Of a DNA stretch of 64,000 bases, positions 1 to 64,000 are shown piece by piece (the stretch's first letter is position 1; each line of letters starts with the position of its first letter). The translations under genes and the position numbers were made by a program. Source of the stretch: an uncultured Verrucomicrobiota bacterium (GTDB taxonomy: Bacteria; Verrucomicrobiota; Verrucomicrobiia; Opitutales; Opitutaceae); the NCBI GenBank assembly GCA_913058185.1, contig CAJXQX010000004.1:1-64000 (forward strand). Reading direction: 5' to 3'. The notes beneath the pieces are model-generated. The model saw only the letters and a program-made list of their open reading frames with translations. It was not told where the DNA came from and did no database searches.

Positions 1-863
1 TGAGCCGCTGATGGCAACATCGCCTGGGCTACACCGGTTATTTCCAACTCTATAGTGTCCCCTTCCGTCGACTGCCTTGGCTCGACTATACCGAAAAACG
101 CGACCTCTACGAACCAGGTGGAATCATCGGTGGACAACCCGCCATCTTTGCCGCGTGGGAAAAATCCGGCAAAGCATGGTCGCGCTCGGACTGGCGACAA
201 AACGACCAAACCAATGTCGCACGCTTGTTGGATGAGGTGCGCACTGGCGACATCGAGCTCAGCTATCTCTTCACTTCTCAACTCGACGCCATCATGCACG
301 CCCACGGCACCACTGGACCCGAGGTGGATGCCGCCTTAGAGCGATTCGGCAACTGGATGCGTGAGATCGTCAGCGCGGCCGAGGAGAACTACGACGAAGT
401 GCGAGTGCACTTGTTCAGCGATCACGGCATGACCGATACCACTGGAAAAGTTGCATGTTGGTGGATTTCGAATCGCTAGGATTACGCTACGGCGAAGACT
501 ACGCTGCAGTGTGGGATTCGACGATGGTGCGGTTCTGGTTTCCTGGCGGAGCGGAGGTTGAGGCAAAAGTATCCGCGTGGTTAGCGGAGCGCAACGAAGG
601 ACAAATCTTGGACGATGCCGCTCTCAAGGACAATGCCTGCCTCTTCCCCGATCGGCGCTACGGTAAACTTTGGTATTTACTCAATACCGGGCACGATCTT
701 CGCCCCTTCCTTCATGAATCAACGGCACGTGCACGGCATGCATGGATTTGACCCTCAGGACGCCGATAGTGCGGCTTGTTGGTTGACCAATCATGACCAT
801 TACATCGCGCCCACCCGGATCGAAAAGATCCACGACGTGATGCTTGCCGCGTCCCGCACCTAA
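1..863 (+). pseudogene. Alkaline phosphatase/phosphodiesterase-family gene, 5'-truncated, with frameshifts
   Basis: The family hydrolyses phosphodiester or pyrophosphate bonds through a two-metal site. The visible part is the C-terminal two thirds: a segment with HRLGYTGYFQLY and DLYEPGGIIGG, the SQLDAIMHAHG region, the metal-binding SDHGM (about 418-432), a YGEDYAAVWDSTM segment, and GMHGFDPQDADSAA near the end. These lie in two frames. Frame 3 runs from about 9 to 455, frame 2 from about 455 to 690, then frame 3 again to the TAA at 861-863. A base seems lost near 452-456 and one gained near 688-692, so the two shifts cancel. A TGA at 9-11 is also in the frame of the first part. The 5' end lies outside the window. 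Because the whole family pattern is still readable, this is either a recent pseudogene or an assembly error. The family assignment is fairly safe; the exact substrate is unknown. Confidence 0.7.
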
Positions 864-931
864 GGAATCGCACTTCGTTGCCGGTTCGAGCGTGATTTTG
901 GTCTCCGATCCTGCCACACGTTGGGACGTTG

Positions 932-1843
932 ATGAACACCGCCGAGATCGCCGCTGCCCTTCCCGCCCATGCTGTTACCTCTATCGAGGGACTTTCGTTT
1001 CCGCTCCTCGCCTCTGGCAAGGTGCGCGAGATCTACGATCTGGGGGACGCGTTACTCCTCATCGCAACGGATCGGCTCTCGGCCTACGACGTGATCTTGC
1101 CCGATGGTATTCCGGGCAAAGGTATCCTGCTCAATCAACTGAGTCTGTGGTGGTTTGAACGCACGACCGATCTGATCGACAATCACCTGCTCCCTGATCA
1201 ATCCGGCGAATTCGATCGTCGGGGCATCACCGACTCCGACCTGCGTCTGCGCAGTATGATCGTGCGTAAACTCAATCCACTTACCATCGAATGTGTGGTT
1301 CGGGGATATTTGGTGGGATCGGGTTGGGCCTCTTATCAGGAATCCGGCCAGGTCTGCGGCCACCATCTTCCTGTTGGTCTCGCTCAAGCCGCGAAACTGC
1401 CTGAGCCCCTCTTCACTCCCACGACCAAGGCCGCAGTGGGGGATCACGACGAACCCATCAACGACGCGCAAGGTGCCGCTGCTGTCGGTGCAGCGCGCTA
1501 CGACCAGGTCAAGGCGATCAGCCTAGCGATTTATCAGCGCGGTCACGATCTGACCACGAAAGCCGGTATGATCCTGGCCGACACCAAATTTGAATTTGGC
1601 ACCGATGATTCCGGCAACCTCATCCTCATCGACGAAGTGTTAACACCCGATTCATCCCGCTACTGGCCGGCCGACGAATACCGCACTGATTGCTCACCCC
1701 CGAGCTACGACAAACAATTCGTGCGCGACCACCTCACCGCCATTGCCTGGAACAAACAGCCTCCAGCGCCTACCCTCCCCGCCGATATCATCAGCCGCAC
1801 CCAGGCCAAATACCTCGCCGCTCTGCGCAATCTGATCGGTTAG
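932..1843 (+). CDS. purC: Phosphoribosylaminoimidazole-succinocarboxamide synthase
   Basis: SAICAR synthetase joins aspartate to CAIR with ATP in de novo purine synthesis; it is cytosolic. The 303-residue protein has the family landmarks: SGKVREIYD at residues 28-36, DRLSAYDV at 47-54, VVRGYLVGSGW at about 122-132, LADTKFEFG, and IDEVLTPDSSRYW near the C-terminus. This is the long form (about 300 residues) found in many bacteria and yeast, rather than the short 240-residue form. I chose the ATG at 932; an in-frame TTG lies one codon upstream at 929. The next gene, cinA, runs towards it, and the 47-bp gap holds a palindrome that may act as a two-way terminator. No operon partner is visible. 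Identification is secure. Confidence 0.95.
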   Translation: MNTAEIAAALPAHAVTSIEGLSFPLLASGKVREIYDLGDALLLIATDRLSAYDVILPDGIPGKGILLNQLSLWWFERTTDLIDNHLLPDQSGEFDRRGITDSDLRLRSMIVRKLNPLTIECVVRGYLVGSGWASYQESGQVCGHHLPVGLAQAAKLPEPLFTPTTKAAVGDHDEPINDAQGAAAVGAARYDQVKAISLAIYQRGHDLTTKAGMILADTKFEFGTDDSGNLILIDEVLTPDSSRYWPADEYRTDCSPPSYDKQFVRDHLTAIAWNKQPPAPTLPADIISRTQAKYLAALRNLIG

Positions 1844-1852
1844 AAATCGAGC

Positions 1853-1875
1853 GAGGTCAGCGACCTCGGCTACAG
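1853..1875. repeat. REP-like palindrome between purC and cinA
   Basis: A perfect hairpin, GAGGTC-AGC-GACCTC, followed by GGCTACAG, lies between the convergent purC and cinA stops. A near copy, GGGGTC-AGC-GACCCC plus the same GGCTACAG tail, occurs at 59164-59186. The position fits a two-way terminator or an interspersed REP-type repeat. Confidence 0.6.
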
Positions 1876-1890
1876 CGACACTCCGTCCGG

Positions 1891-3201
1891 CTACCAGTCG
1901 TCCAAGCCAATTGAACGGGCCGGGATTTCGGGCTGGTTTTTGACCTTCATCAATTCGCGGCGCAACCAGTCCAACGCCGCGTTTACCGCTCGGCGTTTCA
2001 CCGTTGGGCGAGGTCCTGGGTAACGTAGCCGTTTCGACCACACGCCTTGCGGAGAATAAAGGGCCAAGAACATCGTGCCGACCGGGTTCTCACTATTCCC
2101 GCCACACGGCCCCGCGAATCCCGTGATCGCTAGACCGTAATCAGCTCCGAGCTTCTCAGCCGCACCGGCTGCCATCGCGACCGCATTTTCTGCGCTCACC
2201 GCCCCGTGCTGCATCAGAATCTCTTCCGGGACTTCCAGCAGCTGCATCTTAGATTGGTTCGAATAGCACACCGCTCCTCCGGCAAAAAATTTCGTAGCGC
2301 CCGCCAAATCGGTGAAACTACTCGCCAATATACCACCCGTCGCCGTCTCCGCGACTGCCAGCATGCGATCCGCTTTACGCAACATGTCGGCGCACACCTT
2401 GGCCAACCCGTCGTGCCCGAAACACATGAAGTCTTCGCCCAACAATCCGGCGCACTCCGCCGCGATCTTTTCCAATTCGGCGTGATTGAGCCCGTCGTTC
2501 ACCGCACTCAATCGACAATCGCACTGTCCTTGATGGGCACAGAACGCGACCTCCAGGTCCGGCGCATGACGGTCAAACACCGGCTGCAACAACGTCTCCA
2601 GCGCCGACTCCCCGATCCCCGCTGTGCGCAGTTGCACGTAGCTTTCACCCTCTTCGAGCAGCCCCAGCTTAGCCAAGCGCGGCAAGACCTGATCGGTGAT
2701 CATGGGCTGCAACTCATTGGGCGGCCCCGGCAACATGATCAAAACCCGATCCCCTTCGGCATACCAAAGCCCCGGTGCTGTGCCATTCGCATTCGGGATG
2801 ATCTCCCCGTCGGCAAATCGATAGGCCTGTTTCAAATTGTTTTCCGTCATCGGACGATTAAAGGTCCGGAAACGATCCCTGATCGCCTTCTCAATCTCCG
2901 GATCAAACACCAGTTCCTGCCCCAGCACCGCCGCCACCACTTCGCGCGTCCGGTCGTCACAGGTCGGACCGAGCCCTCCCGTGGTGATCACCACCTGCGC
3001 TCGGGCCCAGCTTTCCCGAAATTGGGCGGCAATCGCATCCGCGTTGTCGGTGATCGTGACGTTGCGCGTCAGGGTCGCACCATGACGCCTCAATTGACCA
3101 CCCACGTAGGTGAGATGTCCGTTGGCGGTGAGGCCAAGTAGGAGTTCATCACCCAGAGTGATCAGTTCAAAAGTTGGTTGTGAAGGAATTACGTCAGACA
3201 A
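1891..3201 (-). CDS. cinA: CinA-family protein, nicotinamide-nucleotide amidohydrolase
   Basis: CinA proteins pair an N-terminal MoaB/MogA-like (COG1058) domain with a C-terminal PncC domain that deamidates nicotinamide mononucleotide for pyridine-nucleotide recycling. The N-terminal domain shows FELITLGDELLLG and TTGGLGPTCDDRTRE. The C-terminal domain shows AETATGGILAS, FAGGAVCYSN and GLAITGFAGP. At about 436 residues the length is normal for the family. The reading frame is open for 60 more codons upstream, but that part would overlap the divergent uvrC gene and has no family similarity. I therefore place the start at the TTG at 3199-3201, just before DVIPSQPTFELI. No ATG or GTG fits better, so the start is the weak point. 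The C-terminus is convergent with purC. Confidence 0.9.
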   Translation of the reverse strand: MSDVIPSQPTFELITLGDELLLGLTANGHLTYVGGQLRRHGATLTRNVTITDNADAIAAQFRESWARAQVVITTGGLGPTCDDRTREVVAAVLGQELVFDPEIEKAIRDRFRTFNRPMTENNLKQAYRFADGEIIPNANGTAPGLWYAEGDRVLIMLPGPPNELQPMITDQVLPRLAKLGLLEEGESYVQLRTAGIGESALETLLQPVFDRHAPDLEVAFCAHQGQCDCRLSAVNDGLNHAELEKIAAECAGLLGEDFMCFGHDGLAKVCADMLRKADRMLAVAETATGGILASSFTDLAGATKFFAGGAVCYSNQSKMQLLEVPEEILMQHGAVSAENAVAMAAGAAEKLGADYGLAITGFAGPCGGNSENPVGTMFLALYSPQGVWSKRLRYPGPRPTVKRRAVNAALDWLRRELMKVKNQPEIPARSIGLDDW

Positions 3202-3342
3202 AACGTCGAAGAAAGGAACCGGTCCAAACGAGAAACCGTTTGCGGATACTGAAAGTAAGCTAAACTGCCGGAATATCCAGTCTGTCGGGCAATTCAGTAA
3301 AGATTTCCGTAATCTCAACCTACTGCCCCAGCATTCCCACCC

Positions 3343-4830
3343 ATGAGCGCCTCTCCCGAACTCAAAGAAAAAGTCCGCCATCTGCCGGACACGCCAGGGG
3401 TGTATCTCATGAAAGACCGCCTCGGCCGCATCCTTTATGTGGGGAAAGCCAAGGCGCTCAAAAAGCGAGTCTCGACCTACTTCACGCTATCTCGCCGTAA
3501 TCTTCATTCCCCCAAGATTCGCGCCCTCGTCGAGCTCATCACGGATTTTGACACCATCGAAGTGAAGTCCGAACCCGAAGCGCTGCTGCTGGAAGGCCGG
3601 CTGATCAAGCAGTGGAAGCCCAAATACAACACCGACTTCATCGACGACAAACGTTTCCTCCAGGTCCGCGTCGATCCCAAGGAAACCCTCTCCCGCTTCC
3701 GCCTCACCCGTATTCGCAAGGACAGCAACTCCCGCTATTTCGGCCCCTTCGCTCACAGTAATCTGCTGCGGCGCACCCTCGCGCAAATGCGGCGGCAATA
3801 CGGTGTCCTTCTCAGCGATGCCAATCCCCGACGTTTACCTGATGGTCGCTGGCGCCTTTACGATGATGTGCGCCAAGAAATCTACGGTCACGCCAACGAG
3901 ATCACCGCCGATGAATACCGCGAACGCGTCGAAGAAGCCTGCGCGTTTCTCGACGGTAAATCCCGCGAATGGCTCGATACGCTGACCAACGAGATGCAGG
4001 CGGCCGCCACCGAGCAACGTTTCGAAAAGGCCGCCGAACTACGTGACATCGTATTCGCCCTCAAGAAAACCCTCGAAAAAGCCCGCCGGTTCGAACGCGA
4101 CCACCCCACGATTCGTCCCGACGAAGATGCGCTTAGCACGCTCCAAGAGGCCCTCGCGTTGCCCGTCTTGCCAGAGCACATGGAGTGTTTCGATATCTCG
4201 CACATCAGCGGCACGTTCGTCGTCGCCTCGATGGTGCACTTCACCGCCGGCCGACCCGACAAAGCGCAATACCGCCGCTTCAAAATCAAGAGCTTCATCG
4301 GCAACGACGACTTCCGCGCCATGGAGGAAGTTGTCGGCCGGCGCTACCGTCGCCTCCGCGACGAAGGCAAGGCGCTCCCCGACCTCATCGTAGTCGATGG
4401 CGGCCAAGGTCAAGTCGGCGCGGCCCTCAAGGCCTTCTACGCCCTCGACCTCGAGCCCCCGGCGATGATCGGCTTGGCCAAGAAAAACGAGACCGTCATC
4501 TTCGCCGACGCGCGCCCTCCGCTCAACCTCGGCCTCAGGCACCCTGGTCTGCAATTGCTCCAACGCATGCGCGACGAAGCCCATCGCTTCGCCAACACCT
4601 TCAACGCCGACCTGCGTTCGCGGAAAATCCGCGAATCCATCCTCGAAGACTTCCCCGGGCTCGGTCCCGTCCGACGCACCGCGCTGTTGGATCACTTCGG
4701 CTCTATCGAGCGGCTCCGCGGCGCGAGCGTGACCGCCCTCAACGAGGTTCCTGGTATCGGTTCAAAATTCGCAGTGGAACTGCACCGCTTTCTGGCCCCT
4801 GATAACCCGACCTCGACTCCCTCAGCATAA
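3343..4830 (+). CDS. uvrC: UvrABC excinuclease subunit C
   Basis: UvrC makes both incisions around a DNA lesion in nucleotide excision repair. Domains in order: GIY-YIG nuclease (about residues 15-95, with TPGVYLMKD and ILYVGKAK) for the 3' cut; a UVR motif (about 210-245, with RFEKAAELRD); an RNase H-like nuclease with FDISHISG (Asp284), VVDGGQGQ (Asp352) and EAHRFAN (His414) for the 5' cut; and a C-terminal helix-hairpin-helix pair (about 435-490, FPGLGP and VPGIGSKFA). At 495 residues it is shorter than the usual 600 of Proteobacteria and Firmicutes, but every catalytic block is present. It is divergent from cinA. The following gene starts 16 bp after its stop, so read-through transcription is possible. 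Confidence 0.95.
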   Translation: MSASPELKEKVRHLPDTPGVYLMKDRLGRILYVGKAKALKKRVSTYFTLSRRNLHSPKIRALVELITDFDTIEVKSEPEALLLEGRLIKQWKPKYNTDFIDDKRFLQVRVDPKETLSRFRLTRIRKDSNSRYFGPFAHSNLLRRTLAQMRRQYGVLLSDANPRRLPDGRWRLYDDVRQEIYGHANEITADEYRERVEEACAFLDGKSREWLDTLTNEMQAAATEQRFEKAAELRDIVFALKKTLEKARRFERDHPTIRPDEDALSTLQEALALPVLPEHMECFDISHISGTFVVASMVHFTAGRPDKAQYRRFKIKSFIGNDDFRAMEEVVGRRYRRLRDEGKALPDLIVVDGGQGQVGAALKAFYALDLEPPAMIGLAKKNETVIFADARPPLNLGLRHPGLQLLQRMRDEAHRFANTFNADLRSRKIRESILEDFPGLGPVRRTALLDHFGSIERLRGASVTALNEVPGIGSKFAVELHRFLAPDNPTSTPSA

Positions 4831-4846
4831 CCCTCCCCTTTTTTCC

Positions 4847-5704
4847 ATGCCCTCTACCCCTTCCTCCCGTCGCACCTTTCTCAAAACCGCCGCGTTGGCC
4901 TCTGCCGGTGCGGCTTGGGTCGCGCCCACCTCCGCTAAGTCGGTCCACCCTCCAATGCCGGGCAGTCCGCTCCAACTTGGCATCGCGAGTTACTCCACAC
5001 GTAAACTCTCCCGTCAGGACACCTTCAAACTCGCCCGCGAACTGGGCACGCCCAACGTCAACATCAAGTCGTTCCATCTTGATTATGACGCCGACATTCT
5101 CGAGGTAGCGGCCTTCCAGCAGGACGTAGCCGACGCGGGAATTCGCATCACCGGTGGCGGCGTCGTAACTCTGAAGGAAGACGCCGATGCCCCGATCGAA
5201 GATGCCTTCAACTACGCCCGGGCTGCCGGCATGCCGATGATGGTGATCGCCCCTACCTTCGAAACGCTTCCGCGCATCGAACACTTCGTCAAAAAATTTG
5301 ATATCGCCGTCGCGATTCACAATCACGGCCCCGAGGATAAACTGTTCCCCACGGGGGCTTCGGCCCTACCCCATATTTCAAAACTGGATGCCCGGGTCGG
5401 CGTCTGTCTCGACATCGGCCACTCCGCTCGATCCGGATCCGATCTCGTTGCCGAGGTCGCCGAACTCGGCCCGCGCTTGCTCGACCTGCACGTCAAAGAC
5501 CTGACCGATCTCAGCGACAAAACGTCCATTTGTGTTGTGGGCGATGGCGTCCTACCGATCGCCCCATTCATGCGTCAGTTGATGGCGGTCGAATACCGAG
5601 GCTACGTGAATCTCGAATACGAAATTGACGCCGAAAACCCGCGCCATGGCATGCACCGATCCTTTGCCTTCATGCGCGGCGTCGCCGCCGGACTCGTCGC
5701 CTGA
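4847..5704 (+). CDS. Tat-exported sugar phosphate isomerase/epimerase-like TIM-barrel protein
   Basis: This is a xylose isomerase-like TIM barrel (AP endonuclease family 2 fold). Members isomerise, epimerise or dehydrate sugars and related polyols with a divalent metal. The N-terminus SSRRTFLKTAALASAGAAW is a twin-arginine signal, so the protein is probably folded in the cytoplasm and exported to the periplasm. The barrel begins at LQLGIASYSTRK. Likely metal ligands occur in IHNHGPED, CLDIGHS and LHVKDL, and the last Glu in NLEYEID. The length (285) suits the family. It sits 16 bp after uvrC and 41 bp before a large cytochrome c protein, followed by a sialate O-acetylesterase. The three may form a small periplasmic sugar-handling unit (inference). 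The substrate cannot be read from the sequence. Confidence 0.85.
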   Translation: MPSTPSSRRTFLKTAALASAGAAWVAPTSAKSVHPPMPGSPLQLGIASYSTRKLSRQDTFKLARELGTPNVNIKSFHLDYDADILEVAAFQQDVADAGIRITGGGVVTLKEDADAPIEDAFNYARAAGMPMMVIAPTFETLPRIEHFVKKFDIAVAIHNHGPEDKLFPTGASALPHISKLDARVGVCLDIGHSARSGSDLVAEVAELGPRLLDLHVKDLTDLSDKTSICVVGDGVLPIAPFMRQLMAVEYRGYVNLEYEIDAENPRHGMHRSFAFMRGVAAGLVA

Positions 5705-5745
5705 TTCGCTGCTCCGCGCCCTGTCCCAACTTTGTCGATTCTCTG

Positions 5746-8700
5746 ATGCACTTTTGCCCCCGCTTGTTCCTCATCTGTAGCCTGACCGCCTGCAGCCTCC
5801 CAACGCTCTCCAACGCCGAAACCATTCCGGGGGCCAACGGCCTCGAGTTAACCGAGTTCGCACGGGAGCCCCTCGTGCGCAACGCCGTCGCCGTGACGGT
5901 CGATGAACGGGACAATGTCTTCGTGACTTCGGTGGTTCGCCGCCAAGCCGCCGATCTCGACATTCGCCGTTTCCGTGAGTGGATCGAAACCGAACTGGGC
6001 TTCACTTCGGTCGAAGAAAAGCGCGCGTGGTTCAAGGTGAATCTCACCCCCGAAAACTCAGCCAAATTCACTGGCCGCTTTGAAGATCACAACGGCGATG
6101 GGAGCTGGGATTTCGCTGATCTCTCCTTACTCTCGGACAAGATCACCCGCCTTACCGACACCGATGGGGTAGGCCTAGCGGATGAGTTTATAAAATTCAA
6201 CGCCGCCGAGAACTCTGAGGTTACCGGCATCGCCGCCGGCCTCGCGGCTTGGGACGGCGCCATTTACGCCACGGTGGAGCCCGATCTCGTCAAGCTCACC
6301 GACCCCGACGGCGACGGAATTTTCGATCATCGCGATGTGCTCGCGACCGGCTTCTCTGTTCACATTGGCTATGGCGGTCACAACTTCAGTGGCGCGATTA
6401 TCGGACCCGACGGCCGTCTCTACGCCTCCGTAGCAGATCGGGGAATGAACGTCACCGATCGCGCGGGGGTGAATCACTACAACCCCCATAGCGGCGCGAT
6501 CGTTCGCTGCGAACTCGATGGCTCCAATTTCGAAATCTTCGCCTACGGTTTACGCAATACCCAAGAACCGGCATTCGATGCGTTCGGCAACCTCTTCGGC
6601 GTGGACAACGATGGAGATTTTAAGACTGAAAAAGAACGGCTCGTTTACATCACCGAGGGATCCGACACCGGCTGGCGCACGAACTGGCAATACCGCGGCG
6701 ACGATTGGCTGCCCTGGATGGACGAGCGGCTCGCGTTCCCTGCGCACGACGAGCAACCGTCCTACATCACGCCCGCGCTCCAACTTTATAAGGATGGGCC
6801 CGCCGGATTCGCATTCAACCCCGGCACCGCGCTCAACCCCTTCTATCGTGATCACTTCTTCATGACGGCCTTTCCATCGCGAAACCTTTACGCCTTCCAA
6901 CTCGAGCCCGACGGCGCCGCCTACCGGATGACTGGCGAGCACAACGTAGCGCAAGGCGCCCTGATGGTGGGCATGAGCTTCAGCCCTAGTGGAGCGCTCT
7001 ACATCGCCGACTGGTCGTCATCCGGTTACGACATGAATGAAAAGGGCGCCGTATGGAAACTCGACGACCCGACTCAGGCTAATTCGATTGTGCGACAAAA
7101 AACGGCCCAGCTCTTCGCTCAGAATTGGGCGGATGAAACCTCGTCAGGCCTACGACAACACCTTTCATATCCCGACCAACGCGTCCGCATGAAAGCGCAA
7201 TTTGAAATAGTCAAACGAAACGACGCCCAGGGGTTACTCTCGCAGGCCACCAATCGTGCCGTTCCTCAATTAGGTCGCATTCACGCCATCTGGGGACTCG
7301 GTCAACTTCACCGCCGCGGCGACCACGTATCTACCAAATCGATCCAAATATTACTAAGCGATCCAAACGCGGAAGTTCGCGCCCAAACCGCCAAAATAAT
7401 CAGCGATGGAGGCATCGCTGATTCCGAGGTGCGCAAAACACTGCGGGTCCTGTTAAACGATCCCGCCGACCGGCCGCGGTTCTTCGCCGCGATCGCACTG
7501 GGGAAACTCGGAGACGAGTCTTCCCGGGACGCGTTGGTCGACTATCTCAATCGAGACGGCTCCGATCGATTCCACCGTCACGCCGCGGTCATGGGACTCG
7601 CCGGAGGGGTTGCTCCCGCCGAGATCGCTGCACTCTCTGCCCACCCGAATCGACATGTCCGCTTGGCGGCGATCGTCGCGTTGCGTCGGCTGCGGAGCAC
7701 CGAGGTGACCGCCTTCCTTAATGATTCCGACGCTCTCGTTGTCGCCGAGGCTGCCAGTGCGATTCATGACGATGAATCCATCCCCGACGCTCTGCCCGCC
7801 TTAGCTCAGTTACTGAGCTCCTCGCAGACCCTGCACGAACGCACTCAACGGCGAGCACTCAGTGCCGCGCTTCGACTTCGAGATGCCCCGTTTGCTCAGC
7901 TCGTTGCCGATTTCGCTGCCGTCGACACCCATTCGTCCGCGATTCGGTTGCACGCGTTGACTCTGCTCAACGACTGGTTGACCCCCGCCCGGCTCGACAC
8001 CGTCGAAGGTCGCTACCGCCCACTGAAACAGGCTTGGCCCGAACGTCTGGCTCTCTCGGTTGAAACGAGCCTGACCGCTCTCAGCAAATCAGCTGATCCA
8101 GAAATCGCTCAAGCCGCCTGGGAAGCCGCGGCTAAGTTTGGGATTCAGCAGACCCCGGCAGACTTGATTGCGATTTTCAATCAGGACACTCCGCTTTCCG
8201 CGGCCGCTCTCGCGCAACTGAGTAATATGAATGTTGCCGGTATCAGACAGTATACCAATCAGGCGATGGATTCCCACCACAGTAGTGTTAAGCAACAGGC
8301 CCTGCGGGTTATCGCCAAAATCGCCGCCGCTGATCTCGCCGGTTACGTCCGGAAATTTATCGATGATCAAGCCATTGCCGAGGCCCGCACCGGGATCGAG
8401 CTGATGAGCCGCTCTACTCAGACATCCGCCATTGTTGGTGTGCGCACTGCGATTAATAAATTGTTACGCGGCGAACTGGACTCCGCACTTAGCTTGGACG
8501 CACTAACCGCAGCCAGCAAATCGCAAGACCGAGACACCTTGGCCATCTTGGAGTTGTATCGTAAATCCAAGGACTCCTCGGACCCCTTGAGTCCATATCT
8601 GGAAACACTCCACGGTGGAGATGCCGTAAAAGGCCAAACCGTGTTTGAAACCTCAGTCGCCGCTCAATGCACCCTGTGCCACCGCATCGGCCGACGAGGC

Positions 8701-9039
8701 AGCAACGTGGGACCCGCTCTCACCGAAATCGGTGAGCGAGATTCCCGTTACATTCTCGAATCACTCGTCGACCCCGGAGCGGTCGTCGCGCCCGGATTCG
8801 GGATGACCAGCGTCACGCTAAAATCGGGGGAGTCTATCGCCGGAACCCTCATGGGCTCAACGGACGAAGGCATTAAGGTAAAAGCTCCGGATGGAAAAGT
8901 TCACCGCATCAAAACAGGAGACATCGCAAATCGCACCCCCGCCATGTCATCGATGCCTCCCATGGGCACGCTCATGTCCCGCTACGAACTCCGTGACCTG
9001 ATCACTTACCTCCAAACCTTGGTAGCCGACAAAAACTAG
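5746..9039 (+). CDS. PVC-type propeller/HEAT/cytochrome c protein (membrane-bound dehydrogenase type)
   Basis: A large secreted protein of a class mostly found in Planctomycetota and Verrucomicrobiota. A signal peptide covers about residues 1-25 (ending near LSNAE). A sugar dehydrogenase-like beta-propeller follows, with repeated DxDGDGxxD-type loops (LTDPDGDGIFDHRD) and NTQEPAFDAFGN, to about residue 440. A long run of HEAT-like helical repeats covers about 450-940. A C-terminal cytochrome c domain binds one heme through CTLCH at residues 975-979, with Met-rich SSMPPMG downstream as candidate axial ligand. Catalytic activity in this class is not established; periplasmic redox chemistry on sugars or alcohols is the usual guess. 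It lies between the TIM-barrel protein and the esterase on the same strand. Compare the operon at 38544-42838, where the same modules occur on two polypeptides. Confidence 0.85.
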   Translation: MHFCPRLFLICSLTACSLPTLSNAETIPGANGLELTEFAREPLVRNAVAVTVDERDNVFVTSVVRRQAADLDIRRFREWIETELGFTSVEEKRAWFKVNLTPENSAKFTGRFEDHNGDGSWDFADLSLLSDKITRLTDTDGVGLADEFIKFNAAENSEVTGIAAGLAAWDGAIYATVEPDLVKLTDPDGDGIFDHRDVLATGFSVHIGYGGHNFSGAIIGPDGRLYASVADRGMNVTDRAGVNHYNPHSGAIVRCELDGSNFEIFAYGLRNTQEPAFDAFGNLFGVDNDGDFKTEKERLVYITEGSDTGWRTNWQYRGDDWLPWMDERLAFPAHDEQPSYITPALQLYKDGPAGFAFNPGTALNPFYRDHFFMTAFPSRNLYAFQLEPDGAAYRMTGEHNVAQGALMVGMSFSPSGALYIADWSSSGYDMNEKGAVWKLDDPTQANSIVRQKTAQLFAQNWADETSSGLRQHLSYPDQRVRMKAQFEIVKRNDAQGLLSQATNRAVPQLGRIHAIWGLGQLHRRGDHVSTKSIQILLSDPNAEVRAQTAKIISDGGIADSEVRKTLRVLLNDPADRPRFFAAIALGKLGDESSRDALVDYLNRDGSDRFHRHAAVMGLAGGVAPAEIAALSAHPNRHVRLAAIVALRRLRSTEVTAFLNDSDALVVAEAASAIHDDESIPDALPALAQLLSSSQTLHERTQRRALSAALRLRDAPFAQLVADFAAVDTHSSAIRLHALTLLNDWLTPARLDTVEGRYRPLKQAWPERLALSVETSLTALSKSADPEIAQAAWEAAAKFGIQQTPADLIAIFNQDTPLSAAALAQLSNMNVAGIRQYTNQAMDSHHSSVKQQALRVIAKIAAADLAGYVRKFIDDQAIAEARTGIELMSRSTQTSAIVGVRTAINKLLRGELDSALSLDALTAASKSQDRDTLAILELYRKSKDSSDPLSPYLETLHGGDAVKGQTVFETSVAAQCTLCHRIGRRGSNVGPALTEIGERDSRYILESLVDPGAVVAPGFGMTSVTLKSGESIAGTLMGSTDEGIKVKAPDGKVHRIKTGDIANRTPAMSSMPPMGTLMSRYELRDLITYLQTLVADKN

Positions 9040-9060
9040 CATCCTCCCCCCTCTCTCCAC

Positions 9061-9083
9061 CTCTTACTCGTTCTCGTTCTCGA
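9061..9083. repeat. Short hexanucleotide repeat tract (CTCGTT type)
   Basis: The leader between the cytochrome protein gene and the esterase holds a run built from CTCGTT/CTTACT units. Longer tracts of the same units occur at 42841-42872 and 52400-52452, each also just before a gene start. Confidence 0.6.
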
Positions 9084-9106
9084 ACACTCAGACGGCTCCC
9101 TCCACC

Positions 9107-10621
9107 ATGCGATTCGTAAACACCGACCTCGTCCTCCTCGCCGCCCTCACCACCTTGGGCTCGCTCCAGGCCGAAGTCTCCCTCGCTCCCATCTTCACCG
9201 ACCACGCGGTGTTACAACGCAACCAACCCATTCCTGTCTGGGGTTGGTCTGATCCCGGAGAAAAAATCACCGTAAAATTTTCCGGTAAAACCACGAAAAC
9301 TGTCGGCGACGAAAATGGTCAATGGCGGGTCGAACTTCCCGCGCTTCCCGCGAAGTCTAAAGGCCAAAATCTCACTGCGATCGGCACCAACGAAATCAGA
9401 CTACACGACATCCTGATCGGCGACGTTTGGCTCTGCGGCGGCCAGTCCAACATGGAGATGGTCGTGCGTAACTCACGGGATGCCGCCGCCGAAATCGCCG
9501 CCGCTGATTTCGCTCAAATCCGGCACATCAAGGTTGCCAAGAATATCGCCGCAGATCCCATCACTGAGATGTCTGGAGAGTGGACCGTTTGTTCGCCCGA
9601 AACCGTCGGGGATTACACCGCCGCCGGTTACTTTTTTGCCCGGCGCCTTCATCAAGATCTCAACGTTCCCATCGGCCTACTGAACAGCAACTGGGGCGGC
9701 ACGCCGGTCGAATCATGGTTACCTCCGAGCGTGATGAGCGACCCCGACCTCGCGGTGACCGTCGCCTCTCACCAAGTCGTCATCAACGACGGTATCCTCG
9801 CGCAAAACATCACTTACCGCGACAACCTCGCCGCGTGGAATGCGTCAAAGGCAATGGCCGCCGAAAACGGTGAAGCATTTTCCGAGATAGCACCTAATAT
9901 GCCGTGGCAACCCGGCGCATTTAAAACCGCCTCGCTTCTCTACAATGCCATGATCGAACCGGTCATCCCCTACGCGCTGACCGGCTTCATTTGGTATCAA
10001 GGTGAAGGCAACGCCAACCAGCCCGAAACCTACCGAGACATGTTCGTCGCGCTGATTGAATCATGGCGCGAAAAATTCGATGCCCCCGCCGCGCCCTTTT
10101 ATTGGGCCCAGCTCGCTTCGTGGGATTCGGGCGGCGGTGAAAACCTCGACTGGCCGCTCCTGCGAGAAGCCCAACACCATACGTTAGCGCTGCCCCACAC
10201 CGGACAAGCCATCCTCACGGATATCGGGGAGGCGTTCGATATCCACCCCAAGAACAAACAGGACGTCGGCGATAGACTCGCCCGCATTGCCCTCGCCGAA
10301 CACTACGGCCAAGACGTCAAGTTCCGGGGACCCGTTCACCGTTCGATCACGTTCGAGGGTAACCAAATTTCAGTGGCATTCGATCACGCCGAGGGGCTGA
10401 CCACCAGCGACGGCGAATCACCCCGCGAATTCGAGATCGCCGGCGTCGACGGCGTATTCCATTCCGCCAACGCCACCCTCTCCGGCGCCACCATCACTCT
10501 CACATCCGAGTCGGTTCCCGTCCCTCGCGATGTGCGACACGCTTGGCACCGCTGGATCGAACCCAACTTGCAGAACGCCGCCGGTCTCCCCGCCGAACCC
10601 TTCCGCACCGATGGAGAGTAG
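9107..10621 (+). CDS. Secreted sialate O-acetylesterase (SGNH/SASA family)
   Basis: The family removes O-acetyl groups from sialic acids or, in environmental bacteria, from acetylated plant and algal glycans. A signal peptide (about residues 1-22) is followed by a beta-sandwich start (HAVLQRNQPIPVWGW) and the SGNH fold. The catalytic Ser114 lies in GGQSNM, the oxyanion-hole region in GFIWYQGEGNA, and the Asp/His pair in DIHP (Asp378, His380). The length of 504 is typical. The start ATG at 9107 is followed by an N-terminus with clear export features. It follows the cytochrome protein by 67 bp and is probably co-transcribed with it. An esterase fits a polysaccharide-processing theme shared with the sulfatases further along, but the real substrate is unknown. 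Confidence 0.9.
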   Translation: MRFVNTDLVLLAALTTLGSLQAEVSLAPIFTDHAVLQRNQPIPVWGWSDPGEKITVKFSGKTTKTVGDENGQWRVELPALPAKSKGQNLTAIGTNEIRLHDILIGDVWLCGGQSNMEMVVRNSRDAAAEIAAADFAQIRHIKVAKNIAADPITEMSGEWTVCSPETVGDYTAAGYFFARRLHQDLNVPIGLLNSNWGGTPVESWLPPSVMSDPDLAVTVASHQVVINDGILAQNITYRDNLAAWNASKAMAAENGEAFSEIAPNMPWQPGAFKTASLLYNAMIEPVIPYALTGFIWYQGEGNANQPETYRDMFVALIESWREKFDAPAAPFYWAQLASWDSGGGENLDWPLLREAQHHTLALPHTGQAILTDIGEAFDIHPKNKQDVGDRLARIALAEHYGQDVKFRGPVHRSITFEGNQISVAFDHAEGLTTSDGESPREFEIAGVDGVFHSANATLSGATITLTSESVPVPRDVRHAWHRWIEPNLQNAAGLPAEPFRTDGE

Positions 10622-10678
10622 TTAATGGTGCCTGGCCGAGACCCTACCGCCCTATTTCTGCGCCGGCGGCTCGCTGAA

Positions 10679-10697
10679 AGTAACCATTATGGTTACT
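10679..10697. repeat. GTAACC palindrome, copy 1
   Basis: A perfect inverted repeat, AGTAACCA-TTA-TGGTTACT, sits between the esterase stop and the convergent TIR/TPR gene stop. Related palindromes occur at 13415-13447 and 28953-28977, all between genes. It may act as a terminator or an interspersed palindromic element. Confidence 0.6.
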
Positions 10698-10744
10698 AAC
10701 GTCTAAATAGTCTGCCAAGAGTTGGGCGCCCGCGGCGGAGTGAA

Positions 10745-13204
10745 CTACTCGTTGGTCGGTTTGGCGTATTCCGCGTATTCCGGCAAGCGCTTCGCCAGAT
10801 AAGGTAGCCACTGCCCTTCCTTGATGTAGTACTCCCGCATACGAGGATGGTTCACGAATGAGGGAAAGGATCGGCACCACACGGCCATAGCATCGGTCGC
10901 CAGCCACTGGGATTCGGTCGGATCTTGTTCGAACGCCAGGTCCACCGCGCGATCCAGAGCAACCAGACTGAGGCCCCTGATCTTGTCTAAAACGATCGAA
11001 GTAAGCCGATCTTCTGGCATCGCCTCCAAATGCTCGATGTGTTTCATCATTTCGGCTTCATTGCCCAGAATGTAATGAACGGTCGTCATATCGCTGCTGA
11101 CCCAACCTTCATGGTCATACAGCCTCTGAATCCGCTCCGACTGGAGCTCCGCCAAGGCCCGCCGGGCGTAATACTGCGCTTTGGGGAGATCCCCCTTTAG
11201 TCGCCAATGCCCCGCAGCCGTTAACTGAGTCCAAATCCAAGAGCCCGAGGCGTCGACGGCGGAGCCTTCAGCGACCGCACTCCAATCGTCTGCAATGGCC
11301 ACCACCCGATCCCAATCGTCTTCCCAGCAACGCAAATGCCTTTCCGCCCAAAGCTTCATATGCGGATTCTGATTGGCCCAATTTTCAGAATTGTCGAAGA
11401 GGCGTTGAAAATCAGTGACCACCGCGAGGCGGAATGCGGTCCGTAGCGCATTCACCCGACGATTGATGGGCAAATTCGTCAGCTCAGAGCCTTCGGCGAG
11501 TTCCGGCACGATCTGGGTGAGGCGCTGCGCCAACCGTTCCACGTTGGGTTCATCGAGCAACTGTCGGTAACATTCCAAGACCGCCCTCACGATGCGGGCG
11601 TTAAAGGGATCATGTTTCAGGGCTTCCTCGAGCGCCACCATCGACCCGGCATCATCGATCGGTTCGAGATGCCGATACCACCATCCTAGGTGATACCAGG
11701 CCATGGCATGGTCGGGATTCGCGCTCAGAATTTCGTCAAGCAACGCCTTCTGTTCCGCCATGACCAACTCGGACTGGGGCCAGATATGATTCATTGCGCG
11801 GGCCAGTTTGGTTTCCAGATTGTCGGGGTCGAGTGCCTCGGCCTTGGCCCTGGCACGGGCTGATTTCTCCCACAACACCTTTCGTCGTTCTTCCGGCGAA
11901 CTTCCGTCAGCCGCCAACCAATCCCGGATCAACACCCGGTGGGCCATGTAGTCATACCGTCGCTTCAGGACCGCCCAGGCTTCGACAAATTCAGGATCAA
12001 TTTGCACCGCTTCTTCCAGCAATTCGATTTGGCGGCGCAGGTTGTCTTCGGTGGTGTCCTCCGTCTTCTCAATACTGGCGGCTTTGAGAAAAAGGTCGTA
12101 GGCCCGCACACTCTTGGTCGACATGTCGGACAACTGGCCCACCGTTTCCGGCTGAATCTCGAGGTGAAGCGAGTCACTGATCTGTTTGGCCAGCTCACTC
12201 TGGGTGGCGAATACGTCGATGAGTTCCCGCTCAAAATTACTGGCCCAAAGATGGCAATCGTTTCGCGCATCGATCAACTGCACCGTGACCCGCACGTGGT
12301 TGCCGATTCGCCTCACCGACCCCTCAACCACATACCGCACCTGCAAACGTTCGCCAATTTGACGCAAGGTCAGCGCCTCCGCGGCGATGCGCAGGGCGGT
12401 GGTGCGTGACACCACCTCCATGCCGTCAATATGCGTCAGGTTGGTGAGCACATCCTCATGCACCCCGCCGGCGAAATATTCGTTCTCAGTATTGGAACTC
12501 ATGTTCACAAACGGCATCACCGCGATGGAAAGGCTGTTCGACTCCGGGACCGCAGCGACGATCGATTCAGTGGAAACTGGCGTGGCGGCCGGAGCAGGCG
12601 CGGTGACGCCTGCGTCTCGAGATTGGCCGAGCCAATAGGCCCCTCCCCCCACGAGAATGATCGCCACCAATCCCAACGCCCATGATGGAATCTTCGCTTT
12701 GGCGGTGCTGGCTTGCGAACGCGAGATCGAAGGCCCCCGAGTCGCTGCAGAGGCCGCTTCACCGGGCTCATCATTGAGCAAGCGTTGCACCGTATCGACG
12801 AATTCGGGGCCCGGCAGACCATGCGGTAAGTTCACCCACTGGACGTCGCGGAATGCCCCCGGCACCAATGCCGCCCCCTCGTGGGTATCATCGATCACGA
12901 TGGGCAGCAGGAACGGGATACCTTCCGCCATGTCGTGCGTGCGATCCACCGCCAGTCTCCACTCGCGACGGAAATAGCCCTCCACCCGGGCGTCCGTCTG
13001 CTGCGAAATGACCGGCAGGAACAGCGCGCATTCGCGAATCTGCTGCCGGATCTTGGCATCCTAGGAATCGCCCCCCCCCCGCAATTCGTGTTCATCGAAC
13101 CAAACCTCACAGCCAACCCCCCGCAAGGCATCCGCCAAGCGTCGAGCCACCACCACATCTTCATGCGCATAACTCAGGAAAATAGCTTTGCCGGAATCAC
13201 TCAT
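10745..13204 (-). pseudogene. TIR domain - transmembrane - FlgO/TolB-like - TPR protein with an in-frame TAG
   Basis: Read from the ATG at 13204, the frame encodes 819 codons with one interruption, a TAG as codon 48 (13063-13061). Codons 1-130 form a TIR domain (KAIFLSYAHEDVVVARRLADALR, VWFDEHELR, KIRQQIRECALF). The stop falls in GDS-stop-DAKIR, where relatives have GDSWDAKIR, so TGG appears to have become TAG. A transmembrane helix follows (WALGLVAIILVGGGAYWLG), then a FlgO-like domain (IAVMPFVNMSSN, YVVEGSVRR) and TPR helices to the C-terminus. A run of about 10 G lies just before the stop. A GTG at 12985 could restart the second part (746 residues) without the TIR core. Such proteins are common in Opitutaceae-like genomes and are thought to signal or sense; function is unproven. 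It is a pseudogene unless the TAG is a sequencing error. Confidence 0.7.
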
Positions 13205-13501
13205 CGAGAGGTCGCCAAACCCTTGGGGCAACCGAGTTCATTTAATACCAAGGGTCAGTGATGCCCTCGAACTTTAAAAATGTCACGTCCGGAACTGGTT
13301 ACACAATAAAGCCAGTGTCGCGACCAGATCCGATCTCACCAACTGAAGCGAAGCAATCCGATCAGCTCAAGTCAGCTCCGGCTCTATTCTGAAAACGCAG
13401 ATCATATTCCCCTCTGACCAAAGTAACCAAATAGGTTACTTTGGTCAGGAGATCGAACCACTAGCCGGGATCGGTTTTAGCCAACCAGATCCTTGAATCG
13501 C
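13205..13501. other. Intergenic region between dapL and the TIR/TPR gene
   Basis: No convincing gene was found here. It would contain the promoter of the minus-strand TIR/TPR gene and the terminator of dapL. The only clear structure is the long palindrome at 13415-13447. Confidence 0.5.
13415..13447. repeat. GTAACC palindrome, copy 2 (14-bp stem)
   Basis: A perfect 14-bp stem, TGACCAAAGTAACC, a 5-base loop AAATA, then GGTTACTTTGGTCA. It lies 54 bp downstream of the dapL stop and could terminate dapL transcription. The inner GTAACC/GGTTAC core is shared with the palindromes at 10679 and 28953. Confidence 0.65.
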
Positions 13502-14722
13502 TTACGCCAAGGCCGCGGCGATGCGTTCCATTGCGGTGACCACGTTCTCGCGGGAGTTGAAGGCGCTGATGCGCACATGACCTTCGCCGCAGGTGCCGAA
13601 TCCGGCGCCGGGAGTGCAGACCACACCGGCTTCATTGAGCAGACGATCGAAGAACGCCCAAGAGTCGGTCCCTGTATTGATCCAGATGTATGGGGCATTG
13701 TCACCGCCTACACAGCTTAGGCCGAGCTTGGTGATCGCTTCGCGGATGATCGCGGCGTTCGCCAGATACATGTCGGTCTTGGCCTTCACTTGCGCTTGGC
13801 CTTCCGCGGTGTAGATCGCCTCCGCGGCTTTTTGCACGGGGTAGGAAACCCCGTTGAACTTGGTCGCTTGGCGGCGATTCCACAGTCCGTGCACGGAGTG
13901 GGTGTTACCCGCATTGTCGAAAGCCTTCAGCTTCTTCGGCACGACGGTGTAAGCGCAGCGGGTGCCGGTGAACCCGGCGGTCTTGGAAAAACTGCGCATC
14001 TCGATGGCGACTTCGTCGGCGCCCGGAATCTCGTAGATGGACTTCGGAATCGACTCGTCGCGGATGAATGCCACGTAGGCCACATCGTAGAGGATAATGG
14101 CTTGGTTGGCTTTCGCGTAGGCCACCCAAGCAGCGAGCTGCTCGCGCGTGGCGACCGCTCCGGTAGGATTATTTGGGAAGCACAGGTAGATCAGATCGGT
14201 CGGCTCGGATGGAATCGCGGGCACGTAGTTGTTCTCCGGCGTGCATTCGAGGTAGGTGATCCCTTGGTAACGGTCATCAACATTCTCACCGGTGCGTCCG
14301 GCCATCACGTTGGTGTCGATGTAGACGGGATAAACGGGATCAGGAATGGCGAGCTTCAGGCCGTCTTCGGCAAAGATCTCCTGAATGTTCGCGCTGTCAC
14401 ATTTGGCCCCATCGGACACAAAAATCTCGTCGGCCGAAATGGGGCAGTCGCTGTAGTCGCCCTTCGCGATGGCTTCGCGGAGAAACGCGTAGCCCTGTTC
14501 GGGACCATAACCCTTAAACGTCTCCCGCTTCGACAGTTCGTCGGCGCCATCATGGAGTGCTTGCACACAAACTTCCGGCAGCGGCTCGGTGACGTCACCG
14601 ATGCCGAGTTTAATGACGGGCTTGTCCGGATTGGCGGCGGTGAAGTCGTTCACCCGCTTGGCGATATCCGCAAAAAGGTAGGATGCTTTGAGTTTTAGGT
14701 AGTTTTCGTTGATGCGAATCAT
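13502..14722 (-). CDS. dapL: LL-diaminopimelate aminotransferase
   Basis: DapL converts tetrahydrodipicolinate directly to LL-diaminopimelate with glutamate as amino donor. This is the one-step lysine/peptidoglycan route known from plants, Chlamydia, Verrucomicrobia and others. The protein is a 406-residue class I/II aminotransferase. Signature blocks: [12 protein letters not shown] (38-49), the long [15 protein letters not shown] segment (64-78), [14 protein letters not shown] (101-114), FPNNPTGAV (182-190), and [15 protein letters not shown] with the PLP Lys247. The length agrees with characterised DapL enzymes. It is divergent from panC with 129 bp between the starts. The start ATG at 14720-14722 gives the expected N-terminus [11 protein letters not shown]. 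Identification is secure. Confidence 0.95.
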
Positions 14723-14762
14723 GGGAAATTGAGTTAATCAGGGTCGGGTTGAGTGAAGGTTG

Positions 14763-14780
14763 TCGCCCGAAGAGTCGGGC
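14763..14780. promoter_or_regulatory. Small stem-loop in the dapL/panC divergent region
   Basis: GCCCGA-AGAG-TCGGGC forms a 6-bp stem followed by AAAA, between the divergent dapL and panC starts. It could be a leader structure or a chance hairpin; no riboswitch class was recognised. Confidence 0.3.
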
Positions 14781-14851
14781 AAAACCTTGAATAAGCGCGG
14801 CTGAAGTAATTTGATCAAGCCCACTTCGGACGCTACCTCCTACTTTTAATC

Positions 14852-15694
14852 ATGCAGACCCATGACACCGTTTCAGACATGCAAACCCTCGCCCGCGGCG
14901 CTCGTGCCGGTGGGCGGACGATCGCATTCGTCCCCACCATGGGCGCATTGCACGAAGGTCATCTGAATCTCATCCGCCTTGCCGCTACCAAAGGTGACGT
15001 CGTGGTTGTCTCGATTTTCGTGAATCCCATCCAATTCGGCCCCAACGAAGACTTCGATCACTACCCTCGAGATCTGGACGGCGATTTAGCCAAATGCCGG
15101 GAAGCCGGCGCCCACCACGCGTTTTTACCCGCACGCGCCACCCTATTCCCCGACGACTACTCCACCTACGTCACGGAGGAGGCTGTCGCAGAACCACTTG
15201 AAGCCGTTTCTCGGCCCACCTTCTTCCGCGGTGTGACTACGGTCGTAGCTAAACTCTTCAATATCGTGCAACCGCACGTCGCCATCTTTGGCCAAAAGGA
15301 CGCCCAACAACTCGCCGTGGTGCGCAAGATGGTGGCCGATCTCCATTTTCCGGTGGAAATCATCGCAGGTGAAACCACCCGTGACGCGGACGGACTAGCC
15401 CTTAGCTCCCGCAACGCCTACCTCACTCCTGGTCAGCGCGAAGCCGCCCTCGGGATCAACCGGGCCCTCGAACAAATCAAATCGATGGTAGCTCTAGGCG
15501 AACGCCGGGCAGAGCGACTCGTCGCCGAAACCACTCACCTGCTCTCGGATGATCGACGCCTCCGCGTGATCTACGTAGCCGTCGTCAATCCGGCGACCAT
15601 GCACAAACAAACCGATGTCGAACCGGGCAATTCGTTGCTCACCCTCGCGGTCTGGCTCGACCAGACCCGCCTGATCGACAACGCCCTTCTATAA
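14852..15694 (+). CDS. panC: Pantothenate synthetase
   Basis: PanC condenses pantoate and beta-alanine with ATP to form pantothenate, the coenzyme A precursor. The 280-residue protein has the HIGH-like nucleotide-binding motif MGALHEGH (His34 and His37), FVNPIQFGPNEDFDHYPRDL, the pantoate and ATP contacts GVTTVVAKLFNIV and FGQKDAQQ, and the KMSKS-equivalent LSSRNAYL. The start ATG at 14852 gives a normal N-terminus. The next gene, a GNAT acetyltransferase, begins 6 bp after the stop and is probably translated from the same message. panB and panD are not in the window. Identification is secure. Confidence 0.95.
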   Translation: MQTHDTVSDMQTLARGARAGGRTIAFVPTMGALHEGHLNLIRLAATKGDVVVVSIFVNPIQFGPNEDFDHYPRDLDGDLAKCREAGAHHAFLPARATLFPDDYSTYVTEEAVAEPLEAVSRPTFFRGVTTVVAKLFNIVQPHVAIFGQKDAQQLAVVRKMVADLHFPVEIIAGETTRDADGLALSSRNAYLTPGQREAALGINRALEQIKSMVALGERRAERLVAETTHLLSDDRRLRVIYVAVVNPATMHKQTDVEPGNSLLTLAVWLDQTRLIDNALL

Positions 15695-15699
15695 ATTCA

Positions 15700-16209
15700 A
15701 TGATGACACCCACCTTAAGATCCGCCACCGCGGAAGACATTTCAGCCGTTCAAGCGATCTACGCCCATCACGTGTTGCACGGCACCGGCACCTTCGAAAT
15801 CGACCCACCTTCGGTCGAGTCGATGCGAAGCCGCTGGCTCACCCTTTCGAGTCAAGGCTACCCCTACCTCGTCGTCGAAGTGGAAGGCGAAGTGATCGGG
15901 TTCGGCTACCTCGGTCCCTTCCGTGAACGTCCTGCCTATCGGCACACCGTAGAAGATTCGATTTACCTTCATCCCGACAAACGCGGAAAAGGCGTCGGCA
16001 ACAAACTCCTCACTGCTCTGATCGAGGCCGCAACAAAACTGGGATTCACTCAGATGATCGCCCTCATCGGCGACTCCGACAACCGCGCCTCTGTCGCGGT
16101 TCACGCGCGCTGCGGATTCGAAACCACCGGCACCATGCGCCAAGTCGGTCAAAAATTCGACCGCTGGCTCGACGTCGTCATCATGCAGCGAGCCTTGGGA
16201 AACAACTAG
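15700..16209 (+). CDS. GNAT N-acetyltransferase, phosphinothricin acetyltransferase-like
   Basis: A 169-residue GNAT-fold enzyme that transfers acetyl from acetyl-CoA to an amine. It matches the phosphinothricin/methionine-sulfone acetyltransferase subgroup: LRSATAEDISAVQAIYAHHVLHGTGTFE at the start, GYLGPFRERPAYRHTVEDSIYLHPDKRGKG (acetyl-CoA pyrophosphate loop), and MIALIGDSDNRASVAVHARCGFE near the end. Natural substrates of this subgroup are usually amino-acid analogues; the name does not prove herbicide resistance. Two ATG codons lie side by side at 15700 and 15703, and either could be the start. It lies 6 bp behind panC, so it is probably co-expressed, though no functional link is known. 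Confidence 0.88.
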   Translation: MMTPTLRSATAEDISAVQAIYAHHVLHGTGTFEIDPPSVESMRSRWLTLSSQGYPYLVVEVEGEVIGFGYLGPFRERPAYRHTVEDSIYLHPDKRGKGVGNKLLTALIEAATKLGFTQMIALIGDSDNRASVAVHARCGFETTGTMRQVGQKFDRWLDVVIMQRALGNN

Positions 16210-16290
16210 ACCCTCTTCGACTAATTTTTAGTCATCGTCCCCATCGCCTCTTGGAGAGAAAGCTGATCCATCCTTCTTCCCAGCTCAATA

Positions 16291-16315
16291 TCAGTGTTTA
16301 TCGGTGGTTAGAAAA
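16291..16315 (+). repeat. Dispersed repeat upstream of nadB
   Basis: TCAGTGTTTATC, then GGTGGTTAGAAAA, 27 bp before the nadB start. A near copy (TCAGTGTTCATC, then TGTGGTTAGAAAA) is at about 52490-52514 in the sulfatase block. Shared leader sequence at unlinked genes suggests a dispersed element. Confidence 0.5.
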
Positions 16316-16342
16316 ACCGACCGCTAAACCCGTAATTTTCCC

Positions 16343-17932
16343 ATGAACTCCTCCTACGACATTCTTGTTCTCGGTAGCGGCATCGCTGGTCTCAGTTTCG
16401 CACTGAAGGCCGCTCAAGCGGGGCAATCGGTCGCCATCCTCACTAAGAAGACCAAGGCCGATTCGAACACCAATTGGGCGCAGGGTGGTATCGCCGCTGT
16501 CACCGATCCGACCGACGACGTCGAGAAACACATCCGAGATACCCTTATAGCCGGCGATGGTCTTTGTCGCGAAAAGGCGGTCCGTGAAATCTTGCGCGAT
16601 GGACCTGCCCGCGTGCAGGAGCTCGTCGAACTAGGGCTTAAGTTTTCCCGCGAAGCCGATGGCACTTACGACCTCGGTCGCGAAGGTGGCCACAGCGAAC
16701 GCCGTATTCTTCACGTCAAGGACATGACGGGCAAAGCGATCGAAGATGCCCTCCTGCGTGCCCTCGGGCGCGAACCCCGTATCGCCCTCTTCGAACATCT
16801 GTTCGGCATTGATCTCATCACGTCGGGTCGCGGTAAACAGAAGCGACTTCGCGGTCTCTATGCTCTCGATGTTCATGACAGCCGAGTCATGACGTTCCGT
16901 GCGCCAGTCATCATGCTTTCTACCGGTGGAGCGGGTCGCGTCTATCAATACTCGACCAACCCTGAGATCGCGACCGGCGATGGCATCGCCATGGCTTACC
17001 GTGCCGGGGTCGAAGTGCGTAACTTGGAGTTCATCCAATTTCACCCCACCACTCTTTTTACGGCCGATCAAAAACGTTTCCTCATCAGTGAGGCCGTGCG
17101 TGGTGAAGGCGCGGTGCTGCGCAATCTCGAGGGCGAAGCTTTCATGGGTCGCTATCACCAACAGGCCGACCTCGCGCCGCGTGATATCGTCGCCCGAGCG
17201 ATCGACACCGAAATGAAATCGAGCGGCTCTCCTCACGTGTGGTTGGATATCACGCACCGCAACGCAACCTACCTTCGAAAGCGTTTCCCCAAAATTTACC
17301 GAACCTGCAAACAAGCGGGATTCGATCTCGCCAAAGATTACCTGCCCGTCGTACCCGCCGCCCACTACACTTGCGGAGGCGTCGCCACCAACCTTGCGGG
17401 CGAGACCGCGTTGCCCGGTCTCTACGCTTGCGGCGAAGTAGCGTGCACCGGCTTGCACGGCGCCAATCGGCTGGCCAGTAATTCGCTATTGGAAGCCGTG
17501 GTGATTGCCCATCGAGCCGCCCACTCGGTTAGCCAATACCTCGCAAAATCCAAAACCTCCCGAGCTACGCCCATCCCGGAATGGCGTGATCTCGGCGGCA
17601 CCGATGACGATGAGCGCGTGGTCGTCAGCCACAACTGGGACGAGCTGCGCCGCACAATGTGGGACTATGTCGGGATCATGCGCACCACCAAGCGACTCGA
17701 ACGCGCTCGAACCCGCATCGCCACTCTCGAACGAGAGATCCAAGACTACTATTGGAATTTCAGCGTAGACCCGCAACTCTTGGAGCTGCGTAACCTCGTG
17801 ACGGTCGCCCATCTCATCGTTGAGAGCGCGCTCTCGCGAAAAGAGTCACGCGGTCTCCACGCGATCACCGACTACCCGAAGACCATAAAACGCGCGACCG
17901 ATTCTAAGGTGCAACTTTCGCCGAGATCCTAG
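16343..17932 (+). CDS. nadB: L-aspartate oxidase
   Basis: NadB oxidises L-aspartate to iminoaspartate using FAD, the first step of de novo NAD synthesis. The 529-residue protein belongs to the succinate dehydrogenase/fumarate reductase flavoprotein family. The FAD motif GSGIAGLS begins at residue 11, TNWAQGGIAAV follows at about 49-59, then GGHSERRILHVKDMTGKAIE, the active-site region FIQFHPTTLF, LAPRDIVARAID, HYTCGGVATN and the C-terminal FAD contact GLHGANRLASNSLLE. A helical C-terminal domain (about residues 430-520) ends with SRGLHAITDYP, typical for NadB. nadA and nadC are not in the window. It starts 133 bp after the GNAT gene, separated by a dispersed repeat. Identification is secure. 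Confidence 0.95.
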   Translation: MNSSYDILVLGSGIAGLSFALKAAQAGQSVAILTKKTKADSNTNWAQGGIAAVTDPTDDVEKHIRDTLIAGDGLCREKAVREILRDGPARVQELVELGLKFSREADGTYDLGREGGHSERRILHVKDMTGKAIEDALLRALGREPRIALFEHLFGIDLITSGRGKQKRLRGLYALDVHDSRVMTFRAPVIMLSTGGAGRVYQYSTNPEIATGDGIAMAYRAGVEVRNLEFIQFHPTTLFTADQKRFLISEAVRGEGAVLRNLEGEAFMGRYHQQADLAPRDIVARAIDTEMKSSGSPHVWLDITHRNATYLRKRFPKIYRTCKQAGFDLAKDYLPVVPAAHYTCGGVATNLAGETALPGLYACGEVACTGLHGANRLASNSLLEAVVIAHRAAHSVSQYLAKSKTSRATPIPEWRDLGGTDDDERVVVSHNWDELRRTMWDYVGIMRTTKRLERARTRIATLEREIQDYYWNFSVDPQLLELRNLVTVAHLIVESALSRKESRGLHAITDYPKTIKRATDSKVQLSPRS

Positions 17933-17950
17933 CCTCATAGTTTTACTTCC

Positions 17951-18565
17951 ATGATGACTCCGTCACTAACCGGTATCGATATCGGTTCTCCTCTTCCATC
18001 CGGCTCCACCACGATCTCCAGCTCGCGCGTAGACATCACCGCCGGGGGCGCAGACATATGGGAAACGCGTGACGAATTCCACTTCGCCAACACCGAGGTC
18101 ACGGGAGACTTCGAAGTTAGCGTCCGGGTGGAATCCCTCGCCATGGCCGACGCCTACACCAAAGCGGGCCTGATGCTACGGACGTCGCTCGCGGCCGGCT
18201 CACCTCATGCCATGCTCTTGGTCTTCGGCGACAATCAAGCCCGCAACCATAACAACGGCGGTTTGGAGTTCCAGTCCCGGCTCACCCTCGACCAATCCTG
18301 CTCCGGAATCTACCCACCACAGCCACTCCCGACCGAGCCTGACTTTCCCGTTAACTATCCCAACGTGTGGCTCAAACTCGTGCGCCGCGGAGACAAAATC
18401 ACCGGCCTCTCGAGCTCCGACGGGCAAGAGTGGAAAACCTTCAGCGTGCTCGAGCATGCATTCCCTGAAAAAGGGTTCATCGGTCTCGCGGTCACATCCC
18501 ACAATCCCGACCAAACGGTGGACGCCGTCTTCAGCCAGCTCATCGTCAGCAGTCCTAAAGATTAA
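17951..18565 (+). CDS. DUF1349-like (concanavalin-like beta-sandwich) protein
   Basis: A 204-residue protein with no signal peptide. The pattern WETRDEFHFANTEVTGDFEVSVRVESL, AYTKAGLMLR, SPHAMLLVFGDN, WLKLVRRGDKITGLSSSDGQEWKTF and GFIGLAVTSHNPDQTVDAVFSQLIV matches the DUF1349 or laminin-G/concanavalin-like fold. This fold often occurs as an accessory domain on secreted carbohydrate-active proteins. Here it stands alone and appears cytoplasmic, which is unusual for a binding module. It begins 18 bp after nadB, and a transporter gene follows 7 bp after its stop, so it is in a tight cluster. No catalytic residues are evident, and the function is unknown. Confidence 0.7.
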   Translation: MMTPSLTGIDIGSPLPSGSTTISSSRVDITAGGADIWETRDEFHFANTEVTGDFEVSVRVESLAMADAYTKAGLMLRTSLAAGSPHAMLLVFGDNQARNHNNGGLEFQSRLTLDQSCSGIYPPQPLPTEPDFPVNYPNVWLKLVRRGDKITGLSSSDGQEWKTFSVLEHAFPEKGFIGLAVTSHNPDQTVDAVFSQLIVSSPKD

Positions 18566-18572
18566 CGGGTAG

Positions 18573-19487
18573 GTGCACAAAGCATCCCGTTCCGCTGTGC
18601 GTTTCTCCCTCCACCTTTTACTACCACTTGCGAGTAGCGTAGGCTACGTCGCCGGCGTGCTGCTCCTTAAGCGCAGCGCGGCCTTTGGCGTAGGCGTGTG
18701 GCGCACCACCTTCATCGCCAACCTGTGTCTCGCCATCTGCGTTGCACCGTTCTGGCTACTAGGTGGCGCCGGAGGAGGCATCTTTTGGCAACCACTGGTA
18801 ACCGCTTCGCTGTTCTTCATAGGTCAAGTGGCGACATTCATCGCCATCGATCGCGGAGACGTCTCAGTCGCGACTCCAGTTCTAGGCGCGAAAATCATCC
18901 TCGTGGCCTTGATCAGTGCCCTACTGCTTCCCGACCCCACTCCGTTGAAATGGTGGATCGCCGCGGCTCTCAGCACGGCCGCGATCATTCTACTCAATCG
19001 TCGCCCCAGCGGCACCGCTACCTCTATTCAAAACCGAAACATCGGCGCTACCATCATCGCCGCATTGGCCGCCGCCCTCGCCTTCGCCATCTGCGATGTG
19101 CTCGTGCAGAAATGGGCCCCGGGTTGGGGCGTTGGCCATTTTCTGCCCATCATGTTTGGCACGGTTGGCCTGCTCTCCTTCGGCCTAATTCCATTTTTCA
19201 GCGCCTCAGTTCGGCAAATCGAGCGCCCAGCCTGGCCCTGGCTCATCGGCGGTTCGGTGCTACTCGGCCTTCAAGCCGCCGCCGTCGGTATCGCAATCGG
19301 AGCCTTCGGCGACGCCACTGCCGTAAACATCGTCTATAGCTCACGCGGACTCTGGTCCGTCCTAGCCGTCTGGTGGATTGGTCACTGGTTCTACAACGAC
19401 GAACAAAAGCTCGGGCCCGCCGTCCTCCGACTACGACTTTGGGGAGCAGGGCTCATGCTCCTGGCCATCGCCCTAGTCCTCGTTTGA
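18573..19487 (+). CDS. DMT-superfamily (EamA-like) membrane transporter
   Basis: A 304-residue integral membrane protein with about ten hydrophobic segments arranged as two repeats of five, as in drug/metabolite transporters. Clear segments include LLLPLASSVGYVAGVLLL, TFIANLCLAICVAPFWLLG, IGQVATFIAI, IILVALISALLLP, AAALAFAICDVL and LMLLAIALVLV. The substrate cannot be predicted; relatives export amino acids or metabolites. I use the GTG at 18573 because no ATG gives a complete first helix, and the spacing to the preceding stop is 7 bp. A hairpin with a short T run follows at 19584-19605. Confidence 0.8.
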   Translation: MHKASRSAVRFSLHLLLPLASSVGYVAGVLLLKRSAAFGVGVWRTTFIANLCLAICVAPFWLLGGAGGGIFWQPLVTASLFFIGQVATFIAIDRGDVSVATPVLGAKIILVALISALLLPDPTPLKWWIAAALSTAAIILLNRRPSGTATSIQNRNIGATIIAALAAALAFAICDVLVQKWAPGWGVGHFLPIMFGTVGLLSFGLIPFFSASVRQIERPAWPWLIGGSVLLGLQAAAVGIAIGAFGDATAVNIVYSSRGLWSVLAVWWIGHWFYNDEQKLGPAVLRLRLWGAGLMLLAIALVLV

Positions 19488-19583
19488 GCCCATCAACCAA
19501 ACCCCGTGACTAAAACCACGCTCAACTTCCTGTCTCCTCGACATAAAGCAGCTACAGAGGGTCAGCCCCAAGTTGCCTAATCG

Positions 19584-19605
19584 GTATCCCGCCTTGCGGG
19601 ACTTT
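19584..19605 (+). terminator. Possible terminator after the DMT transporter gene
   Basis: TCCCGC-CTT-GCGGGA forms a 6-bp stem followed by CTTTTGGG. It lies about 100 bp after the transporter stop and 75 bp before recD2. The T run is short, so this is a weak call. Confidence 0.4.
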
Positions 19606-19679
19606 TGGGTTCATGTCATACCATTCACTTCGTTCATAGACGTGGTTAAAAAAACTCTCTCCCTTAACACCTCACAGCC

Positions 19680-21884
19680 ATGAGTGCCGAACAACTCACC
19701 GGTGTGCTCGAGCGCATCATTTTCTCGAACGAGGAAAATCACTATACCATCGCCGATTTTCGCGCGGGTGATGGTGCCGAAAAAACGACCATCGTCGGCA
19801 CGCTCCCAGGTGTGCAATGCGGCGAGACCCTGCACCTCCAGGGCGAATGGAGTCGTCACAGCCAACATGGGCCGCAGTTCAAGATCACTGATTTCAAATC
19901 GACGCTGCCCGCCACCGTCTACGGTATCCGCAAGTATCTCGGCAGTGGCCTCGTGCCCGGCATCGGCAAGGTCTACGCCAACAAGATCGTCGACGCATTT
20001 GGGACGGATACCTTCCGCACCCTCACCGAAGAAAGCGCCCGTCTGCGCAATGTGCCTGGGATCGGCAAAAAACGCGCCATGTCGATCAAGTCTGCTTGGG
20101 ACGATCAACGCGCATTCCGCGAGCTCTACATTTTTCTCCAGACCTACGGCGTAACCACCGGCCAATGCGTGAAGCTCAACAAAGCTTTCGGCGCTCAGGC
20201 CAAAACGGTGCTCACCACCGAACCCTATCGGGCTGCTCGTGAAATCGACGGCATCGGGTTTAAGACCGCCGACAAGATCGCCATCAACCTCGGCTTCGCC
20301 AACGATGCTCCGCCTCGACTCGATGCGGGACTTATCTATGCGATGGAAACACTGCAGGAGGAAGGCCACACCGCGATCCGTGAAGCCGATCTGATCGCTC
20401 ACGCCGCCGAGCTCCTCGAGACCACCACCGATCGACTTGAGACCCGAGTTGAGGCACTGCTCGAGCAACGCGCATTGGTGCGTCATTGGGCCGACGATTC
20501 CCCGGACCCATTGCCCGGGTCGGGATTCATCCAACTGCCCATTCTGGATCGCGCCGAACGCAAGATTGCCGCAGTCGTGAAACGCGTGACCGCCGTGCCG
20601 TCTGGCTTGCCGCCCATCAAAATCGACGCCGCCGTCGCATGGGCGCAGGACAAAGCCGACATCGAGTTCGCCGCCAAACAAGCCGAAGCCATCCGCACTT
20701 CCCTTGCCTCCAAGATGAGTATCCTCACCGGCGGACCAGGAACGGGTAAAACCACGATCTTGCGAGCGCTCGTCGATATCCTGCGCGCCAAGAAAGTGAA
20801 GCTGCACCTGGCCGCTCCGACGGGACGCGCCGCCCAACGACTGGCCGAAACCACCGGTGGTTTCGCCTCCACGATTCATCGCTTGCTCAAGTTCGACCCG
20901 GCTCGCGGTCACTTCACCACCAACGAGGATCACCCCCTCACGACCGATTACCTCGTCGTCGATGAAGCTTCGATGCTCGATACCAGGCTCGCGGCTGCCT
21001 TACTCCAAGCCGTGCCGGCCAAGGCCCACCTGTTGCTCGTCGGCGATACCGATCAATTACCTTCAGTCGGCGCCGGCAATGTGCTGCAGGATCTCATAGC
21101 CACCGGCGAAGTCCCAGTCACTCGCCTTGATGTAATTCACCGGCAAAAAGGCCAAAGCGGCATCGTCACCACGGCCCACGGCATCAATGAGGGTGACCCT
21201 TCGATGCCACCGTCACATCCGGACCTCGCGACGATTCCAGCTTGGAGCGACTTGAATTTCATTCCGGTGGAGAGTCAGGAAGACTGCGTGCGTCAAGTGG
21301 TGGAGCTTTGCCGCCAACACATCCCCCGAACCCACCGGTGGGTGAACCCACGCCAAGACATCCAAGTGCTCGCCCCCATGCACCGCGGCACTGCGGGGGT
21401 CGTAAACCTAAATGCCCGATTGCAAGAAGCGCTCAATCCAGGGCAGGCCGGCGTCAAATTCGCGGCAGGCGAATTCCGGCCGGGCGACAAAATCATCCAA
21501 CTGCGTAACAACTACGACAAAGGTCTCTTCAACGGCGATATCGGCACGGTCACCTCAGTGGATGTGAAAGCCAGCAAGCTAACTGCTGATTTCGACAAAG
21601 AGTCCCATGAGTTCGAGCGCAGCGAGTTCAATAATCTCGGCCTCGCCTACGCCATCAGTATCCACAAATCACAGGGCTCCGAATACCCCTTCGTGGTGAT
21701 CCCGCTCTTGAAGGCACATTTCATGATGCTGCAGCGCAACCTACTCTACACCGCCATCACCCGCGGAAAGAGAAAGGTTTATCTCGTTGGTGAACCAACA
21801 GCCTACGGTATGGCCGTGCGCAATCACGAAGCGAAAACGCGCAGCACCCATCTGAAGCAGAAAGTGGCGGCAGAGACGGTTTAA
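19680..21884 (+). CDS. recD2: RecD2-family ATP-dependent DNA helicase
   Basis: RecD2 is a 5'-3' SF1B helicase found in bacteria lacking RecBC and is linked to DNA repair and fork stability. The 734-residue protein begins with an OB-like N-terminal domain (about 1-75) and helix-hairpin-helix motifs (LVPGIGKVYANKI, NVPGIGKKRA, EIDGIGFKTADKIA). Helicase motif I is GGPGTGKTT (Lys357), then motif Ia APTGRAAQRL, motif II VVDEASM, motif III LVGDTDQLPSVGAGNVL, SH3-like region FNGDIGTV, motif V AYAISIHKSQGSEYP, and motif VI LLYTAITRGKRKV. The length and domain order are those of RecD2 rather than RecBCD-associated RecD. It is a single-gene unit flanked by long non-coding stretches. Identification is secure. 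Confidence 0.93.
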   Translation: MSAEQLTGVLERIIFSNEENHYTIADFRAGDGAEKTTIVGTLPGVQCGETLHLQGEWSRHSQHGPQFKITDFKSTLPATVYGIRKYLGSGLVPGIGKVYANKIVDAFGTDTFRTLTEESARLRNVPGIGKKRAMSIKSAWDDQRAFRELYIFLQTYGVTTGQCVKLNKAFGAQAKTVLTTEPYRAAREIDGIGFKTADKIAINLGFANDAPPRLDAGLIYAMETLQEEGHTAIREADLIAHAAELLETTTDRLETRVEALLEQRALVRHWADDSPDPLPGSGFIQLPILDRAERKIAAVVKRVTAVPSGLPPIKIDAAVAWAQDKADIEFAAKQAEAIRTSLASKMSILTGGPGTGKTTILRALVDILRAKKVKLHLAAPTGRAAQRLAETTGGFASTIHRLLKFDPARGHFTTNEDHPLTTDYLVVDEASMLDTRLAAALLQAVPAKAHLLLVGDTDQLPSVGAGNVLQDLIATGEVPVTRLDVIHRQKGQSGIVTTAHGINEGDPSMPPSHPDLATIPAWSDLNFIPVESQEDCVRQVVELCRQHIPRTHRWVNPRQDIQVLAPMHRGTAGVVNLNARLQEALNPGQAGVKFAAGEFRPGDKIIQLRNNYDKGLFNGDIGTVTSVDVKASKLTADFDKESHEFERSEFNNLGLAYAISIHKSQGSEYPFVVIPLLKAHFMMLQRNLLYTAITRGKRKVYLVGEPTAYGMAVRNHEAKTRSTHLKQKVAAETV

Positions 21885-22472
21885 GTTGGAGCCTCAACCG
21901 AAGCCCGCTGTCTCCCCAAAAAATAAGAAACCGGTATCACAGACTAATCTCCGCAATACCGGCTCTAGGGCCAGCTTGATTAACAAACTGGAAATTTTTG
22001 CAACCCCAACGTCGAGGGCGCGAACCTTCTGTGAACCACTGACAATCACTATGCCCAGATGTTGATTAATTTTTGATTAACGCTCGCTGGTTTTTGGTAA
22101 ATAGATCCCCAACGCGACCGACGTCGTGGCCTAATCTCCACAACGCCGGTCTGGGATGTGATCCACCACTCGTGGATCAACAAAGGGTTGAATTCAGCCG
22201 ACCGGTCATGCCCGGCTGCCCATCAAGTTTCTAAACAAACTCGGTTTGCTCGCTGTCTGACATAGGATGTAAAGACGCTTCTTCGCTCGGCGGTGTTTTA
22301 CGTCGGCCAAGGGGTTTTAAAAAGGGAGCATGGAATCGCTCACAGTCGCACCATACACGGTCTTCTTGGCAAAATCGCAACCTTTGGACAAACGGTGCTC
22401 CCTCCGGGACGAGCGGTAACGTCCCCTGCAGTTCTGACTTCAACCCGGGAGCATCTTGCCTAAGCTGCTGCC
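21885..22472. other. 588-bp non-coding stretch between recD2 and the ribokinase gene
   Basis: The stretch holds two imperfect direct repeats (about 21943-21970 and 22130-22155; common core TAATCTCC followed by CAA and CCGG). A small hairpin, GATCCAC-CACTC-GTGGATC, lies at 22160-22178, and two TTGATTAA words near 22062-22080. A minus-strand frame of 70 codons (22443-22231, TTG start) is open, but I cannot tell whether it is expressed. The rest shows nothing I can assign. Confidence 0.5.
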
Positions 22473-23426
22473 ATGCCTACTCCCCAAGTTGTTGTCGTTG
22501 GAAGCTACGTCGAAGACCTCTGCTTCTATTGTGAAAACTTTCCTCGCCCCGGCGAAACCCTCATGGCCACCTCCAAAACCGGCCCCGGAGGCAAGGGTTC
22601 CAACCAGGCCGTGGCCGCGGGCCGCGCCGGCGCTCCCACCCTCTATGTCGGTGCCATCGGCCACGACGCCTTCGGTCGTAACGCCAAGGCCTTCTACAAA
22701 TCCGAAGGTATTGCCGCGAAATGGGCGATGAAGACCACCCAACCCACCGGCTCCGCCGCTATCATGGTCAATGCTCAGGGCCAGAACGAGATCCTCGTCT
22801 GCCTAGCCGCCAACGCCCGGCTCAGCAAAGCAGATTTGCCCTCCAAGGCCCTGGGTGATGCTGAGATCGTTATCACTCAGCTCGAAGCCAACCTCACCGC
22901 CGCCGCTGAAGCCCTGCGTATCGGTCGGGCTGGCGCAGCGCTCACCATTCTCAACCCCGCGCCGATGAGGCCCGATTTCAAGCCGTCGATTCTCAAACAC
23001 GTCGATATCCTGATTCCTAACGAAACCGAATTCGTCGAGTTGACCAACCGCCTCGCCAAATCCGACGCCAAGCCTCTCACCGAAAAAGCGCTGCTCAAAC
23101 TCTCCCCGGCCAAGCTCCATCAACTCTGCAGCGCGTTCGGCGTGCCCGTCGTCATCATCACCCTCGGCCAACTTGGCTGCTTCATCTCGCGCGCCGACGG
23201 CTATCTCGAAGTTCCCGCATTCAAAGTTGAAGCCGTGGACACCACCGGAGCCGGTGACGCCTTCGTCGGTGGGTTTGCCGCTGGCCTACTCGCCAACGAC
23301 GGTGATCTCGCCGCGGCGGCCCGCCACGGCTGCGCCGTCGCCGGCCTCTCCGTCACCAAACCCGGCACGGCGCCCTCCATGCCCAAAGCCACGGCCGTGA
23401 AACGCTTCCTCAAAAAACACTCATGA
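22473..23426 (+). CDS. rbsK: Ribokinase-like PfkB-family sugar kinase
   Basis: A 317-residue PfkB-family kinase, closest in pattern to ribokinase, which phosphorylates D-ribose at O5. Motif 1 is the N-terminal GPGGKGSNQAVAAGRAG (Gly-rich sugar lid and binding loop). Motif 2 is VDTTGAGDAFVGGFAAGL with the anion hole and catalytic base Asp262. LNPAPM and ILIPNETEFVELT in the middle are also typical of RbsK. Members may instead use other pentoses or nucleosides, so the symbol is a best guess. The stop codon overlaps the start of a small membrane protein gene (ATGA, 23423-23426). No ribose transporter or regulator lies nearby. Confidence 0.85.
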   Translation: MPTPQVVVVGSYVEDLCFYCENFPRPGETLMATSKTGPGGKGSNQAVAAGRAGAPTLYVGAIGHDAFGRNAKAFYKSEGIAAKWAMKTTQPTGSAAIMVNAQGQNEILVCLAANARLSKADLPSKALGDAEIVITQLEANLTAAAEALRIGRAGAALTILNPAPMRPDFKPSILKHVDILIPNETEFVELTNRLAKSDAKPLTEKALLKLSPAKLHQLCSAFGVPVVIITLGQLGCFISRADGYLEVPAFKVEAVDTTGAGDAFVGGFAAGLLANDGDLAAAARHGCAVAGLSVTKPGTAPSMPKATAVKRFLKKHS

Positions 23427-23602
23427 TGATTTTGAAGCACTGGGCGACCCTGCTCATCCTCGGTCTCGTCTGCAACGGCCTCGGTATCTTTCTTCACCGC
23501 CGGGGCGCCGAAAACCCAGCCATCGCCCTCGTCGTGCTAGGCATCGTCAACGTGGCGGCTTCCATGTGGGTTCACCACAAGTCGACCAAGTCCCAAGGAT
23601 AA
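23423..23602 (+). CDS. Small membrane protein (59 aa) overlapping the ribokinase gene
   Basis: A short reading frame starts at the ATG that overlaps the rbsK stop by ATGA. The product begins MMILKHWATLLILGLVCNG and has two hydrophobic stretches, about residues 7-22 and 31-47 (NPAIALVVLGIVNVAASMW), separated by a charged turn (HRRGAE). The tail HHKSTKSQG is basic, which suggests a two-helix membrane hairpin with both ends in the cytoplasm. Translational coupling to rbsK supports expression. No family was recognised and no function is proposed. A second ATG directly follows the first. Confidence 0.6.
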   Translation: MMILKHWATLLILGLVCNGLGIFLHRRGAENPAIALVVLGIVNVAASMWVHHKSTKSQG

Positions 23603-23626
23603 AAGATTTCAACGGGAGTGACCAAT

Positions 23627-23671
23627 CCCAAAGAAATCGATCAACTGTGGTCGATTCATGAACCTTGGGAG
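23627..23671 (+). terminator. Two-part stem-loop after the ribokinase cluster
   Basis: TCCCAA at the left pairs with TTGGGA at the right, and an inner AATCGA pairs with TCGATT around a 10-base loop. The position, 25-70 bp after the last stop, suits a terminator or a stabilising 3' structure, although a U run is lacking. Confidence 0.4.
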
Positions 23672-23756
23672 GGGATGGTCTATTAGCAGAGTCATTCGGC
23701 GACTGGCACAATCTACGCGCCTCCCCCGACTCAATCGCCTTACTGGACTAAACGTA

Positions 23757-23824
23757 TGTCGGACATAAAGCCCGACCCACCTTATTTACCCGCCTTACCC
23801 GTGGGTCGGGCTTTGTGCCCGACA
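23757..23824. repeat. Inverted repeat pair of the GTCGGGC family, copy 1
   Basis: The left arm at 23757-23780 (TGTCGGACATAAAGCCCGAC plus CCAC) and the right arm at 23801-23824 (GTGG plus GTCGGGCTTTGTGCCCGACA) are near-perfect reverse complements, 20 bases apart. Each arm is itself partly palindromic. A second pair is at 30989-31064. The layout is that of a paired REP element (a REPIN-like unit). Confidence 0.65.
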
Positions 23825-23847
23825 TCCCCGCTACTCGCTAATAAAAA

Positions 23848-25113
<1,266 letters not shown>

Positions 25114-25150
25114 GTTCCCATCAGGCATTCCGTTTGACTGCGAACTCAAC

Positions 25151-25870
25151 ATGAGTTCATCCCCGCTACCTTTTGATCCCACCCAATTTCCTCGGATCGG
25201 AATCGTGAGCAGCTTCGACGAACTGGTGACCGCTCGGCTCGAGGGCGGGGTAAATGCCTTGTGCTGGCCGCGTGTGCTCGACGGAGATTTCGGCGAAGTC
25301 GAACGCAGCCTTCCCGCCATCGATGGCATCACCACGCTCGACGAGGAGGACCTCGGTGGACTCAACCTGAACCCGGCCGGTCAACGGGCGCGCGAACACC
25401 TCATCAACGACCAGCGCCTACTCACCGCTCGCGGATTGCAGCCATCACTGGACATCGTTCCTTCAGGTGAACCCGATCTTGGCGACAGTCCCGTGCGCAC
25501 GGACGTTGCGGATTGGCACGTCGATAGCGCCACCGTCAAAGCGGACACGTATTTGTGCACCTATTTCGGGGAGGCCACCGAAGGGGTCCTCAACGAAGAT
25601 ACCCTCGGTCAAGTCCATGTCCCGGGGACGCGAGCGAAGTTACTCCAACTCTACGGCGGAGCCGACGACGCCAACTTTCGATCGTATCTGGCCGAGCACT
25701 TTTACGACCTGCACTACGCCGCCAACTCCGAGGCCCGCATCTACTCCTTTGGCATCGGTCACCTCTGGCGTATCGCCACCCAGTATCCCGGCAGCCCCGT
25801 CCCGCCTTGCATCCATCGGGCGCCGACGACCGGCAGCGATCAGACTCGCCGCTTGCTCCTTATCAGCTAG
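25151..25870 (+). CDS. Hypothetical protein, possibly DUF1826-like
   Basis: A 239-residue, acidic, soluble protein with no signal peptide or membrane segment. The second half has WHVDSATVKADTYLCTYFGEATEGVL followed by CIHRAPTTGSDQTRRLLLIS at the C-terminus. A His-x-Asp followed by a distal His-Arg with an RLLL strand resembles DUF1826 proteins and, more loosely, iron/2-oxoglutarate oxygenase-like cores. I offer that only as a possibility. It starts 37 bp after the antiporter gene and ends 119 bp before a sulfatase gene, so it may share a transcript with the antiporter. Nothing in the neighbourhood fixes a function. Confidence 0.55.
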   Translation: MSSSPLPFDPTQFPRIGIVSSFDELVTARLEGGVNALCWPRVLDGDFGEVERSLPAIDGITTLDEEDLGGLNLNPAGQRAREHLINDQRLLTARGLQPSLDIVPSGEPDLGDSPVRTDVADWHVDSATVKADTYLCTYFGEATEGVLNEDTLGQVHVPGTRAKLLQLYGGADDANFRSYLAEHFYDLHYAANSEARIYSFGIGHLWRIATQYPGSPVPPCIHRAPTTGSDQTRRLLLIS

Positions 25871-25930
25871 CAAGCCGAAGTCCTTCCCGAGCGGTCCGGT
25901 AGAAATAGCATCAGCATTTGTCCGCAAATC

Positions 25931-25941
25931 AGTATACGGAT
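25931..25941 (+). promoter_or_regulatory. AGTATACGGAT box upstream of a sulfatase gene
   Basis: The 11-mer AGTATACGGAT lies 49 bp before the sulfatase start at 25990. The identical 11-mer lies at 60519-60529, next to the lactonase start. It could be a shared regulator site; the regulator is unknown. Confidence 0.3.
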
Positions 25942-25989
25942 GCCTTCGCGGTAGTGTAGAGTGTTTCACGATTCGCTATCCCTTACCCC

Positions 25990-27474
25990 ATGAAAATTAC
26001 CCCTAGCCTCATACTACTGTTTATGGCTGTGTCCGCCGGACTAGCCGCGGCAGCCTCTCCCCCCGCCAAACCCAACATCATTGTCATCTTCACCGATGAT
26101 CAGGGTTACAACGACTTGGGGTGTTTCGGCTCCCAGAAAATCAAGACGCCTCATCTCGATCAGATGGCGCGCGAGGGACTGATGCTCACTCACTTTTACG
26201 CCCAACCGGTCTGTGGGGTGTCCCGGGCTTCATTGATGACCGGCTCGTATCCCATCCGCGTCGGCGAGCCCGACAATATGAAGCGGCTCCACACCGTATT
26301 GCATCCCGAGGAGATCACCATGGCCGAGATGCTCAAAGATGCCGGTTACGCCACCGCGCTCATCGGCAAATGGCACCTCGCCGGCAATCCGCGCAAACCC
26401 AATAATGACTTCGATCCCGCCCTCATGCCCAACGCCCAGGGTTTCGATTACTTCTATGGCACTCCCCGCTTCAACGGCTTCACGGTTTATGTCGAGGACA
26501 CCCCGGTTCGCAGCCGACTCCTGCGCAACGAAGAGGTGATCGTCGAAGCTGTCCAGAGTTGGGACCACATCACCCAGGACTACACCCGCGAAGCCTTGCA
26601 ATGGATCGAGCAGAACCAATCCGAGCCGTTCTTCCTCTACCTCGCCCACAACTTACCGCACGTCCCCGTTGGCGCTTCGGAAAACTTCAAAGGTAAATCC
26701 GACTACGGTCCCTACGGGGATACGATCGAAGAGATCGATTGGTCGAGTGGAGAGATTTTTGCGAAGCTCAAAGAGCTCGGCCTCGACGAAAACACTCTCG
26801 TCATCTTCACCTCCGACAACGGTCCTTGGATCGAACCCACGCATGCACCCATGGGCTCCAAACGTGACGGCGAGCCTTTCATCCCCCTCGATCACTCCGG
26901 CAGCGCACTTCCCCTCAAAGGCTGGAAGATGAGCGCATGGGAGGGCGGCTCGCGCGTGCCGTTTATTGCCCGTTGGCCGGGGCAAATCCCCGCCGGTCGC
27001 CAATCCGCCGAACTGCTCTCGACCATGGATCTGCTGCCCACCTTTGCCCACCTCTCCGGCGCAAAACTACCGACGTGGGAAATCGATGGCCACGATGCCT
27101 CCGCCTTCCTCCGCGGTGAAACTGCCACCAGTCCCCGCGAGGACTATTTCTACTACGCCGGCTGCATGCTCACCGGGGTTCGCGCCGGAAAATGGAAACT
27201 CGTGCTCCCCCGTGAGGGCAATCCCGCCGGCACAGGTTGGTGGGGCCGTCTAATCGAGCAGATTCCGGAAACCCTACTCTTCGACCTCGATCAGGATCCC
27301 GCCGAAGCCAGCAACCTGGCCAACGTCCACTCCGACATCGTGCAGTCCCTGCTGCAACGCATCGACGCCGCTCGCGAGGAACTGGGTGATCTCGAAAATA
27401 CCGGAAACGGTGTCCGCTTTTTCGACGAGGGCCCCCGCCGTCTACAGGTGCCTCTTCCCTCTCCAAAATCATGA
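25990..27474 (+). CDS. Secreted sulfatase (formylglycine-dependent), CGVSR active site
   Basis: Sulfatases of this family cleave sulfate esters with a Ca2+ ion and a formylglycine made from an active-site Cys. Residues 1-24 form a signal peptide, followed by NIIVIFTDDQGYND with the metal-binding Asp pair. The formylglycine site is Cys75 in CGVSRASLMTG; position 3 is Val where Pro or Ala is usual. Further family blocks are GKWHL, LPHVP and FTSDNGPW, then EGGSRVPFIARWPG. At 494 residues the length is normal. It overlaps the next sulfatase gene by ATGA (27471-27474), so the two are translationally coupled. The substrate is probably a sulfated sugar or arylsulfate and cannot be named from sequence alone. 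Confidence 0.9.
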   Translation: MKITPSLILLFMAVSAGLAAAASPPAKPNIIVIFTDDQGYNDLGCFGSQKIKTPHLDQMAREGLMLTHFYAQPVCGVSRASLMTGSYPIRVGEPDNMKRLHTVLHPEEITMAEMLKDAGYATALIGKWHLAGNPRKPNNDFDPALMPNAQGFDYFYGTPRFNGFTVYVEDTPVRSRLLRNEEVIVEAVQSWDHITQDYTREALQWIEQNQSEPFFLYLAHNLPHVPVGASENFKGKSDYGPYGDTIEEIDWSSGEIFAKLKELGLDENTLVIFTSDNGPWIEPTHAPMGSKRDGEPFIPLDHSGSALPLKGWKMSAWEGGSRVPFIARWPGQIPAGRQSAELLSTMDLLPTFAHLSGAKLPTWEIDGHDASAFLRGETATSPREDYFYYAGCMLTGVRAGKWKLVLPREGNPAGTGWWGRLIEQIPETLLFDLDQDPAEASNLANVHSDIVQSLLQRIDAAREELGDLENTGNGVRFFDEGPRRLQVPLPSPKS

Positions 27475-28925
27475 ATCGAACCCGATTCACCCTCGCATCG
27501 CTGGTCCTGATTTTTGTCGGTGTCATTCTCAGTCTGACCGCCGCGGAATCGACCGATCGTCCGCCCAACTTCATTATCATCTTCATCGATGATATGGGTT
27601 ACGCCGACATCGGCCCGTTCGGTTCTACGCTCAATCGCACGCCGCATCTAGATCGACTCGCCAAGGGCGGCATGCGCCTCACCAGTTTCTACGCCGCCGC
27701 CCTCTGCACCCCGTCACGTGCCGCGCTCCTGACCGGCAGTTACCCGAAACGCATCGGGCTCATGACCGGCTCATTCCACCCCGTTATCATGCCCGGCGAT
27801 GAACACGGACTAAACCCCGACGAGGTCACCATCGCTGAAATCCTTAAGACTCAGAACTACGCCACCGCCTGCATCGGTAAGTGGCACCTTGGTGATCAAC
27901 CCGATTTCCTCCCCACCAATCACGGATTCGATGAGTATTATGGCATTCCCTATTCAAACGACATGTATCCCGGGAACAACGCGAAGGGCTGGAACTTCCC
28001 GCCCCTCCCTCTCCTGCGGGACACCGAGGTCATCGGCGAACTCACGGATCAATCCACCATCACCGCCGACCTCACTCGAGAAGCACTAAGGTTCATTCGC
28101 CAAAACAAGAGCCAACCCTTCTTTCTCTACCTACCCCATGTCATGGTCCACGTGCCGCTCCAAGCCGGTGAGCCTTTTAAGGACCAAAGCGCCAACGGCA
28201 TTCTCGGCGATGCGATCGAAGAACTCGACGAGTCCGTGGGTCAAATCATGGCAACACTTCAACAGCTCGATTTGGACGATAATACTCTCGTTATATTCAC
28301 GTCTGACAACGGCCCTGCTCGCGGTATCGCCACGCCCCTCCGCGGCAGAAAAGGCAGCACGTATGAGGGCGGTGTGCGGGTGCCCACTATCGTCCATTGG
28401 CCTGGCAGAATCCCCGCGGGAAGCAGCTCAGATGAGATCACTTCGACCATGGATTTACTTCCGACCCTGGCCCGCCTCGCCAATTCGAAAGCTCCCACCG
28501 ATCGCATCCTCGATGGTCATGACATCTGGCCGATTCTGAGTGCTGCGCCCAACGCTAGGACCCAGCACGACGCGTTCTACTATTACCGTAAGGAGGAGCT
28601 AGAGGCAGTGCGCAGCGGGCCTTGGAAACTCCACCTGAAGGCGGACAATGGCCAACCGGCGCTCTACAACCTTTCCGCCGATATATCCGAAACCACCAAC
28701 CTCATTAACCAACACCCCAATGTGGCAACTCGTCTCGAAACGCTACTCGATCAGGCGCGAACCGACATCGGCGATGGCGTCACGCACCCGGGAGCCAACG
28801 TCCGCCCGGTTGGCTACTGGCACAACCCGAGGGCCCTCCTCGCCCGCCCCGACGGCAAACCACTCAACCGCGGAACCTATAAATACATCCCCGAAAAGTG
28901 GACCGAACGGAAGCGGGTAAATTGA
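27471..28925 (+). CDS. Secreted sulfatase, CTPSR active site
   Basis: The second of a coupled sulfatase pair (484 residues). A signal peptide ending near residue 25 is followed by FIIIFIDDMGYADIGPFGS (metal-binding Asp pair). The canonical formylglycine site is Cys79 in CTPSRAALLTGSYPKR. GKWHLGDQPDFLPTNHGFDEYYGIPYSNDM, FLYLPHVMVHVPL and VIFTSDNGPARG complete the catalytic set, and EGGVRVPTIVHWPG marks the C-terminal half. The GIPYSND block resembles arylsulfatase A/N-acetylgalactosamine sulfatase-like enzymes. It follows the first sulfatase with a 4-nt overlap and is followed by a palindrome and a good terminator at 28983-29000. The two therefore form their own unit, separate from the large minus-strand sulfatase operon. 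Confidence 0.92.
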   Translation: MNRTRFTLASLVLIFVGVILSLTAAESTDRPPNFIIIFIDDMGYADIGPFGSTLNRTPHLDRLAKGGMRLTSFYAAALCTPSRAALLTGSYPKRIGLMTGSFHPVIMPGDEHGLNPDEVTIAEILKTQNYATACIGKWHLGDQPDFLPTNHGFDEYYGIPYSNDMYPGNNAKGWNFPPLPLLRDTEVIGELTDQSTITADLTREALRFIRQNKSQPFFLYLPHVMVHVPLQAGEPFKDQSANGILGDAIEELDESVGQIMATLQQLDLDDNTLVIFTSDNGPARGIATPLRGRKGSTYEGGVRVPTIVHWPGRIPAGSSSDEITSTMDLLPTLARLANSKAPTDRILDGHDIWPILSAAPNARTQHDAFYYYRKEELEAVRSGPWKLHLKADNGQPALYNLSADISETTNLINQHPNVATRLETLLDQARTDIGDGVTHPGANVRPVGYWHNPRALLARPDGKPLNRGTYKYIPEKWTERKRVN

Positions 28926-28952
28926 AGCCTCGTTCTATTTCACTATCCTGCG

Positions 28953-28977
28953 GTTCGTAACCATTATGGTTACGAAC
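28953..28977. repeat. GTAACC palindrome, copy 3
   Basis: A perfect palindrome, GTTCGTAACCA-TTA-TGGTTACGAAC, 28 bp after the sulfatase pair. The central 17 bases are identical to the copy at 10680-10696, although the surrounding genes are unrelated. Confidence 0.65.
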
Positions 28978-28982
28978 TGACC

Positions 28983-29000
28983 AGCGCCGGAGGCGCTTTT
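28983..29000 (+). terminator. Rho-independent terminator after the sulfatase pair
   Basis: AGCGCC-GGA-GGCGCT followed by TTTC: a 6-bp GC-rich stem with a short T run, about 60 bp after the stop. It is the best-looking terminator in the window. Confidence 0.6.
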
Positions 29001-29051
29001 CATTTCCGTTGAGCTGCTCGATGCCAGTGCTACGTTGGCCGTATAACTGTC

Positions 29052-30960
29052 ATGCGTGCTTTCCCTCCAATCCTTCTCGTCGGGTTTCTACTTCCGCTCG
29101 GTATAGCCAAAGCCGACACCCTCCCCACTGCGCTACCCATTCCCGATACTGATTCCGGTCGCGCGGGATATTCCGTATCCGGGCGCGCTCACGGTTTCGG
29201 TCGATGCGACCGATCTCAGGCAACGCATCTACTACGTCGAACAGACTGTGCCCGTCGCCGGTGCCGGACCGCTCACCCTGATGCTCCCCAAGTGGATCCC
29301 GGCCAAGCATCGCGTCTTCGGATCCATCCGCGCACTCGCCGGCTTGAAGATCCGCGCCGGTGACAAAATCATCCCATGGCGACGCGATGATGTGGAGGTT
29401 TACGCGTTCCACATCGAGGTGCCTGCGGGCGTCGACTCGCTCGATCTCGAATTTCAATTCCTCTCCCCGACCGAGCCCAACCAAGGCCGCGTCGTCACGA
29501 CCCCCGACATGCTCAATCTGCAATGGTGGGACATGATCCTGTATCCGGCGGGATACTATACCCGCCAAATCCGGGTCACGCCCACTGTCACGTTTCCTGA
29601 AGACTGGGCCGCCGCCAGCGCCCTCGATCTGAAATCACAGACCGGTAATCGATTTGTCTACGAAACCACCACGATCGACGTGCTAGTCGATAGCCCGATG
29701 TTTGCCGGCCGCCACTACCGCAAGGAAGCCCTGACGGATTCGGTCGACCTCCACCTCTTTGCCGATCAGCCCGAAGATCTCGCCGCCACCGAAGAGCAAA
29801 TCGAAATCCACCGAGAACTCGTCAATCAAGCATCGCTCCTTTTCGGCGGCCAACACTACGGCGAATATGAATTCCTCGTCGCGATCAGTGACACCATTGG
29901 TGGCATCGGTCTGGAGCACCAAAGCAGTTCGGAAAATCAAGTCGACCCCGGCTACTTCACCGAATGGGAAGGTGCTCTCTTTGATCGTGACCTACTATCC
30001 CACGAAATGGTGCACAGCTGGAACGGCAAATATCGGCGTCCCGCCGACATGTGGACCGCCGACTTCCGCACCCCCATTCGCGACAACCTGCTCTGGGTCT
30101 ACGAAGGCCAAACCCAATTCTGGGGCTACATTCTCGCCGCTCGATCGGGACTCATGACCAAAGAAGAGGTCCTCGGTATGCTCGGCTCAACGGCAGCCCG
30201 TTACGACGATGGTCGTCCCGGCCGGACCTGGCGTCCCCTAGCCGACACCACCCTCGCTCCGGTGATCTCCGCGCGGCAACCGATCGGATGGTCCAGTTGG
30301 CAACGTGGGAAAGACTACTACAGTGAAGGTCTCTTGATCTGGCTCGATGCAGACAGTCTGATTCGCGAACGCACTGACGGGAGAAGATCGCTCGACGACT
30401 TCGCTCGAAACTTCTTCGGCGTGAACGACGGCGATCTCGGCCAGCTCACCTATACTTTCGACGATGTGGTCACGGAGCTCAACAAGGTGCTCACCTTCGA
30501 CTGGGAGCCTTGGTTGCGCCAGCGCGTTGAGCAAACCAACACCCACGCGCCGCTCGATGGTTTTGAGCGCGGCGGTTACCGGCTCATCTTCACCGAAGAG
30601 CCCTCCGCTTATTTCAAAAAGGCCGAGAGTGAATTCAAATACACGGAGCTTTCTTATTCGATCGGCATGTCGATCGAAAACAACGGCGACGTTAGCAACG
30701 TCATTTGGGACAGCCTCGCCTTCGAAGCCGGCCTCGCCAAGGGCAACAAAATCCTCGCAGTGAACGGTCGCGGCTACGATGCCGACGCGTTGAAGAAACT
30801 CATCAAGACCAAGTCCACGCCGCTCAAGCTGCTCGTCAAAGCGGGCGACGTTTTTCGCACGATCGAAATCGATTACGTCGGCGGTCTGAACTACCCGACA
30901 CTCGAGAAAATCGGCAAAGATGAGGGTTGGTTAGATATCTTGCTCACGCCGAGAGACTAA
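29052..30960 (+). pseudogene. M61-family (glycyl aminopeptidase-like) protease gene with a frameshift
   Basis: M61 peptidases are zinc exopeptidases with a PDZ domain. A signal peptide is read in one frame from the ATG at 29052 (MRAFPPILLVGFLLPLGIAKA). The rest is in the +1 frame, from DIPYPGALTVSVDATDLRQR (about 29167) to the stop at 30960. The switch is near 29155-29166. The long part (about 597 codons) has the M61 N-terminal domain, the catalytic SHEMVHSWNGKYRRP (HExxH at 30001-30015), DNLLWVYEGQTQFWGY (third zinc ligand Glu), and a C-terminal PDZ domain (YSIGMSIENNGDVSNVIWDSLAFEAGLAKGNKILAVNG). Everything apart from the single shift is intact. It is therefore a very recent pseudogene or a one-base assembly error. 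Confidence 0.75.
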
Positions 30961-30988
30961 GAACTGGCGACAGCCAAACAACTTTCAA

Positions 30989-31064
30989 TGTCGGGCGTAA
31001 AGCCCGACCCACCCACTCCATCCACTGCACTCGCCATGTGGATCCGGCCCTTTACGCCCGACAT
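30989..31064. repeat. Inverted repeat pair of the GTCGGGC family, copy 2
   Basis: The left arm at 30989-31013 begins TGTCGGGCGTAAAGCCCGAC; the right arm at 31046-31064 is GGCCCTTTACGCCCGACAT. The left arm matches the left arm at 23757 in 18 of its first 20 bases. The right arm is partly degenerate. Confidence 0.55.
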
Positions 31065-31086
31065 CAACACAGCCCGACCGCTCCGA

Positions 31087-31224
31087 CTATCCCTCCAACA
31101 CTTGCTGCAAGCGTTCGCGGAGTTGCTTCTCGCCGAACGGTTTGGGCAGAACGCCCGCCAGGTGAATAGCGGTCGGCGGTAGGTCTGCTAGTTTTTTAAC
31201 AACTTTCAGCCTCACCGTTAAAAC
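31087..31224 (-). pseudogene. Remnant of a response-regulator receiver domain (C-terminal tail)
   Basis: On the minus strand a 45-codon frame reads VKKLADLPPTAIHLAGVLPKPF and then GEKQLRERLQQVLEG before a stop. LPKPFGEKQLRERLQQVL is the end of a CheY-like receiver domain: the conserved Lys-Pro after beta-5, then helix alpha-5, as found at the end of hybrid sensor kinases. The frame closes at a TGA just upstream (31227-31225), so only the tail survives. The rest of the gene is absent. The remnant sits next to the inverted repeat pair at 30989-31064. Confidence 0.55.
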
Positions 31225-31298
31225 TCACGGACGAATAGCGATTTTACTGCAGAAATCGACGTGCAACGGAGTCACTATCGGACAGTTTATTGATTCTT

Positions 31299-32585
31299 AT
31301 GCGTCTTACCCTGCGTTTGTTCACCACCCTTGTTCTCGGAGTCTCCACGCTATCGGCTCAAACTTCCTCCAACCAACACTCGGAACCTCTCGCCGATGCC
31401 AGCCCAGTCTCGGTCGGACTCTCTCCCGAACGGCTCGACCGCATTGACACTATGATCGAAGACGCGATCGCGGCCGAGCAAATCCCCGGGGCGGTGGCGC
31501 TGATCGCGCGGGATGGGAAGATCGCCTATCATCGCGCCTTTGGCACGGCAGATCCTGACGGCCGGGAACTGCAGGTCGACTCGATCTTCCGCATCGCCTC
31601 GCAGACCAAGGCCATCACCTCCACCGCCATCATGATGCTGTGGGAAGAGGGACACTTTAAACTCGATGATAAGCTCTCGAAATTCCTGCCCGAATTCGCC
31701 AACCCCACTGTGCTGGTCGCATACGGCCATGATACCCGTCGCTACTCCACTCGCCCGGCGAATAACGAAATCACCATCCGCCAACTCATCACCCACAACT
31801 CCGGCATCGGTTACGGTATCATCGATCGGGACCCACGGATGAAACAGATCTACATCGACGCGGGTATCACCGATCTCTTCGCGACCGAACCGGTCGTGCT
31901 AGCCGACAACGTCAAGAAGCTCGCCGCGCTCCCCCTACTCTTCGAGCCGGGAAAAGAATTTCACTACTCGGAGGGACTCGACGTTGCCGGCCGTTTGGTG
32001 GAAGTCCTCTCGGGCCTTCCCTACGATGAGTTTCTGCGCACGCGTATCTTTGAACCACTCGGCATGAAAGATACTCAATTCTACCTGTCCGACGATCAGG
32101 TGGACCGCCTCGTGACAGTGCAAAGACCCGGCAAAGAAGGATGGTTAAAATACGAGGGCACGGAGCACTACGACGCCGACTACCCCATCAAAGGTGCCCG
32201 CACCTGGTTTAGCGGTGGCGCCGGACTCACCAGCACGGTGCGTGATTACGCCGCATTTTTGCAGATGTATTTGAATGGCGGTGAATACCAAGGCACCCGC
32301 CTCCTCAGCCGCACCACCATCAAAACCATCATGGCATTCCAAAGTGAACTCGCAGACACCAAATACTATGGTTTGGCCTTCAGTGTGCTCACGCCCGAGG
32401 GCGTCTCGCACGGCGGTCTGGGTGGTATCAACACCTTCAACGGAGGTGGCTATTTCAACACCTCCTACTTCGCCGATCCCGAGGAACGCCTGCTCGCCAT
32501 GATCTTTAAACAAACCCGGGGGAACGTAGGCGACGAAACCGGCGCGAAGTTCTCCCAGCTCACCTTTGCTGCGATTGACGACTAA
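31299..32585 (+). CDS. Secreted beta-lactamase-fold serine hydrolase (class C/esterase type)
   Basis: A 428-residue serine hydrolase of the class C beta-lactamase/DD-peptidase/EstB family. A signal peptide ends near residue 20 (LGVSTLSA). The nucleophile motif SxxK is SQTK (Ser101, Lys104) in FRIASQTKAITSTAIMMLWEEG. The second motif appears as YSE in FHYSEGLDV rather than the usual Tyr-x-Asn, and GLGGINTFNGGGYFNTSYFADP carries the region of the third motif. Such proteins are more often esterases or peptidases than true beta-lactamases. I place the start at the ATG at 31299, 9 bp inside a possible TTG start. It stands alone between a repeat-rich region and a 474-bp gap. Confidence 0.85.
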   Translation: MRLTLRLFTTLVLGVSTLSAQTSSNQHSEPLADASPVSVGLSPERLDRIDTMIEDAIAAEQIPGAVALIARDGKIAYHRAFGTADPDGRELQVDSIFRIASQTKAITSTAIMMLWEEGHFKLDDKLSKFLPEFANPTVLVAYGHDTRRYSTRPANNEITIRQLITHNSGIGYGIIDRDPRMKQIYIDAGITDLFATEPVVLADNVKKLAALPLLFEPGKEFHYSEGLDVAGRLVEVLSGLPYDEFLRTRIFEPLGMKDTQFYLSDDQVDRLVTVQRPGKEGWLKYEGTEHYDADYPIKGARTWFSGGAGLTSTVRDYAAFLQMYLNGGEYQGTRLLSRTTIKTIMAFQSELADTKYYGLAFSVLTPEGVSHGGLGGINTFNGGGYFNTSYFADPEERLLAMIFKQTRGNVGDETGAKFSQLTFAAIDD

Positions 32586-33059
32586 GGATGGTGAGGCTCG
32601 CCCGACCAAACGCACCTAAAGGGTGGGCTGTTTCGTCGAAACCCTAAACCTTCGTGCGGTTATCGCTCTTAAAGTGAGACTTGCGGCGGTTCTCCGCTTG
32701 TTGGCGCTGTGATGCGGCCTCACGGGCATCTTGCCTCACCAAACGCGAATCACCGCGCTTGACCTGAACATTTGCGGCCTCGACCAGGGCAGAAAGTAAA
32801 ACCAGCTGCTCCGCCCACGGCTCTAGTCGGCGTCCGGGGAACCCCGCATAACGCACCAACCACTGCATAGCAGCCGGCGGAATTGAGGTGGCGGGAGTTG
32901 ATTTAGAATCGCTGATACCTCAACCCAACCTACCCGGAACGCCGTGGCGAGGACGGAACCCAACCGGCCAAAACGCGTCCCTACCCTAAGTCCACTGCTT
33001 CATCCGGTCGTAATGAGCGATCTAGCCATCACCGGTCCAATCCCCTAGCTTCTCCTCCC
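32586..33059. other. 474-bp region between the serine hydrolase and M16 protease genes
   Basis: The only coding candidate is the small minus-strand frame listed separately. The part at 32920-33059 would hold the M16 protease promoter; I could not pick out a convincing -35/-10 pair. Confidence 0.4.
32644..32868 (-). CDS. Possible small basic protein
   Basis: A 74-codon frame whose product reads MQWLVRYAGFPGRRLEPWAEQ, then LVLLSALVEAANVQVKRGDSR and an Arg/Lys/Gln-rich tail ending KSHFKSDNRTKV. The composition is protein-like: a hydrophobic helix in the middle and a charged tail. The frame stays open upstream for another 16 codons (SDSKSTPATSIPPAA) to an ATC at 32914-32916, preceded by GAGG. 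The original start may therefore have been an ATG lost by one base change, or ATC may be used weakly. No family was recognised. Confidence 0.4.
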   Translation of the reverse strand: MQWLVRYAGFPGRRLEPWAEQLVLLSALVEAANVQVKRGDSRLVRQDAREAASQRQQAENRRKSHFKSDNRTKV

Positions 33060-35888
33060 ATGTCATCCCGATTTACGCGCTTTCTCACCTCAATCCTCGT
33101 CGGCTTGTGCTTCACCTCCACCCTCGCGGCCGAGGTTCCGGAGCTGCCACCCCGCATCGTCGCGACGACCGACCAGGCCGAATTTCGCCGGTTCGTGCTC
33201 GATAACGGCCTGCGCGTGCTCCTCGTCTCAGATTCCAATTTCAACAAGTCTGGTGCGGCGCTCGCGGTCGGCATTGGCCAGATTGACGACCCCTTTGAAC
33301 ACGCCGGCCTCGCTCACTTTTTGGAGCACATGCTCTTTCTCGGCACCGAAAAATATCCCGATGTCTCCGACTATAGCACCTTCATCAACACCAACGGCGG
33401 CTACAACAACGCCTACACGTCCACCGATCTGACCAACTACCAACTTGAGGTGCGCCACGAAGCGCTGCCCGGCGCACTCGATCGCTTCGCCCAGTTTTTC
33501 ATCGCTCCACTCTTCAACCCCGACTTCACCGATCGGGAGGTCAACGCCGTCAACAATGAGGCCATGCGCCACGTCCAAAACGATCTGCGTCGCATGCTCA
33601 ATGTCCGCCGCGAACTTTACAATCCCGCCGCCGGTGAATCGAAGTTTTCCACCGGTAATCTGAAGACCCTCGCCCATGCCGACGCCGACGTCGTGCGCGC
33701 TTTCTATGAGGCCAACTACAGTGCCGATCGCATGGCCCTCGCCATCGCCAGTAATGCCTCCCTCGACGAACTCGAGAAACACGCTCGCGAGAAATTCGGG
33801 CCTATCCTCAACCGCTCTCTCGACACCATCGAACGTGAGCCGATATTCCTTCCGCGTAAAGAGGCCCTGCGCCTTGCTACCATCGAACCCGTCAAAGAGA
33901 TCCGTGAATTATGGCTCGAATTTGTCATCCCGCCAACCCGTCCCAACTTCGCGAGTAAGCCCGACGAACTTCTCCTCTCCCTGATCAACTACCCCGGCAA
34001 AGGCGGCCTGATTGAAGCGCTCAAAGAAGCCGACCTCGCCACCCAAGTCGGCGGATTCACTTGGACCCGCACCACCGGCTACGAATCCCTCTTCCTGTCC
34101 GCCGACCTCACGCCTCACGGCGCGGAGAATGTGCAGCAGGTCATGGAGTTGTTTTACGCGTATCTGAACCACCTGCGCGCCGCACCTTTTCCCGCGGACT
34201 TTTACGCCGACCAAGCGCGCATCGCATCCCTGCAAGAGTCCTATGAAGATCGCGGCGAAGGCGCCGCCCTCGCCACCGAGCTCGCTAACAACGCTCTATA
34301 TTATCCCCTCTCCATCGCGGAACGCGCGCCCCTCGTTTGGGGTGAGCCCGACGAAGCCGCCTACCGGGAACTTCTGAACGCCCTCACGCCCGACAATATG
34401 TTGGCCACCTTCCAAGCCAAGGGCGTGCCCGCAGATCGCACCGAGGAAATTTACGAGACCGCATATGCTTACACCGAAACCACCGGCGAAACCTACGACC
34501 GTCTCGTGACCCCGCCCGCCGTCGATGGCTTTGCCTTGCCGGCCGCCAACCCGTTCATTCCGAAGGAAACCGCCCTCCTCGCCGAACAACCGCTCCTGCT
34601 CATCGACGAACCTGCGCTGCAACTTTACTACGCCCAAGACGTCGAATTCGAGCGCCCGCAAACTACGATCAAATTCCGCTTCGTGACGACGCGCGCGAAC
34701 GCCACCGCCGAGATGGATCTACTCCTGCGTCTCTACGAAATGTGCCTCGAAGACAGCATCGAACCCGCGGCGGGCGACGCCTCCATCGCGGGCGTGGACT
34801 ACGCGCTCAATGTTGGTCTCGAGGGCATCACGCTCACCGTCACCGGATTCGGCGACTCTCCCGTGCGCTTCGCCGAATACGTAGCTGAGCAAATGCTGAC
34901 GTTTACCATAAACGACGAACGCTTTGCATCGCTGAGCGAGCTCGTGCAACGCAACCTGCAAAGCTACGCCCAAACCGAAGCCTACGCGCTCGCCCGCGAC
35001 CGCTACACCACCCTATTTCGCGAGTCTTACTTCCTGCCCGATCACTCCCTTGATCAAGCTGCCAAGGTGACGTTGGCCGAAGTCAAAACCGCCGCCCAAA
35101 CCTTCTTCGCCAAGGGTAAACTCGAAGCGCTTATCCACGGCCATCTCTCCCCCCATGCCTCCAGGCAAGCGGTCCGCCGAATCGAAGCGGCCTTGGTCCC
35201 CACGGCTGTCGGCGAGGATGACCTGCTTTACCGACGCCACCTCACCACCACCCCCGGAGAAACGATCACCGATGTCGCCGCGATCGAAGGGGTAAACTCC
35301 ACCTATCGCGCCGTCTATCGATTCACCGGTGAAGCGCCCAAAACTCGGGCCGCTGCAGCGGTGATCGGTAACTTCATGAATACTCCGTATTTTGAGGAAA
35401 TGCGCACCCGCCAACAACTCGGCTACATCGTCGGCTCGGCTGCCAGTGCCTCCCTCCGCGAACGCGTGATTCTGTTCGTGATCCAATCCAGTGAATATCC
35501 CGCCGACGAACAACGCACGCGCTCGGAAAAGAGGATCAGTGAATTGCCTGGAATGCTGGCTGAGCTCTCCGTGGAAGATTGGCAAACGCTGATCGCAGGA
35601 GTCCGCTCCCAACTCGAAGAGAAACCCAAGAGCATCGCCGAAAAATCCGCCAAATTCTTCACCCTTGGATTCGATTTTGACGGCGAATGGAGCCGCACTC
35701 AAGAGGTCCTCGCCGAACTCGATCAGTTGGATCAAGCGGAAGTCGCCCAGTTCTTTGCCGACACCATCGATCCGCAAAAAGCCCACGTATTCATTACGCT
35801 GCTTTCCAGCTCCAATCACGATAAAAGTGCTACTGAGCCCACCTTCACCGATCGCGAAATCTGGCAGAAGCAGCAAACTTACCGTTAA
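33060..35888 (+). CDS. Secreted M16-family zinc protease (insulysin/pitrilysin-like)
   Basis: A 942-residue inverzincin. A signal peptide (about residues 1-24, ending TLAAE) indicates a periplasmic enzyme. The zinc-binding HxxEH is HFLEH at residues 86-90, with the third ligand Glu167 in VNNEAMRHVQNDLRR, 77 residues on, as expected. The protein has four M16 domains in the order active N-terminal domain, two middle domains (M16_M region near residues 370-640) and a C-terminal inactive domain with MRTRQQLGYIVGSAAS, the Arg/Tyr substrate-binding region. The size matches pitrilysin (protease III) and insulin-degrading enzyme. It probably degrades short periplasmic peptides. It stands alone; a hairpin follows at 35974-35998. 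Confidence 0.92.
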   Translation: MSSRFTRFLTSILVGLCFTSTLAAEVPELPPRIVATTDQAEFRRFVLDNGLRVLLVSDSNFNKSGAALAVGIGQIDDPFEHAGLAHFLEHMLFLGTEKYPDVSDYSTFINTNGGYNNAYTSTDLTNYQLEVRHEALPGALDRFAQFFIAPLFNPDFTDREVNAVNNEAMRHVQNDLRRMLNVRRELYNPAAGESKFSTGNLKTLAHADADVVRAFYEANYSADRMALAIASNASLDELEKHAREKFGPILNRSLDTIEREPIFLPRKEALRLATIEPVKEIRELWLEFVIPPTRPNFASKPDELLLSLINYPGKGGLIEALKEADLATQVGGFTWTRTTGYESLFLSADLTPHGAENVQQVMELFYAYLNHLRAAPFPADFYADQARIASLQESYEDRGEGAALATELANNALYYPLSIAERAPLVWGEPDEAAYRELLNALTPDNMLATFQAKGVPADRTEEIYETAYAYTETTGETYDRLVTPPAVDGFALPAANPFIPKETALLAEQPLLLIDEPALQLYYAQDVEFERPQTTIKFRFVTTRANATAEMDLLLRLYEMCLEDSIEPAAGDASIAGVDYALNVGLEGITLTVTGFGDSPVRFAEYVAEQMLTFTINDERFASLSELVQRNLQSYAQTEAYALARDRYTTLFRESYFLPDHSLDQAAKVTLAEVKTAAQTFFAKGKLEALIHGHLSPHASRQAVRRIEAALVPTAVGEDDLLYRRHLTTTPGETITDVAAIEGVNSTYRAVYRFTGEAPKTRAAAAVIGNFMNTPYFEEMRTRQQLGYIVGSAASASLRERVILFVIQSSEYPADEQRTRSEKRISELPGMLAELSVEDWQTLIAGVRSQLEEKPKSIAEKSAKFFTLGFDFDGEWSRTQEVLAELDQLDQAEVAQFFADTIDPQKAHVFITLLSSSNHDKSATEPTFTDREIWQKQQTYR

Positions 35889-35973
35889 AGCGAATCGGCT
35901 GCGCCCAGCCAACCGGTATTCCCGGCAGGGTATTTCGCCGAAACAATTCCGACTGCATTCGCCCAAAAGTAAG

Positions 35974-35998
35974 CCCGGCAGCCGCTACGGCTACCGGG
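35974..35998. repeat. REP-like hairpin after the M16 protease gene
   Basis: CCCGGCAGCCG-CTA-CGGCTACCGGG: an 11-bp stem with one mismatch, between the M16 protease stop and the carbonic anhydrase remnant. It could terminate both convergent genes. Confidence 0.5.
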
Positions 35999-36044
35999 CA
36001 TCTCCTACTACTTGCAATCAGGCGGTTACCTGAGCCGCCCAAAG

Positions 36045-36575
36045 TTACTTAGGCATTTTCAAACCATGGGCGGTATCCGCATAGAAAGTGACCTTGCCGG
36101 TGCTGAAGTCATACATGCCACCGATGACGCCAAGGTCGCCTGACTTGACCATATCGCGCAGGACTTCGCTCTTGGCGAGCACGCGATCAACGGTGAGACG
36201 CACGTTGGCATCGGCTACATTTTGCACAAAATCCGGGTTCTTGGCATTACGCGGTTGCACCGAGGCAGCCACCGCATCGAGTGCGGGTGAGAGCTGAGCC
36301 AGCGTATGCGTAAGGTTACCCAACTTAGCACCGTCGCAGGCACCTTTTACTGCGCCGCAGGAAGAGTGCCCGACCACGGCGAGAACCCTGGCTCCGGCCA
36401 ACTTATGCGCGAATTCGAAACTACCGATCATGTAGTCTGCGGCAAAATTACCGGCGATGCGACCCACGAAGAGATCGCCGATCCCTTGATCGAACATAGT
36501 CTCAGGGGCAGTGCGGGAATCGAGGCAGGTCAGCACCACGCCGAGGGGTATTGGCCCGAGCGTTTGCCAAATTTG
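36045..36575 (-). pseudogene. Beta-class carbonic anhydrase, N-terminus missing
   Basis: Beta-carbonic anhydrases hydrate CO2 using zinc held by two Cys and one His. Visible are TCLDSRTAPETMFDQGIGDLFVGRIAGN (zinc Cys, Asp-Arg dyad), VVGHSSCGAVKGACDGAKLGN (zinc His and Cys) and a C-terminus GVIGGMYDFSTGKVTFYA. Family similarity extends upstream to QTLGPIPLGVVLTC (about 36575) and then stops. The usual 40-60 N-terminal residues are not found in any frame. A GTG at 36539 could start a 164-residue product, but this lacks the first helices needed for dimer formation. Just upstream lies the tail of an unrelated plus-strand frame. Both genes look cut at a common junction near 36575-36595. Confidence 0.65.
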
Positions 36576-36589
36576 ATCGGGATTCCACG

Positions 36590-36754
36590 TCGGAAATCGC
36601 GACTGTTCACAAAGGCGAGAAGGCCTTCGTCTACGAAATTCGCCGCGGCATCTCAGAGATGGAAGATCAGTTCAAGGACCGCACTAGCGGTGATCCCTCC
36701 GTCGACGGAGCCTGGGACAGTTCCCGCCTCCGCGAAAAGGAGGTCAGGTCGTGA
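36590..36754 (+). pseudogene. 3' end of an unrecognised gene, abutting the carbonic anhydrase remnant
   Basis: From about 36590 the plus strand reads SEIATVHKGEKAFVYEIRRG, then ISEMEDQFKDRTSGDPSVDG and AWDSSRLREKEVRS before a TGA. The charged, regular composition looks coding, but it has no start of its own with a ribosome site. The bases before it belong to the carbonic anhydrase frame on the other strand. It is best explained as the C-terminal piece of a gene whose front was lost in a rearrangement. I do not recognise the family. Confidence 0.4.
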
Positions 36755-37071
36755 TTATCCAATTTTTCTGCAATCAGCACCGTCCTGAGACGTTTTAACG
36801 GCCTCCACTAAACGGGATTAGATCGTGTTTCCATGATTTTGGAACCTCTGAGGGTCTTAAAATGTCAATTTAGCTCAGTTATCGCCAATTGATATATAAA
36901 ACAGGACCTGACCCTCTTTGGTTAGGGATCCCCCAGATTCGGTGGCAGAATTGGTCATGGAGGGCGATTTTTTGATGAAATATCATTGAAAAACGAGGCC
37001 AACGAACCCTTTGTCAGACCTCGTTCGTCCATCCCTATCTTCGCCCCGATGGGTATTCACCATCACCTATC
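36755..37071. other. 317-bp AT-rich leader region before the lone sulfatase gene
   Basis: No gene was found. The region is richer in A/T than its neighbours and ends with a dyad, AACGAGG (36992-36998) pairing with CCTCGTT (37019-37025), 46 bp before the GTG start. It would hold the promoter of the sulfatase at 37072. Confidence 0.45.
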
Positions 37072-38457
37072 GTGAATCGCACCCTACCCCGCCTCCTCAC
37101 CTTATTGCTCATCGCGCTTTTCGCCGCCTTGACTCCCGCACTGGCCGAACGGCCGCCTAATATCGTTGTTATATTCTTGGACGACTCTGGATGGGCCGAC
37201 TTCAAGCCGTTTGGGGATCCTGCCTACGCAACACCCAACGTCGAACGCCTCGCCGCCGAGGGCACCCGTTTCGATAACGTTTATGTGCCGCAGGCCGTCT
37301 GCTCCTCCTCGCGCGCGGCGCTTCTCAGCGGCACCGTTCCAGGTCGCAACCAAGTCTTCGGCGCCCACGGTCCCTTCGGCCGTGGCCTAACTCCGGATAT
37401 CAAAATCCTCTCCGAGCTGCTCAAGCCACGGGGCTACGCCACCGGGCACTTCGGCAAGTGGCACATCGGCGACCAACCCGAGACCCGTCCTCTCGCCCGC
37501 GGTTTCGATGAGCACGCCGGGTTGATGTATTCCAACGACATGTGGCGTTTCCACCCCGGCAACCCCGAGCACTGGGGCAAGCACCCCCTGCAATTCTGGG
37601 ACAACGGTGAAGTCACGATCGAGGACATGGACAAACCCGACCAGACGTTACTCACCGTTTGGGCGACCGAAAATTCTGTCGATTTCATCAACCGCCATCA
37701 CGACGAACCATTCTTTCTTTACCTCGCCCACTCCATGCCGCACGTCCCGCTTTTTGTCAGCGATCGTTTTGCCGGTAAATCTGGTATGGGCCTCTACGGC
37801 GACGTGATGATGGAGTTGGATTGGTCGGTGGGCGAAGTGATGAAGGCTCTCGAAGCACACCACATCGCCGATGATACCATCATCATATTCACCTCGGACA
37901 ACGGTCCCTGGCACAGCTACGGAAACCACGCCGGTGCGACCCCATTCCGTGAGGCCAAAGCGACCGGATTCGACGGCGGCCTACGCAGTGCGACCGTCGT
38001 GCGTTATCCACCCGCGATTCCCGCCGGTCACCGCTCCACCACGATGTTTGGCACCATCGATTTCATGCCAACTCTCGCCCGTCTCGCCGGCGCTGATTTA
38101 CCCGACCACGAAATCGACGGACACGATATCTGGCCCATTCTCACCAGCCAGCCTCTCGCGACCAATCCGCACCGTTATTATCCCTTTTCGACCAGCAAAG
38201 AATTTGAAGGAATCATCTCCGGCGACGGCCGCTGGAAAGTCCACCTTCCCCACAGCTATCGACACCTGATCAAAGCCGGCAACGACGGGGTTGATGGCAC
38301 GTTTGAAAAAAGAGAAATCGGTCTATCTCTCTTCGACCTGAAAGCAGACCCCAATGAGCTGATTAACCTCATCGACGAGGAGCCTGAGATTGCCGCCGAA
38401 CTCATCTCCTGGGCCGAGAACCATCGCGATCGCTTTTACTCCAAGTCTAAAAAATAG
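37072..38457 (+). CDS. Secreted sulfatase, CSSSR active site
   Basis: A 461-residue sulfatase with a signal peptide (residues 1-26, ending PALAE). NIVVIFLDDSGWADFKPFGDP carries the metal-binding Asp pair. The formylglycine site is Cys77 in CSSSRAALLSGTVPGR; position 3 is Ser instead of Pro or Ala, but the Arg is kept. GKWHIGDQPETRPLARGFDEHAGLMYSNDMW, LYLAHSMPHVPLF and IIFTSDNGPWHSYGNHAGATPFREAKATGFDGG follow, resembling arylsulfatase A-type enzymes. The start is a GTG at 37072; no ATG gives an intact signal peptide. It is a single gene facing the minus-strand sulfatase operon, with 86 bp between the convergent stops. Confidence 0.9.
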   Translation: MNRTLPRLLTLLLIALFAALTPALAERPPNIVVIFLDDSGWADFKPFGDPAYATPNVERLAAEGTRFDNVYVPQAVCSSSRAALLSGTVPGRNQVFGAHGPFGRGLTPDIKILSELLKPRGYATGHFGKWHIGDQPETRPLARGFDEHAGLMYSNDMWRFHPGNPEHWGKHPLQFWDNGEVTIEDMDKPDQTLLTVWATENSVDFINRHHDEPFFLYLAHSMPHVPLFVSDRFAGKSGMGLYGDVMMELDWSVGEVMKALEAHHIADDTIIIFTSDNGPWHSYGNHAGATPFREAKATGFDGGLRSATVVRYPPAIPAGHRSTTMFGTIDFMPTLARLAGADLPDHEIDGHDIWPILTSQPLATNPHRYYPFSTSKEFEGIISGDGRWKVHLPHSYRHLIKAGNDGVDGTFEKREIGLSLFDLKADPNELINLIDEEPEIAAELISWAENHRDRFYSKSKK

Positions 38458-38543
38458 TCCACCCGCCTTCATGAGCGAAGAGACCCCGCATCATCATCCG
38501 CTTCAAAAAAGTGTGATCGTGCCTGCCTCTCAGCTCCAACGCA

Positions 38544-40820
38544 TCATTCGCTAACGACTTCAATACTCCCCCAATACCCGAACTCGTTCTGCCAATTATT
38601 CGCCTGATTCTCGATGATGATTTCAGCACTCGCTCCGGCAAACTCGGAGAGATTGACCTCAACCTCGAGCCACTCATCCTGCACGGTTTCGTAGCTCACA
38701 ATTTGGTTTAACAACAGTTTGCGAGCCACCGTCACTTTGAGTCGCCAGTCGCCATGCGGATGGTAGCTCGCGCGGATTTTGAGCGTCGTTTTCTTGTCCG
38801 CTGGTACGCTTAAATTACGCACCAACCGCGCACTTGCCTTCTCGCTGACCGGATGGGTCTGCAGCGCGACTTCGTTGCGGAAGCTACTCAACAACTCCAC
38901 CGCTTCGCCGCGGGATAGTTTAAACCCGGGGGCCACTTTTTGAATCAGTTCATCGAAGTTCACATCCGCAATCTCAGCGCCACCTAGCATCCGCCGAGCG
39001 ACAAACTCCTGCAGGTTTCCGGCTCCACTGTTTACGGCTAAGGACAAGGCTTTCTCCGCATGGTCCGGAACCATCGGTTCGAGCGCGAACCACAACATCC
39101 GCGGAATGTTCGCGTCTTCACGGTCTTCCTCTCGGGAGGCCAACGCCTCCAGCAACGGCCAGCGGTCTTCAAACTCCATACGTTGCAAGACCGACGCCAA
39201 ATAGAGCCGGACCACCGGCGAGCTGTCCGTCTTCGCGAGTTGCGTAAACTTCGCCAACGTTGCGGCTGAAAACTCGCGGTCTTCGCCCATCAGTTGCACC
39301 GCCCAAGCCCGGCAATATTCATCCTCATGATCGAGCAACCAATGAAACGCTTCCTGCCCGTCGTATCCATCGAAGTAACCGGTCACCCAGCCAGCCCACA
39401 TCATACGCAGGCGTTTGCCGCTGGTCGTCGCCTGGTTGAACTGCTTCACCAGCTTTTTGTGCACTGTCCGTTTATCCAACCAGCCTTCGGCGGTGCGTTG
39501 TTGCAGCAAGGTGCGCGAATGACGCACATACCAGTCGTTGGAGTGCAGCTGCATCTCCACGAGCTCCAGGTCGGATAGGTCCCGCAAATTTGGCCGTGCG
39601 ATTGGAGCGACGCCTTCCGGCATGATCCGATAGATCCGACCACTGTCCGGAAAATTGATGGCGTTGCCGCAAATATCCGTATCGTGCCAATCGAGGATAT
39701 ACACCCCGCCCTCCGGACCGATCTCCACGCTGAACCCGACCCACGCCAAATCGTTGGTGGGCATGAAATCCTCACCATGATGACCGATATAGCCCGATCC
39801 ACTGCGCGACATTTTGTCCGTCAACACCTCGTGTTGGTGGATGTTGCACATGAATAATTGATCCCGGTATTTCGCTGGAAACGTGTCGGCCAAATAGAAC
39901 CGAGCACCCCCATGCGCGGAACGATGCGCGTGATCGCGGATCGTTTTGATATCGTCGTAAATGTAGGGGTTCACGTGCTTCTTGCTCTGCTTGTGATACA
40001 CCCCGCCTTGCGACACGTGGAAGAGATGCGGAATCACACAACACGTCGCGAAACCTTGTCCCTCGTCGTTGAAATCGAAACCCCATGGGTTCGATAAACC
40101 GCGCGCAAAGATCTCGAACTCATCCTTCACCGGATGATAGCGCCAAATGCCCGCATCGATAAACTGACGCTCGTCATCACTGGCACCGGGTTTGCCCACA
40201 TTCGAATTTGTGAACACGCCGTGACAACCGTAGAGCCAACCGTCCGGTCCCCAGATGAAACTATTCAGGGTCTCATGCCGGTCATCGATCCCCCAGCCAT
40301 CGAGCAACACCTCGGGTGGTCCGTCCGGCACATCGTCGCCGTTACGATCCGGAATGAAACTCAAGTTGGGAGGCGACCCAATATACACACCGCCAAACCC
40401 CACCGCGATCCCCGAGCTAAACGTGATGTCGTCGGCAAAAAGCGTCATCTTATCGAAGACGCCGTCGCCATCGGTATCGTCTAGAATCTTGATCCGGCTC
40501 ACCTCTTCATACGTGTGCGAGCGGCGGTTCAGATAATTGAGGTTCTCCACCACCCACATCCGACCCCGGTCATCGAAGCAGAACGCAATGGGTTCCGCGA
40601 GGTCGGGCTCCGCCGCGAATATGGACACCTCAAACCCCTCCGGGATATCCATCTTGGCGACGGCTTCGGTGGGAGTGAGAAACGGCGCGTTACTTGTTTT
40701 CGCTTCCTGCGCAAACGCGGCAGATGCGAAGCTCAACGCCAGCGCTAGCGCCGTCAGGGCGCTGCGGCTGTGATTTGATTTTGAAGTAAAAGAGATCATT
40801 GGATTCAGGGTAAAATTCAT
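38544..40820 (-). CDS. PVC-type propeller/HEAT protein lacking a heme site
   Basis: A 758-residue secreted protein of the PVC-type membrane-bound dehydrogenase class. The signal peptide (to about residue 38, ASAAFAQ) is followed by AEPDLAEPIAFCFDDRGRMWVVEN and a sugar dehydrogenase-like propeller with DDTDGDGVFDKM, SPPNLSFIPDRNGDDVPD, GPDGWLYGCHGV and RGLSNPWGFDFNDEG, to about residue 410. HEAT-like repeats follow (about 430-620), then a C-terminal beta-rich domain (NFGYWGSIEVV-like end). There is no CxxCH. In the paralogue at 5746-9039 a cytochrome domain follows directly. Here the cytochrome is on the neighbouring gene, which overlaps by ATGA (40817-40820). The two products may work as partners. 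This is the last gene of the minus-strand operon. Confidence 0.85.
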   Translation of the reverse strand: MNFTLNPMISFTSKSNHSRSALTALALALSFASAAFAQEAKTSNAPFLTPTEAVAKMDIPEGFEVSIFAAEPDLAEPIAFCFDDRGRMWVVENLNYLNRRSHTYEEVSRIKILDDTDGDGVFDKMTLFADDITFSSGIAVGFGGVYIGSPPNLSFIPDRNGDDVPDGPPEVLLDGWGIDDRHETLNSFIWGPDGWLYGCHGVFTNSNVGKPGASDDERQFIDAGIWRYHPVKDEFEIFARGLSNPWGFDFNDEGQGFATCCVIPHLFHVSQGGVYHKQSKKHVNPYIYDDIKTIRDHAHRSAHGGARFYLADTFPAKYRDQLFMCNIHQHEVLTDKMSRSGSGYIGHHGEDFMPTNDLAWVGFSVEIGPEGGVYILDWHDTDICGNAINFPDSGRIYRIMPEGVAPIARPNLRDLSDLELVEMQLHSNDWYVRHSRTLLQQRTAEGWLDKRTVHKKLVKQFNQATTSGKRLRMMWAGWVTGYFDGYDGQEAFHWLLDHEDEYCRAWAVQLMGEDREFSAATLAKFTQLAKTDSSPVVRLYLASVLQRMEFEDRWPLLEALASREEDREDANIPRMLWFALEPMVPDHAEKALSLAVNSGAGNLQEFVARRMLGGAEIADVNFDELIQKVAPGFKLSRGEAVELLSSFRNEVALQTHPVSEKASARLVRNLSVPADKKTTLKIRASYHPHGDWRLKVTVARKLLLNQIVSYETVQDEWLEVEVNLSEFAGASAEIIIENQANNWQNEFGYWGSIEVVSE

Positions 40821-42838
40821 GGGGTAAACTCCACTTGTTCGGTCGTTTTCAAATACTCGATCAAATGAACTACTTGGTTGTCATTCATGGTCGACAGTAG
40901 ACCTTCCGGCATCATGGAAATGTCTGATGTCACTCGTGACGCCAGATCACCCGCGGCAATCACGTGCTTTTGTCCCACCGCATTGAGGGTAAGGCGTTGG
41001 GTATCTTCCGCGACGATCGTCCCCACCAGCACGCGGCCATCCTTTAGGGTGAGTGTGACCATTTTGTAGCTATCCGGAATATCGTCACTGGGGTCCAAAA
41101 TATTGAGCAAGATATAATCAAGATCCGCTCGATTCGATCCGGTCAGATCCGGGCCAATCTCGCCCCCTTTCCCATACAACACATGGCAGGCTCCACAGGT
41201 CCGTTCGTAAATTTCACGACCAGTAAATAGGTTCGCGCGTTTCACCCGATCCGAAGTGAGTAACTTCTGATATTTGGTAAATAAGACGCTCTTGTCCTCG
41301 GTCATTTCACCCACTTCTCCATAAACGGCGGTGAACGATTCCCCCAAAAGCGACTCCATCGCCCGGGCCGCATGAGTTGGAATATCGCGCTTCGAAATTT
41401 GCCCCGACCTCACGGCGCCGACCAACGATTCCGCCGTCTTCTTGCGCGTCGCTAACGTCTCCACCACTGCCCGCCGCGAAAGCTCTGGCAGCGCAGGGTA
41501 GGATTCCAACAACTGCGACGTCGCGCTCGGGTGCGCCACCGCGCCCATCGCTCGGATCACATCGATTTGTAGCGCTTCATCATTCAGCAGCCCCTCGAGC
41601 GTTTCGCCCAAGTTGGGATGCAACTGCGCCACCAATACCCTCAGCGAAGCCTGCCGATCGGCCAACGGTGCGCCTCGATCAATCAATCGAGCCAACGCTC
41701 TTTCCGCCGCCCGGTCATCCCCGAAGATCTGCGCCACTTCCTCCGCCAGCAAACGCACCGCTTGATCACCGCTCTGTAATAATTTCTCTCCCGCTTCCTC
41801 CCACATCGCCGGAGCCGCGACATCACGCCTGCCGGCCAATCCATCGCGCATGCCTTGCAGCAATCGCAACTGCACCGCCGCGTCATCGGTTTGATTCAAA
41901 GCCTTGGCCAACAAATCAAGAGCCGCCTCTTCGCGATTCATCGTCGTGAAGGCCACGCCACTGTAATCCTCCCACTGCGCGTTCATCTTATTCGCATCTA
42001 GTTCACCGCCGTAGACCACGAGTTGGTGACGGTAAACCGCGGTCTCACCTTCTTTGATCTCCCAATCACCCATTCGGGCCGGAGCGGGACCAATTCCCAT
42101 TTGTCCATCGACACGCCAGGCTTGAGGGAAATTGCGGTTCTCCGGATGATCCAGCACCGCAATATGACCCCAGTCGTCGCGTCCTTCGATGTCCATGCCC
42201 ACATCCACCCAACTCGCCCGCTGCCCTTCCCCTTCGGCATTCACCTGTCCGGCGCTGTTTACCACTCGGCCCTTGGTAAAACCCCGTTTCCAGGGCATGC
42301 GAATAAACAGTCCTCCATATTTATATTCCGCCATCGCGAGATCGACCACCGCCCGACCCGACCAAGTTAGGTCCAACAGATATTGACCGCCCGTCGCCCG
42401 CATCGTCCAACGCTGCGTTTCAATCATCACCGGTGAACTCGCCTCGTCATTCAATTCATAAACCGTCTCCCACGTCACGACGTCACCGGCAGCCTCAATC
42501 ACCCGATAGCTATCTCGGCTCCAATAACCCTCCGCCGGATGATGGAAGTAGTCGCGCCCATTGATCCGTGTAAACCCCCAATAGATTCCCGTCTGATGCA
42601 AGTGATGCCCCGGACTGTATTCTGTCAAAATTCCGTTCCCGTCGGGCGCCACCATCGGATGCAAATAAGGCCGGTGATCAGCCCGCGCCGCCTGCACCAA
42701 AATCGCCTCAGCTCCGCCTTCACGGAAAACCGAAATCGTCTGGGCATCCCCATCCTGCACCACCCGCAGCCCGTCCGCCTGAGCAACCGCAGCAAACAAT
42801 CCTAATATCCCAATAGTCCTTAGTATCATCATAATCAT
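40817..42838 (-). CDS. DUF6807 (PmoA-like) - HEAT - cytochrome c fusion protein
   Basis: A 673-residue secreted protein. After a signal peptide (MIMMILRTIGILGLFAAVAQA) comes a DUF6807 domain (about residues 25-310), with HHLHQTGIYWGFTRINGRDYFHHP and WTMRATGGQYLLDLTWSGRAVVDL. This domain has been annotated as PmoA-like, but its activity is not known to me. HEAT-like helices follow (about 320-510). A cytochrome c domain binds heme through CGACH (about 548-552), with Met residues in SMMPEG as possible axial ligands. The frame is open 20 codons further upstream, but those codons (RTRTSKSKSKK) are only the translated hexanucleotide tract at 42841-42872. I therefore start at 42838. It overlaps the next gene by ATGA and lies 61 bp after a sulfatase gene. 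Confidence 0.82.
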   Translation of the reverse strand: MIMMILRTIGILGLFAAVAQADGLRVVQDGDAQTISVFREGGAEAILVQAARADHRPYLHPMVAPDGNGILTEYSPGHHLHQTGIYWGFTRINGRDYFHHPAEGYWSRDSYRVIEAAGDVVTWETVYELNDEASSPVMIETQRWTMRATGGQYLLDLTWSGRAVVDLAMAEYKYGGLFIRMPWKRGFTKGRVVNSAGQVNAEGEGQRASWVDVGMDIEGRDDWGHIAVLDHPENRNFPQAWRVDGQMGIGPAPARMGDWEIKEGETAVYRHQLVVYGGELDANKMNAQWEDYSGVAFTTMNREEAALDLLAKALNQTDDAAVQLRLLQGMRDGLAGRRDVAAPAMWEEAGEKLLQSGDQAVRLLAEEVAQIFGDDRAAERALARLIDRGAPLADRQASLRVLVAQLHPNLGETLEGLLNDEALQIDVIRAMGAVAHPSATSQLLESYPALPELSRRAVVETLATRKKTAESLVGAVRSGQISKRDIPTHAARAMESLLGESFTAVYGEVGEMTEDKSVLFTKYQKLLTSDRVKRANLFTGREIYERTCGACHVLYGKGGEIGPDLTGSNRADLDYILLNILDPSDDIPDSYKMVTLTLKDGRVLVGTIVAEDTQRLTLNAVGQKHVIAAGDLASRVTSDISMMPEGLLSTMNDNQVVHLIEYLKTTEQVEFTP

Positions 42839-42840
42839 TT

Positions 42841-42892
42841 TCTTACTCTTACTCTTACTCGTTCTCGTTCTCAAAAATCCTGCCTCTAAGCG
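42841..42892. repeat. Hexanucleotide tract with shared 3' segment
   Basis: Repeated CTTACT and CTCGTT units (42841-42872) are followed by AAAAATCCTGCCTCTAAGCG. The same tract type plus AAAAAATCCTGCCTCTCAGCG recurs at 52400-52473, also directly before a gene start on the minus strand. Confidence 0.65.
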
Positions 42893-42899
42893 TTTCATC

Positions 42900-44480
42900 C
42901 TAATTCAGCCCTCCGTCATAATCAGGATTCGGCCCCGGCATGCGAGCTCCCACCGAGTCTCTCCAAGCATGTAATTTCGCCCGCAACTCAACGGCTTTCT
43001 CGGGCTGCGTTTGGGCCAGGTCGTGCTGTTCGCCGATATCGTTCTTCAGATCAAACAACTGCACGGTGTCGTTTTCAAAATACTCCAGCAATTTAAAATC
43101 TCCGGCGCGAATCGCCCCCGCAGGGCTCTGCATGCCGTGATTACTGTAGTGCGGAAAGTGCCAGAAAATTGCCTCGCGATCGAATCCGTCGCTTCCGGTC
43201 ACCAGCGGCGCCAAACTCACGCCATCACGATGTTGTTTGGGCATCGCAGGCAAACCTGCCATCTCCAAGATCGTCGGATAAAAATCGGTGCTGATGATCG
43301 GCTCATCCACCACGCTTCCCGACTGCCCGTGGCCGGGCCACTTCACGATGCACGGCACCCGAATCCCTCCTTCGTAGAGCCAACCCTTGGCTCCGCGCAG
43401 CGGGAGATTCGACGTCGAGAACGCACGGTCGAGCTGCGCTTCAGTAATGCTCCGGGTTGGGTTACCCAGATTCATCCCCGACATGCCGCCGTTATCGGCG
43501 AAGAAAATCACCACGGTGTCGTCGGCGAGACCGAGTGATTCGAGTTTCGTCAAGATGCGACCCAAGCTTTGATCAATCGCTTCCACCATGCCGGCAAACT
43601 CCACGTTATCTTGATGCTGTTTGATTTTCACGGTGCGCTGCGGCAGCACTTTGTAGCCGGCGTAGGCCTCATCTTCAATGAGTTCATCGAGCTCAGCGCG
43701 GCTCAACGGGTTCGCGTCATCCGGATTTCCCTCCAACACAAATCGGTCCGTCGTCGAAGCAGGGTTTACCTTTAGTTTCGCTTGATACTTCTCGACCAAA
43801 TCTCCGCGGCCTTCGATCGGATCATGCACCGCAAAATGGGCCATGTAGAGGAAGAAGGGTTGGTCCTGGTTTCGCTCCATAAAACAGAGCGCTTCCTCGG
43901 TCAGCCGATCCGTGAGATACTCTCCTTCCGGCCCCTCGAGTCCGTCCAAATTATAAGGCGCATAAAACGTGCGATTTGGCGCACCTCGACTCCAATTTTG
44001 CGGCGCATGCTCGTCAAAGCCATGGGCGTCAGGGGTGGAGGGCGCCTCACCTAGATGCCACTTGCCCAGCGCAGCGGTTCGATAACCGTGGGACTGCATC
44101 GCCTCTGCCAACGTCGTCTCCTCAAAGGCCAGCTGCTGCACACTGGGCACGTTCTTCAGCTTCTGAAACGGAAAATCTCGCCGACCGCGTAACCAATCCG
44201 ACAGCCCCGTTCGAGCCGGATATTTTCCGGTCAAAATACTCGATCGCGTCGGCGAGCACACGTGACACGCCGCATAGGCTGACGTGAATTTTACGCCCTC
44301 TTGGGTGAAACGATCGATATGCGGAGTCTCATAAAATGTGCTTCCAAAGCTACCGACATCCGCCCAGCCCAAATCGTCCACGAGAAAAAAGACTACGTTA
44401 GGCGGACGAGCCTCCAGCGCGGTGGTCAACATAAGACCTAGCGTCAGCAGCGAAAATGAGGAGATGCGGTTTTTTTTCAT
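42900..44480 (-). CDS. Secreted sulfatase, CSPTR active site
   Basis: A 526-residue sulfatase. A signal peptide to about residue 24 is followed by NVVFFLVDDLGWADVGSFGSTFYETPHIDR (metal-binding Asp pair). The canonical site is Cys75 in CSPTRSSILTGKYPARTGL. GKWHLGEAPSTPDAHGFDEHAPQNWSRGAP, LYMAHFAVHDPIEGR and VIFFADNGGMSGMNLGNPTRS complete the core, with RGAKGWLYEGGIRVPCIVKWPG behind it. An insertion between about residues 215 and 290 (VNPASTTDRFVLEG through LPQRTVKIKQHQ) makes it longer than its neighbours. The VHDPIEGR form resembles choline/aryl or N-acetylgalactosamine sulfatase-like enzymes. It overlaps the previous operon gene by ATGA at 44477-44480. Confidence 0.92.
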   Translation of the reverse strand: MKKNRISSFSLLTLGLMLTTALEARPPNVVFFLVDDLGWADVGSFGSTFYETPHIDRFTQEGVKFTSAYAACHVCSPTRSSILTGKYPARTGLSDWLRGRRDFPFQKLKNVPSVQQLAFEETTLAEAMQSHGYRTAALGKWHLGEAPSTPDAHGFDEHAPQNWSRGAPNRTFYAPYNLDGLEGPEGEYLTDRLTEEALCFMERNQDQPFFLYMAHFAVHDPIEGRGDLVEKYQAKLKVNPASTTDRFVLEGNPDDANPLSRAELDELIEDEAYAGYKVLPQRTVKIKQHQDNVEFAGMVEAIDQSLGRILTKLESLGLADDTVVIFFADNGGMSGMNLGNPTRSITEAQLDRAFSTSNLPLRGAKGWLYEGGIRVPCIVKWPGHGQSGSVVDEPIISTDFYPTILEMAGLPAMPKQHRDGVSLAPLVTGSDGFDREAIFWHFPHYSNHGMQSPAGAIRAGDFKLLEYFENDTVQLFDLKNDIGEQHDLAQTQPEKAVELRAKLHAWRDSVGARMPGPNPDYDGGLN

Positions 44481-45874
44481 GGATCGAGGGGTCGGCGGTT
44501 TTCCGCGGGCAACGCACGCTTCAGCTTCGCAATCACTCCGGCATGTTGCGACTGACTGGCGAGGTTATGCCATTCGTTGGGATCGTTGGAATGATCGTAG
44601 AGTTCTTCACCGCCGTCTTCGTAGCGAATGTAGCGCCACCGTTCGGTGCGCACGGCGTGATTCTGATAGCCGAAGGTCGTCAACACCGGTCGCGTCCACT
44701 CGCGTTGAGGGTCGCGCAGCAAGGGCACCAAACTCTGCCCATCGAGCCCTTCGCGCGCAGGAACCACGCAGAGTTCAATCAACGTGGGATAAAGATCGAT
44801 GAGGCTAACCATACGCGCACTCCGTTGACCCCGTCCGAGACCGTCCGGTGTCGTGATGATCAGCGGCGTGCGGGTGGTGGTTTCCCACAGAGCATGCTTC
44901 CGCCAGTGCTGCTTCTCGCCGAGGTGCCAACCGTGGTCTCCCCACAATACGATGATGGTGTTATCGGCGTGAGGGCTGCGGTCCAGGGCGTCGAGTAGCC
45001 GACCGATTTGGGCATCCACAAAACTGATCGTCGCGAGATAACTCTGCACCGCATGCGACCACTGGCCGTGTTTCAGCACGATGTCATGGTCTTCCCCCAA
45101 CGTCGCAAAATTTCGGGCGTTCGAAACATCGTGCACCTCCCGGGCGAATCGTTGGCCCCACTCCGGCAGGTCGTCTCGGTCATGGTCCAACGTATCCGGT
45201 AATACAATACTCTCAATCGGATGCAGGTCGAAATATTTTTGCGGCGCATACCATGGCAGGTGCGGTTTCGTAAATCCGCAGGCGAGGAAGAACGGTTGGT
45301 CGACGGGTTTGCCCAGCTCGTCGATCGTCCAATTTACCACTTTGCCGTCATACATGTCATCGTCGTCGCCCGCGACCGCTCCCCACGGTGCCCAGGGTGA
45401 GTCCGGCGGGTCGATGGGCTGCGAGCGGATGCGCTCCGGCTTGTGGTAATAATCCCAGGCGTCCACGTCGCCTTCCCGGCCCGCGCCATGAAAAATCTTC
45501 CCCCCGCCTTTCGCGGTGTATCCATTGGCGCGTAGATGAGCCATGAGCGTGACCGCATCGGGCAGCTTGTCCCGTAGCTGCTCACCATTGCCATACACGC
45601 CGGAGTTCGACGGCTGGATGCCGGTCAACAAACTGATCCGCGACGGATTGCAAAGCGGCGCGGAGCAATAAGCCCGCGTGAATGATACCCCGCGTTGCGC
45701 GAGCCGATCAATGTTGGGCGTCTTCGCCTGCGGATGTCCGTCCAGATGGCCGACCCAATCATTGAGATCGTCCACCGCAATGAAGAGCACGTTGGGTTTC
45801 TCCGCTGCACTCGCCAGCCCGACGGCCCAAAATAGGGCCACCAAACTACGAGGAATTTTTAAGTTCAATATCAT
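44477..45874 (-). CDS. Secreted sulfatase, iduronate-2-sulfatase-like, CNPSR active site
   Basis: A 465-residue sulfatase whose motifs fit the iduronate-2-sulfatase-like subgroup: NVLFIAVDDLNDWVGHLDGHPQAKTPNIDRL, the formylglycine Cys75 in CNPSRISLLTGIQPSNSGVYGNG, GGGKIFHGAG, FFLACGFTKPHLPWYAP and VLWGDHGWHLGEKQHWRKHALWE. Characterised relatives remove 2-O-sulfates from uronic acids in glycosaminoglycans; in marine bacteria the same fold acts on other polysaccharides, so the substrate is open. The start is the ATG at 45874 (a TTG lies one codon upstream). The gap to the preceding gene is 9 bp, and the stop overlaps the next gene by ATGA. Signal peptide about residues 1-24. Confidence 0.92.
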   Translation of the reverse strand: MILNLKIPRSLVALFWAVGLASAAEKPNVLFIAVDDLNDWVGHLDGHPQAKTPNIDRLAQRGVSFTRAYCSAPLCNPSRISLLTGIQPSNSGVYGNGEQLRDKLPDAVTLMAHLRANGYTAKGGGKIFHGAGREGDVDAWDYYHKPERIRSQPIDPPDSPWAPWGAVAGDDDDMYDGKVVNWTIDELGKPVDQPFFLACGFTKPHLPWYAPQKYFDLHPIESIVLPDTLDHDRDDLPEWGQRFAREVHDVSNARNFATLGEDHDIVLKHGQWSHAVQSYLATISFVDAQIGRLLDALDRSPHADNTIIVLWGDHGWHLGEKQHWRKHALWETTTRTPLIITTPDGLGRGQRSARMVSLIDLYPTLIELCVVPAREGLDGQSLVPLLRDPQREWTRPVLTTFGYQNHAVRTERWRYIRYEDGGEELYDHSNDPNEWHNLASQSQHAGVIAKLKRALPAENRRPLDP

Positions 45875-45883
45875 CAATTTTAA

Positions 45884-47698
45884 TTACTTCCGGGTCACAT
45901 AAACATAGTAGGAACCGAGAATAACATCATCGCCCCGAAACCACGTGTGCAGCGCCACGGGACCTTCCTCGAGAGTGGCCGTAAACGTCACCGCCGTATC
46001 CTCCGGCTTCACACGCTGCTGATAACTTCCCGAACCGTAACTACGGGTCCGACTGACCTCTTCCGTGTGATGATGGTCACTCAGGTATAGATTCGCGAAG
46101 TTGATGGCCAGACCGCCTCGACCGTCCTCGGCTGGAGCGGATAGCGGCCGATCAATCTCGCGCGGCCAGCGTCGCATTTCGAATTCGTATTCACCCGCCT
46201 CCGCCACCTCGAGCATCCAATAACCCGCCTTCTGTTGGCCGATGCGAATCTGGCGCTGTTGATCGACAAACACATCCAACCACTCGCAGGCGGTGAGCCG
46301 GGCCGGGTTTTCGTGATCACTTCCGACCACGACCCGCTGCACCTCATTCGCAATCAGCCCGACTTCATCCCACCAATCGTGAAGATGCTTACGCATGTGC
46401 GCGAGGACCTCGGGATTTTTGGCAATCACATTGGTCTGTTGCAGTGGATCAGATTTCAAATCGTAGAGTTCCCGATCTTCCAGCAAGCGCCAGCGCTTCC
46501 ACAAGACCGCCGAACCGGAGCGCGTCATCAGAGACTCCGCATAGGGCGTGGGATAATTCACAAACCCCGGCATGCGGCTGTAGTTGATCACCAGCGTCCG
46601 ATCCGCGGATACCTCGGCCTCGCCCCGTAGGACAGGCGCCAAACTCATCCCGTCAAACTCACGTTCAGTCTCGATTCCGCAAAGCTCGAGCAACGTCGGT
46701 AAAATATCCTGCACCTGAGTCAGCTCTTCCACCACTCCCGGCGCGGCCAGTCCCCCATTGGGCCAACTGACAAAACACGGCACTCGATGGCCGCCTTCCC
46801 AGAGCTGGGTCTTCGACCCAAACATGCCAGCGTTGTAATATCGCTGCCCAAACGTGCTGCCGTTATCCGTTTGGAAAATTAGAATGGTATCGTCGCGCAA
46901 CCCCTCGGTTTCGAGAAAATCCAACAACGCGCCCATGTTGGTATCGATGTTGCGCACCATACCGAGATAGCTCGCCAGACTCTTCCTCAGGGCATCCGAC
47001 AGGTGAGCGAATTCCGGCTGCGCCAACACCTCCGCCAACACCGCTTGATCCCCTGGTTTCGCGACCAGGGGTCCATGAGGTGTATTGGTGGCGATGTAGG
47101 CGAGGAACGGTTCACCCGCTGCCGCTGACTGTTTCATGAAACGCTTCGCTTCACCAAAAAAGATATCCGTGCAGTAGCCTTCGTAAGCCTGGAGCTCACC
47201 GTTGTGCGTGTAAGTGTCGTCGTAGTAATCATTCCCCCAATAGTCCGGCACCGAACCAATGTGAGACGAGGGAAACCACACCGTCTCATCGAAACCACGA
47301 TCCTCCGGCCGGAAGGGATAATTCGACCCCAAGTGCCACTTGCCAAACAACCCCGTCGCGTAACCCGCGCCAGAAAAGAAGTTGGCCATCGTCGGAACCT
47401 CGGGCCGAAGCAACGCCCGTCCACTGCTCACATTAATCGCGCCATTTCGCGCCGCGTCCAAACCTGTCATCAATTGACCGCGCGTCGGTGCACACATGGG
47501 CGAGACATGGTAGTCTTCGAACCGAATGCTCTCGGCGTGAAGCCGATCCAAATGCGGCGTCTCCAAGGCTGGATTGCCATGCGCCGAAAGCTCCGGATAC
47601 CCCTGATCATCTGTCATCACGATAATGACGTTGGGTCGCTTGGCTAGGACCGCCGTGGCGAGTAAGCTTACGATAAGGAAAGTAACGAAGGATTTCAT
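45884..47698 (-). CDS. Secreted sulfatase with C-terminal extension, CAPTR active site
   Basis: At 604 residues, the longest sulfatase in the window. A short signal peptide (MKSFVTFLIVSLLATAVLA) precedes NVIIVMTDDQGYPELSAHGNPALETPHLDRL. The formylglycine site is Cys69 in CAPTRGQLMTGLDAARNG. GKWHLGSNYPFRPEDRGFDETVWF, YIATNTPHGPLVA and IFQTDNGSTFGQRYYNAGMFGSKTQLWEGGHRVP follow. Beyond the normal end (about residue 460) lies a beta-rich region, including RRWPREIDRPLSAP, NLYLSDHHHTEEVS and VALHTWFRGDDVILGSYYVYV. It looks like a carbohydrate-binding or NPCBM-like domain and may tether the enzyme to its polymer. It lies 31 bp after the preceding gene in the operon. Confidence 0.9.
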   Translation of the reverse strand: MKSFVTFLIVSLLATAVLAKRPNVIIVMTDDQGYPELSAHGNPALETPHLDRLHAESIRFEDYHVSPMCAPTRGQLMTGLDAARNGAINVSSGRALLRPEVPTMANFFSGAGYATGLFGKWHLGSNYPFRPEDRGFDETVWFPSSHIGSVPDYWGNDYYDDTYTHNGELQAYEGYCTDIFFGEAKRFMKQSAAAGEPFLAYIATNTPHGPLVAKPGDQAVLAEVLAQPEFAHLSDALRKSLASYLGMVRNIDTNMGALLDFLETEGLRDDTILIFQTDNGSTFGQRYYNAGMFGSKTQLWEGGHRVPCFVSWPNGGLAAPGVVEELTQVQDILPTLLELCGIETEREFDGMSLAPVLRGEAEVSADRTLVINYSRMPGFVNYPTPYAESLMTRSGSAVLWKRWRLLEDRELYDLKSDPLQQTNVIAKNPEVLAHMRKHLHDWWDEVGLIANEVQRVVVGSDHENPARLTACEWLDVFVDQQRQIRIGQQKAGYWMLEVAEAGEYEFEMRRWPREIDRPLSAPAEDGRGGLAINFANLYLSDHHHTEEVSRTRSYGSGSYQQRVKPEDTAVTFTATLEEGPVALHTWFRGDDVILGSYYVYVTRK

Positions 47699-47729
47699 CA
47701 GGGGTATATTGGTTGAGTCGTTTGAGGCA

Positions 47730-49403
47730 CTAGTTGACGCGATATTGGGCCTTCAACCGGACAAGTTCGGTTTTCAGCTCAGCGATTTTACCGGCGTATG
47801 CCGGATTGTCGTATTCGTTGTTCATCTCACCGGGATCTTGCTGGTGATCATAAAATTCCCACTCATCCACATCGTCGGTTTTGAAATCCCAATCAGCATC
47901 GTTGTGCTTGTAGTGGATAAGTTTATACCGAGCATCCGCCACGCCTTCGTGTGGCGGCACACCATGGTTAAAGTAGGGTTCTCCGGAGTTTCGACCGGCC
48001 GTATTCCCACGCCACGTATTCCCTCCTCCATTTCCCCGAAACTCTCCCGGGTAATCGTAATAGAAACTCGTTCTCCAGTTTTCGGGAATGTCGCCTTTGA
48101 GAATTGGGACCAAGCTACTCCCCTGCATTTCATCCGGAATCGACGCCCCCGCCATCTCGAGGAACATCGGTGCGAAATCCAGATTGGAAACGATTTCATC
48201 AACGACCTGCCCTTCCGGCGCGACACCCGGCCAACGCACCATAAATGGTGTTTTCAAACACTCTTCATACATCCAACGCTTATCATACCAACCGTGCTCA
48301 CCGAGGAAAAAACCCTGGTCAGCGGCGTAGATCACGATGGTGTTTTCCGCCAGCCCACTTTCGTCCAGATAGTCCAACACGCGACCGACATTCTCGTCGA
48401 TGCCTTTGCTGGTGAGGAGGAAGTTTTTGACGAAACGTTGGTATCGCCAAAGCGCTCGATCATCTCCATGGAGATTGGCCTTTTTAAACGCTTCATTGGC
48501 TTCGTCAAAGTGGCTGCGGTAAACGCCGAGCTGCTCGTCATCTATATTGGCATACTCCAGACTCAGATTGCTAAGCGGCATCTCGTTGGCGATGCTCGTG
48601 CGGTGGTTCGCTGGCAGAGAACTGCGATTCGAAAAATCATCGAAAAAGTTGTCCGGCACCGGAGCGGTCACGTCGTCCAATTCACCGAGGTGACGTAGAG
48701 CCGGTTGAAACGGTCCATGCGTCGCCTTAAACTGACACATCAGCATGAAGGGCTGATCCGAGTCCCGATTTTTGAGCCAATCCAGGGATCGATCCACGAC
48801 TACATCCGTATTGTAACCTTTATACTCCGTAGGTTCGCCATCGGTGTAGAGGACCGGGTTGTAGTAGTGGCCCTGCCCGCGCATCACCTCGTGGTGATCG
48901 AATCCCGTGGGAATTGATTTCAAATGCCACTTGCCGACGATCGCCGTCTGGTAGCCGGATTTTTGCAGCAACTTGGGAAACGTCATCTGCTTTCCATCAA
49001 AGGTCGTAAAATTATTTTCCTGTCCGTTGAGGTGCGAATACTTCCCAGTCAGAACAACCGCTCGAGACGGGGCGCAGATTGAATTCGTAACCAGGCATCG
49101 ATCAAAGCGAATGCCTTCATCGGCGATTCGATCGATGTTGGGGGTCGGCACCACTTTGGATAAAGGATGCCCATACGCAGAGATCGTCTGCCACGTGTGA
49201 TCATCCGGGAATATAAAAAGAATGTTCGGCCGAGATTGAGCGGCACTCAGGCTCCCCATTCCCAATACATATAGAATCATCACAGCCACCCAGGTGAGGG
49301 AAACTGGACGCGCTTCGCTGCATTGATTGTTGCCCTCAAGAATCGAGCCAATCCGCCCAATAACAGATAGTTTTTTAGACAAATGTCGTTCGTAATTTTC
49401 CAT
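47730..49403 (-). CDS. Secreted or anchored sulfatase, CAPSR active site
   Basis: A 557-residue sulfatase: NILFIFPDDHTWQTISAYGHPLSKVVPTPNIDRI, the formylglycine Cys110 in CAPSRAVVLTGKYSHLNGQ, GKWHLKSIPTGFDHHEVMRGQGHYYNP, MCQFKATHGPFQPALRHL, IYAADQGFFLGEHGWYDKRWMYEE and MVRWPG. The DQGFFLGEHGWYDKR block matches a large group of bacterial sulfatases often annotated as N-acetylglucosamine-6- or heparan-type enzymes. About 40 residues precede the hydrophobic segment WVAVMILYVLGMGSLSA. That segment may be an uncleaved anchor, or translation may begin at the internal ATG near 49280. I kept the ATG at 49403 because it overlaps the previous stop as TGATG, which suggests coupled translation. Confidence 0.88.
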   Translation of the reverse strand: MENYERHLSKKLSVIGRIGSILEGNNQCSEARPVSLTWVAVMILYVLGMGSLSAAQSRPNILFIFPDDHTWQTISAYGHPLSKVVPTPNIDRIADEGIRFDRCLVTNSICAPSRAVVLTGKYSHLNGQENNFTTFDGKQMTFPKLLQKSGYQTAIVGKWHLKSIPTGFDHHEVMRGQGHYYNPVLYTDGEPTEYKGYNTDVVVDRSLDWLKNRDSDQPFMLMCQFKATHGPFQPALRHLGELDDVTAPVPDNFFDDFSNRSSLPANHRTSIANEMPLSNLSLEYANIDDEQLGVYRSHFDEANEAFKKANLHGDDRALWRYQRFVKNFLLTSKGIDENVGRVLDYLDESGLAENTIVIYAADQGFFLGEHGWYDKRWMYEECLKTPFMVRWPGVAPEGQVVDEIVSNLDFAPMFLEMAGASIPDEMQGSSLVPILKGDIPENWRTSFYYDYPGEFRGNGGGNTWRGNTAGRNSGEPYFNHGVPPHEGVADARYKLIHYKHNDADWDFKTDDVDEWEFYDHQQDPGEMNNEYDNPAYAGKIAELKTELVRLKAQYRVN

Positions 49404-50908
49404 CACGGTTTTTCATCTACTTTCCAGTTTTTGTTAGCGCGATTCCCGTAGTGGGGATAGTAATCCCACTCTACCGGTCCGCCTACGACGCGAGGATCCC
49501 GAGTTCGTTCTAGATGGGCGAAGAGTTGTTCCCGTAACTCGCTTTGAATATCTTCAAATCCTATCGCCCCGGCCACGTTCCGCATTTGGTGAGGATCGTC
49601 AGCAATCACGTATAATTCCTCAGCCGGATGCTTACTGAATGCCAATTGCGCCAAATCGGCGACGCCGTGCTTGTCCCTGTTTTCGATCATAAAGGTTTTG
49701 GTCGGGGAAGAGTCGTATTCGCCAAAGGGGATCAACCGATTGCACTCCGCGGGATCTGGCGAACCGGCCGGCCATCGAGTCGGTTCAAAATTATAGATGA
49801 ACATGTAATCCTTCGTGCGGATCATTCGGCTAGGATAGCCCTTTCCTCCGGCACGAGCCCCGCTATGACGTTCGAATCCCACGTAAGCGGATTCCCGATC
49901 CACTGACTGCGAACTCTGGAAGAGGCCCATCAGACTCCTACCCGTCATCATTTCCGGAACGGAAACTCCTGCCGCCTCCAGAAATGTGGGCGCCAAATCG
50001 CTCAAATTAACGGGATCGTCCACCATGTGCCCCACGCGCTTGATGCCCGTCGGCCAGCGAATGGCGAGCGGGACACGGGTGCCATCATCGTAGAGCGTAG
50101 CCTTAGCTCGCGGAAACGGCATCCCGTGGTCACTGGTCACGATCACGATGGTATTTTCCAACAGCCCTCGCTTTTCGAACGAATCGATCGCCCGCGCCAC
50201 CATCGAATCGAAGTGCTCCACTTCGACCAGATAATCGGCAATATCACTGCGCACGATTTGGTTATCAGGAAACACTTCCGGCACGACAATCTTGCTAAGA
50301 TCCTTGCCGGTTTTCAGCCCTGCGCCGTCCTGGTAAAATCGGTGCGGCTCGCTCGTTCCCAACCAGAAGCAGAAGGACTCATTCTCATCCCTTTCCGCCA
50401 TGAAGTCCTCGAAATTCCCCGCATAGTCTGTGCTGCGGATTCCCATGAACGAAGGTTTGAGGGTTCTCCCCTCATAGAGGGTTCCCGCGGGGTTTTCCGT
50501 TCGACCACCCGGCTCCAATCGTCCGGGGCCCCACGCCTTGCCCGTAGCCCCAATCTTATAACCCGCCTTCCGCAATTCATCCGGATAGGTCGCAAACTTA
50601 GCCGGCAGCGTGCTCCAAATGTTGCCCGCTTCCTCGAGACGCCAAATGGGCTGACCCGTTAGGATAGCGCTACGCGAAGGACCGCAGGTCGGCGCATCGC
50701 AATAGGAATGCGTAAATCGTAATCCTTCAGCTGCCACTCGATCAAAAGCAGGGGTGCTGACCACCGGGTCTCCGTTAGCGCCGGTGTGAGCCCAAGACTG
50801 ATCATCAGAAATACAGAAGAGAATGTTCGGGCGGGACTGTTCCGTCGCGCCACAGAAGCTCGAGGCCCAAGCTCCAGCTACGATCAAAAGAGTGACGAGT
50901 TTTTTCAT
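49403..50908 (-). CDS. Secreted sulfatase, CGPSR active site, tandem copy 2
   Basis: A 501-residue sulfatase, very similar over its whole length to the upstream gene at 50905-52401. Signal peptide MKKLVTLLIVAGAWASSFCGA; NILFCISDDQSWAHTGANGDPVVSTPAFDRV; formylglycine Cys75 in CGPSRSAILTGQPIWRLEEAGN; GATGKAWGPGRLEPGGRTENPAG in place of the common GKWHL block; WLGTSEPHRFYQ; and VTSDHGMPFPRAKATLYDDGTRVPLAIRWP. The Gly-Lys-Ala-Trp form and DHGMPFPRAK resemble the heparan N-sulfatase-like subgroup. The ATG at 50908 overlaps the stop of the first copy by ATGA, so I prefer it to the longer frame. Its own stop overlaps the next sulfatase start as TGATG. Confidence 0.92.
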   Translation of the reverse strand: MKKLVTLLIVAGAWASSFCGATEQSRPNILFCISDDQSWAHTGANGDPVVSTPAFDRVAAEGLRFTHSYCDAPTCGPSRSAILTGQPIWRLEEAGNIWSTLPAKFATYPDELRKAGYKIGATGKAWGPGRLEPGGRTENPAGTLYEGRTLKPSFMGIRSTDYAGNFEDFMAERDENESFCFWLGTSEPHRFYQDGAGLKTGKDLSKIVVPEVFPDNQIVRSDIADYLVEVEHFDSMVARAIDSFEKRGLLENTIVIVTSDHGMPFPRAKATLYDDGTRVPLAIRWPTGIKRVGHMVDDPVNLSDLAPTFLEAAGVSVPEMMTGRSLMGLFQSSQSVDRESAYVGFERHSGARAGGKGYPSRMIRTKDYMFIYNFEPTRWPAGSPDPAECNRLIPFGEYDSSPTKTFMIENRDKHGVADLAQLAFSKHPAEELYVIADDPHQMRNVAGAIGFEDIQSELREQLFAHLERTRDPRVVGGPVEWDYYPHYGNRANKNWKVDEKP

Positions 50909-52401
50909 GGCTTTTCGTCGACGGTCCATCCTTCGGTCCTAACCCTACCGTAGTAGGGATAATAATCCCAATCAACCGTCCCACCCACGACTCGCGGATC
51001 CTGGGTTTCGGCCAAGCGATCAAACAAACGCGCGCGTAATTCTTTTTGAATCGCTTGATGATCCCGGGAGCCCGCCAGGTTCGTCATTTGATACGGATCG
51101 TTTGCTATGTCGTAGAGTTCTTCCGCGGGCCGCATGCCAAAGGAGAGCTCGGCCAACGCAGCAACGCCGTGCGTGTCCCGGTTCTCCATCATGAACGTCT
51201 TGGTCGGCGAATCATCGATTTCGCCATACGGGATGGCCCGCGCGCACACCGAGGCATCAGGCGAACCCGATGGCCAACGCGTGGGCTCGAAATTGTGAAT
51301 ATACAAAAAGTTTTCCGTTCGAATCGCACGACAGGGATACCCTTTTCCGCCCGCCCGACATCCATCGTGTCTTTCCATAGCGACATAGGACGCATCGCGG
51401 GTCGTCGTCTCTTGATTCGCAAAAATATCCGTCATGCTCCTGGCACTCATCATGCGAGGAATCTCCACACCCGTAGCGGCCAAAAAGGTCGGCGCGAGGT
51501 CGCTCAGATTGACGAAGGAATCCACCTCTCTCCCCGCCTTCGCAATACCGGCCGGCCAACGAAGCGCCAACGGCACGCGCGACCCCAAATCATACAAACT
51601 CGCCTTGGCCCGCGGAAACGGCATGCCGTGATCACTCGTCACCACGATGATGGTATTCTCCAACAATCCTCGCTTTTCGAGCGATTCGATCGCCCGCGCG
51701 ACCATCGAATCAAAGTGCTCCACCTCGACCAAGTAGTCGGCAATATCGCTGCGCACTATCTCATTGTCAGGAAACACTCCGGGCACGACGATTTTGCTGA
51801 GATCTTTGCCGGTTTTTAGCCCCGCGCCATCCTGATAAGAACGGTGCGGCTCGCTCGTTCCCAACCAGAAGCAGAAGGACTCATTCTCATCCGTCTCCGC
51901 CATGAAGTCCTCGAAATTTCCCGCATAGTCCGTGTTGCGGATTCCTTGGAAGGAGGGTTCGAGCGTTCGCCCCTCATAGAGGGGACCCGCCGGATTCTCC
52001 GTCCGGCCTCCTGGCTCAAGCCGTCCCGGGCTCCACGCTTTGCCCGTCGCCCCCACCTTGTAACCTGCCTTTCGCAATTCATCCGTATAAGTCGCGAATT
52101 TCGCCGGCAGAGTGCTATGAATATTACCCGCCTCCTCCAGCCGCCAAATGGATTGCCCGGTGAGAATCGCACTGCGCGACGGACCGCAGGTCGGCGCATC
52201 GCAAAACGCATGGGTAAATCGAAGTCCTTCTAGAGCGATCCGATCAAAAGCAGGCGTCTGCACAACCGGATCCCCATTCGCGCCAGTATGCGCATAAGAC
52301 TGATCGTCAGAAATACAAAACAGAATATTCGGTCGCTTCCCCGCCACCAACGAGCCCGCCACTAAAGCAAACGCCAATAACCCTGAAGTAATCTTTATCA
52401 T
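50905..52401 (-). CDS. Secreted sulfatase, CGPSR active site, tandem copy 1
   Basis: A 498-residue sulfatase and the first sulfatase of the minus-strand operon. Signal peptide MIKITSGLLAFALVAGSLVAG; NILFCISDDQSYAHTGANGDPVVQTPAFDRI; formylglycine Cys72 in CGPSRSAILTGQSIWRLEEAGN; GKAWSPGRLEPGGRTENPAG; LGTSEPHRSYQDGAG; VTSDHGMPFPRAKASLYDLGSRVPLALRWP. It pairs with the next gene as a tandem duplicate; both end in VDEKP. I start it at the ATG at 52401. Four further codons upstream (52413) fall inside the hexanucleotide tract at 52400-52452, so the longer start is possible but less likely. It is separated from the Gfo/Idh gene by 130 bp that carries the repeat element. Confidence 0.92.
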   Translation of the reverse strand: MIKITSGLLAFALVAGSLVAGKRPNILFCISDDQSYAHTGANGDPVVQTPAFDRIALEGLRFTHAFCDAPTCGPSRSAILTGQSIWRLEEAGNIHSTLPAKFATYTDELRKAGYKVGATGKAWSPGRLEPGGRTENPAGPLYEGRTLEPSFQGIRNTDYAGNFEDFMAETDENESFCFWLGTSEPHRSYQDGAGLKTGKDLSKIVVPGVFPDNEIVRSDIADYLVEVEHFDSMVARAIESLEKRGLLENTIIVVTSDHGMPFPRAKASLYDLGSRVPLALRWPAGIAKAGREVDSFVNLSDLAPTFLAATGVEIPRMMSARSMTDIFANQETTTRDASYVAMERHDGCRAGGKGYPCRAIRTENFLYIHNFEPTRWPSGSPDASVCARAIPYGEIDDSPTKTFMMENRDTHGVAALAELSFGMRPAEELYDIANDPYQMTNLAGSRDHQAIQKELRARLFDRLAETQDPRVVGGTVDWDYYPYYGRVRTEGWTVDEKP

Positions 52402-52515
52402 TCTCGTTCTCATACTCGTTCTCGCTCTCGTTCTCGTTCTCGTTCTCGTTCCAAAAAATCCTGCCTCTCAGCGTCTGAATCTGTGTTTATCAGTGTTCAT
52501 CTGTGGTTAGAAAAT
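52400..52515. repeat. Hexanucleotide tract and dispersed segment before the first operon sulfatase
   Basis: A tract of CTCGTT-type units (52400-52452) is followed by AAAAAATCCTGCCTCTCAGCG, then TCAGTGTTCATC and TGTGGTTAGAAAA. The first two parts match 42841-42892; the last part matches 16291-16315 before nadB. The composite suggests a mobile or recombining leader element. Confidence 0.6.
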
Positions 52516-52531
52516 CATGCTTCTCACCCGT

Positions 52532-53656
52532 CTACTTCAGCGTAAATTCCGGCATGCGTTTCAGTGCCCCGCCTTCCATCGCCGATTCATGCGCGAGGAT
52601 TCCGACACAGGTGATGTTAGCCGACTCGGGCGCATTGGGATACGGCGCCCGTTTTTCCAACAACGCGCTCACGAACTCATGCACCAGATGCGGATGGGAT
52701 CCGCCGTGCCCGCCACCCTGGGTGAATGACAGGTGCTGGTTATCGCCCGAATCATAGACCCCGCGACCGGTGAACGGACGGATCTCTTCCGGGAGTCGAT
52801 GCGCGTAGTCCGGCACCGTGACTTTCTCCGGGATCTCCGATTCGGGTTTGCCAATGGTATGGATCACCGGGTTCTCCCCTTCGACCAGCGGCCACTCGTA
52901 GCTCTTCTTGGAGCCATAGGCATCAAAACTTTCCCGATACTGCCGGGCGGTGTTGTAGAGCGACCGGATGATCCGCGCCGAAACATCTGAGTCCTTGAAA
53001 GTCACCTGGCAGGATTCGATCGCGAAGGATGAACCGTGGATACCGATCATCTCTTCCTGAATCCGGCCCGAGCCAAAACACGATAACGTCTCCGCCCGGT
53101 TACGTTGCAGCGCCAGCACCGGCCCCACGCAATGCGTCGCGTAGTGCATTGGCGGAAGTCCGTCCCAATAACTCGGCCACCCCGCCATGTCCTGTTGGTG
53201 ACTCGATTGCAGATACTGGATACGCCCCAGCTCGCCATTATCGAAGAGCTCCTTCACGAACAAAAACTCCCGACTATAGACAACGGTCTCCATCATCATG
53301 TAAGTCAGGCCCGTCTCCTCACATAGCTTACAAATCGTTGCACACTCGTCGACCGTCGTCGCCATTGGCACGGTGCAAGCCACGTGTTTGCCCGCCTGCA
53401 GCGCTTGAATCGATTGCGACGCGTGACTGCCGATCGGCGTATTTATGTGCACCGCATCGATCTCCGAATCGGCCAATAACTCTTCGGAAGAGGTATATCG
53501 TTTCTCGATCCCAAACTGGTCTCCGATTTTATTAAGGGACGCTTCATTGCGCTGACAAATCGCGACAATCTTGGCGTTCGGGTGTTTTTGGTAAATCGGG
53601 ATAAACTCGGCGCCAAAGCCGAGCCCCACGAGGGCGACATTGATCTGATCAGGCAT
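52532..53656 (-). CDS. Gfo/Idh/MocA-family oxidoreductase
   Basis: A 374-residue NAD(P)-dependent sugar oxidoreductase-type protein. The N-terminal Rossmann fold shows INVALVGLGFGAEF (residues 5-18) and IVAICQRNE. The segment equivalent to the catalytic EKP motif reads GKHVACTVPMATTVDE, so the Lys and Glu are replaced by Val and Thr. The second domain has YSREFLFVKELFDNGELGRIQYLQSSHQQDM and later HPHLVHEFVSALLEKRAPYPNAPESANITC. No signal peptide is present, so it is cytoplasmic. It is the first gene of the minus-strand block and is divergent from the AraC-type regulator 151 bp away. It may act on the desulfated sugar, but the missing EKP Lys makes classic dehydrogenase chemistry uncertain. 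Confidence 0.85.
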   Translation of the reverse strand: MPDQINVALVGLGFGAEFIPIYQKHPNAKIVAICQRNEASLNKIGDQFGIEKRYTSSEELLADSEIDAVHINTPIGSHASQSIQALQAGKHVACTVPMATTVDECATICKLCEETGLTYMMMETVVYSREFLFVKELFDNGELGRIQYLQSSHQQDMAGWPSYWDGLPPMHYATHCVGPVLALQRNRAETLSCFGSGRIQEEMIGIHGSSFAIESCQVTFKDSDVSARIIRSLYNTARQYRESFDAYGSKKSYEWPLVEGENPVIHTIGKPESEIPEKVTVPDYAHRLPEEIRPFTGRGVYDSGDNQHLSFTQGGGHGGSHPHLVHEFVSALLEKRAPYPNAPESANITCVGILAHESAMEGGALKRMPEFTLK

Positions 53657-53772
53657 AAGAAAATTGCGGGGGTAGGAAGTGAGTTAGCCGAGCGGGGCAC
53701 TCGAGTCGGAATAACTTTGGGGGACAGTAGATCCGAATCATCAATCCTACGTCATTTTCACCGAAAAAGCTT

Positions 53773-53802
53773 GTATTATTTGGTTATAATAATGGTATTA
53801 TT
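53773..53802 (+). promoter_or_regulatory. Direct repeats and -10-like box in the divergent regulator region
   Basis: Two GTATTATT words, at 53773-53780 and 53795-53802, are 22 bp apart, about two helical turns, which is the spacing used by AraC-type dimers. A TATAAT lies between them at 53785-53790. They precede the regulator start by only 5-28 bp and face the Gfo/Idh start at 53656. Candidate operator for the adjacent PAS-AraC protein. Confidence 0.4.
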
Positions 53803-53807
53803 TCGCC

Positions 53808-54536
53808 ATGATGTTACTTACGCCCCAACTCGACAACTTCCGTCTGGGTGGCGAATTCCACCGCCTGTTCGAACACATTCCCAATGTGATGTTCTTCGCC
53901 AAGGACCGAGAGCGCCGACTGTTTCTCGGCAACCAACGCTTCCTCGAGCACTGCGGCCTCAACTCTATCGACGACGTCATGGGGAAACTCGATGTGGATA
54001 TCTTTCCAAAATACATGACCGATAAGTTTGAGGCCGATGACCGCACCGTCTTCCGCACCCGCAAACCGCTGCTCAATCTCGTCGAACTCTTTCCTGCCCG
54101 TGACCGTCTCCCCGAGTGGTTTAGCACCAACAAGTATCCTATCTTCGACCACGACGGAAACGTGGCCGCCATTTGCGGTCTCATCCAACCCTACGAGCGC
54201 GCCTTCGATGCCGCCGACGATCCCGTGACCAAAGTCGTCGAGCTCATCAAGACGAACATCGGTCAGACGATTAACATCCCCGCATTGGCCAGCGAAGCCG
54301 GTCTCTCCCAGCGCCACCTCGAGCGCCTCTTCAAACAACGCTTCGGTATCAGTCCCCGCGAATACATCATCCGGCTTCGCGTCCTCATCGCGGCCGACCT
54401 ACTGAAATCGACCGTAAAGAGCATCACCGAAATCGCCCTCGAGAGCGGTTTCTACGATCACAGCTCCTTCACCCGCCAATTCAAAAACCATTTCGGCACC
54501 CTCCCCTTAAAATACCGGAAATCCACCGGCGGATAA
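53808..54536 (+). CDS. PAS-AraC family transcriptional regulator
   Basis: A 242-residue regulator. The N-terminal half (about residues 10-128) reads as a PAS sensor domain: LFEHIPNVMFFAKDRERRLFLGNQRF, DIFPKYMTDKFEADDRTVFRT, YPIFDHDGNVAAICGLIQ. The C-terminal half (about 142-240) is an AraC DNA-binding domain with two helix-turn-helix motifs: IPALASEAGLSQRHLERLFKQRFGISPREYIIRLR and ITEIALESGFYDHSSFTRQFKNHFGTLPLKYR. A PAS sensor on an AraC protein is less common than a cupin sensor. It lies divergent to the sulfatase operon and just before an FAD oxidoreductase gene, so it probably controls both; that is inference from position. Two ATG codons lie in tandem at 53808 and 53811. Confidence 0.88.
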   Translation: MMLLTPQLDNFRLGGEFHRLFEHIPNVMFFAKDRERRLFLGNQRFLEHCGLNSIDDVMGKLDVDIFPKYMTDKFEADDRTVFRTRKPLLNLVELFPARDRLPEWFSTNKYPIFDHDGNVAAICGLIQPYERAFDAADDPVTKVVELIKTNIGQTINIPALASEAGLSQRHLERLFKQRFGISPREYIIRLRVLIAADLLKSTVKSITEIALESGFYDHSSFTRQFKNHFGTLPLKYRKSTGG

Positions 54537-54644
54537 ACCACCAGTTGCCACGCTCGTAATCTTTCTCTGTTTTCGTTCTTCTTCTCTTCCACTCACCCAG
54601 AAAGGGAATGTTACCGAATCAAATCCCCATCAGGGTCTCTGGTC

Positions 54645-56285
54645 ATGCGTAAATCCACCCTATTCCTCCTCGGGTTGCTGCCGCTTATAGCGATCGGCGC
54701 CCAACAAACCGACGTCGTCATCTACGGCGGAACCTCTGCGGCGATCGTCGCCGCGGTTCAGGTCAAAAAGATGGGGAAATCCGTCATCGTCGTTTCGCCG
54801 GATCGACATCTCGGCGGACTCAGCAGCGGTGGACTGGGTTGGACGGATACTGGCAACAAAGCGGTCATCGGCGGACTCGCTCGTGAGTTCTACCACCGCA
54901 TCTGGAAACATTATGACGAGGACGGTTCCTGGCGCCAGCAGAGTAAGGACGAATACGGCAACAAGGGCCAAGGCACCCCGGCGATCGATGGCGACGAACG
55001 CACCATGTGGATTTTTGAGCCTCACGCCGCCGAGGGCGTGTTCGAGGACTTTGTGCGCGACTACGAGATCGAGGTCGTGCGCGACGCCTGGCTGGATCGT
55101 GGCCCCGATGGCGTCACCGTGGAGGATGGCCGCATTACCGAATTCCGCACCCTCGATGGCACGATTTACCGCGGTAAAATCTTCATGGATGCGACCTACG
55201 AAGGCGACCTGATCTCGGCGGCGGACATCGATACCCGCGTGGGCCGGGAGAGTAAAGAGACCTACGGCGAGGACTGGAACGGCGTGCAAATCGGAGTCCT
55301 GCATCACGGCCACCACTTCGACGCTATTCCCAACCAACAACGCATCGATCCCTATGTCATTCCGGGTGACCCCTCGAGTGGCGTGCTCCCGCGCATCAGT
55401 GCGGCACACCCCGGCGAGAAACACGCCGGCGACCACAAGGTGCAGGCCTACTGCTTCCGCATGTGTCTCACCAACGACCCGACCAACCGTATTCCGTTCT
55501 CTCGTCCCGACAACTACGACCCCAGCCAATACGAGCTCTTGGTCCGCATCTTCGATGCCGGTTGGCGCGAAACTTTCCAAAAATTCGACCCCATCCCCAA
55601 CCACAAGACCGATACTAACAATCACGGTCCGATGAGCTCCGATAACATCGGGATGAACTACAACTATCCCGAAGGGAGCTACGCCGAACGCCGCGCTATC
55701 TTCAAAGAGCACGAAGACTACCAGAAAGGCTGGCTCTACTTCATCGCCACGGATCCCCGCGTGCCCACCGAAGTCCAAGCCGAGATGAACACCTGGGGCC
55801 TGCCCAAAGATGAGTTCACCGACAACGGCAACTGGTCGCATCAACTCTACATCCGGGAGGCCCGTCGCATGGTGGGCGACTTTGTCATGACCGAGAACGA
55901 ACTCCTGCAACGTTCGCCTACACCCAAGCCGATCGGCATGGGTAGCTACACCCTCGATTCCCACAACGTCCAACGTTACATCACGCCCGAAGGTTACGTG
56001 CAAAACGAGGGCGACATCGGCGTGAAGTGCAAACCCTACCAAATCGCCTACGGCTCCCTCGTTCCGCAGAAGGAACAATGCGAAAACTTATTCGCGCCCG
56101 TTTGCGTCTCCAGCTCCCACATCGCCTTCGGTTCGATCCGCATGGAGCCGGTATTTATGATTCTCGGACAAAGTGCGGCGACCGCCGCCTGCTTCGCGAT
56201 CGACGATAACATCCCCGTGCAAGACGTGGACTATGAGAAACTCCGCCAGCGGCTACTCGCCGACGGCCAAGTCCTCAGCCACTAG
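54645..56285 (+). CDS. Secreted FAD-dependent oxidoreductase
   Basis: A 546-residue FAD-dependent oxidoreductase of the large FAD_oxidored type found near polysaccharide-utilisation genes. The signal peptide (residues 1-19, ending AIGA) is followed by the dinucleotide-binding segment DVVIYGGTSAAIVAAVQVKKMGKSVIVVSPDRHLGG, then SSGGLGWTDTGN, IFMDATYEGDLISAADIDTRVGRESKETYGE, HKVQAYCFRMCLT and, at the C-terminus, CVSSSHIAFGSIRMEPVFMILGQSAATAACFA (FAD contact). Export of a flavoprotein normally needs the Tat route, yet no twin-Arg is visible, so FAD must be loaded after export or translation starts later. It follows the AraC regulator by 108 bp on the same strand. The substrate is unknown; some relatives are loosely called xanthan lyases. 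Confidence 0.82.
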   Translation: MRKSTLFLLGLLPLIAIGAQQTDVVIYGGTSAAIVAAVQVKKMGKSVIVVSPDRHLGGLSSGGLGWTDTGNKAVIGGLAREFYHRIWKHYDEDGSWRQQSKDEYGNKGQGTPAIDGDERTMWIFEPHAAEGVFEDFVRDYEIEVVRDAWLDRGPDGVTVEDGRITEFRTLDGTIYRGKIFMDATYEGDLISAADIDTRVGRESKETYGEDWNGVQIGVLHHGHHFDAIPNQQRIDPYVIPGDPSSGVLPRISAAHPGEKHAGDHKVQAYCFRMCLTNDPTNRIPFSRPDNYDPSQYELLVRIFDAGWRETFQKFDPIPNHKTDTNNHGPMSSDNIGMNYNYPEGSYAERRAIFKEHEDYQKGWLYFIATDPRVPTEVQAEMNTWGLPKDEFTDNGNWSHQLYIREARRMVGDFVMTENELLQRSPTPKPIGMGSYTLDSHNVQRYITPEGYVQNEGDIGVKCKPYQIAYGSLVPQKEQCENLFAPVCVSSSHIAFGSIRMEPVFMILGQSAATAACFAIDDNIPVQDVDYEKLRQRLLADGQVLSH

Positions 56286-56339
56286 TCTGCCCACGGGTCT
56301 TTTACGACCGAATCCCTGGGGATCGCGCTCAGCCGATTC

Positions 56340-58091
56340 CTAATACTTCGGGGTCGGTTCGGCAGGCTTCTTTGCCTTTTTCTCCGGTGCGCCACCCTCG
56401 GGGAAAAGCTTCACGACCGTATCCAACGAGGGATCGATTTCCTCCCCTTTGTAGGAACGAGCCCGGATCGTCAGAGCCTTCTTCAATGCCGACATCCGAA
56501 CCGGACGGTCGTAGCGGGCGGAATCCATCGTCGGCTCACTGCCGTCCAACGTGTAGCGCATCGTTCCATCCAGCCAGAACTTGCTGGGCGTCAGGGTAAG
56601 CTCAAACGCACCGGTCACTTCGCCGCCGCCGGGTTGAACCGTTGGGCCGACTGGCGTCCATGGATTGTCCACGATCTGCGGATTCACTTTCCCGCGTTTC
56701 ACGATGTTAAATGTATCGGTCGTTTTACCCGCGCTGTTGATCATGCGCGAGGTCAACGTGTCGCCTTCGATATCGATGATCATCGAACCGTGCTCCATTT
56801 GCACCCGCCGCATGATCGGCATCGCGCCCTTGCGAGAGAGGTTTTGCCCACCGTGGCCGATCACCAACTGAGCCACACCTTGGTGCGCGTGCAGGCCTGC
56901 GCTCTTCTGGTAGGCCCCGTCGCCGTGCATATGGCCATCACCATCATCTAGCACCACGCCATCCGCCACTGTTGGCGTGGCATAAGCTCCGTCGATCAGC
57001 ATGGACCGTTCGTAAATGTGGGAGTGGCCCGTGAGCACCATGTCTACCCCGCCTGCCTCCAGAATCGGCATGATCTGCTCCCGCATTTCGATCAGCTCAA
57101 TTTCACGATCACTGTCGTGTGATCCCTTGGTATAAGGCGGGTGATGAAAAAAGACCACGAGCCAATCCGCGTTCGTCGCGTTTAAGTCTGCCTTCAACCA
57201 TTGCGCCATGTCTGCCTCGGCCGACCGATCGACATCGAAGGAGTTCAGGCAGATGAAGTGGGCTCGGCCATAATCAAACGAATAGTAGGCCTCAGTGCCA
57301 GAAACCACGCCACCCGCCTCACCTCGCGCCGGCGAAACGTAAGCGTCATAATACGGTCCCGTCTGGATCAAACCATCGGAAGTATGACCCTCATGATTTC
57401 CCATCGATGGCCAACACACCGCGTGGCGCAGCGTTGTCTGATACATATCAAAAAATCCAGTTTGAAATTCGAGATCCCGACCGTGCGTGTAGGCCATGTC
57501 ACCCACGTGCAAATACATGTTGAGCGGCTTCCCGTCTTCCTCGAGCACCTTCAATGCCCCGTGGTAAACACCTCGTTGCACTTCATTGCCTTTACCCGAA
57601 TCACCCACCGCCCAAATGCGGATCGGCGCATCCGTGCCGCGCTCCGGGTGGGTCCGGAAAAAATGATCCGCATCACCACCCGTCAGTTTCTCCTCCCCAT
57701 CATAGATCGCATAGTAGTAACGCGTGTCCGGCTCGAGATCGCTCAGCTTCATCTCATACTGACGCGTGCCATTCGGCGCACTGTGCAGTCGAGCATAGCG
57801 TTTGCCCGTCGTCGTTATTTCAATCCCCGCGCTCACTTTAAGGGCAAAGTCCTTTGCTTCCTGCTGATCCAACTTACTCGGAGAAGGCCCGTAGCGCACC
57901 ACGGGAGCCGTCGCTTCGTCACTCCGCCATACCACCACCACGGATTCTTCCGTCGATAGCTGCAAATACGGGCCACGCGTCACGGCGGCCGAAACCTGGG
58001 TCCATCCGACGAGGGACCATAATACGACTAGGCCAAACAGTTTTAATCGACCGCTGGATAGCGACGGGGAGAGCGATGAAGGGGCATACAC
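56340..58091 (-). CDS. Secreted purple acid phosphatase-like metallophosphoesterase
   Basis: A 583-residue protein starting with GTG. The signal or anchor segment is LKLFGLVVLWSLVGWTQVSAA. A fibronectin type III-like domain (about 37-130, RGPYLQLSTEESVVVVWRSDEA) precedes the metallophosphoesterase core, whose metal-binding blocks are all present: VGDSGKG, HVGDMAYTHG, MGNHEGH, FFHHPPY and LTGHSHIYERS. This order is that of purple acid phosphatases and related nucleotidases. The C-terminus (about 475-560) carries TPSKFWLDGTMRYTLDGSEPTMDSARYDRPV, a chitobiase/beta-hexosaminidase C-terminal-like domain common on secreted Verrucomicrobia proteins. It lies 32 bp behind the BNR-repeat gene and is probably co-transcribed with it. 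Confidence 0.88.
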   Translation of the reverse strand: MYAPSSLSPSLSSGRLKLFGLVVLWSLVGWTQVSAAVTRGPYLQLSTEESVVVVWRSDEATAPVVRYGPSPSKLDQQEAKDFALKVSAGIEITTTGKRYARLHSAPNGTRQYEMKLSDLEPDTRYYYAIYDGEEKLTGGDADHFFRTHPERGTDAPIRIWAVGDSGKGNEVQRGVYHGALKVLEEDGKPLNMYLHVGDMAYTHGRDLEFQTGFFDMYQTTLRHAVCWPSMGNHEGHTSDGLIQTGPYYDAYVSPARGEAGGVVSGTEAYYSFDYGRAHFICLNSFDVDRSAEADMAQWLKADLNATNADWLVVFFHHPPYTKGSHDSDREIELIEMREQIMPILEAGGVDMVLTGHSHIYERSMLIDGAYATPTVADGVVLDDGDGHMHGDGAYQKSAGLHAHQGVAQLVIGHGGQNLSRKGAMPIMRRVQMEHGSMIIDIEGDTLTSRMINSAGKTTDTFNIVKRGKVNPQIVDNPWTPVGPTVQPGGGEVTGAFELTLTPSKFWLDGTMRYTLDGSEPTMDSARYDRPVRMSALKKALTIRARSYKGEEIDPSLDTVVKLFPEGGAPEKKAKKPAEPTPKY

Positions 58092-58123
58092 GACCCCACC
58101 CTAAGAAAAGGAGACGACCACGG

Positions 58124-59110
58124 TCAAGGGACCACCTGACGCAGCACGAACCCTTTGTTGGTGCCGCCAACGACCACCGTCTCGTCACCATCTGTCGCGG
58201 TGATCACATGGTCGAACCAATCGCCTTCGGCCCCAGTAGCCACATCCCCCCAGTCGGACCAGGTGCGTCCACTGTCAGCGGTATAGTGCATCCGCTTTGA
58301 GTCCCGGTAGGTCGTGAAAATTGCCCGTCCACCCCCGAGGCTCACAAAATCATCGGCCGAATCACCGACATAGCCCTGGTTGACCCAGGTCTCACCATTG
58401 TCATCGCTCCGAAAAATGTGGCCCGACTCCGTGCCGATCAACACCTCGTCGTCACCGAGGTAATCAATCGCATAGAGAAACGAATCCATCAGCTTACCGC
58501 AATCCCACCAGGTGCGACCATCATCGGTGCTCTTGTAGATGTGTCCCGCCCAACCATTCGCGATGATGCCATCGCCGACCAACTGGAGCCGGTAAACGGC
58601 ACGAGGCGAAATCGGGGCACTGACCTGCCAGGTTTTACCGCCATCCTCGGAACGCGTGATGCGGCCGCCATCAGCATCCGTATCGGCGATGAGCACGGTG
58701 CCTGCCGGCGTGACCACCATACCGTAAGCCTCCGCAAAATTAGTGCCACTGTCGGCATCGTTCACGCGGCCGAGGTCGCGCCAGGTGAGGCCGTCGTCCT
58801 CGGTTTTCCAAACGTGGACTTTGCCTCCCGTCAGAATGTAGCCCACGCCACCTTCACCCGAGGCCACACAGGTGATGTAATCATCGTCACCCACGTTTTT
58901 GACCAGCGACCACGTCGCGCCGAGATCATCGCTGCGGTAAACGTTGCTCGGATTCGGTAGCCGCGTGCCGAGCACGATTACGCCGTCACCGAAATCGGCA
59001 ATCGCATCAATCCGACCTTTCGGCTCGACCTCGATACGCTCCCAGTCGTTCGGTCCGGCCGACAGCAGACTACATCCTAACAAGATTCCGCAAATAGCTC
59101 GATTCAACAT
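58124..59110 (-). CDS. Secreted BNR/Asp-box repeat protein
   Basis: A 328-residue beta-propeller. Several Asp-box repeats of the form Ser-x-Asp-x-Gly-x-Thr-Trp are visible: SDDLGATW, EDDGLTWRD, SEDGGKTW, STDDGRTWWD, SDDNGETW and TADSGRTWSDWG. The signal peptide (residues 1-18, ending LLSAG) suggests export, possibly as a lipoprotein-like protein (LLGCSLLSAG; a Cys at residue 13). The family includes sialidases, but the catalytic Arg triad of sialidases is not apparent, and Ycf48- or photosystem-assembly-type propellers look similar. Function is unknown. It forms a two-gene unit with the metallophosphoesterase. A REP-like palindrome lies upstream at 59164. Confidence 0.8.
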   Translation of the reverse strand: MLNRAICGILLGCSLLSAGPNDWERIEVEPKGRIDAIADFGDGVIVLGTRLPNPSNVYRSDDLGATWSLVKNVGDDDYITCVASGEGGVGYILTGGKVHVWKTEDDGLTWRDLGRVNDADSGTNFAEAYGMVVTPAGTVLIADTDADGGRITRSEDGGKTWQVSAPISPRAVYRLQLVGDGIIANGWAGHIYKSTDDGRTWWDCGKLMDSFLYAIDYLGDDEVLIGTESGHIFRSDDNGETWVNQGYVGDSADDFVSLGGGRAIFTTYRDSKRMHYTADSGRTWSDWGDVATGAEGDWFDHVITATDGDETVVVGGTNKGFVLRQVVP

Positions 59111-59163
59111 TCGTTCAGCTCATGCCGTCTGCCTCCGGCTGACAAGTCAGCATGACGGAAACC

Positions 59164-59186
59164 GGGGTCAGCGACCCCGGCTACAG
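59164..59186. repeat. REP-like palindrome, second copy of the GGTCAGCGACC family
   Basis: GGGGTC-AGC-GACCCC followed by GGCTACAG. It matches the element at 1853-1875 in loop and tail, with compensating changes in the stem (A to G paired with T to C), which supports selection for the hairpin. Confidence 0.6.
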
Positions 59187-59223
59187 CACGCCAAGTAATT
59201 CGCAACGGGTGCTGAGACTAGCA

Positions 59224-59304
59224 GGTAGGGCATGCTCGCCGAGCGCGCCAACGACGGAGTGATTTTACTTGGTGAAACGGCGGTCTCGGCGAGACCGCCC
59301 TACC
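59224..59304. repeat. Inverted repeat pair with GGCGGTCTCGGCGAGACCGCC core
   Basis: The right arm (59279-59304) is a near-perfect palindrome, GGCGGTCTC-GGC-GAGACCGCC, ending CCTACC. The left arm (59224-59249) begins GGTAGGGC and is a degenerate copy in the opposite orientation. The pair lies between the BNR gene and the lactonase gene. Confidence 0.55.
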
Positions 59305-59382
59305 GCTCGTCTTGTCGTCGGGCCCGAAAAATCGAACATCCCGCACGGCCCTTGAGTGTGAATAATCCCAATCACGCTGCGA

Positions 59383-60510
59383 TTAAAATAGCACACACAC
59401 CGCGTGCGGCACCGCCGTCGATTCACCTGTTGCGGTCAACGCGCCGGTTTCCGCATCGACCTTGAAGGTGGTGAGCGTGTCAGAGTTTTGGTTAGCTGCG
59501 ATGAGCCATGCTCCATCGGGACTGAGCGCAAAATTGCGCGGCGTTTTCCCGCCGGTCGGCACCGCGCCTAGGCGGGACAATTTCCCAGAACGTTGATCGC
59601 GGGAGAAAATCACGATAGTGCTGTCTCCCCGGTGAGCAGCGTAAACGAATCGGCCGTTAGGATGGGTTCGAATCTCCGATGACGATACCGCACCATCATA
59701 GTCCGGTAGCAGGAGCGAGAGTTGTTGCCGTTCGTCTAGGGTGCCTGCCGCCGCATCGTAACCAAACACCGTGATCGATGCGTCCAATTCGTTCAGCACA
59801 TAAAATGATTTCCCATCGGTGGAAAACTTGCTGTGACGCGGGCCCGCGCCGGCATGGGACACGGCATCGCCGTCGACATGAGGCTGCGGCAACGGAGCAG
59901 CGCCGGTCAGGTCATAGGCCAACACCCGATCGAGTCCCAGATCAGCAACCCAGGCGAAACGCCCATCCGGAGAGATTGTAACGGAATGCGGGTGGGCGGC
60001 GTTCTGGCGCTTGGCGTTGGGTCCCAATGTTCCAGTCTGCGGTATAAGTTCACCGCCCTCCCCGAGCCGACCATCCGGGTCCAGCGACCAAGCGGTGACA
60101 TAACCGCCACCGTAACTGGCCGCGATCACCCGGCGCCCCGCTGGGTCGACCGCCAAATGGGCAAACGTCCCACCGGAAGCCACGCGTCGATTGATCTCCT
60201 TGAGTTCTCCCGTTTTCCAGTCGATCGCATAAGCCGCTATTCCACCTACTTGACTGCCCGAGGAGTCTTTCTCAACCAGGATCGCGTAGACCACGGGCAG
60301 TTTCGGATGGCGGGTCAGAAAACCAGGATTCTCTAATTCAGCCACAAGTTTGGCTTCCGTGAGAGCACCCGTCTCGGTGTCCATCTGCACCGCATAAACG
60401 CCCTCACTGTCCCCGCGCGTGAAGGTTCCTAATAAAACGGTCAGTGGTTCTGCATGCATAATCGGAAGAACTAGAAAAAGAGAGAGGAGCACGGATTTCA
60501 GCGATAACAT
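59383..60510 (-). CDS. Secreted lactonase-family (seven-bladed propeller) protein
   Basis: A 375-residue protein of the YbhE/6-phosphogluconolactonase-like propeller family, which hydrolyses sugar lactones or carboxymuconolactone. A signal peptide (about residues 1-20, MLSLKSVLLSLFLVLPIMHA) points to the periplasm. Family blocks: TVLLGTFTRGDSEGVYAVQMDTETGAL, NPGFLTRHPKLPVVYAI, HPHSVTISPDGRFAWVADLGLDRVLAYDL, GAGPRHSKFSTDGKSFYVLNELDASITVF, and TPRNFALSPDGAWLIAANQNSDTLTTF near the end. I start at the ATG at 60510; a longer frame to 60546 adds 12 codons without signal-peptide character. The gene is minus-strand, and 334 bp separate it from the divergent DUF3179 gene. A periplasmic lactonase could act after sugar oxidation. 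Confidence 0.88.
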   Translation of the reverse strand: MLSLKSVLLSLFLVLPIMHAEPLTVLLGTFTRGDSEGVYAVQMDTETGALTEAKLVAELENPGFLTRHPKLPVVYAILVEKDSSGSQVGGIAAYAIDWKTGELKEINRRVASGGTFAHLAVDPAGRRVIAASYGGGYVTAWSLDPDGRLGEGGELIPQTGTLGPNAKRQNAAHPHSVTISPDGRFAWVADLGLDRVLAYDLTGAAPLPQPHVDGDAVSHAGAGPRHSKFSTDGKSFYVLNELDASITVFGYDAAAGTLDERQQLSLLLPDYDGAVSSSEIRTHPNGRFVYAAHRGDSTIVIFSRDQRSGKLSRLGAVPTGGKTPRNFALSPDGAWLIAANQNSDTLTTFKVDAETGALTATGESTAVPHAVCVLF

Positions 60511-60518
60511 AGACCGTA

Positions 60519-60575
60519 AGTATACGGATTCAGCCCCCGCTACCAACCCACAAATAAGAGCGATAGTATCCGTAT
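60519..60575. promoter_or_regulatory. Inverted ATACGGAT boxes between lactonase and DUF3179 genes
   Basis: AGTATACGGAT at 60519-60529 and its partial inverse GTATCCGTAT at 60566-60575 frame the lactonase upstream region. The first 11-mer is identical to the box at 25931. A regulator-binding pair is possible. Confidence 0.35.
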
Positions 60576-60638
60576 AAATCCAAATTTCTCCTCGAACATA
60601 AGATTCTTAATTATATTTATACCAAACACTAAAAATAT

Positions 60639-60661
60639 AGTGTCACTTGTAATATGACACT
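60639..60661. promoter_or_regulatory. AGTGTCA-N9-TGACACT dyad
   Basis: A perfect 7-bp dyad with a 9-base centre in an AT-rich stretch between the lactonase and DUF3179 genes. The symmetry and spacing suit a dimeric repressor site; no known consensus was recognised. Confidence 0.35.
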
Positions 60662-60844
60662 TTAATCGAGACATTTTCTTCAGGGGATAAGATGGCAGGC
60701 ATGATTTAAACTCGCGCCCGAAAGGCGGGGAACGGCCACCTGAACCTCAGTTTAAAAACGATCTAGGATTATATTCGCAGTGCAGCCATCTCATCATCCC
60801 AGAATCAACGGGAAGCATTTCTTCCCTTTCGGGTCCCAATCCTC

Positions 60845-62236
60845 ATGCACGGGCTTAAAATAATCTATCGCACACTGCTTGCCGTCATCTTGCTCACCCT
60901 GTCGCCTCTCATCGCGGCCGAGGACGGTCAGGCCGAGTCGACGTCTTCAGACAGTGCGGCGGAGAACTTCCTCATTGCGGTCGGAGCAGCCGGTCAGGGA
61001 ACGCCAGAAGAAGGCCTGACTTGGATCTCGGACAATTGGAGCGAGGAGCTGCTACCCTAACTTCACCGAAATCTATCGGTTCATCCAAGACACGCCTGAG
61101 CGACGGGCCTTGCTCAAAGTTCTGCGCAAGAAAATCGGCCAGAAACCGACCAAGAATTTTGATCGATTCAATCAATACGTGTGGTCTCAAGAACTGACGA
61201 ACCGTCGGGACTACGCCTACTTCAAACAACTCTTGCAGCGAGGAATCGACCCCGCCTTCGAGGCCTACTTCACTCCGGATCGCCGTTTCGATATTCGACT
61301 CGATGAAGTCACCTGGGGGGCGTCAAGCAGGACGGCATCCCGCCTCTGCGCCAGCCTGCGATGATCGCCGCAGCGGACGCTGACTACCTCGCCGGCACCG
61401 ACGTGATCTTCGGAATTGAGATCAACGGCGAAGCTCGGGCCTACCCCAAACGCATCTTGGCGTAGCATGAGATGTTTGTAGACACCATCGCCGGCGTGCC
61501 ACTGATCGGAGTCTATTGCACCCTTTGCGGCACTGTTATCCTCTACGAAACATCCGTCGGAGGCACCGACTACGATCTCGGCACCAGTGGTTTCCTCTAT
61601 CGCTCCAACAAGCTGATGTATGACCGGGCCACCCAGTCCCTCTGGAGCACCATGGCAGGCAAACCCGTGATCGGGCCACTGGCGGACCACGGTATTGAGC
61701 TCCCCATCCGCAGCATCGTCACCACTTCTTGGAGCGAATGGCGCCGGCGTCATCCCGACACGCAGGTTCTCTCCTTAGAAACCGGGCACGATCGCAACTA
61801 TGAAGAAGGTGTCGCCTATCGTGACTATTTCGGTTCCGAGCACCGGATGTTCGAAACTCCTTTCGATGATGATCGCCTCAACGACAAGGACGAGGTCCTG
61901 GCCCTGCGCTTCATCCCCGCCGCCGAAACACCCGTCGCGATATCGGCTAGTTTTCTAAAACGAAACCGCATCTACGAAAACAATTTTGGCGGCCAATCAT
62001 TTGTCATCCTCACGGATGCGGGTCGCGCCAACCGGGTCTATGAACGTCCGGCCGATGTTGGGTTCGTGGCCTGGGATAAACGCCATACCGCCACCGACCA
62101 TCACGGAGTAGAGTGGACGCTCACTGAATCCGCATTGACCGCCCCCGATGGCCGCACGCTCAAACGCCTGCCAGCACATCGCGCCTTCTGGTTCGGTTGG
62201 CACGGCGCCTTTCCCGACACCGTGCTGATCAAATAG
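60845..62236 (+). pseudogene. DUF3179-containing protein gene with two frameshifts and an in-frame TAG
   Basis: DUF3179 proteins are secreted proteins of unknown activity with conserved Cys and His residues. The signal peptide (MHGLKIIYRTLLAVILLTLSP) and a short domain to WSEELLP are in frame 2. The next segment, NFTEIYRFIQDTPERRALL to DIRLDEVTWG, is in frame 3 (about 61061-61318). The rest is again in frame 2: VKQDGIPPLRQPAM, DVIFGIEINGEARAYPKRIL, then TAG at 61463-61465 where relatives have Trp (ILAWHE), then GVYCTLCGTVILYE, LYRSNKLMYDRATQSLWS and HRAFWFGWHGAFPDT to the stop. One extra base near 61058-61061 and one missing G in the run at 61315-61320 cancel out. The whole family pattern survives, so decay is recent or the errors are technical. 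Confidence 0.75.
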
Positions 62237-62242
62237 GTCGGG

Positions 62243-62257
62243 TCGTCTAAAAGACGA
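62243..62257 (+). terminator. Small hairpin after the DUF3179 gene
   Basis: TCGTCT-AAA-AGACGA, 7 bp after the stop. The stem is short and has no T run; it may be part of the repeat next to it. Confidence 0.3.
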
Positions 62258-62446
62258 TCCAGAGCGGATCAATTGAGGTAGGGACGGACCGCTGGGCCGT
62301 CCGCGGTTGGCTCTAAGGTTCAGGAACGTTGGGCCGCTACCCTAGCAACCGGCACCTCATGTTCCTTTCTCCGTCTAAGTGCGGACGGCCCAGCGGTCCG
62401 TCCCTACCATTTTATTGGGTCGCTCATCGCGCGATCCAGAGCGGAT
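62256..62446. repeat. Inverted repeat pair flanked by short direct repeats (MITE-like)
   Basis: The left arm at 62277-62306 (GGTAGGGACGGACCGCTGGG and on) and the right arm at 62382-62408 (ending CAGCGGTCCGTCCCTACC) are near-perfect reverse complements about 75 bp apart. The unit is flanked by two copies of GATCCAGAGCGGAT, at 62256-62269 and 62433-62446. The second is the last codons of the MBL-fold gene, so the first copy looks like a duplicate of that gene end, as if made on insertion. Confidence 0.55.
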
Positions 62447-63428
62447 TGATTCCACTGCGCAGATCGAACGAAGAGCCTACCGCGCCGACCACCGCGGCTT
62501 CGCGGGGGAGGCCCACCACTTCGCGTAAATGATACACTGGAGCGATACCGGTGCAGTGTCCCCCGTGCAAATGCTCCAGTCCCAACTCGATCAGTTTCTC
62601 GCCCGTCCAATCGAGTTTTTCGGCCGACGCGGACGCGAGGTGGAGTCCGCCGACCACCGCATGGATCTTCGCTTCCGGGCGCACGGTTTTCTGAGCGTGC
62701 TCAAGCGTATTGATCAATCCCGCGTGTCCGCACCCCGCCAAAACGACGAGCCCTTCGGTCGTATCAAAAACCATCGCCATGTCTTCGGGCACATCGTCCG
62801 GCCGATGGATATCACCCGGCCACACGACGTGACCGGATCGCATCGGCGGTTGCTCGGCGTGCGGGCGATCGATTGGGCCGGTCAGCCAAACTCCCGGGTG
62901 AAGCTCAATCGCTTCATCGTGCACAATCACTTCACCACCGAGCTCCTGGTAATCTTCCCTGATCGATATAAAATCATTCCACTCCCCGCCCCCCACATCG
63001 GCACCCCGCGACCACAGGGCGCCACGGCCCACATGCACCCGCGAGAGGGCGTCCGGATTTTTCTTCGCCCAAGCGCGGCGCAGCGTGACCAACCCACCGG
63101 CATGATCGCCGTGGTTGTGCGAAAGAATCACATCAGTGATTTCCTCCAGTGACAGATCCAATTCCGCCGCGTTGTTTAGCACTGTGTCCGCGCGATGACC
63201 GGTATCGAACAACCACCGCTTGCCGTCGACTTCAACCAGTGCGCCAAACCCCCACTCCCCCATACCAGACATACCGGGGTTTCCCGCCATATTCGTCGAC
63301 AACATCGTGATCCGCAAATCACGCACCGGCGGTTCGTCGCCCGCATGGGCTTCGACGCCAACCCAGCACGCGGCCGCGATCAGCGCTCCCTGCAATCGAT
63401 ACCGAAATTCGCTCGAGACCGGACTCAC
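62424..63428 (-). CDS. Secreted MBL-fold metallo-hydrolase
   Basis: A 334-residue metallo-beta-lactamase-fold hydrolase of the type similar to the 7,8-dihydropterin-6-methyl-4-(beta-D-ribofuranosyl)aminobenzene-phosphate synthase group (COG1237). The N-terminus has a signal-like stretch (LQGALIAAACWVGVEAHAG). The metal site HxHxDH is SHNHGDHAGG, with LFDTGHRADTV before it and LAGCGHAGLINTLEHA and GGLHLASA later. GGHCTGIAPVYHLREV ends the fold. Usual substrates in this fold are esters, lactones or phosphodiesters; none can be named. The GTG start overlaps the stop of the VOC-protein gene (GTGA, 63425-63428), so the two are coupled. The final codons overlap the repeat described at 62256. Confidence 0.85.
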   Translation of the reverse strand: MSPVSSEFRYRLQGALIAAACWVGVEAHAGDEPPVRDLRITMLSTNMAGNPGMSGMGEWGFGALVEVDGKRWLFDTGHRADTVLNNAAELDLSLEEITDVILSHNHGDHAGGLVTLRRAWAKKNPDALSRVHVGRGALWSRGADVGGGEWNDFISIREDYQELGGEVIVHDEAIELHPGVWLTGPIDRPHAEQPPMRSGHVVWPGDIHRPDDVPEDMAMVFDTTEGLVVLAGCGHAGLINTLEHAQKTVRPEAKIHAVVGGLHLASASAEKLDWTGEKLIELGLEHLHGGHCTGIAPVYHLREVVGLPREAAVVGAVGSSFDLRSGINPLWIAR

Positions 63429-63940
63429 TGCATCGGCCCGATCAACTCGATGAACGTGCCATCGGGATCCTGCACCAGCGCAAGGTATTTCCCGTTAGGA
63501 AGCTCCACCGGAGTTTCCCCGAGCAGTTTTACGCTATGCTGCTTCAGCCGCTTCACAAAGGGGGCAAGATCGGCGACATTGATGGTAATATACTGCATGC
63601 CGGTGAACCCATCGATGTGTTTACTGCGTTGGGCTTGGGCGGCATCGCCGAAGCTCATCAATTTCCACTGCGGCGCATCGGGAGAATCCTCCAATTTGAG
63701 GACCTTGACGTTAAGCGTTTTGTTATCGGTCAGGCCCAGCTTACTGGCGAACTCGCCCGGCACGTCGAATCCTCCCGTTTCTTTCATCCCGATCACGTCG
63801 GTATAAAACTTCACCGATTCATCGAGGCCGGAAACCACTACGCCAATGCTGATCAGGGGACTGGAAAACTTGAGATCATCGGCGGAGGAAACAGCAGCGG
63901 AAAGCGACATGGTAAGGAGAAGCGAAAGCAGTTTTTTCAT
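63425..63940 (-). CDS. Secreted glyoxalase/VOC-domain protein
   Basis: A 171-residue protein with signal peptide MKKLLSLLLTMSLSAAVSSA. The vicinal oxygen chelate domain starts at SPLISIGVVVSGLDESVKFYTDVIGMKETGGF and ends with LPNGKYLALVQDPDGTFIELIGPM. VOC proteins bind a metal and act as glyoxalases, dioxygenases or binding proteins. Here the first-strand His of true glyoxalase I is replaced (ISIG), so the activity is unclear. The frame is open 11 codons further upstream, but the signal peptide points to the ATG at 63940. Its stop overlaps the GTG start of the MBL-fold gene, so the two are translationally coupled. The gene upstream is beyond the window. Confidence 0.82.
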   Translation of the reverse strand: MKKLLSLLLTMSLSAAVSSADDLKFSSPLISIGVVVSGLDESVKFYTDVIGMKETGGFDVPGEFASKLGLTDNKTLNVKVLKLEDSPDAPQWKLMSFGDAAQAQRSKHIDGFTGMQYITINVADLAPFVKRLKQHSVKLLGETPVELPNGKYLALVQDPDGTFIELIGPMQ

Positions 63941-64000
63941 AATAAGGGCGAAAGGTTTGAGGCAGGGAGGCACTCTAGAAATCCCAACGAAGGGAGGTCA

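Follow-up and report, generated by a model that had tools for sequence, protein, structure and literature searches.

Why should a cytochrome be attached to a DUF6807 protein when the propeller protein encoded next door has none? This question is raised by two adjacent genes of the window, meaning the whole 64,000-nucleotide stretch of DNA analyzed here, from an uncultured bacterium of the Verrucomicrobiota. An earlier note on this DNA had described an upstream gene combining DUF6807, HEAT-type helices, and a CxxCH motif, together with an overlapping propeller/HEAT gene devoid of CxxCH, and the coordinates, reading frames, and profiles agree with that description. What the locus appears to contain is a split, module-swapping form of a known, nearly uncharacterized enzyme family. 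Full-text literature searches returned a single functional study of the TIGR02604 propeller family and none of DUF6807, and no papers were found on a pairing of DUF6807-cytochrome and propeller proteins.

The gene pair and its setting

The downstream propeller gene shares 4 bp with the DUF6807-cytochrome gene, and the pair closes an eight-gene run on one strand in which six sulfatase genes lie upstream. With one strand throughout and neighboring genes overlapping or close together, the eight probably make up a single operon. Comparable sulfatase runs were also observed beside the split pairs of two other loci, L140 and L143. Elsewhere in the window, two ORFs of 746 and 239 aa (10745-12985, minus strand, and 25151-25870, plus strand) had no Pfam match at E 1e-5. 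The features discussed below are as follows.

40817..42838, minus strand: DUF6807-HEAT-TIGR02603 gene, 673 aa, the electron-carrying half
42776..42838, minus strand: putative signal peptide of the DUF6807-cytochrome protein, MIMMILRTIGILGLFAAVAQA, from the translation
41951..42775, minus strand: DUF6807 domain, aa 22-296, galactose-mutarotase-like super-sandwich (PF14100 and structural matches)
41261..41935, minus strand: C-terminal half of the HEAT arm, aa 302-526 (AlphaFold helices and alignment to single-chain relatives)
40844..41230, minus strand: TIGR02603 heme-c domain, aa 537-665 (profile match; nearest solved relative Kustd1711, 7ZS0)
41183..41197, minus strand: CGACH, the heme-binding site, aa 548-552 (568 when numbered on the 693-aa protein)
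40910..40915, minus strand: Met642-Met643 before Pro, predicted distal heme ligand region (family alignment to Kustd1711)
38544..40820, minus strand: TIGR02604 propeller gene without a carrier, 758 aa, the catalytic half
39609..40673, minus strand: beta-propeller, aa 50-404, PQQ sugar dehydrogenase fold (3a9g, Z 26.7; AA12, Z 26.0)
38982..39572, minus strand: N-terminal half of the HEAT arm, aa 417-613 (AlphaFold helices; HEAT_2, E 7e-05)
38550..38924, minus strand: C-terminal beta-sandwich, aa 633-757, carbohydrate-binding-module-like (predicted structure, Foldseek)
38967..38972, minus strand: break point of the propeller protein, about residue 617 (alignment to single chains)
41915..41920, minus strand: matching break point of the DUF6807-cytochrome protein, about residue 307 (alignment to single chains)
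42900..52413, minus strand: six sulfatase genes, probably in an operon with the pair (PF00884 in 6/6; spacing)
5746..9039, plus strand: single-chain propeller-HEAT-TIGR02603 protein, a distant relative only (Pfam/TIGR profiles, tree)

The upstream gene has in-frame starts at 42898 and 42838. The ATG at 42898 gives a protein of 693 aa, and the start at 42838 gives a clean signal peptide. Each protein of the pair bears a separate signal peptide, and both are secreted. In the DUF6807-cytochrome protein, PF14100 matches aa 51-290 with an E value of 1e-51 (176 bits against a gathering threshold of 27), and the TIGR02603 heme domain scores 116 bits (cut-off 68), with its signature residues CGACH (548-552) and SMMP (641-644) in place. 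Between these two domains, the AlphaFold model (pLDDT 84) places helical hairpins, which Pfam did not call as HEAT repeats but whose counterpart in the alignment with single-chain relatives is the HEAT arm. Among solved structures, Kustd1711 comes nearest to the heme domain in both sequence (E 7e-11) and fold, and its Met equivalent to that of the TIGR02603 Met-Pro stretch is the distal heme ligand (PMC11791136).

The propeller protein scores well above cut-off with TIGR02604 (325.4 bits versus 122.2) and PF23500 (215.3 bits versus 27); its HEAT_2 match is weak. No CxxCH, TIGR02603, or cytochrome family match was found in its 758 aa, and the heme site that the family name of TIGR02604 (PVC-type) leads one to expect in the chain is absent and sits in the adjacent gene instead. 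Its C-terminal beta-sandwich was matched by Foldseek to CBM61 (2xom) and a porphyran CBM (8xmz); this domain is present in the split clade and absent from the aligned single-chain relatives.

A chain apparently divided within its HEAT arm

Whether DUF6807-cytochrome fusions regularly neighbor a heme-less propeller gene, as the earlier note had wondered, was searched with the DUF6807-cytochrome protein as the query, rather than the propeller, and with readable surroundings required. Ten propeller-less HEAT-carrier proteins were recovered (the window, L079, L080, L081, L082, L083, L085, L140, L143, and L152), and all ten have a carrier-less propeller encoded directly downstream on the same strand, at a gap of -13 to +125 bp. 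These linked pairs are not independent events and represent about three lineages. A search of 286 genomes with the propeller protein found full-length orthologs only in G000, G208, and G139, and all three stand beside a HEAT-carrier protein. Four further pairs (L168, L169, L172, and L174) were picked propeller-first and are not an unbiased sample. Finally, eight carrier-less-looking picks from a related subfamily (L164-L167, L170, L171, L173, and L175) had no HEAT-carrier gene in the stretch read, so adjacency is not universal in that subfamily. The whole fusion was not found in plasmid records. At L168 (6387-11955, minus strand) and L169 (2-4141, plus strand), one HEAT-cytochrome gene lies beside two tandem carrier-less propellers, as if shared.

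The two window proteins can also be compared with 20 relatives in which DUF6807, propeller, HEAT, and heme (or copper) occur in one chain (L142-L144, L146-L151, L153-L155, L159-L163, and L084, plus L139 and L141 with copper). By alignment, the two proteins tile all 20 single chains in order. For example, on L142, DUF6807 residues 15-294 fall on 15-294, residues 44-617 of the propeller protein on 311-896, and the HEAT-heme residues 307-669 on 896-1258. In most of the 20 chains the matches join with an offset of no more than about 20 residues, and in several they adjoin exactly; in a few, the HEAT match begins 15-40 residues later, and in L139 and L141 only the HEAT part aligns to the window's cytochrome half, as these chains carry copper rather than heme. 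Judged by these alignments, the cut between the two genes falls inside the HEAT array.

Other split pairs are broken at almost the same place. In L142 numbering, the breaks lie at 895/890 in L140, 892/887 in L152, 892/890 in L168, 892/889 in L169, 888/899 in L172, and 889/893 in L174, and together with the window these break points agree within about 12 residues. Both gene orders occur: the heme (or copper) half comes first in the window, L079-L083, L085, L140, L143, and L152, and the propeller half comes first in L168, L169, L172, and L174. Given near-identical break points and both gene orders, the same joint of the HEAT solenoid was probably opened, or closed, more than once. Among 60 propellers placed in a tree, the window protein falls within a clade of 10 (support 100), none of whose members has an in-chain carrier, and the sister of this clade is a 20-member clade (support 100) of single-chain DUF6807-propeller proteins, with a support of 98 for the join.

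Several candidates were put aside. L158 was not counted as a further split pair, as its ORFs share 284 bp and adjoin at a different position, which suggests a frameshift; L198 was rejected as a propeller-less heme half, being a broken remnant of a HEAT-heme gene (6714-9116, minus strand) whose adjoining ORF is transposase-like by sequence. L193-L197 were set aside because they are cut by contig ends.

The window's own protein at 5746-9039 unites propeller, HEAT, and cytochrome in one chain, as the earlier note had stated, and its cytochrome part is a TIGR02603 domain. The similar cytochrome layout that the note had observed in this protein and in the DUF6807-cytochrome protein (CxxCH, then GPDLT or GPALT, then Met-Pro) is explained as the family signature of TIGR02603. 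The further idea that the cytochrome had moved from a protein of this kind has been abandoned, since the 5746-9039 protein has at most 25% identity to any other propeller and lies on a distant tree branch. The pair should instead be compared with the single chains of DUF6807, propeller, HEAT, and carrier, its closest counterpart being the DUF6807-propeller-HEAT-heme chain.

Electron carriers, active site, and DUF6807

The genome of the window encodes about 20 TIGR02604-like propellers, 13 of which are above cut-off. Twelve of the 13 have their own heme or cupredoxin domain, and only the window's propeller has neither. TIGR02603 lies in frame in seven, another CxxCH cytochrome over the Pfam cut-off occurs in four, and one has a cupredoxin-like C-terminus that responds strongly to a purpose-built model and falls below the Pfam cut-off. 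On contig C36 of this genome (G000; L201:1572-5045), a single-chain GDSL-propeller-HEAT protein with a cupredoxin-like end was observed.

In certain relatives, though not in the window protein, which has heme, a plastocyanin/azurin-type domain with four readable copper ligands takes the place of the heme domain, both in the split form (L082 and L083) and in the single chain (L139 and L141). PF00127 matches at the heme position in L083 (E 4e-09) and L139 (E 3e-07), the same domain being present in L082 and L141, and all four His-Cys-His-Met copper ligands can be read in THN...CTYPGHGLIM (L083) and NHN...CTFPGHHLVM (L139). Heme and copper replacing each other at one position would make little sense for a domain that did not carry electrons. 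The earlier proposal of a split pair, in which heme is provided for the heme-less propeller encoded next door, is sustained by the 10/10 linkage, the 20 single chains, and the single carrier-less member among 13 in the genome, and a putative split enzyme is well supported by genomics in its architecture, tiling, and linkage.

The best structural matches of the propeller (aa 60-404) are PQQ sugar dehydrogenases (3a9g, Z 26.7; AA12, Z 26.0; sGDH, Z 22-24). The six-bladed fold is that of soluble PQQ glucose dehydrogenase (PF07995), with Z scores of 22-27 to 3a9g, 6h7t, 1cq1, and 2g8s; other six-bladed propellers, among them hydrolases, reach about 21. A profile of 59 related propellers retrieved E. 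coli YliI (hmmsearch E 3e-10 against one target; hhalign probability 94). The narrower A2 profile of 25 split and triple propellers gave no useful match to YliI, and a PDB sequence search with the propeller profile matched only HEAT-like repeats. The catalytic His of sGDH (His144) corresponds to His182, equated by motif rather than by superposed coordinates, and is kept in 97% of the 59 propellers. Arg228 of sGDH is replaced by Ser in 25/25 aligned split and triple propellers; the window has Ser243-Asn244, keeping the Asn of the Arg-Asn pair. As for PQQ synthesis, PqqC was not found in the window's genome and no PqqE was above cut-off, so PQQ would be either scavenged or not the cofactor. For these reasons, the Arg-to-Ser change and the PqqC/PqqE result, the protein is not classed here as a PQQ enzyme.

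DUF6807 has structural matches to a PL26 lyase (Z 18.4) and GalM (Z 17), and its fold is also common to a GH174 fucanase. The predicted fold is of a carbohydrate-enzyme type; which reaction takes place does not follow from fold similarity. The domain is N-terminal to the propeller in the 20 single chains and N-terminal to the HEAT-carrier half in the window, L079-L083, and L085. In L181 (4095-8429, plus strand), a propeller-HEAT-heme-DUF6807 chain, it lies at the end opposite all others. It is missing from the electron-carrying half of L140, where the run goes on to a separate DUF6807 gene, and from that of L143, where the next gene encodes a DUF6807-propeller-HEAT-heme chain; in L152, ThuA stands in its place. 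The notion that DUF6807 might itself be the electron-transfer part does not fit with its mutarotase-like fold at the end of the carrier half, nor with these losses and the ThuA replacement.

One DUF6807 subfamily is specific to these propeller/HEAT-carrier proteins. On the tree of DUF6807 domains, that of the window clusters with those of single chains and of one stand-alone gene from its own family (100/98), and the fused DUF6807 of an Akkermansiaceae group lies apart from it; a single origin of the DUF6807-HEAT-heme fusion is disfavored by the tree and not rejected (AU p 0.076). Additional DUF6807 and propeller fusions were observed. L179 (5586-9707, minus strand) and L180 (5473-9420, minus strand) encode ThuA-HEAT-F5/8-DUF6807 proteins of about 1320-1370 aa with Pfam HEAT repeats and no propeller. 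A 3-keto-disaccharide hydrolase (PF06439) is fused to DUF6807 in L185 (4735-6489, plus strand), and a 3keto-disac_hyd domain is fused to a propeller in L158. In L151, a fusion of DUF6807 with a GDSL-type esterase (11915-13417, minus strand) lies directly upstream of the DUF6807-propeller-HEAT-heme chain.

A proposed mechanism, its alternatives, and related systems

We consider it somewhat probable that the window pair constitutes two halves of one secreted sugar-oxidizing enzyme, rejoined via HEAT, with DUF6807 as its sugar-handling head. Both halves would be exported and, as the tiling suggests, would then join at the cut ends of the HEAT solenoid, so that the arrangement found in a single chain is recovered. 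From its fold and context, the propeller may oxidize a sugar unit of a sulfated glycan on which the six sulfatases act. The heme-c domain, at the distal end of the second half, would then accept the electrons and hand them to the respiratory chain; the heme/copper swap supports the transfer to the heme. At the free end of the second half, the mutarotase-like DUF6807 could serve as a head for binding or converting either that sugar or the product of its oxidation. Evidence counting against such an enzyme includes the Arg228-to-Ser change, the failure to find PqqC, and the unpaired heme-less propellers of the related subfamily. Moreover, Lac161_ORF7, the only purified single-chain relative found, was reported to hydrolyze lactose, not to oxidize it (PMC5342196). 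As a tentative and rather doubtful generalization, these proteins could form a modular, extracytoplasmic, self-assembling split enzyme with a HEAT docking joint, a heme c or blue copper carrier, a DUF6807 or ThuA head, a carrier half serving more than one catalytic half, and maybe a non-PQQ cofactor.

The two proteins could conceivably share a pathway without forming a complex, the DUF6807-cytochrome protein being a soluble acceptor that meets the propeller by diffusion. The separate signal peptides, the one HEAT-cytochrome gene beside two tandem propellers in L168, and the carrier-less propellers without a nearby partner are all in keeping with this arrangement, but it sits poorly with a cut that lies inside a repeat solenoid and at an almost constant position across separate lineages, and with the HEAT stubs retained by both halves, as a free cytochrome would need no HEAT half; we regard it as unlikely. 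To a similar degree, it is improbable that the propeller is a hydrolase, lyase, or sugar-binding protein whose heme/copper domain is structural or sensing. Lactose hydrolysis by Lac161_ORF7 (PMC5342196) would be explained in this way, as would the Ser in place of the sGDH Arg, the PQQ synthesis genes not found in the genome, and a fold common to lactonases and other hydrolases. Nevertheless, three kinds of redox carrier (TIGR02603, other CxxCH, and cupredoxin) are attached to propellers in one genome, which points to electron transfer, and the catalytic His is kept.

A further alternative concerns DUF6807 alone, which might be a passenger or targeting module outside the reaction, so that only the pairing of propeller and cytochrome would matter. 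The carrier halves of L140 and L143, which have no DUF6807, and that of L152, with ThuA, agree with this possibility. However, L140 has a DUF6807 gene in the same run and L143 has DUF6807 in the next gene's chain; the domain occupies three fusion positions (the propeller N-terminus, the HEAT-half N-terminus, and the C-terminus in L181), its subfamily is specific to these proteins, and the trees favor two separate fusions, a single one not being rejected at the p value given above. A mere passenger is, on balance, quite unlikely. If the split sugar-oxidizing enzyme with its DUF6807 head is real, it would add an oxidative step to the breakdown of sulfated polysaccharides by marine Verrucomicrobiota-type bacteria and give DUF6807 a sugar-related role. 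The natural split form, along with the heme/copper swap in relatives, makes a vague family annotation testable.

Among known systems, the soluble PQQ sugar dehydrogenases (sGDH, E. coli YliI, 3a9g of A. pernix, and fungal AA12) share with the window protein the propeller fold, the catalytic His, and the Asn; in contrast, the window protein has Ser for Arg, an added HEAT arm, and a separately encoded carrier, and PQQ synthesis genes were not found in its genome. Kustd1711 (PMC11791136), the closest solved relative of the window's heme domain, likewise has a His/Met heme, but it is a stand-alone diheme carrier in a nitrite oxidoreductase cluster, with no HEAT or DUF6807 attached. A periplasmic 3-keto-glycoside pathway, with the lactose 3-dehydrogenase LacABC and a DUF1080 hydrolase, has been proposed for lactose in Caulobacter (PMC9007349). 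There too, a sugar is oxidized outside the cytoplasm and then cleaved, and in relatives a propeller or DUF6807 is fused to 3keto-disac_hyd (L158 and L185) or ThuA, whereas a LacABC-type dehydrogenase is absent from the window pair. These fusion partners offer a hint, by analogy, of an oxidize-then-cleave scheme with oxidation at C3.

The 'PVC-type heme-binding CxxCH protein' (TIGR02604 + HEAT + TIGR02603), exemplified by Lac161_ORF7 (PMC5342196), possesses the three modules in an identical order. Unlike this single chain, the window's is cut in the HEAT arm and encoded by two genes, with DUF6807 on the electron-carrying half and a CBM-like beta-sandwich ending the propeller half. Finally, the DUF6807-propeller-HEAT-heme/copper single chains have all the modules, about 50% propeller identity, and, in many cases, sulfatase neighbors. 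They differ from the window pair in being encoded by one gene rather than two, in having DUF6807 N-terminal to the propeller, and in having no C-terminal beta-sandwich.
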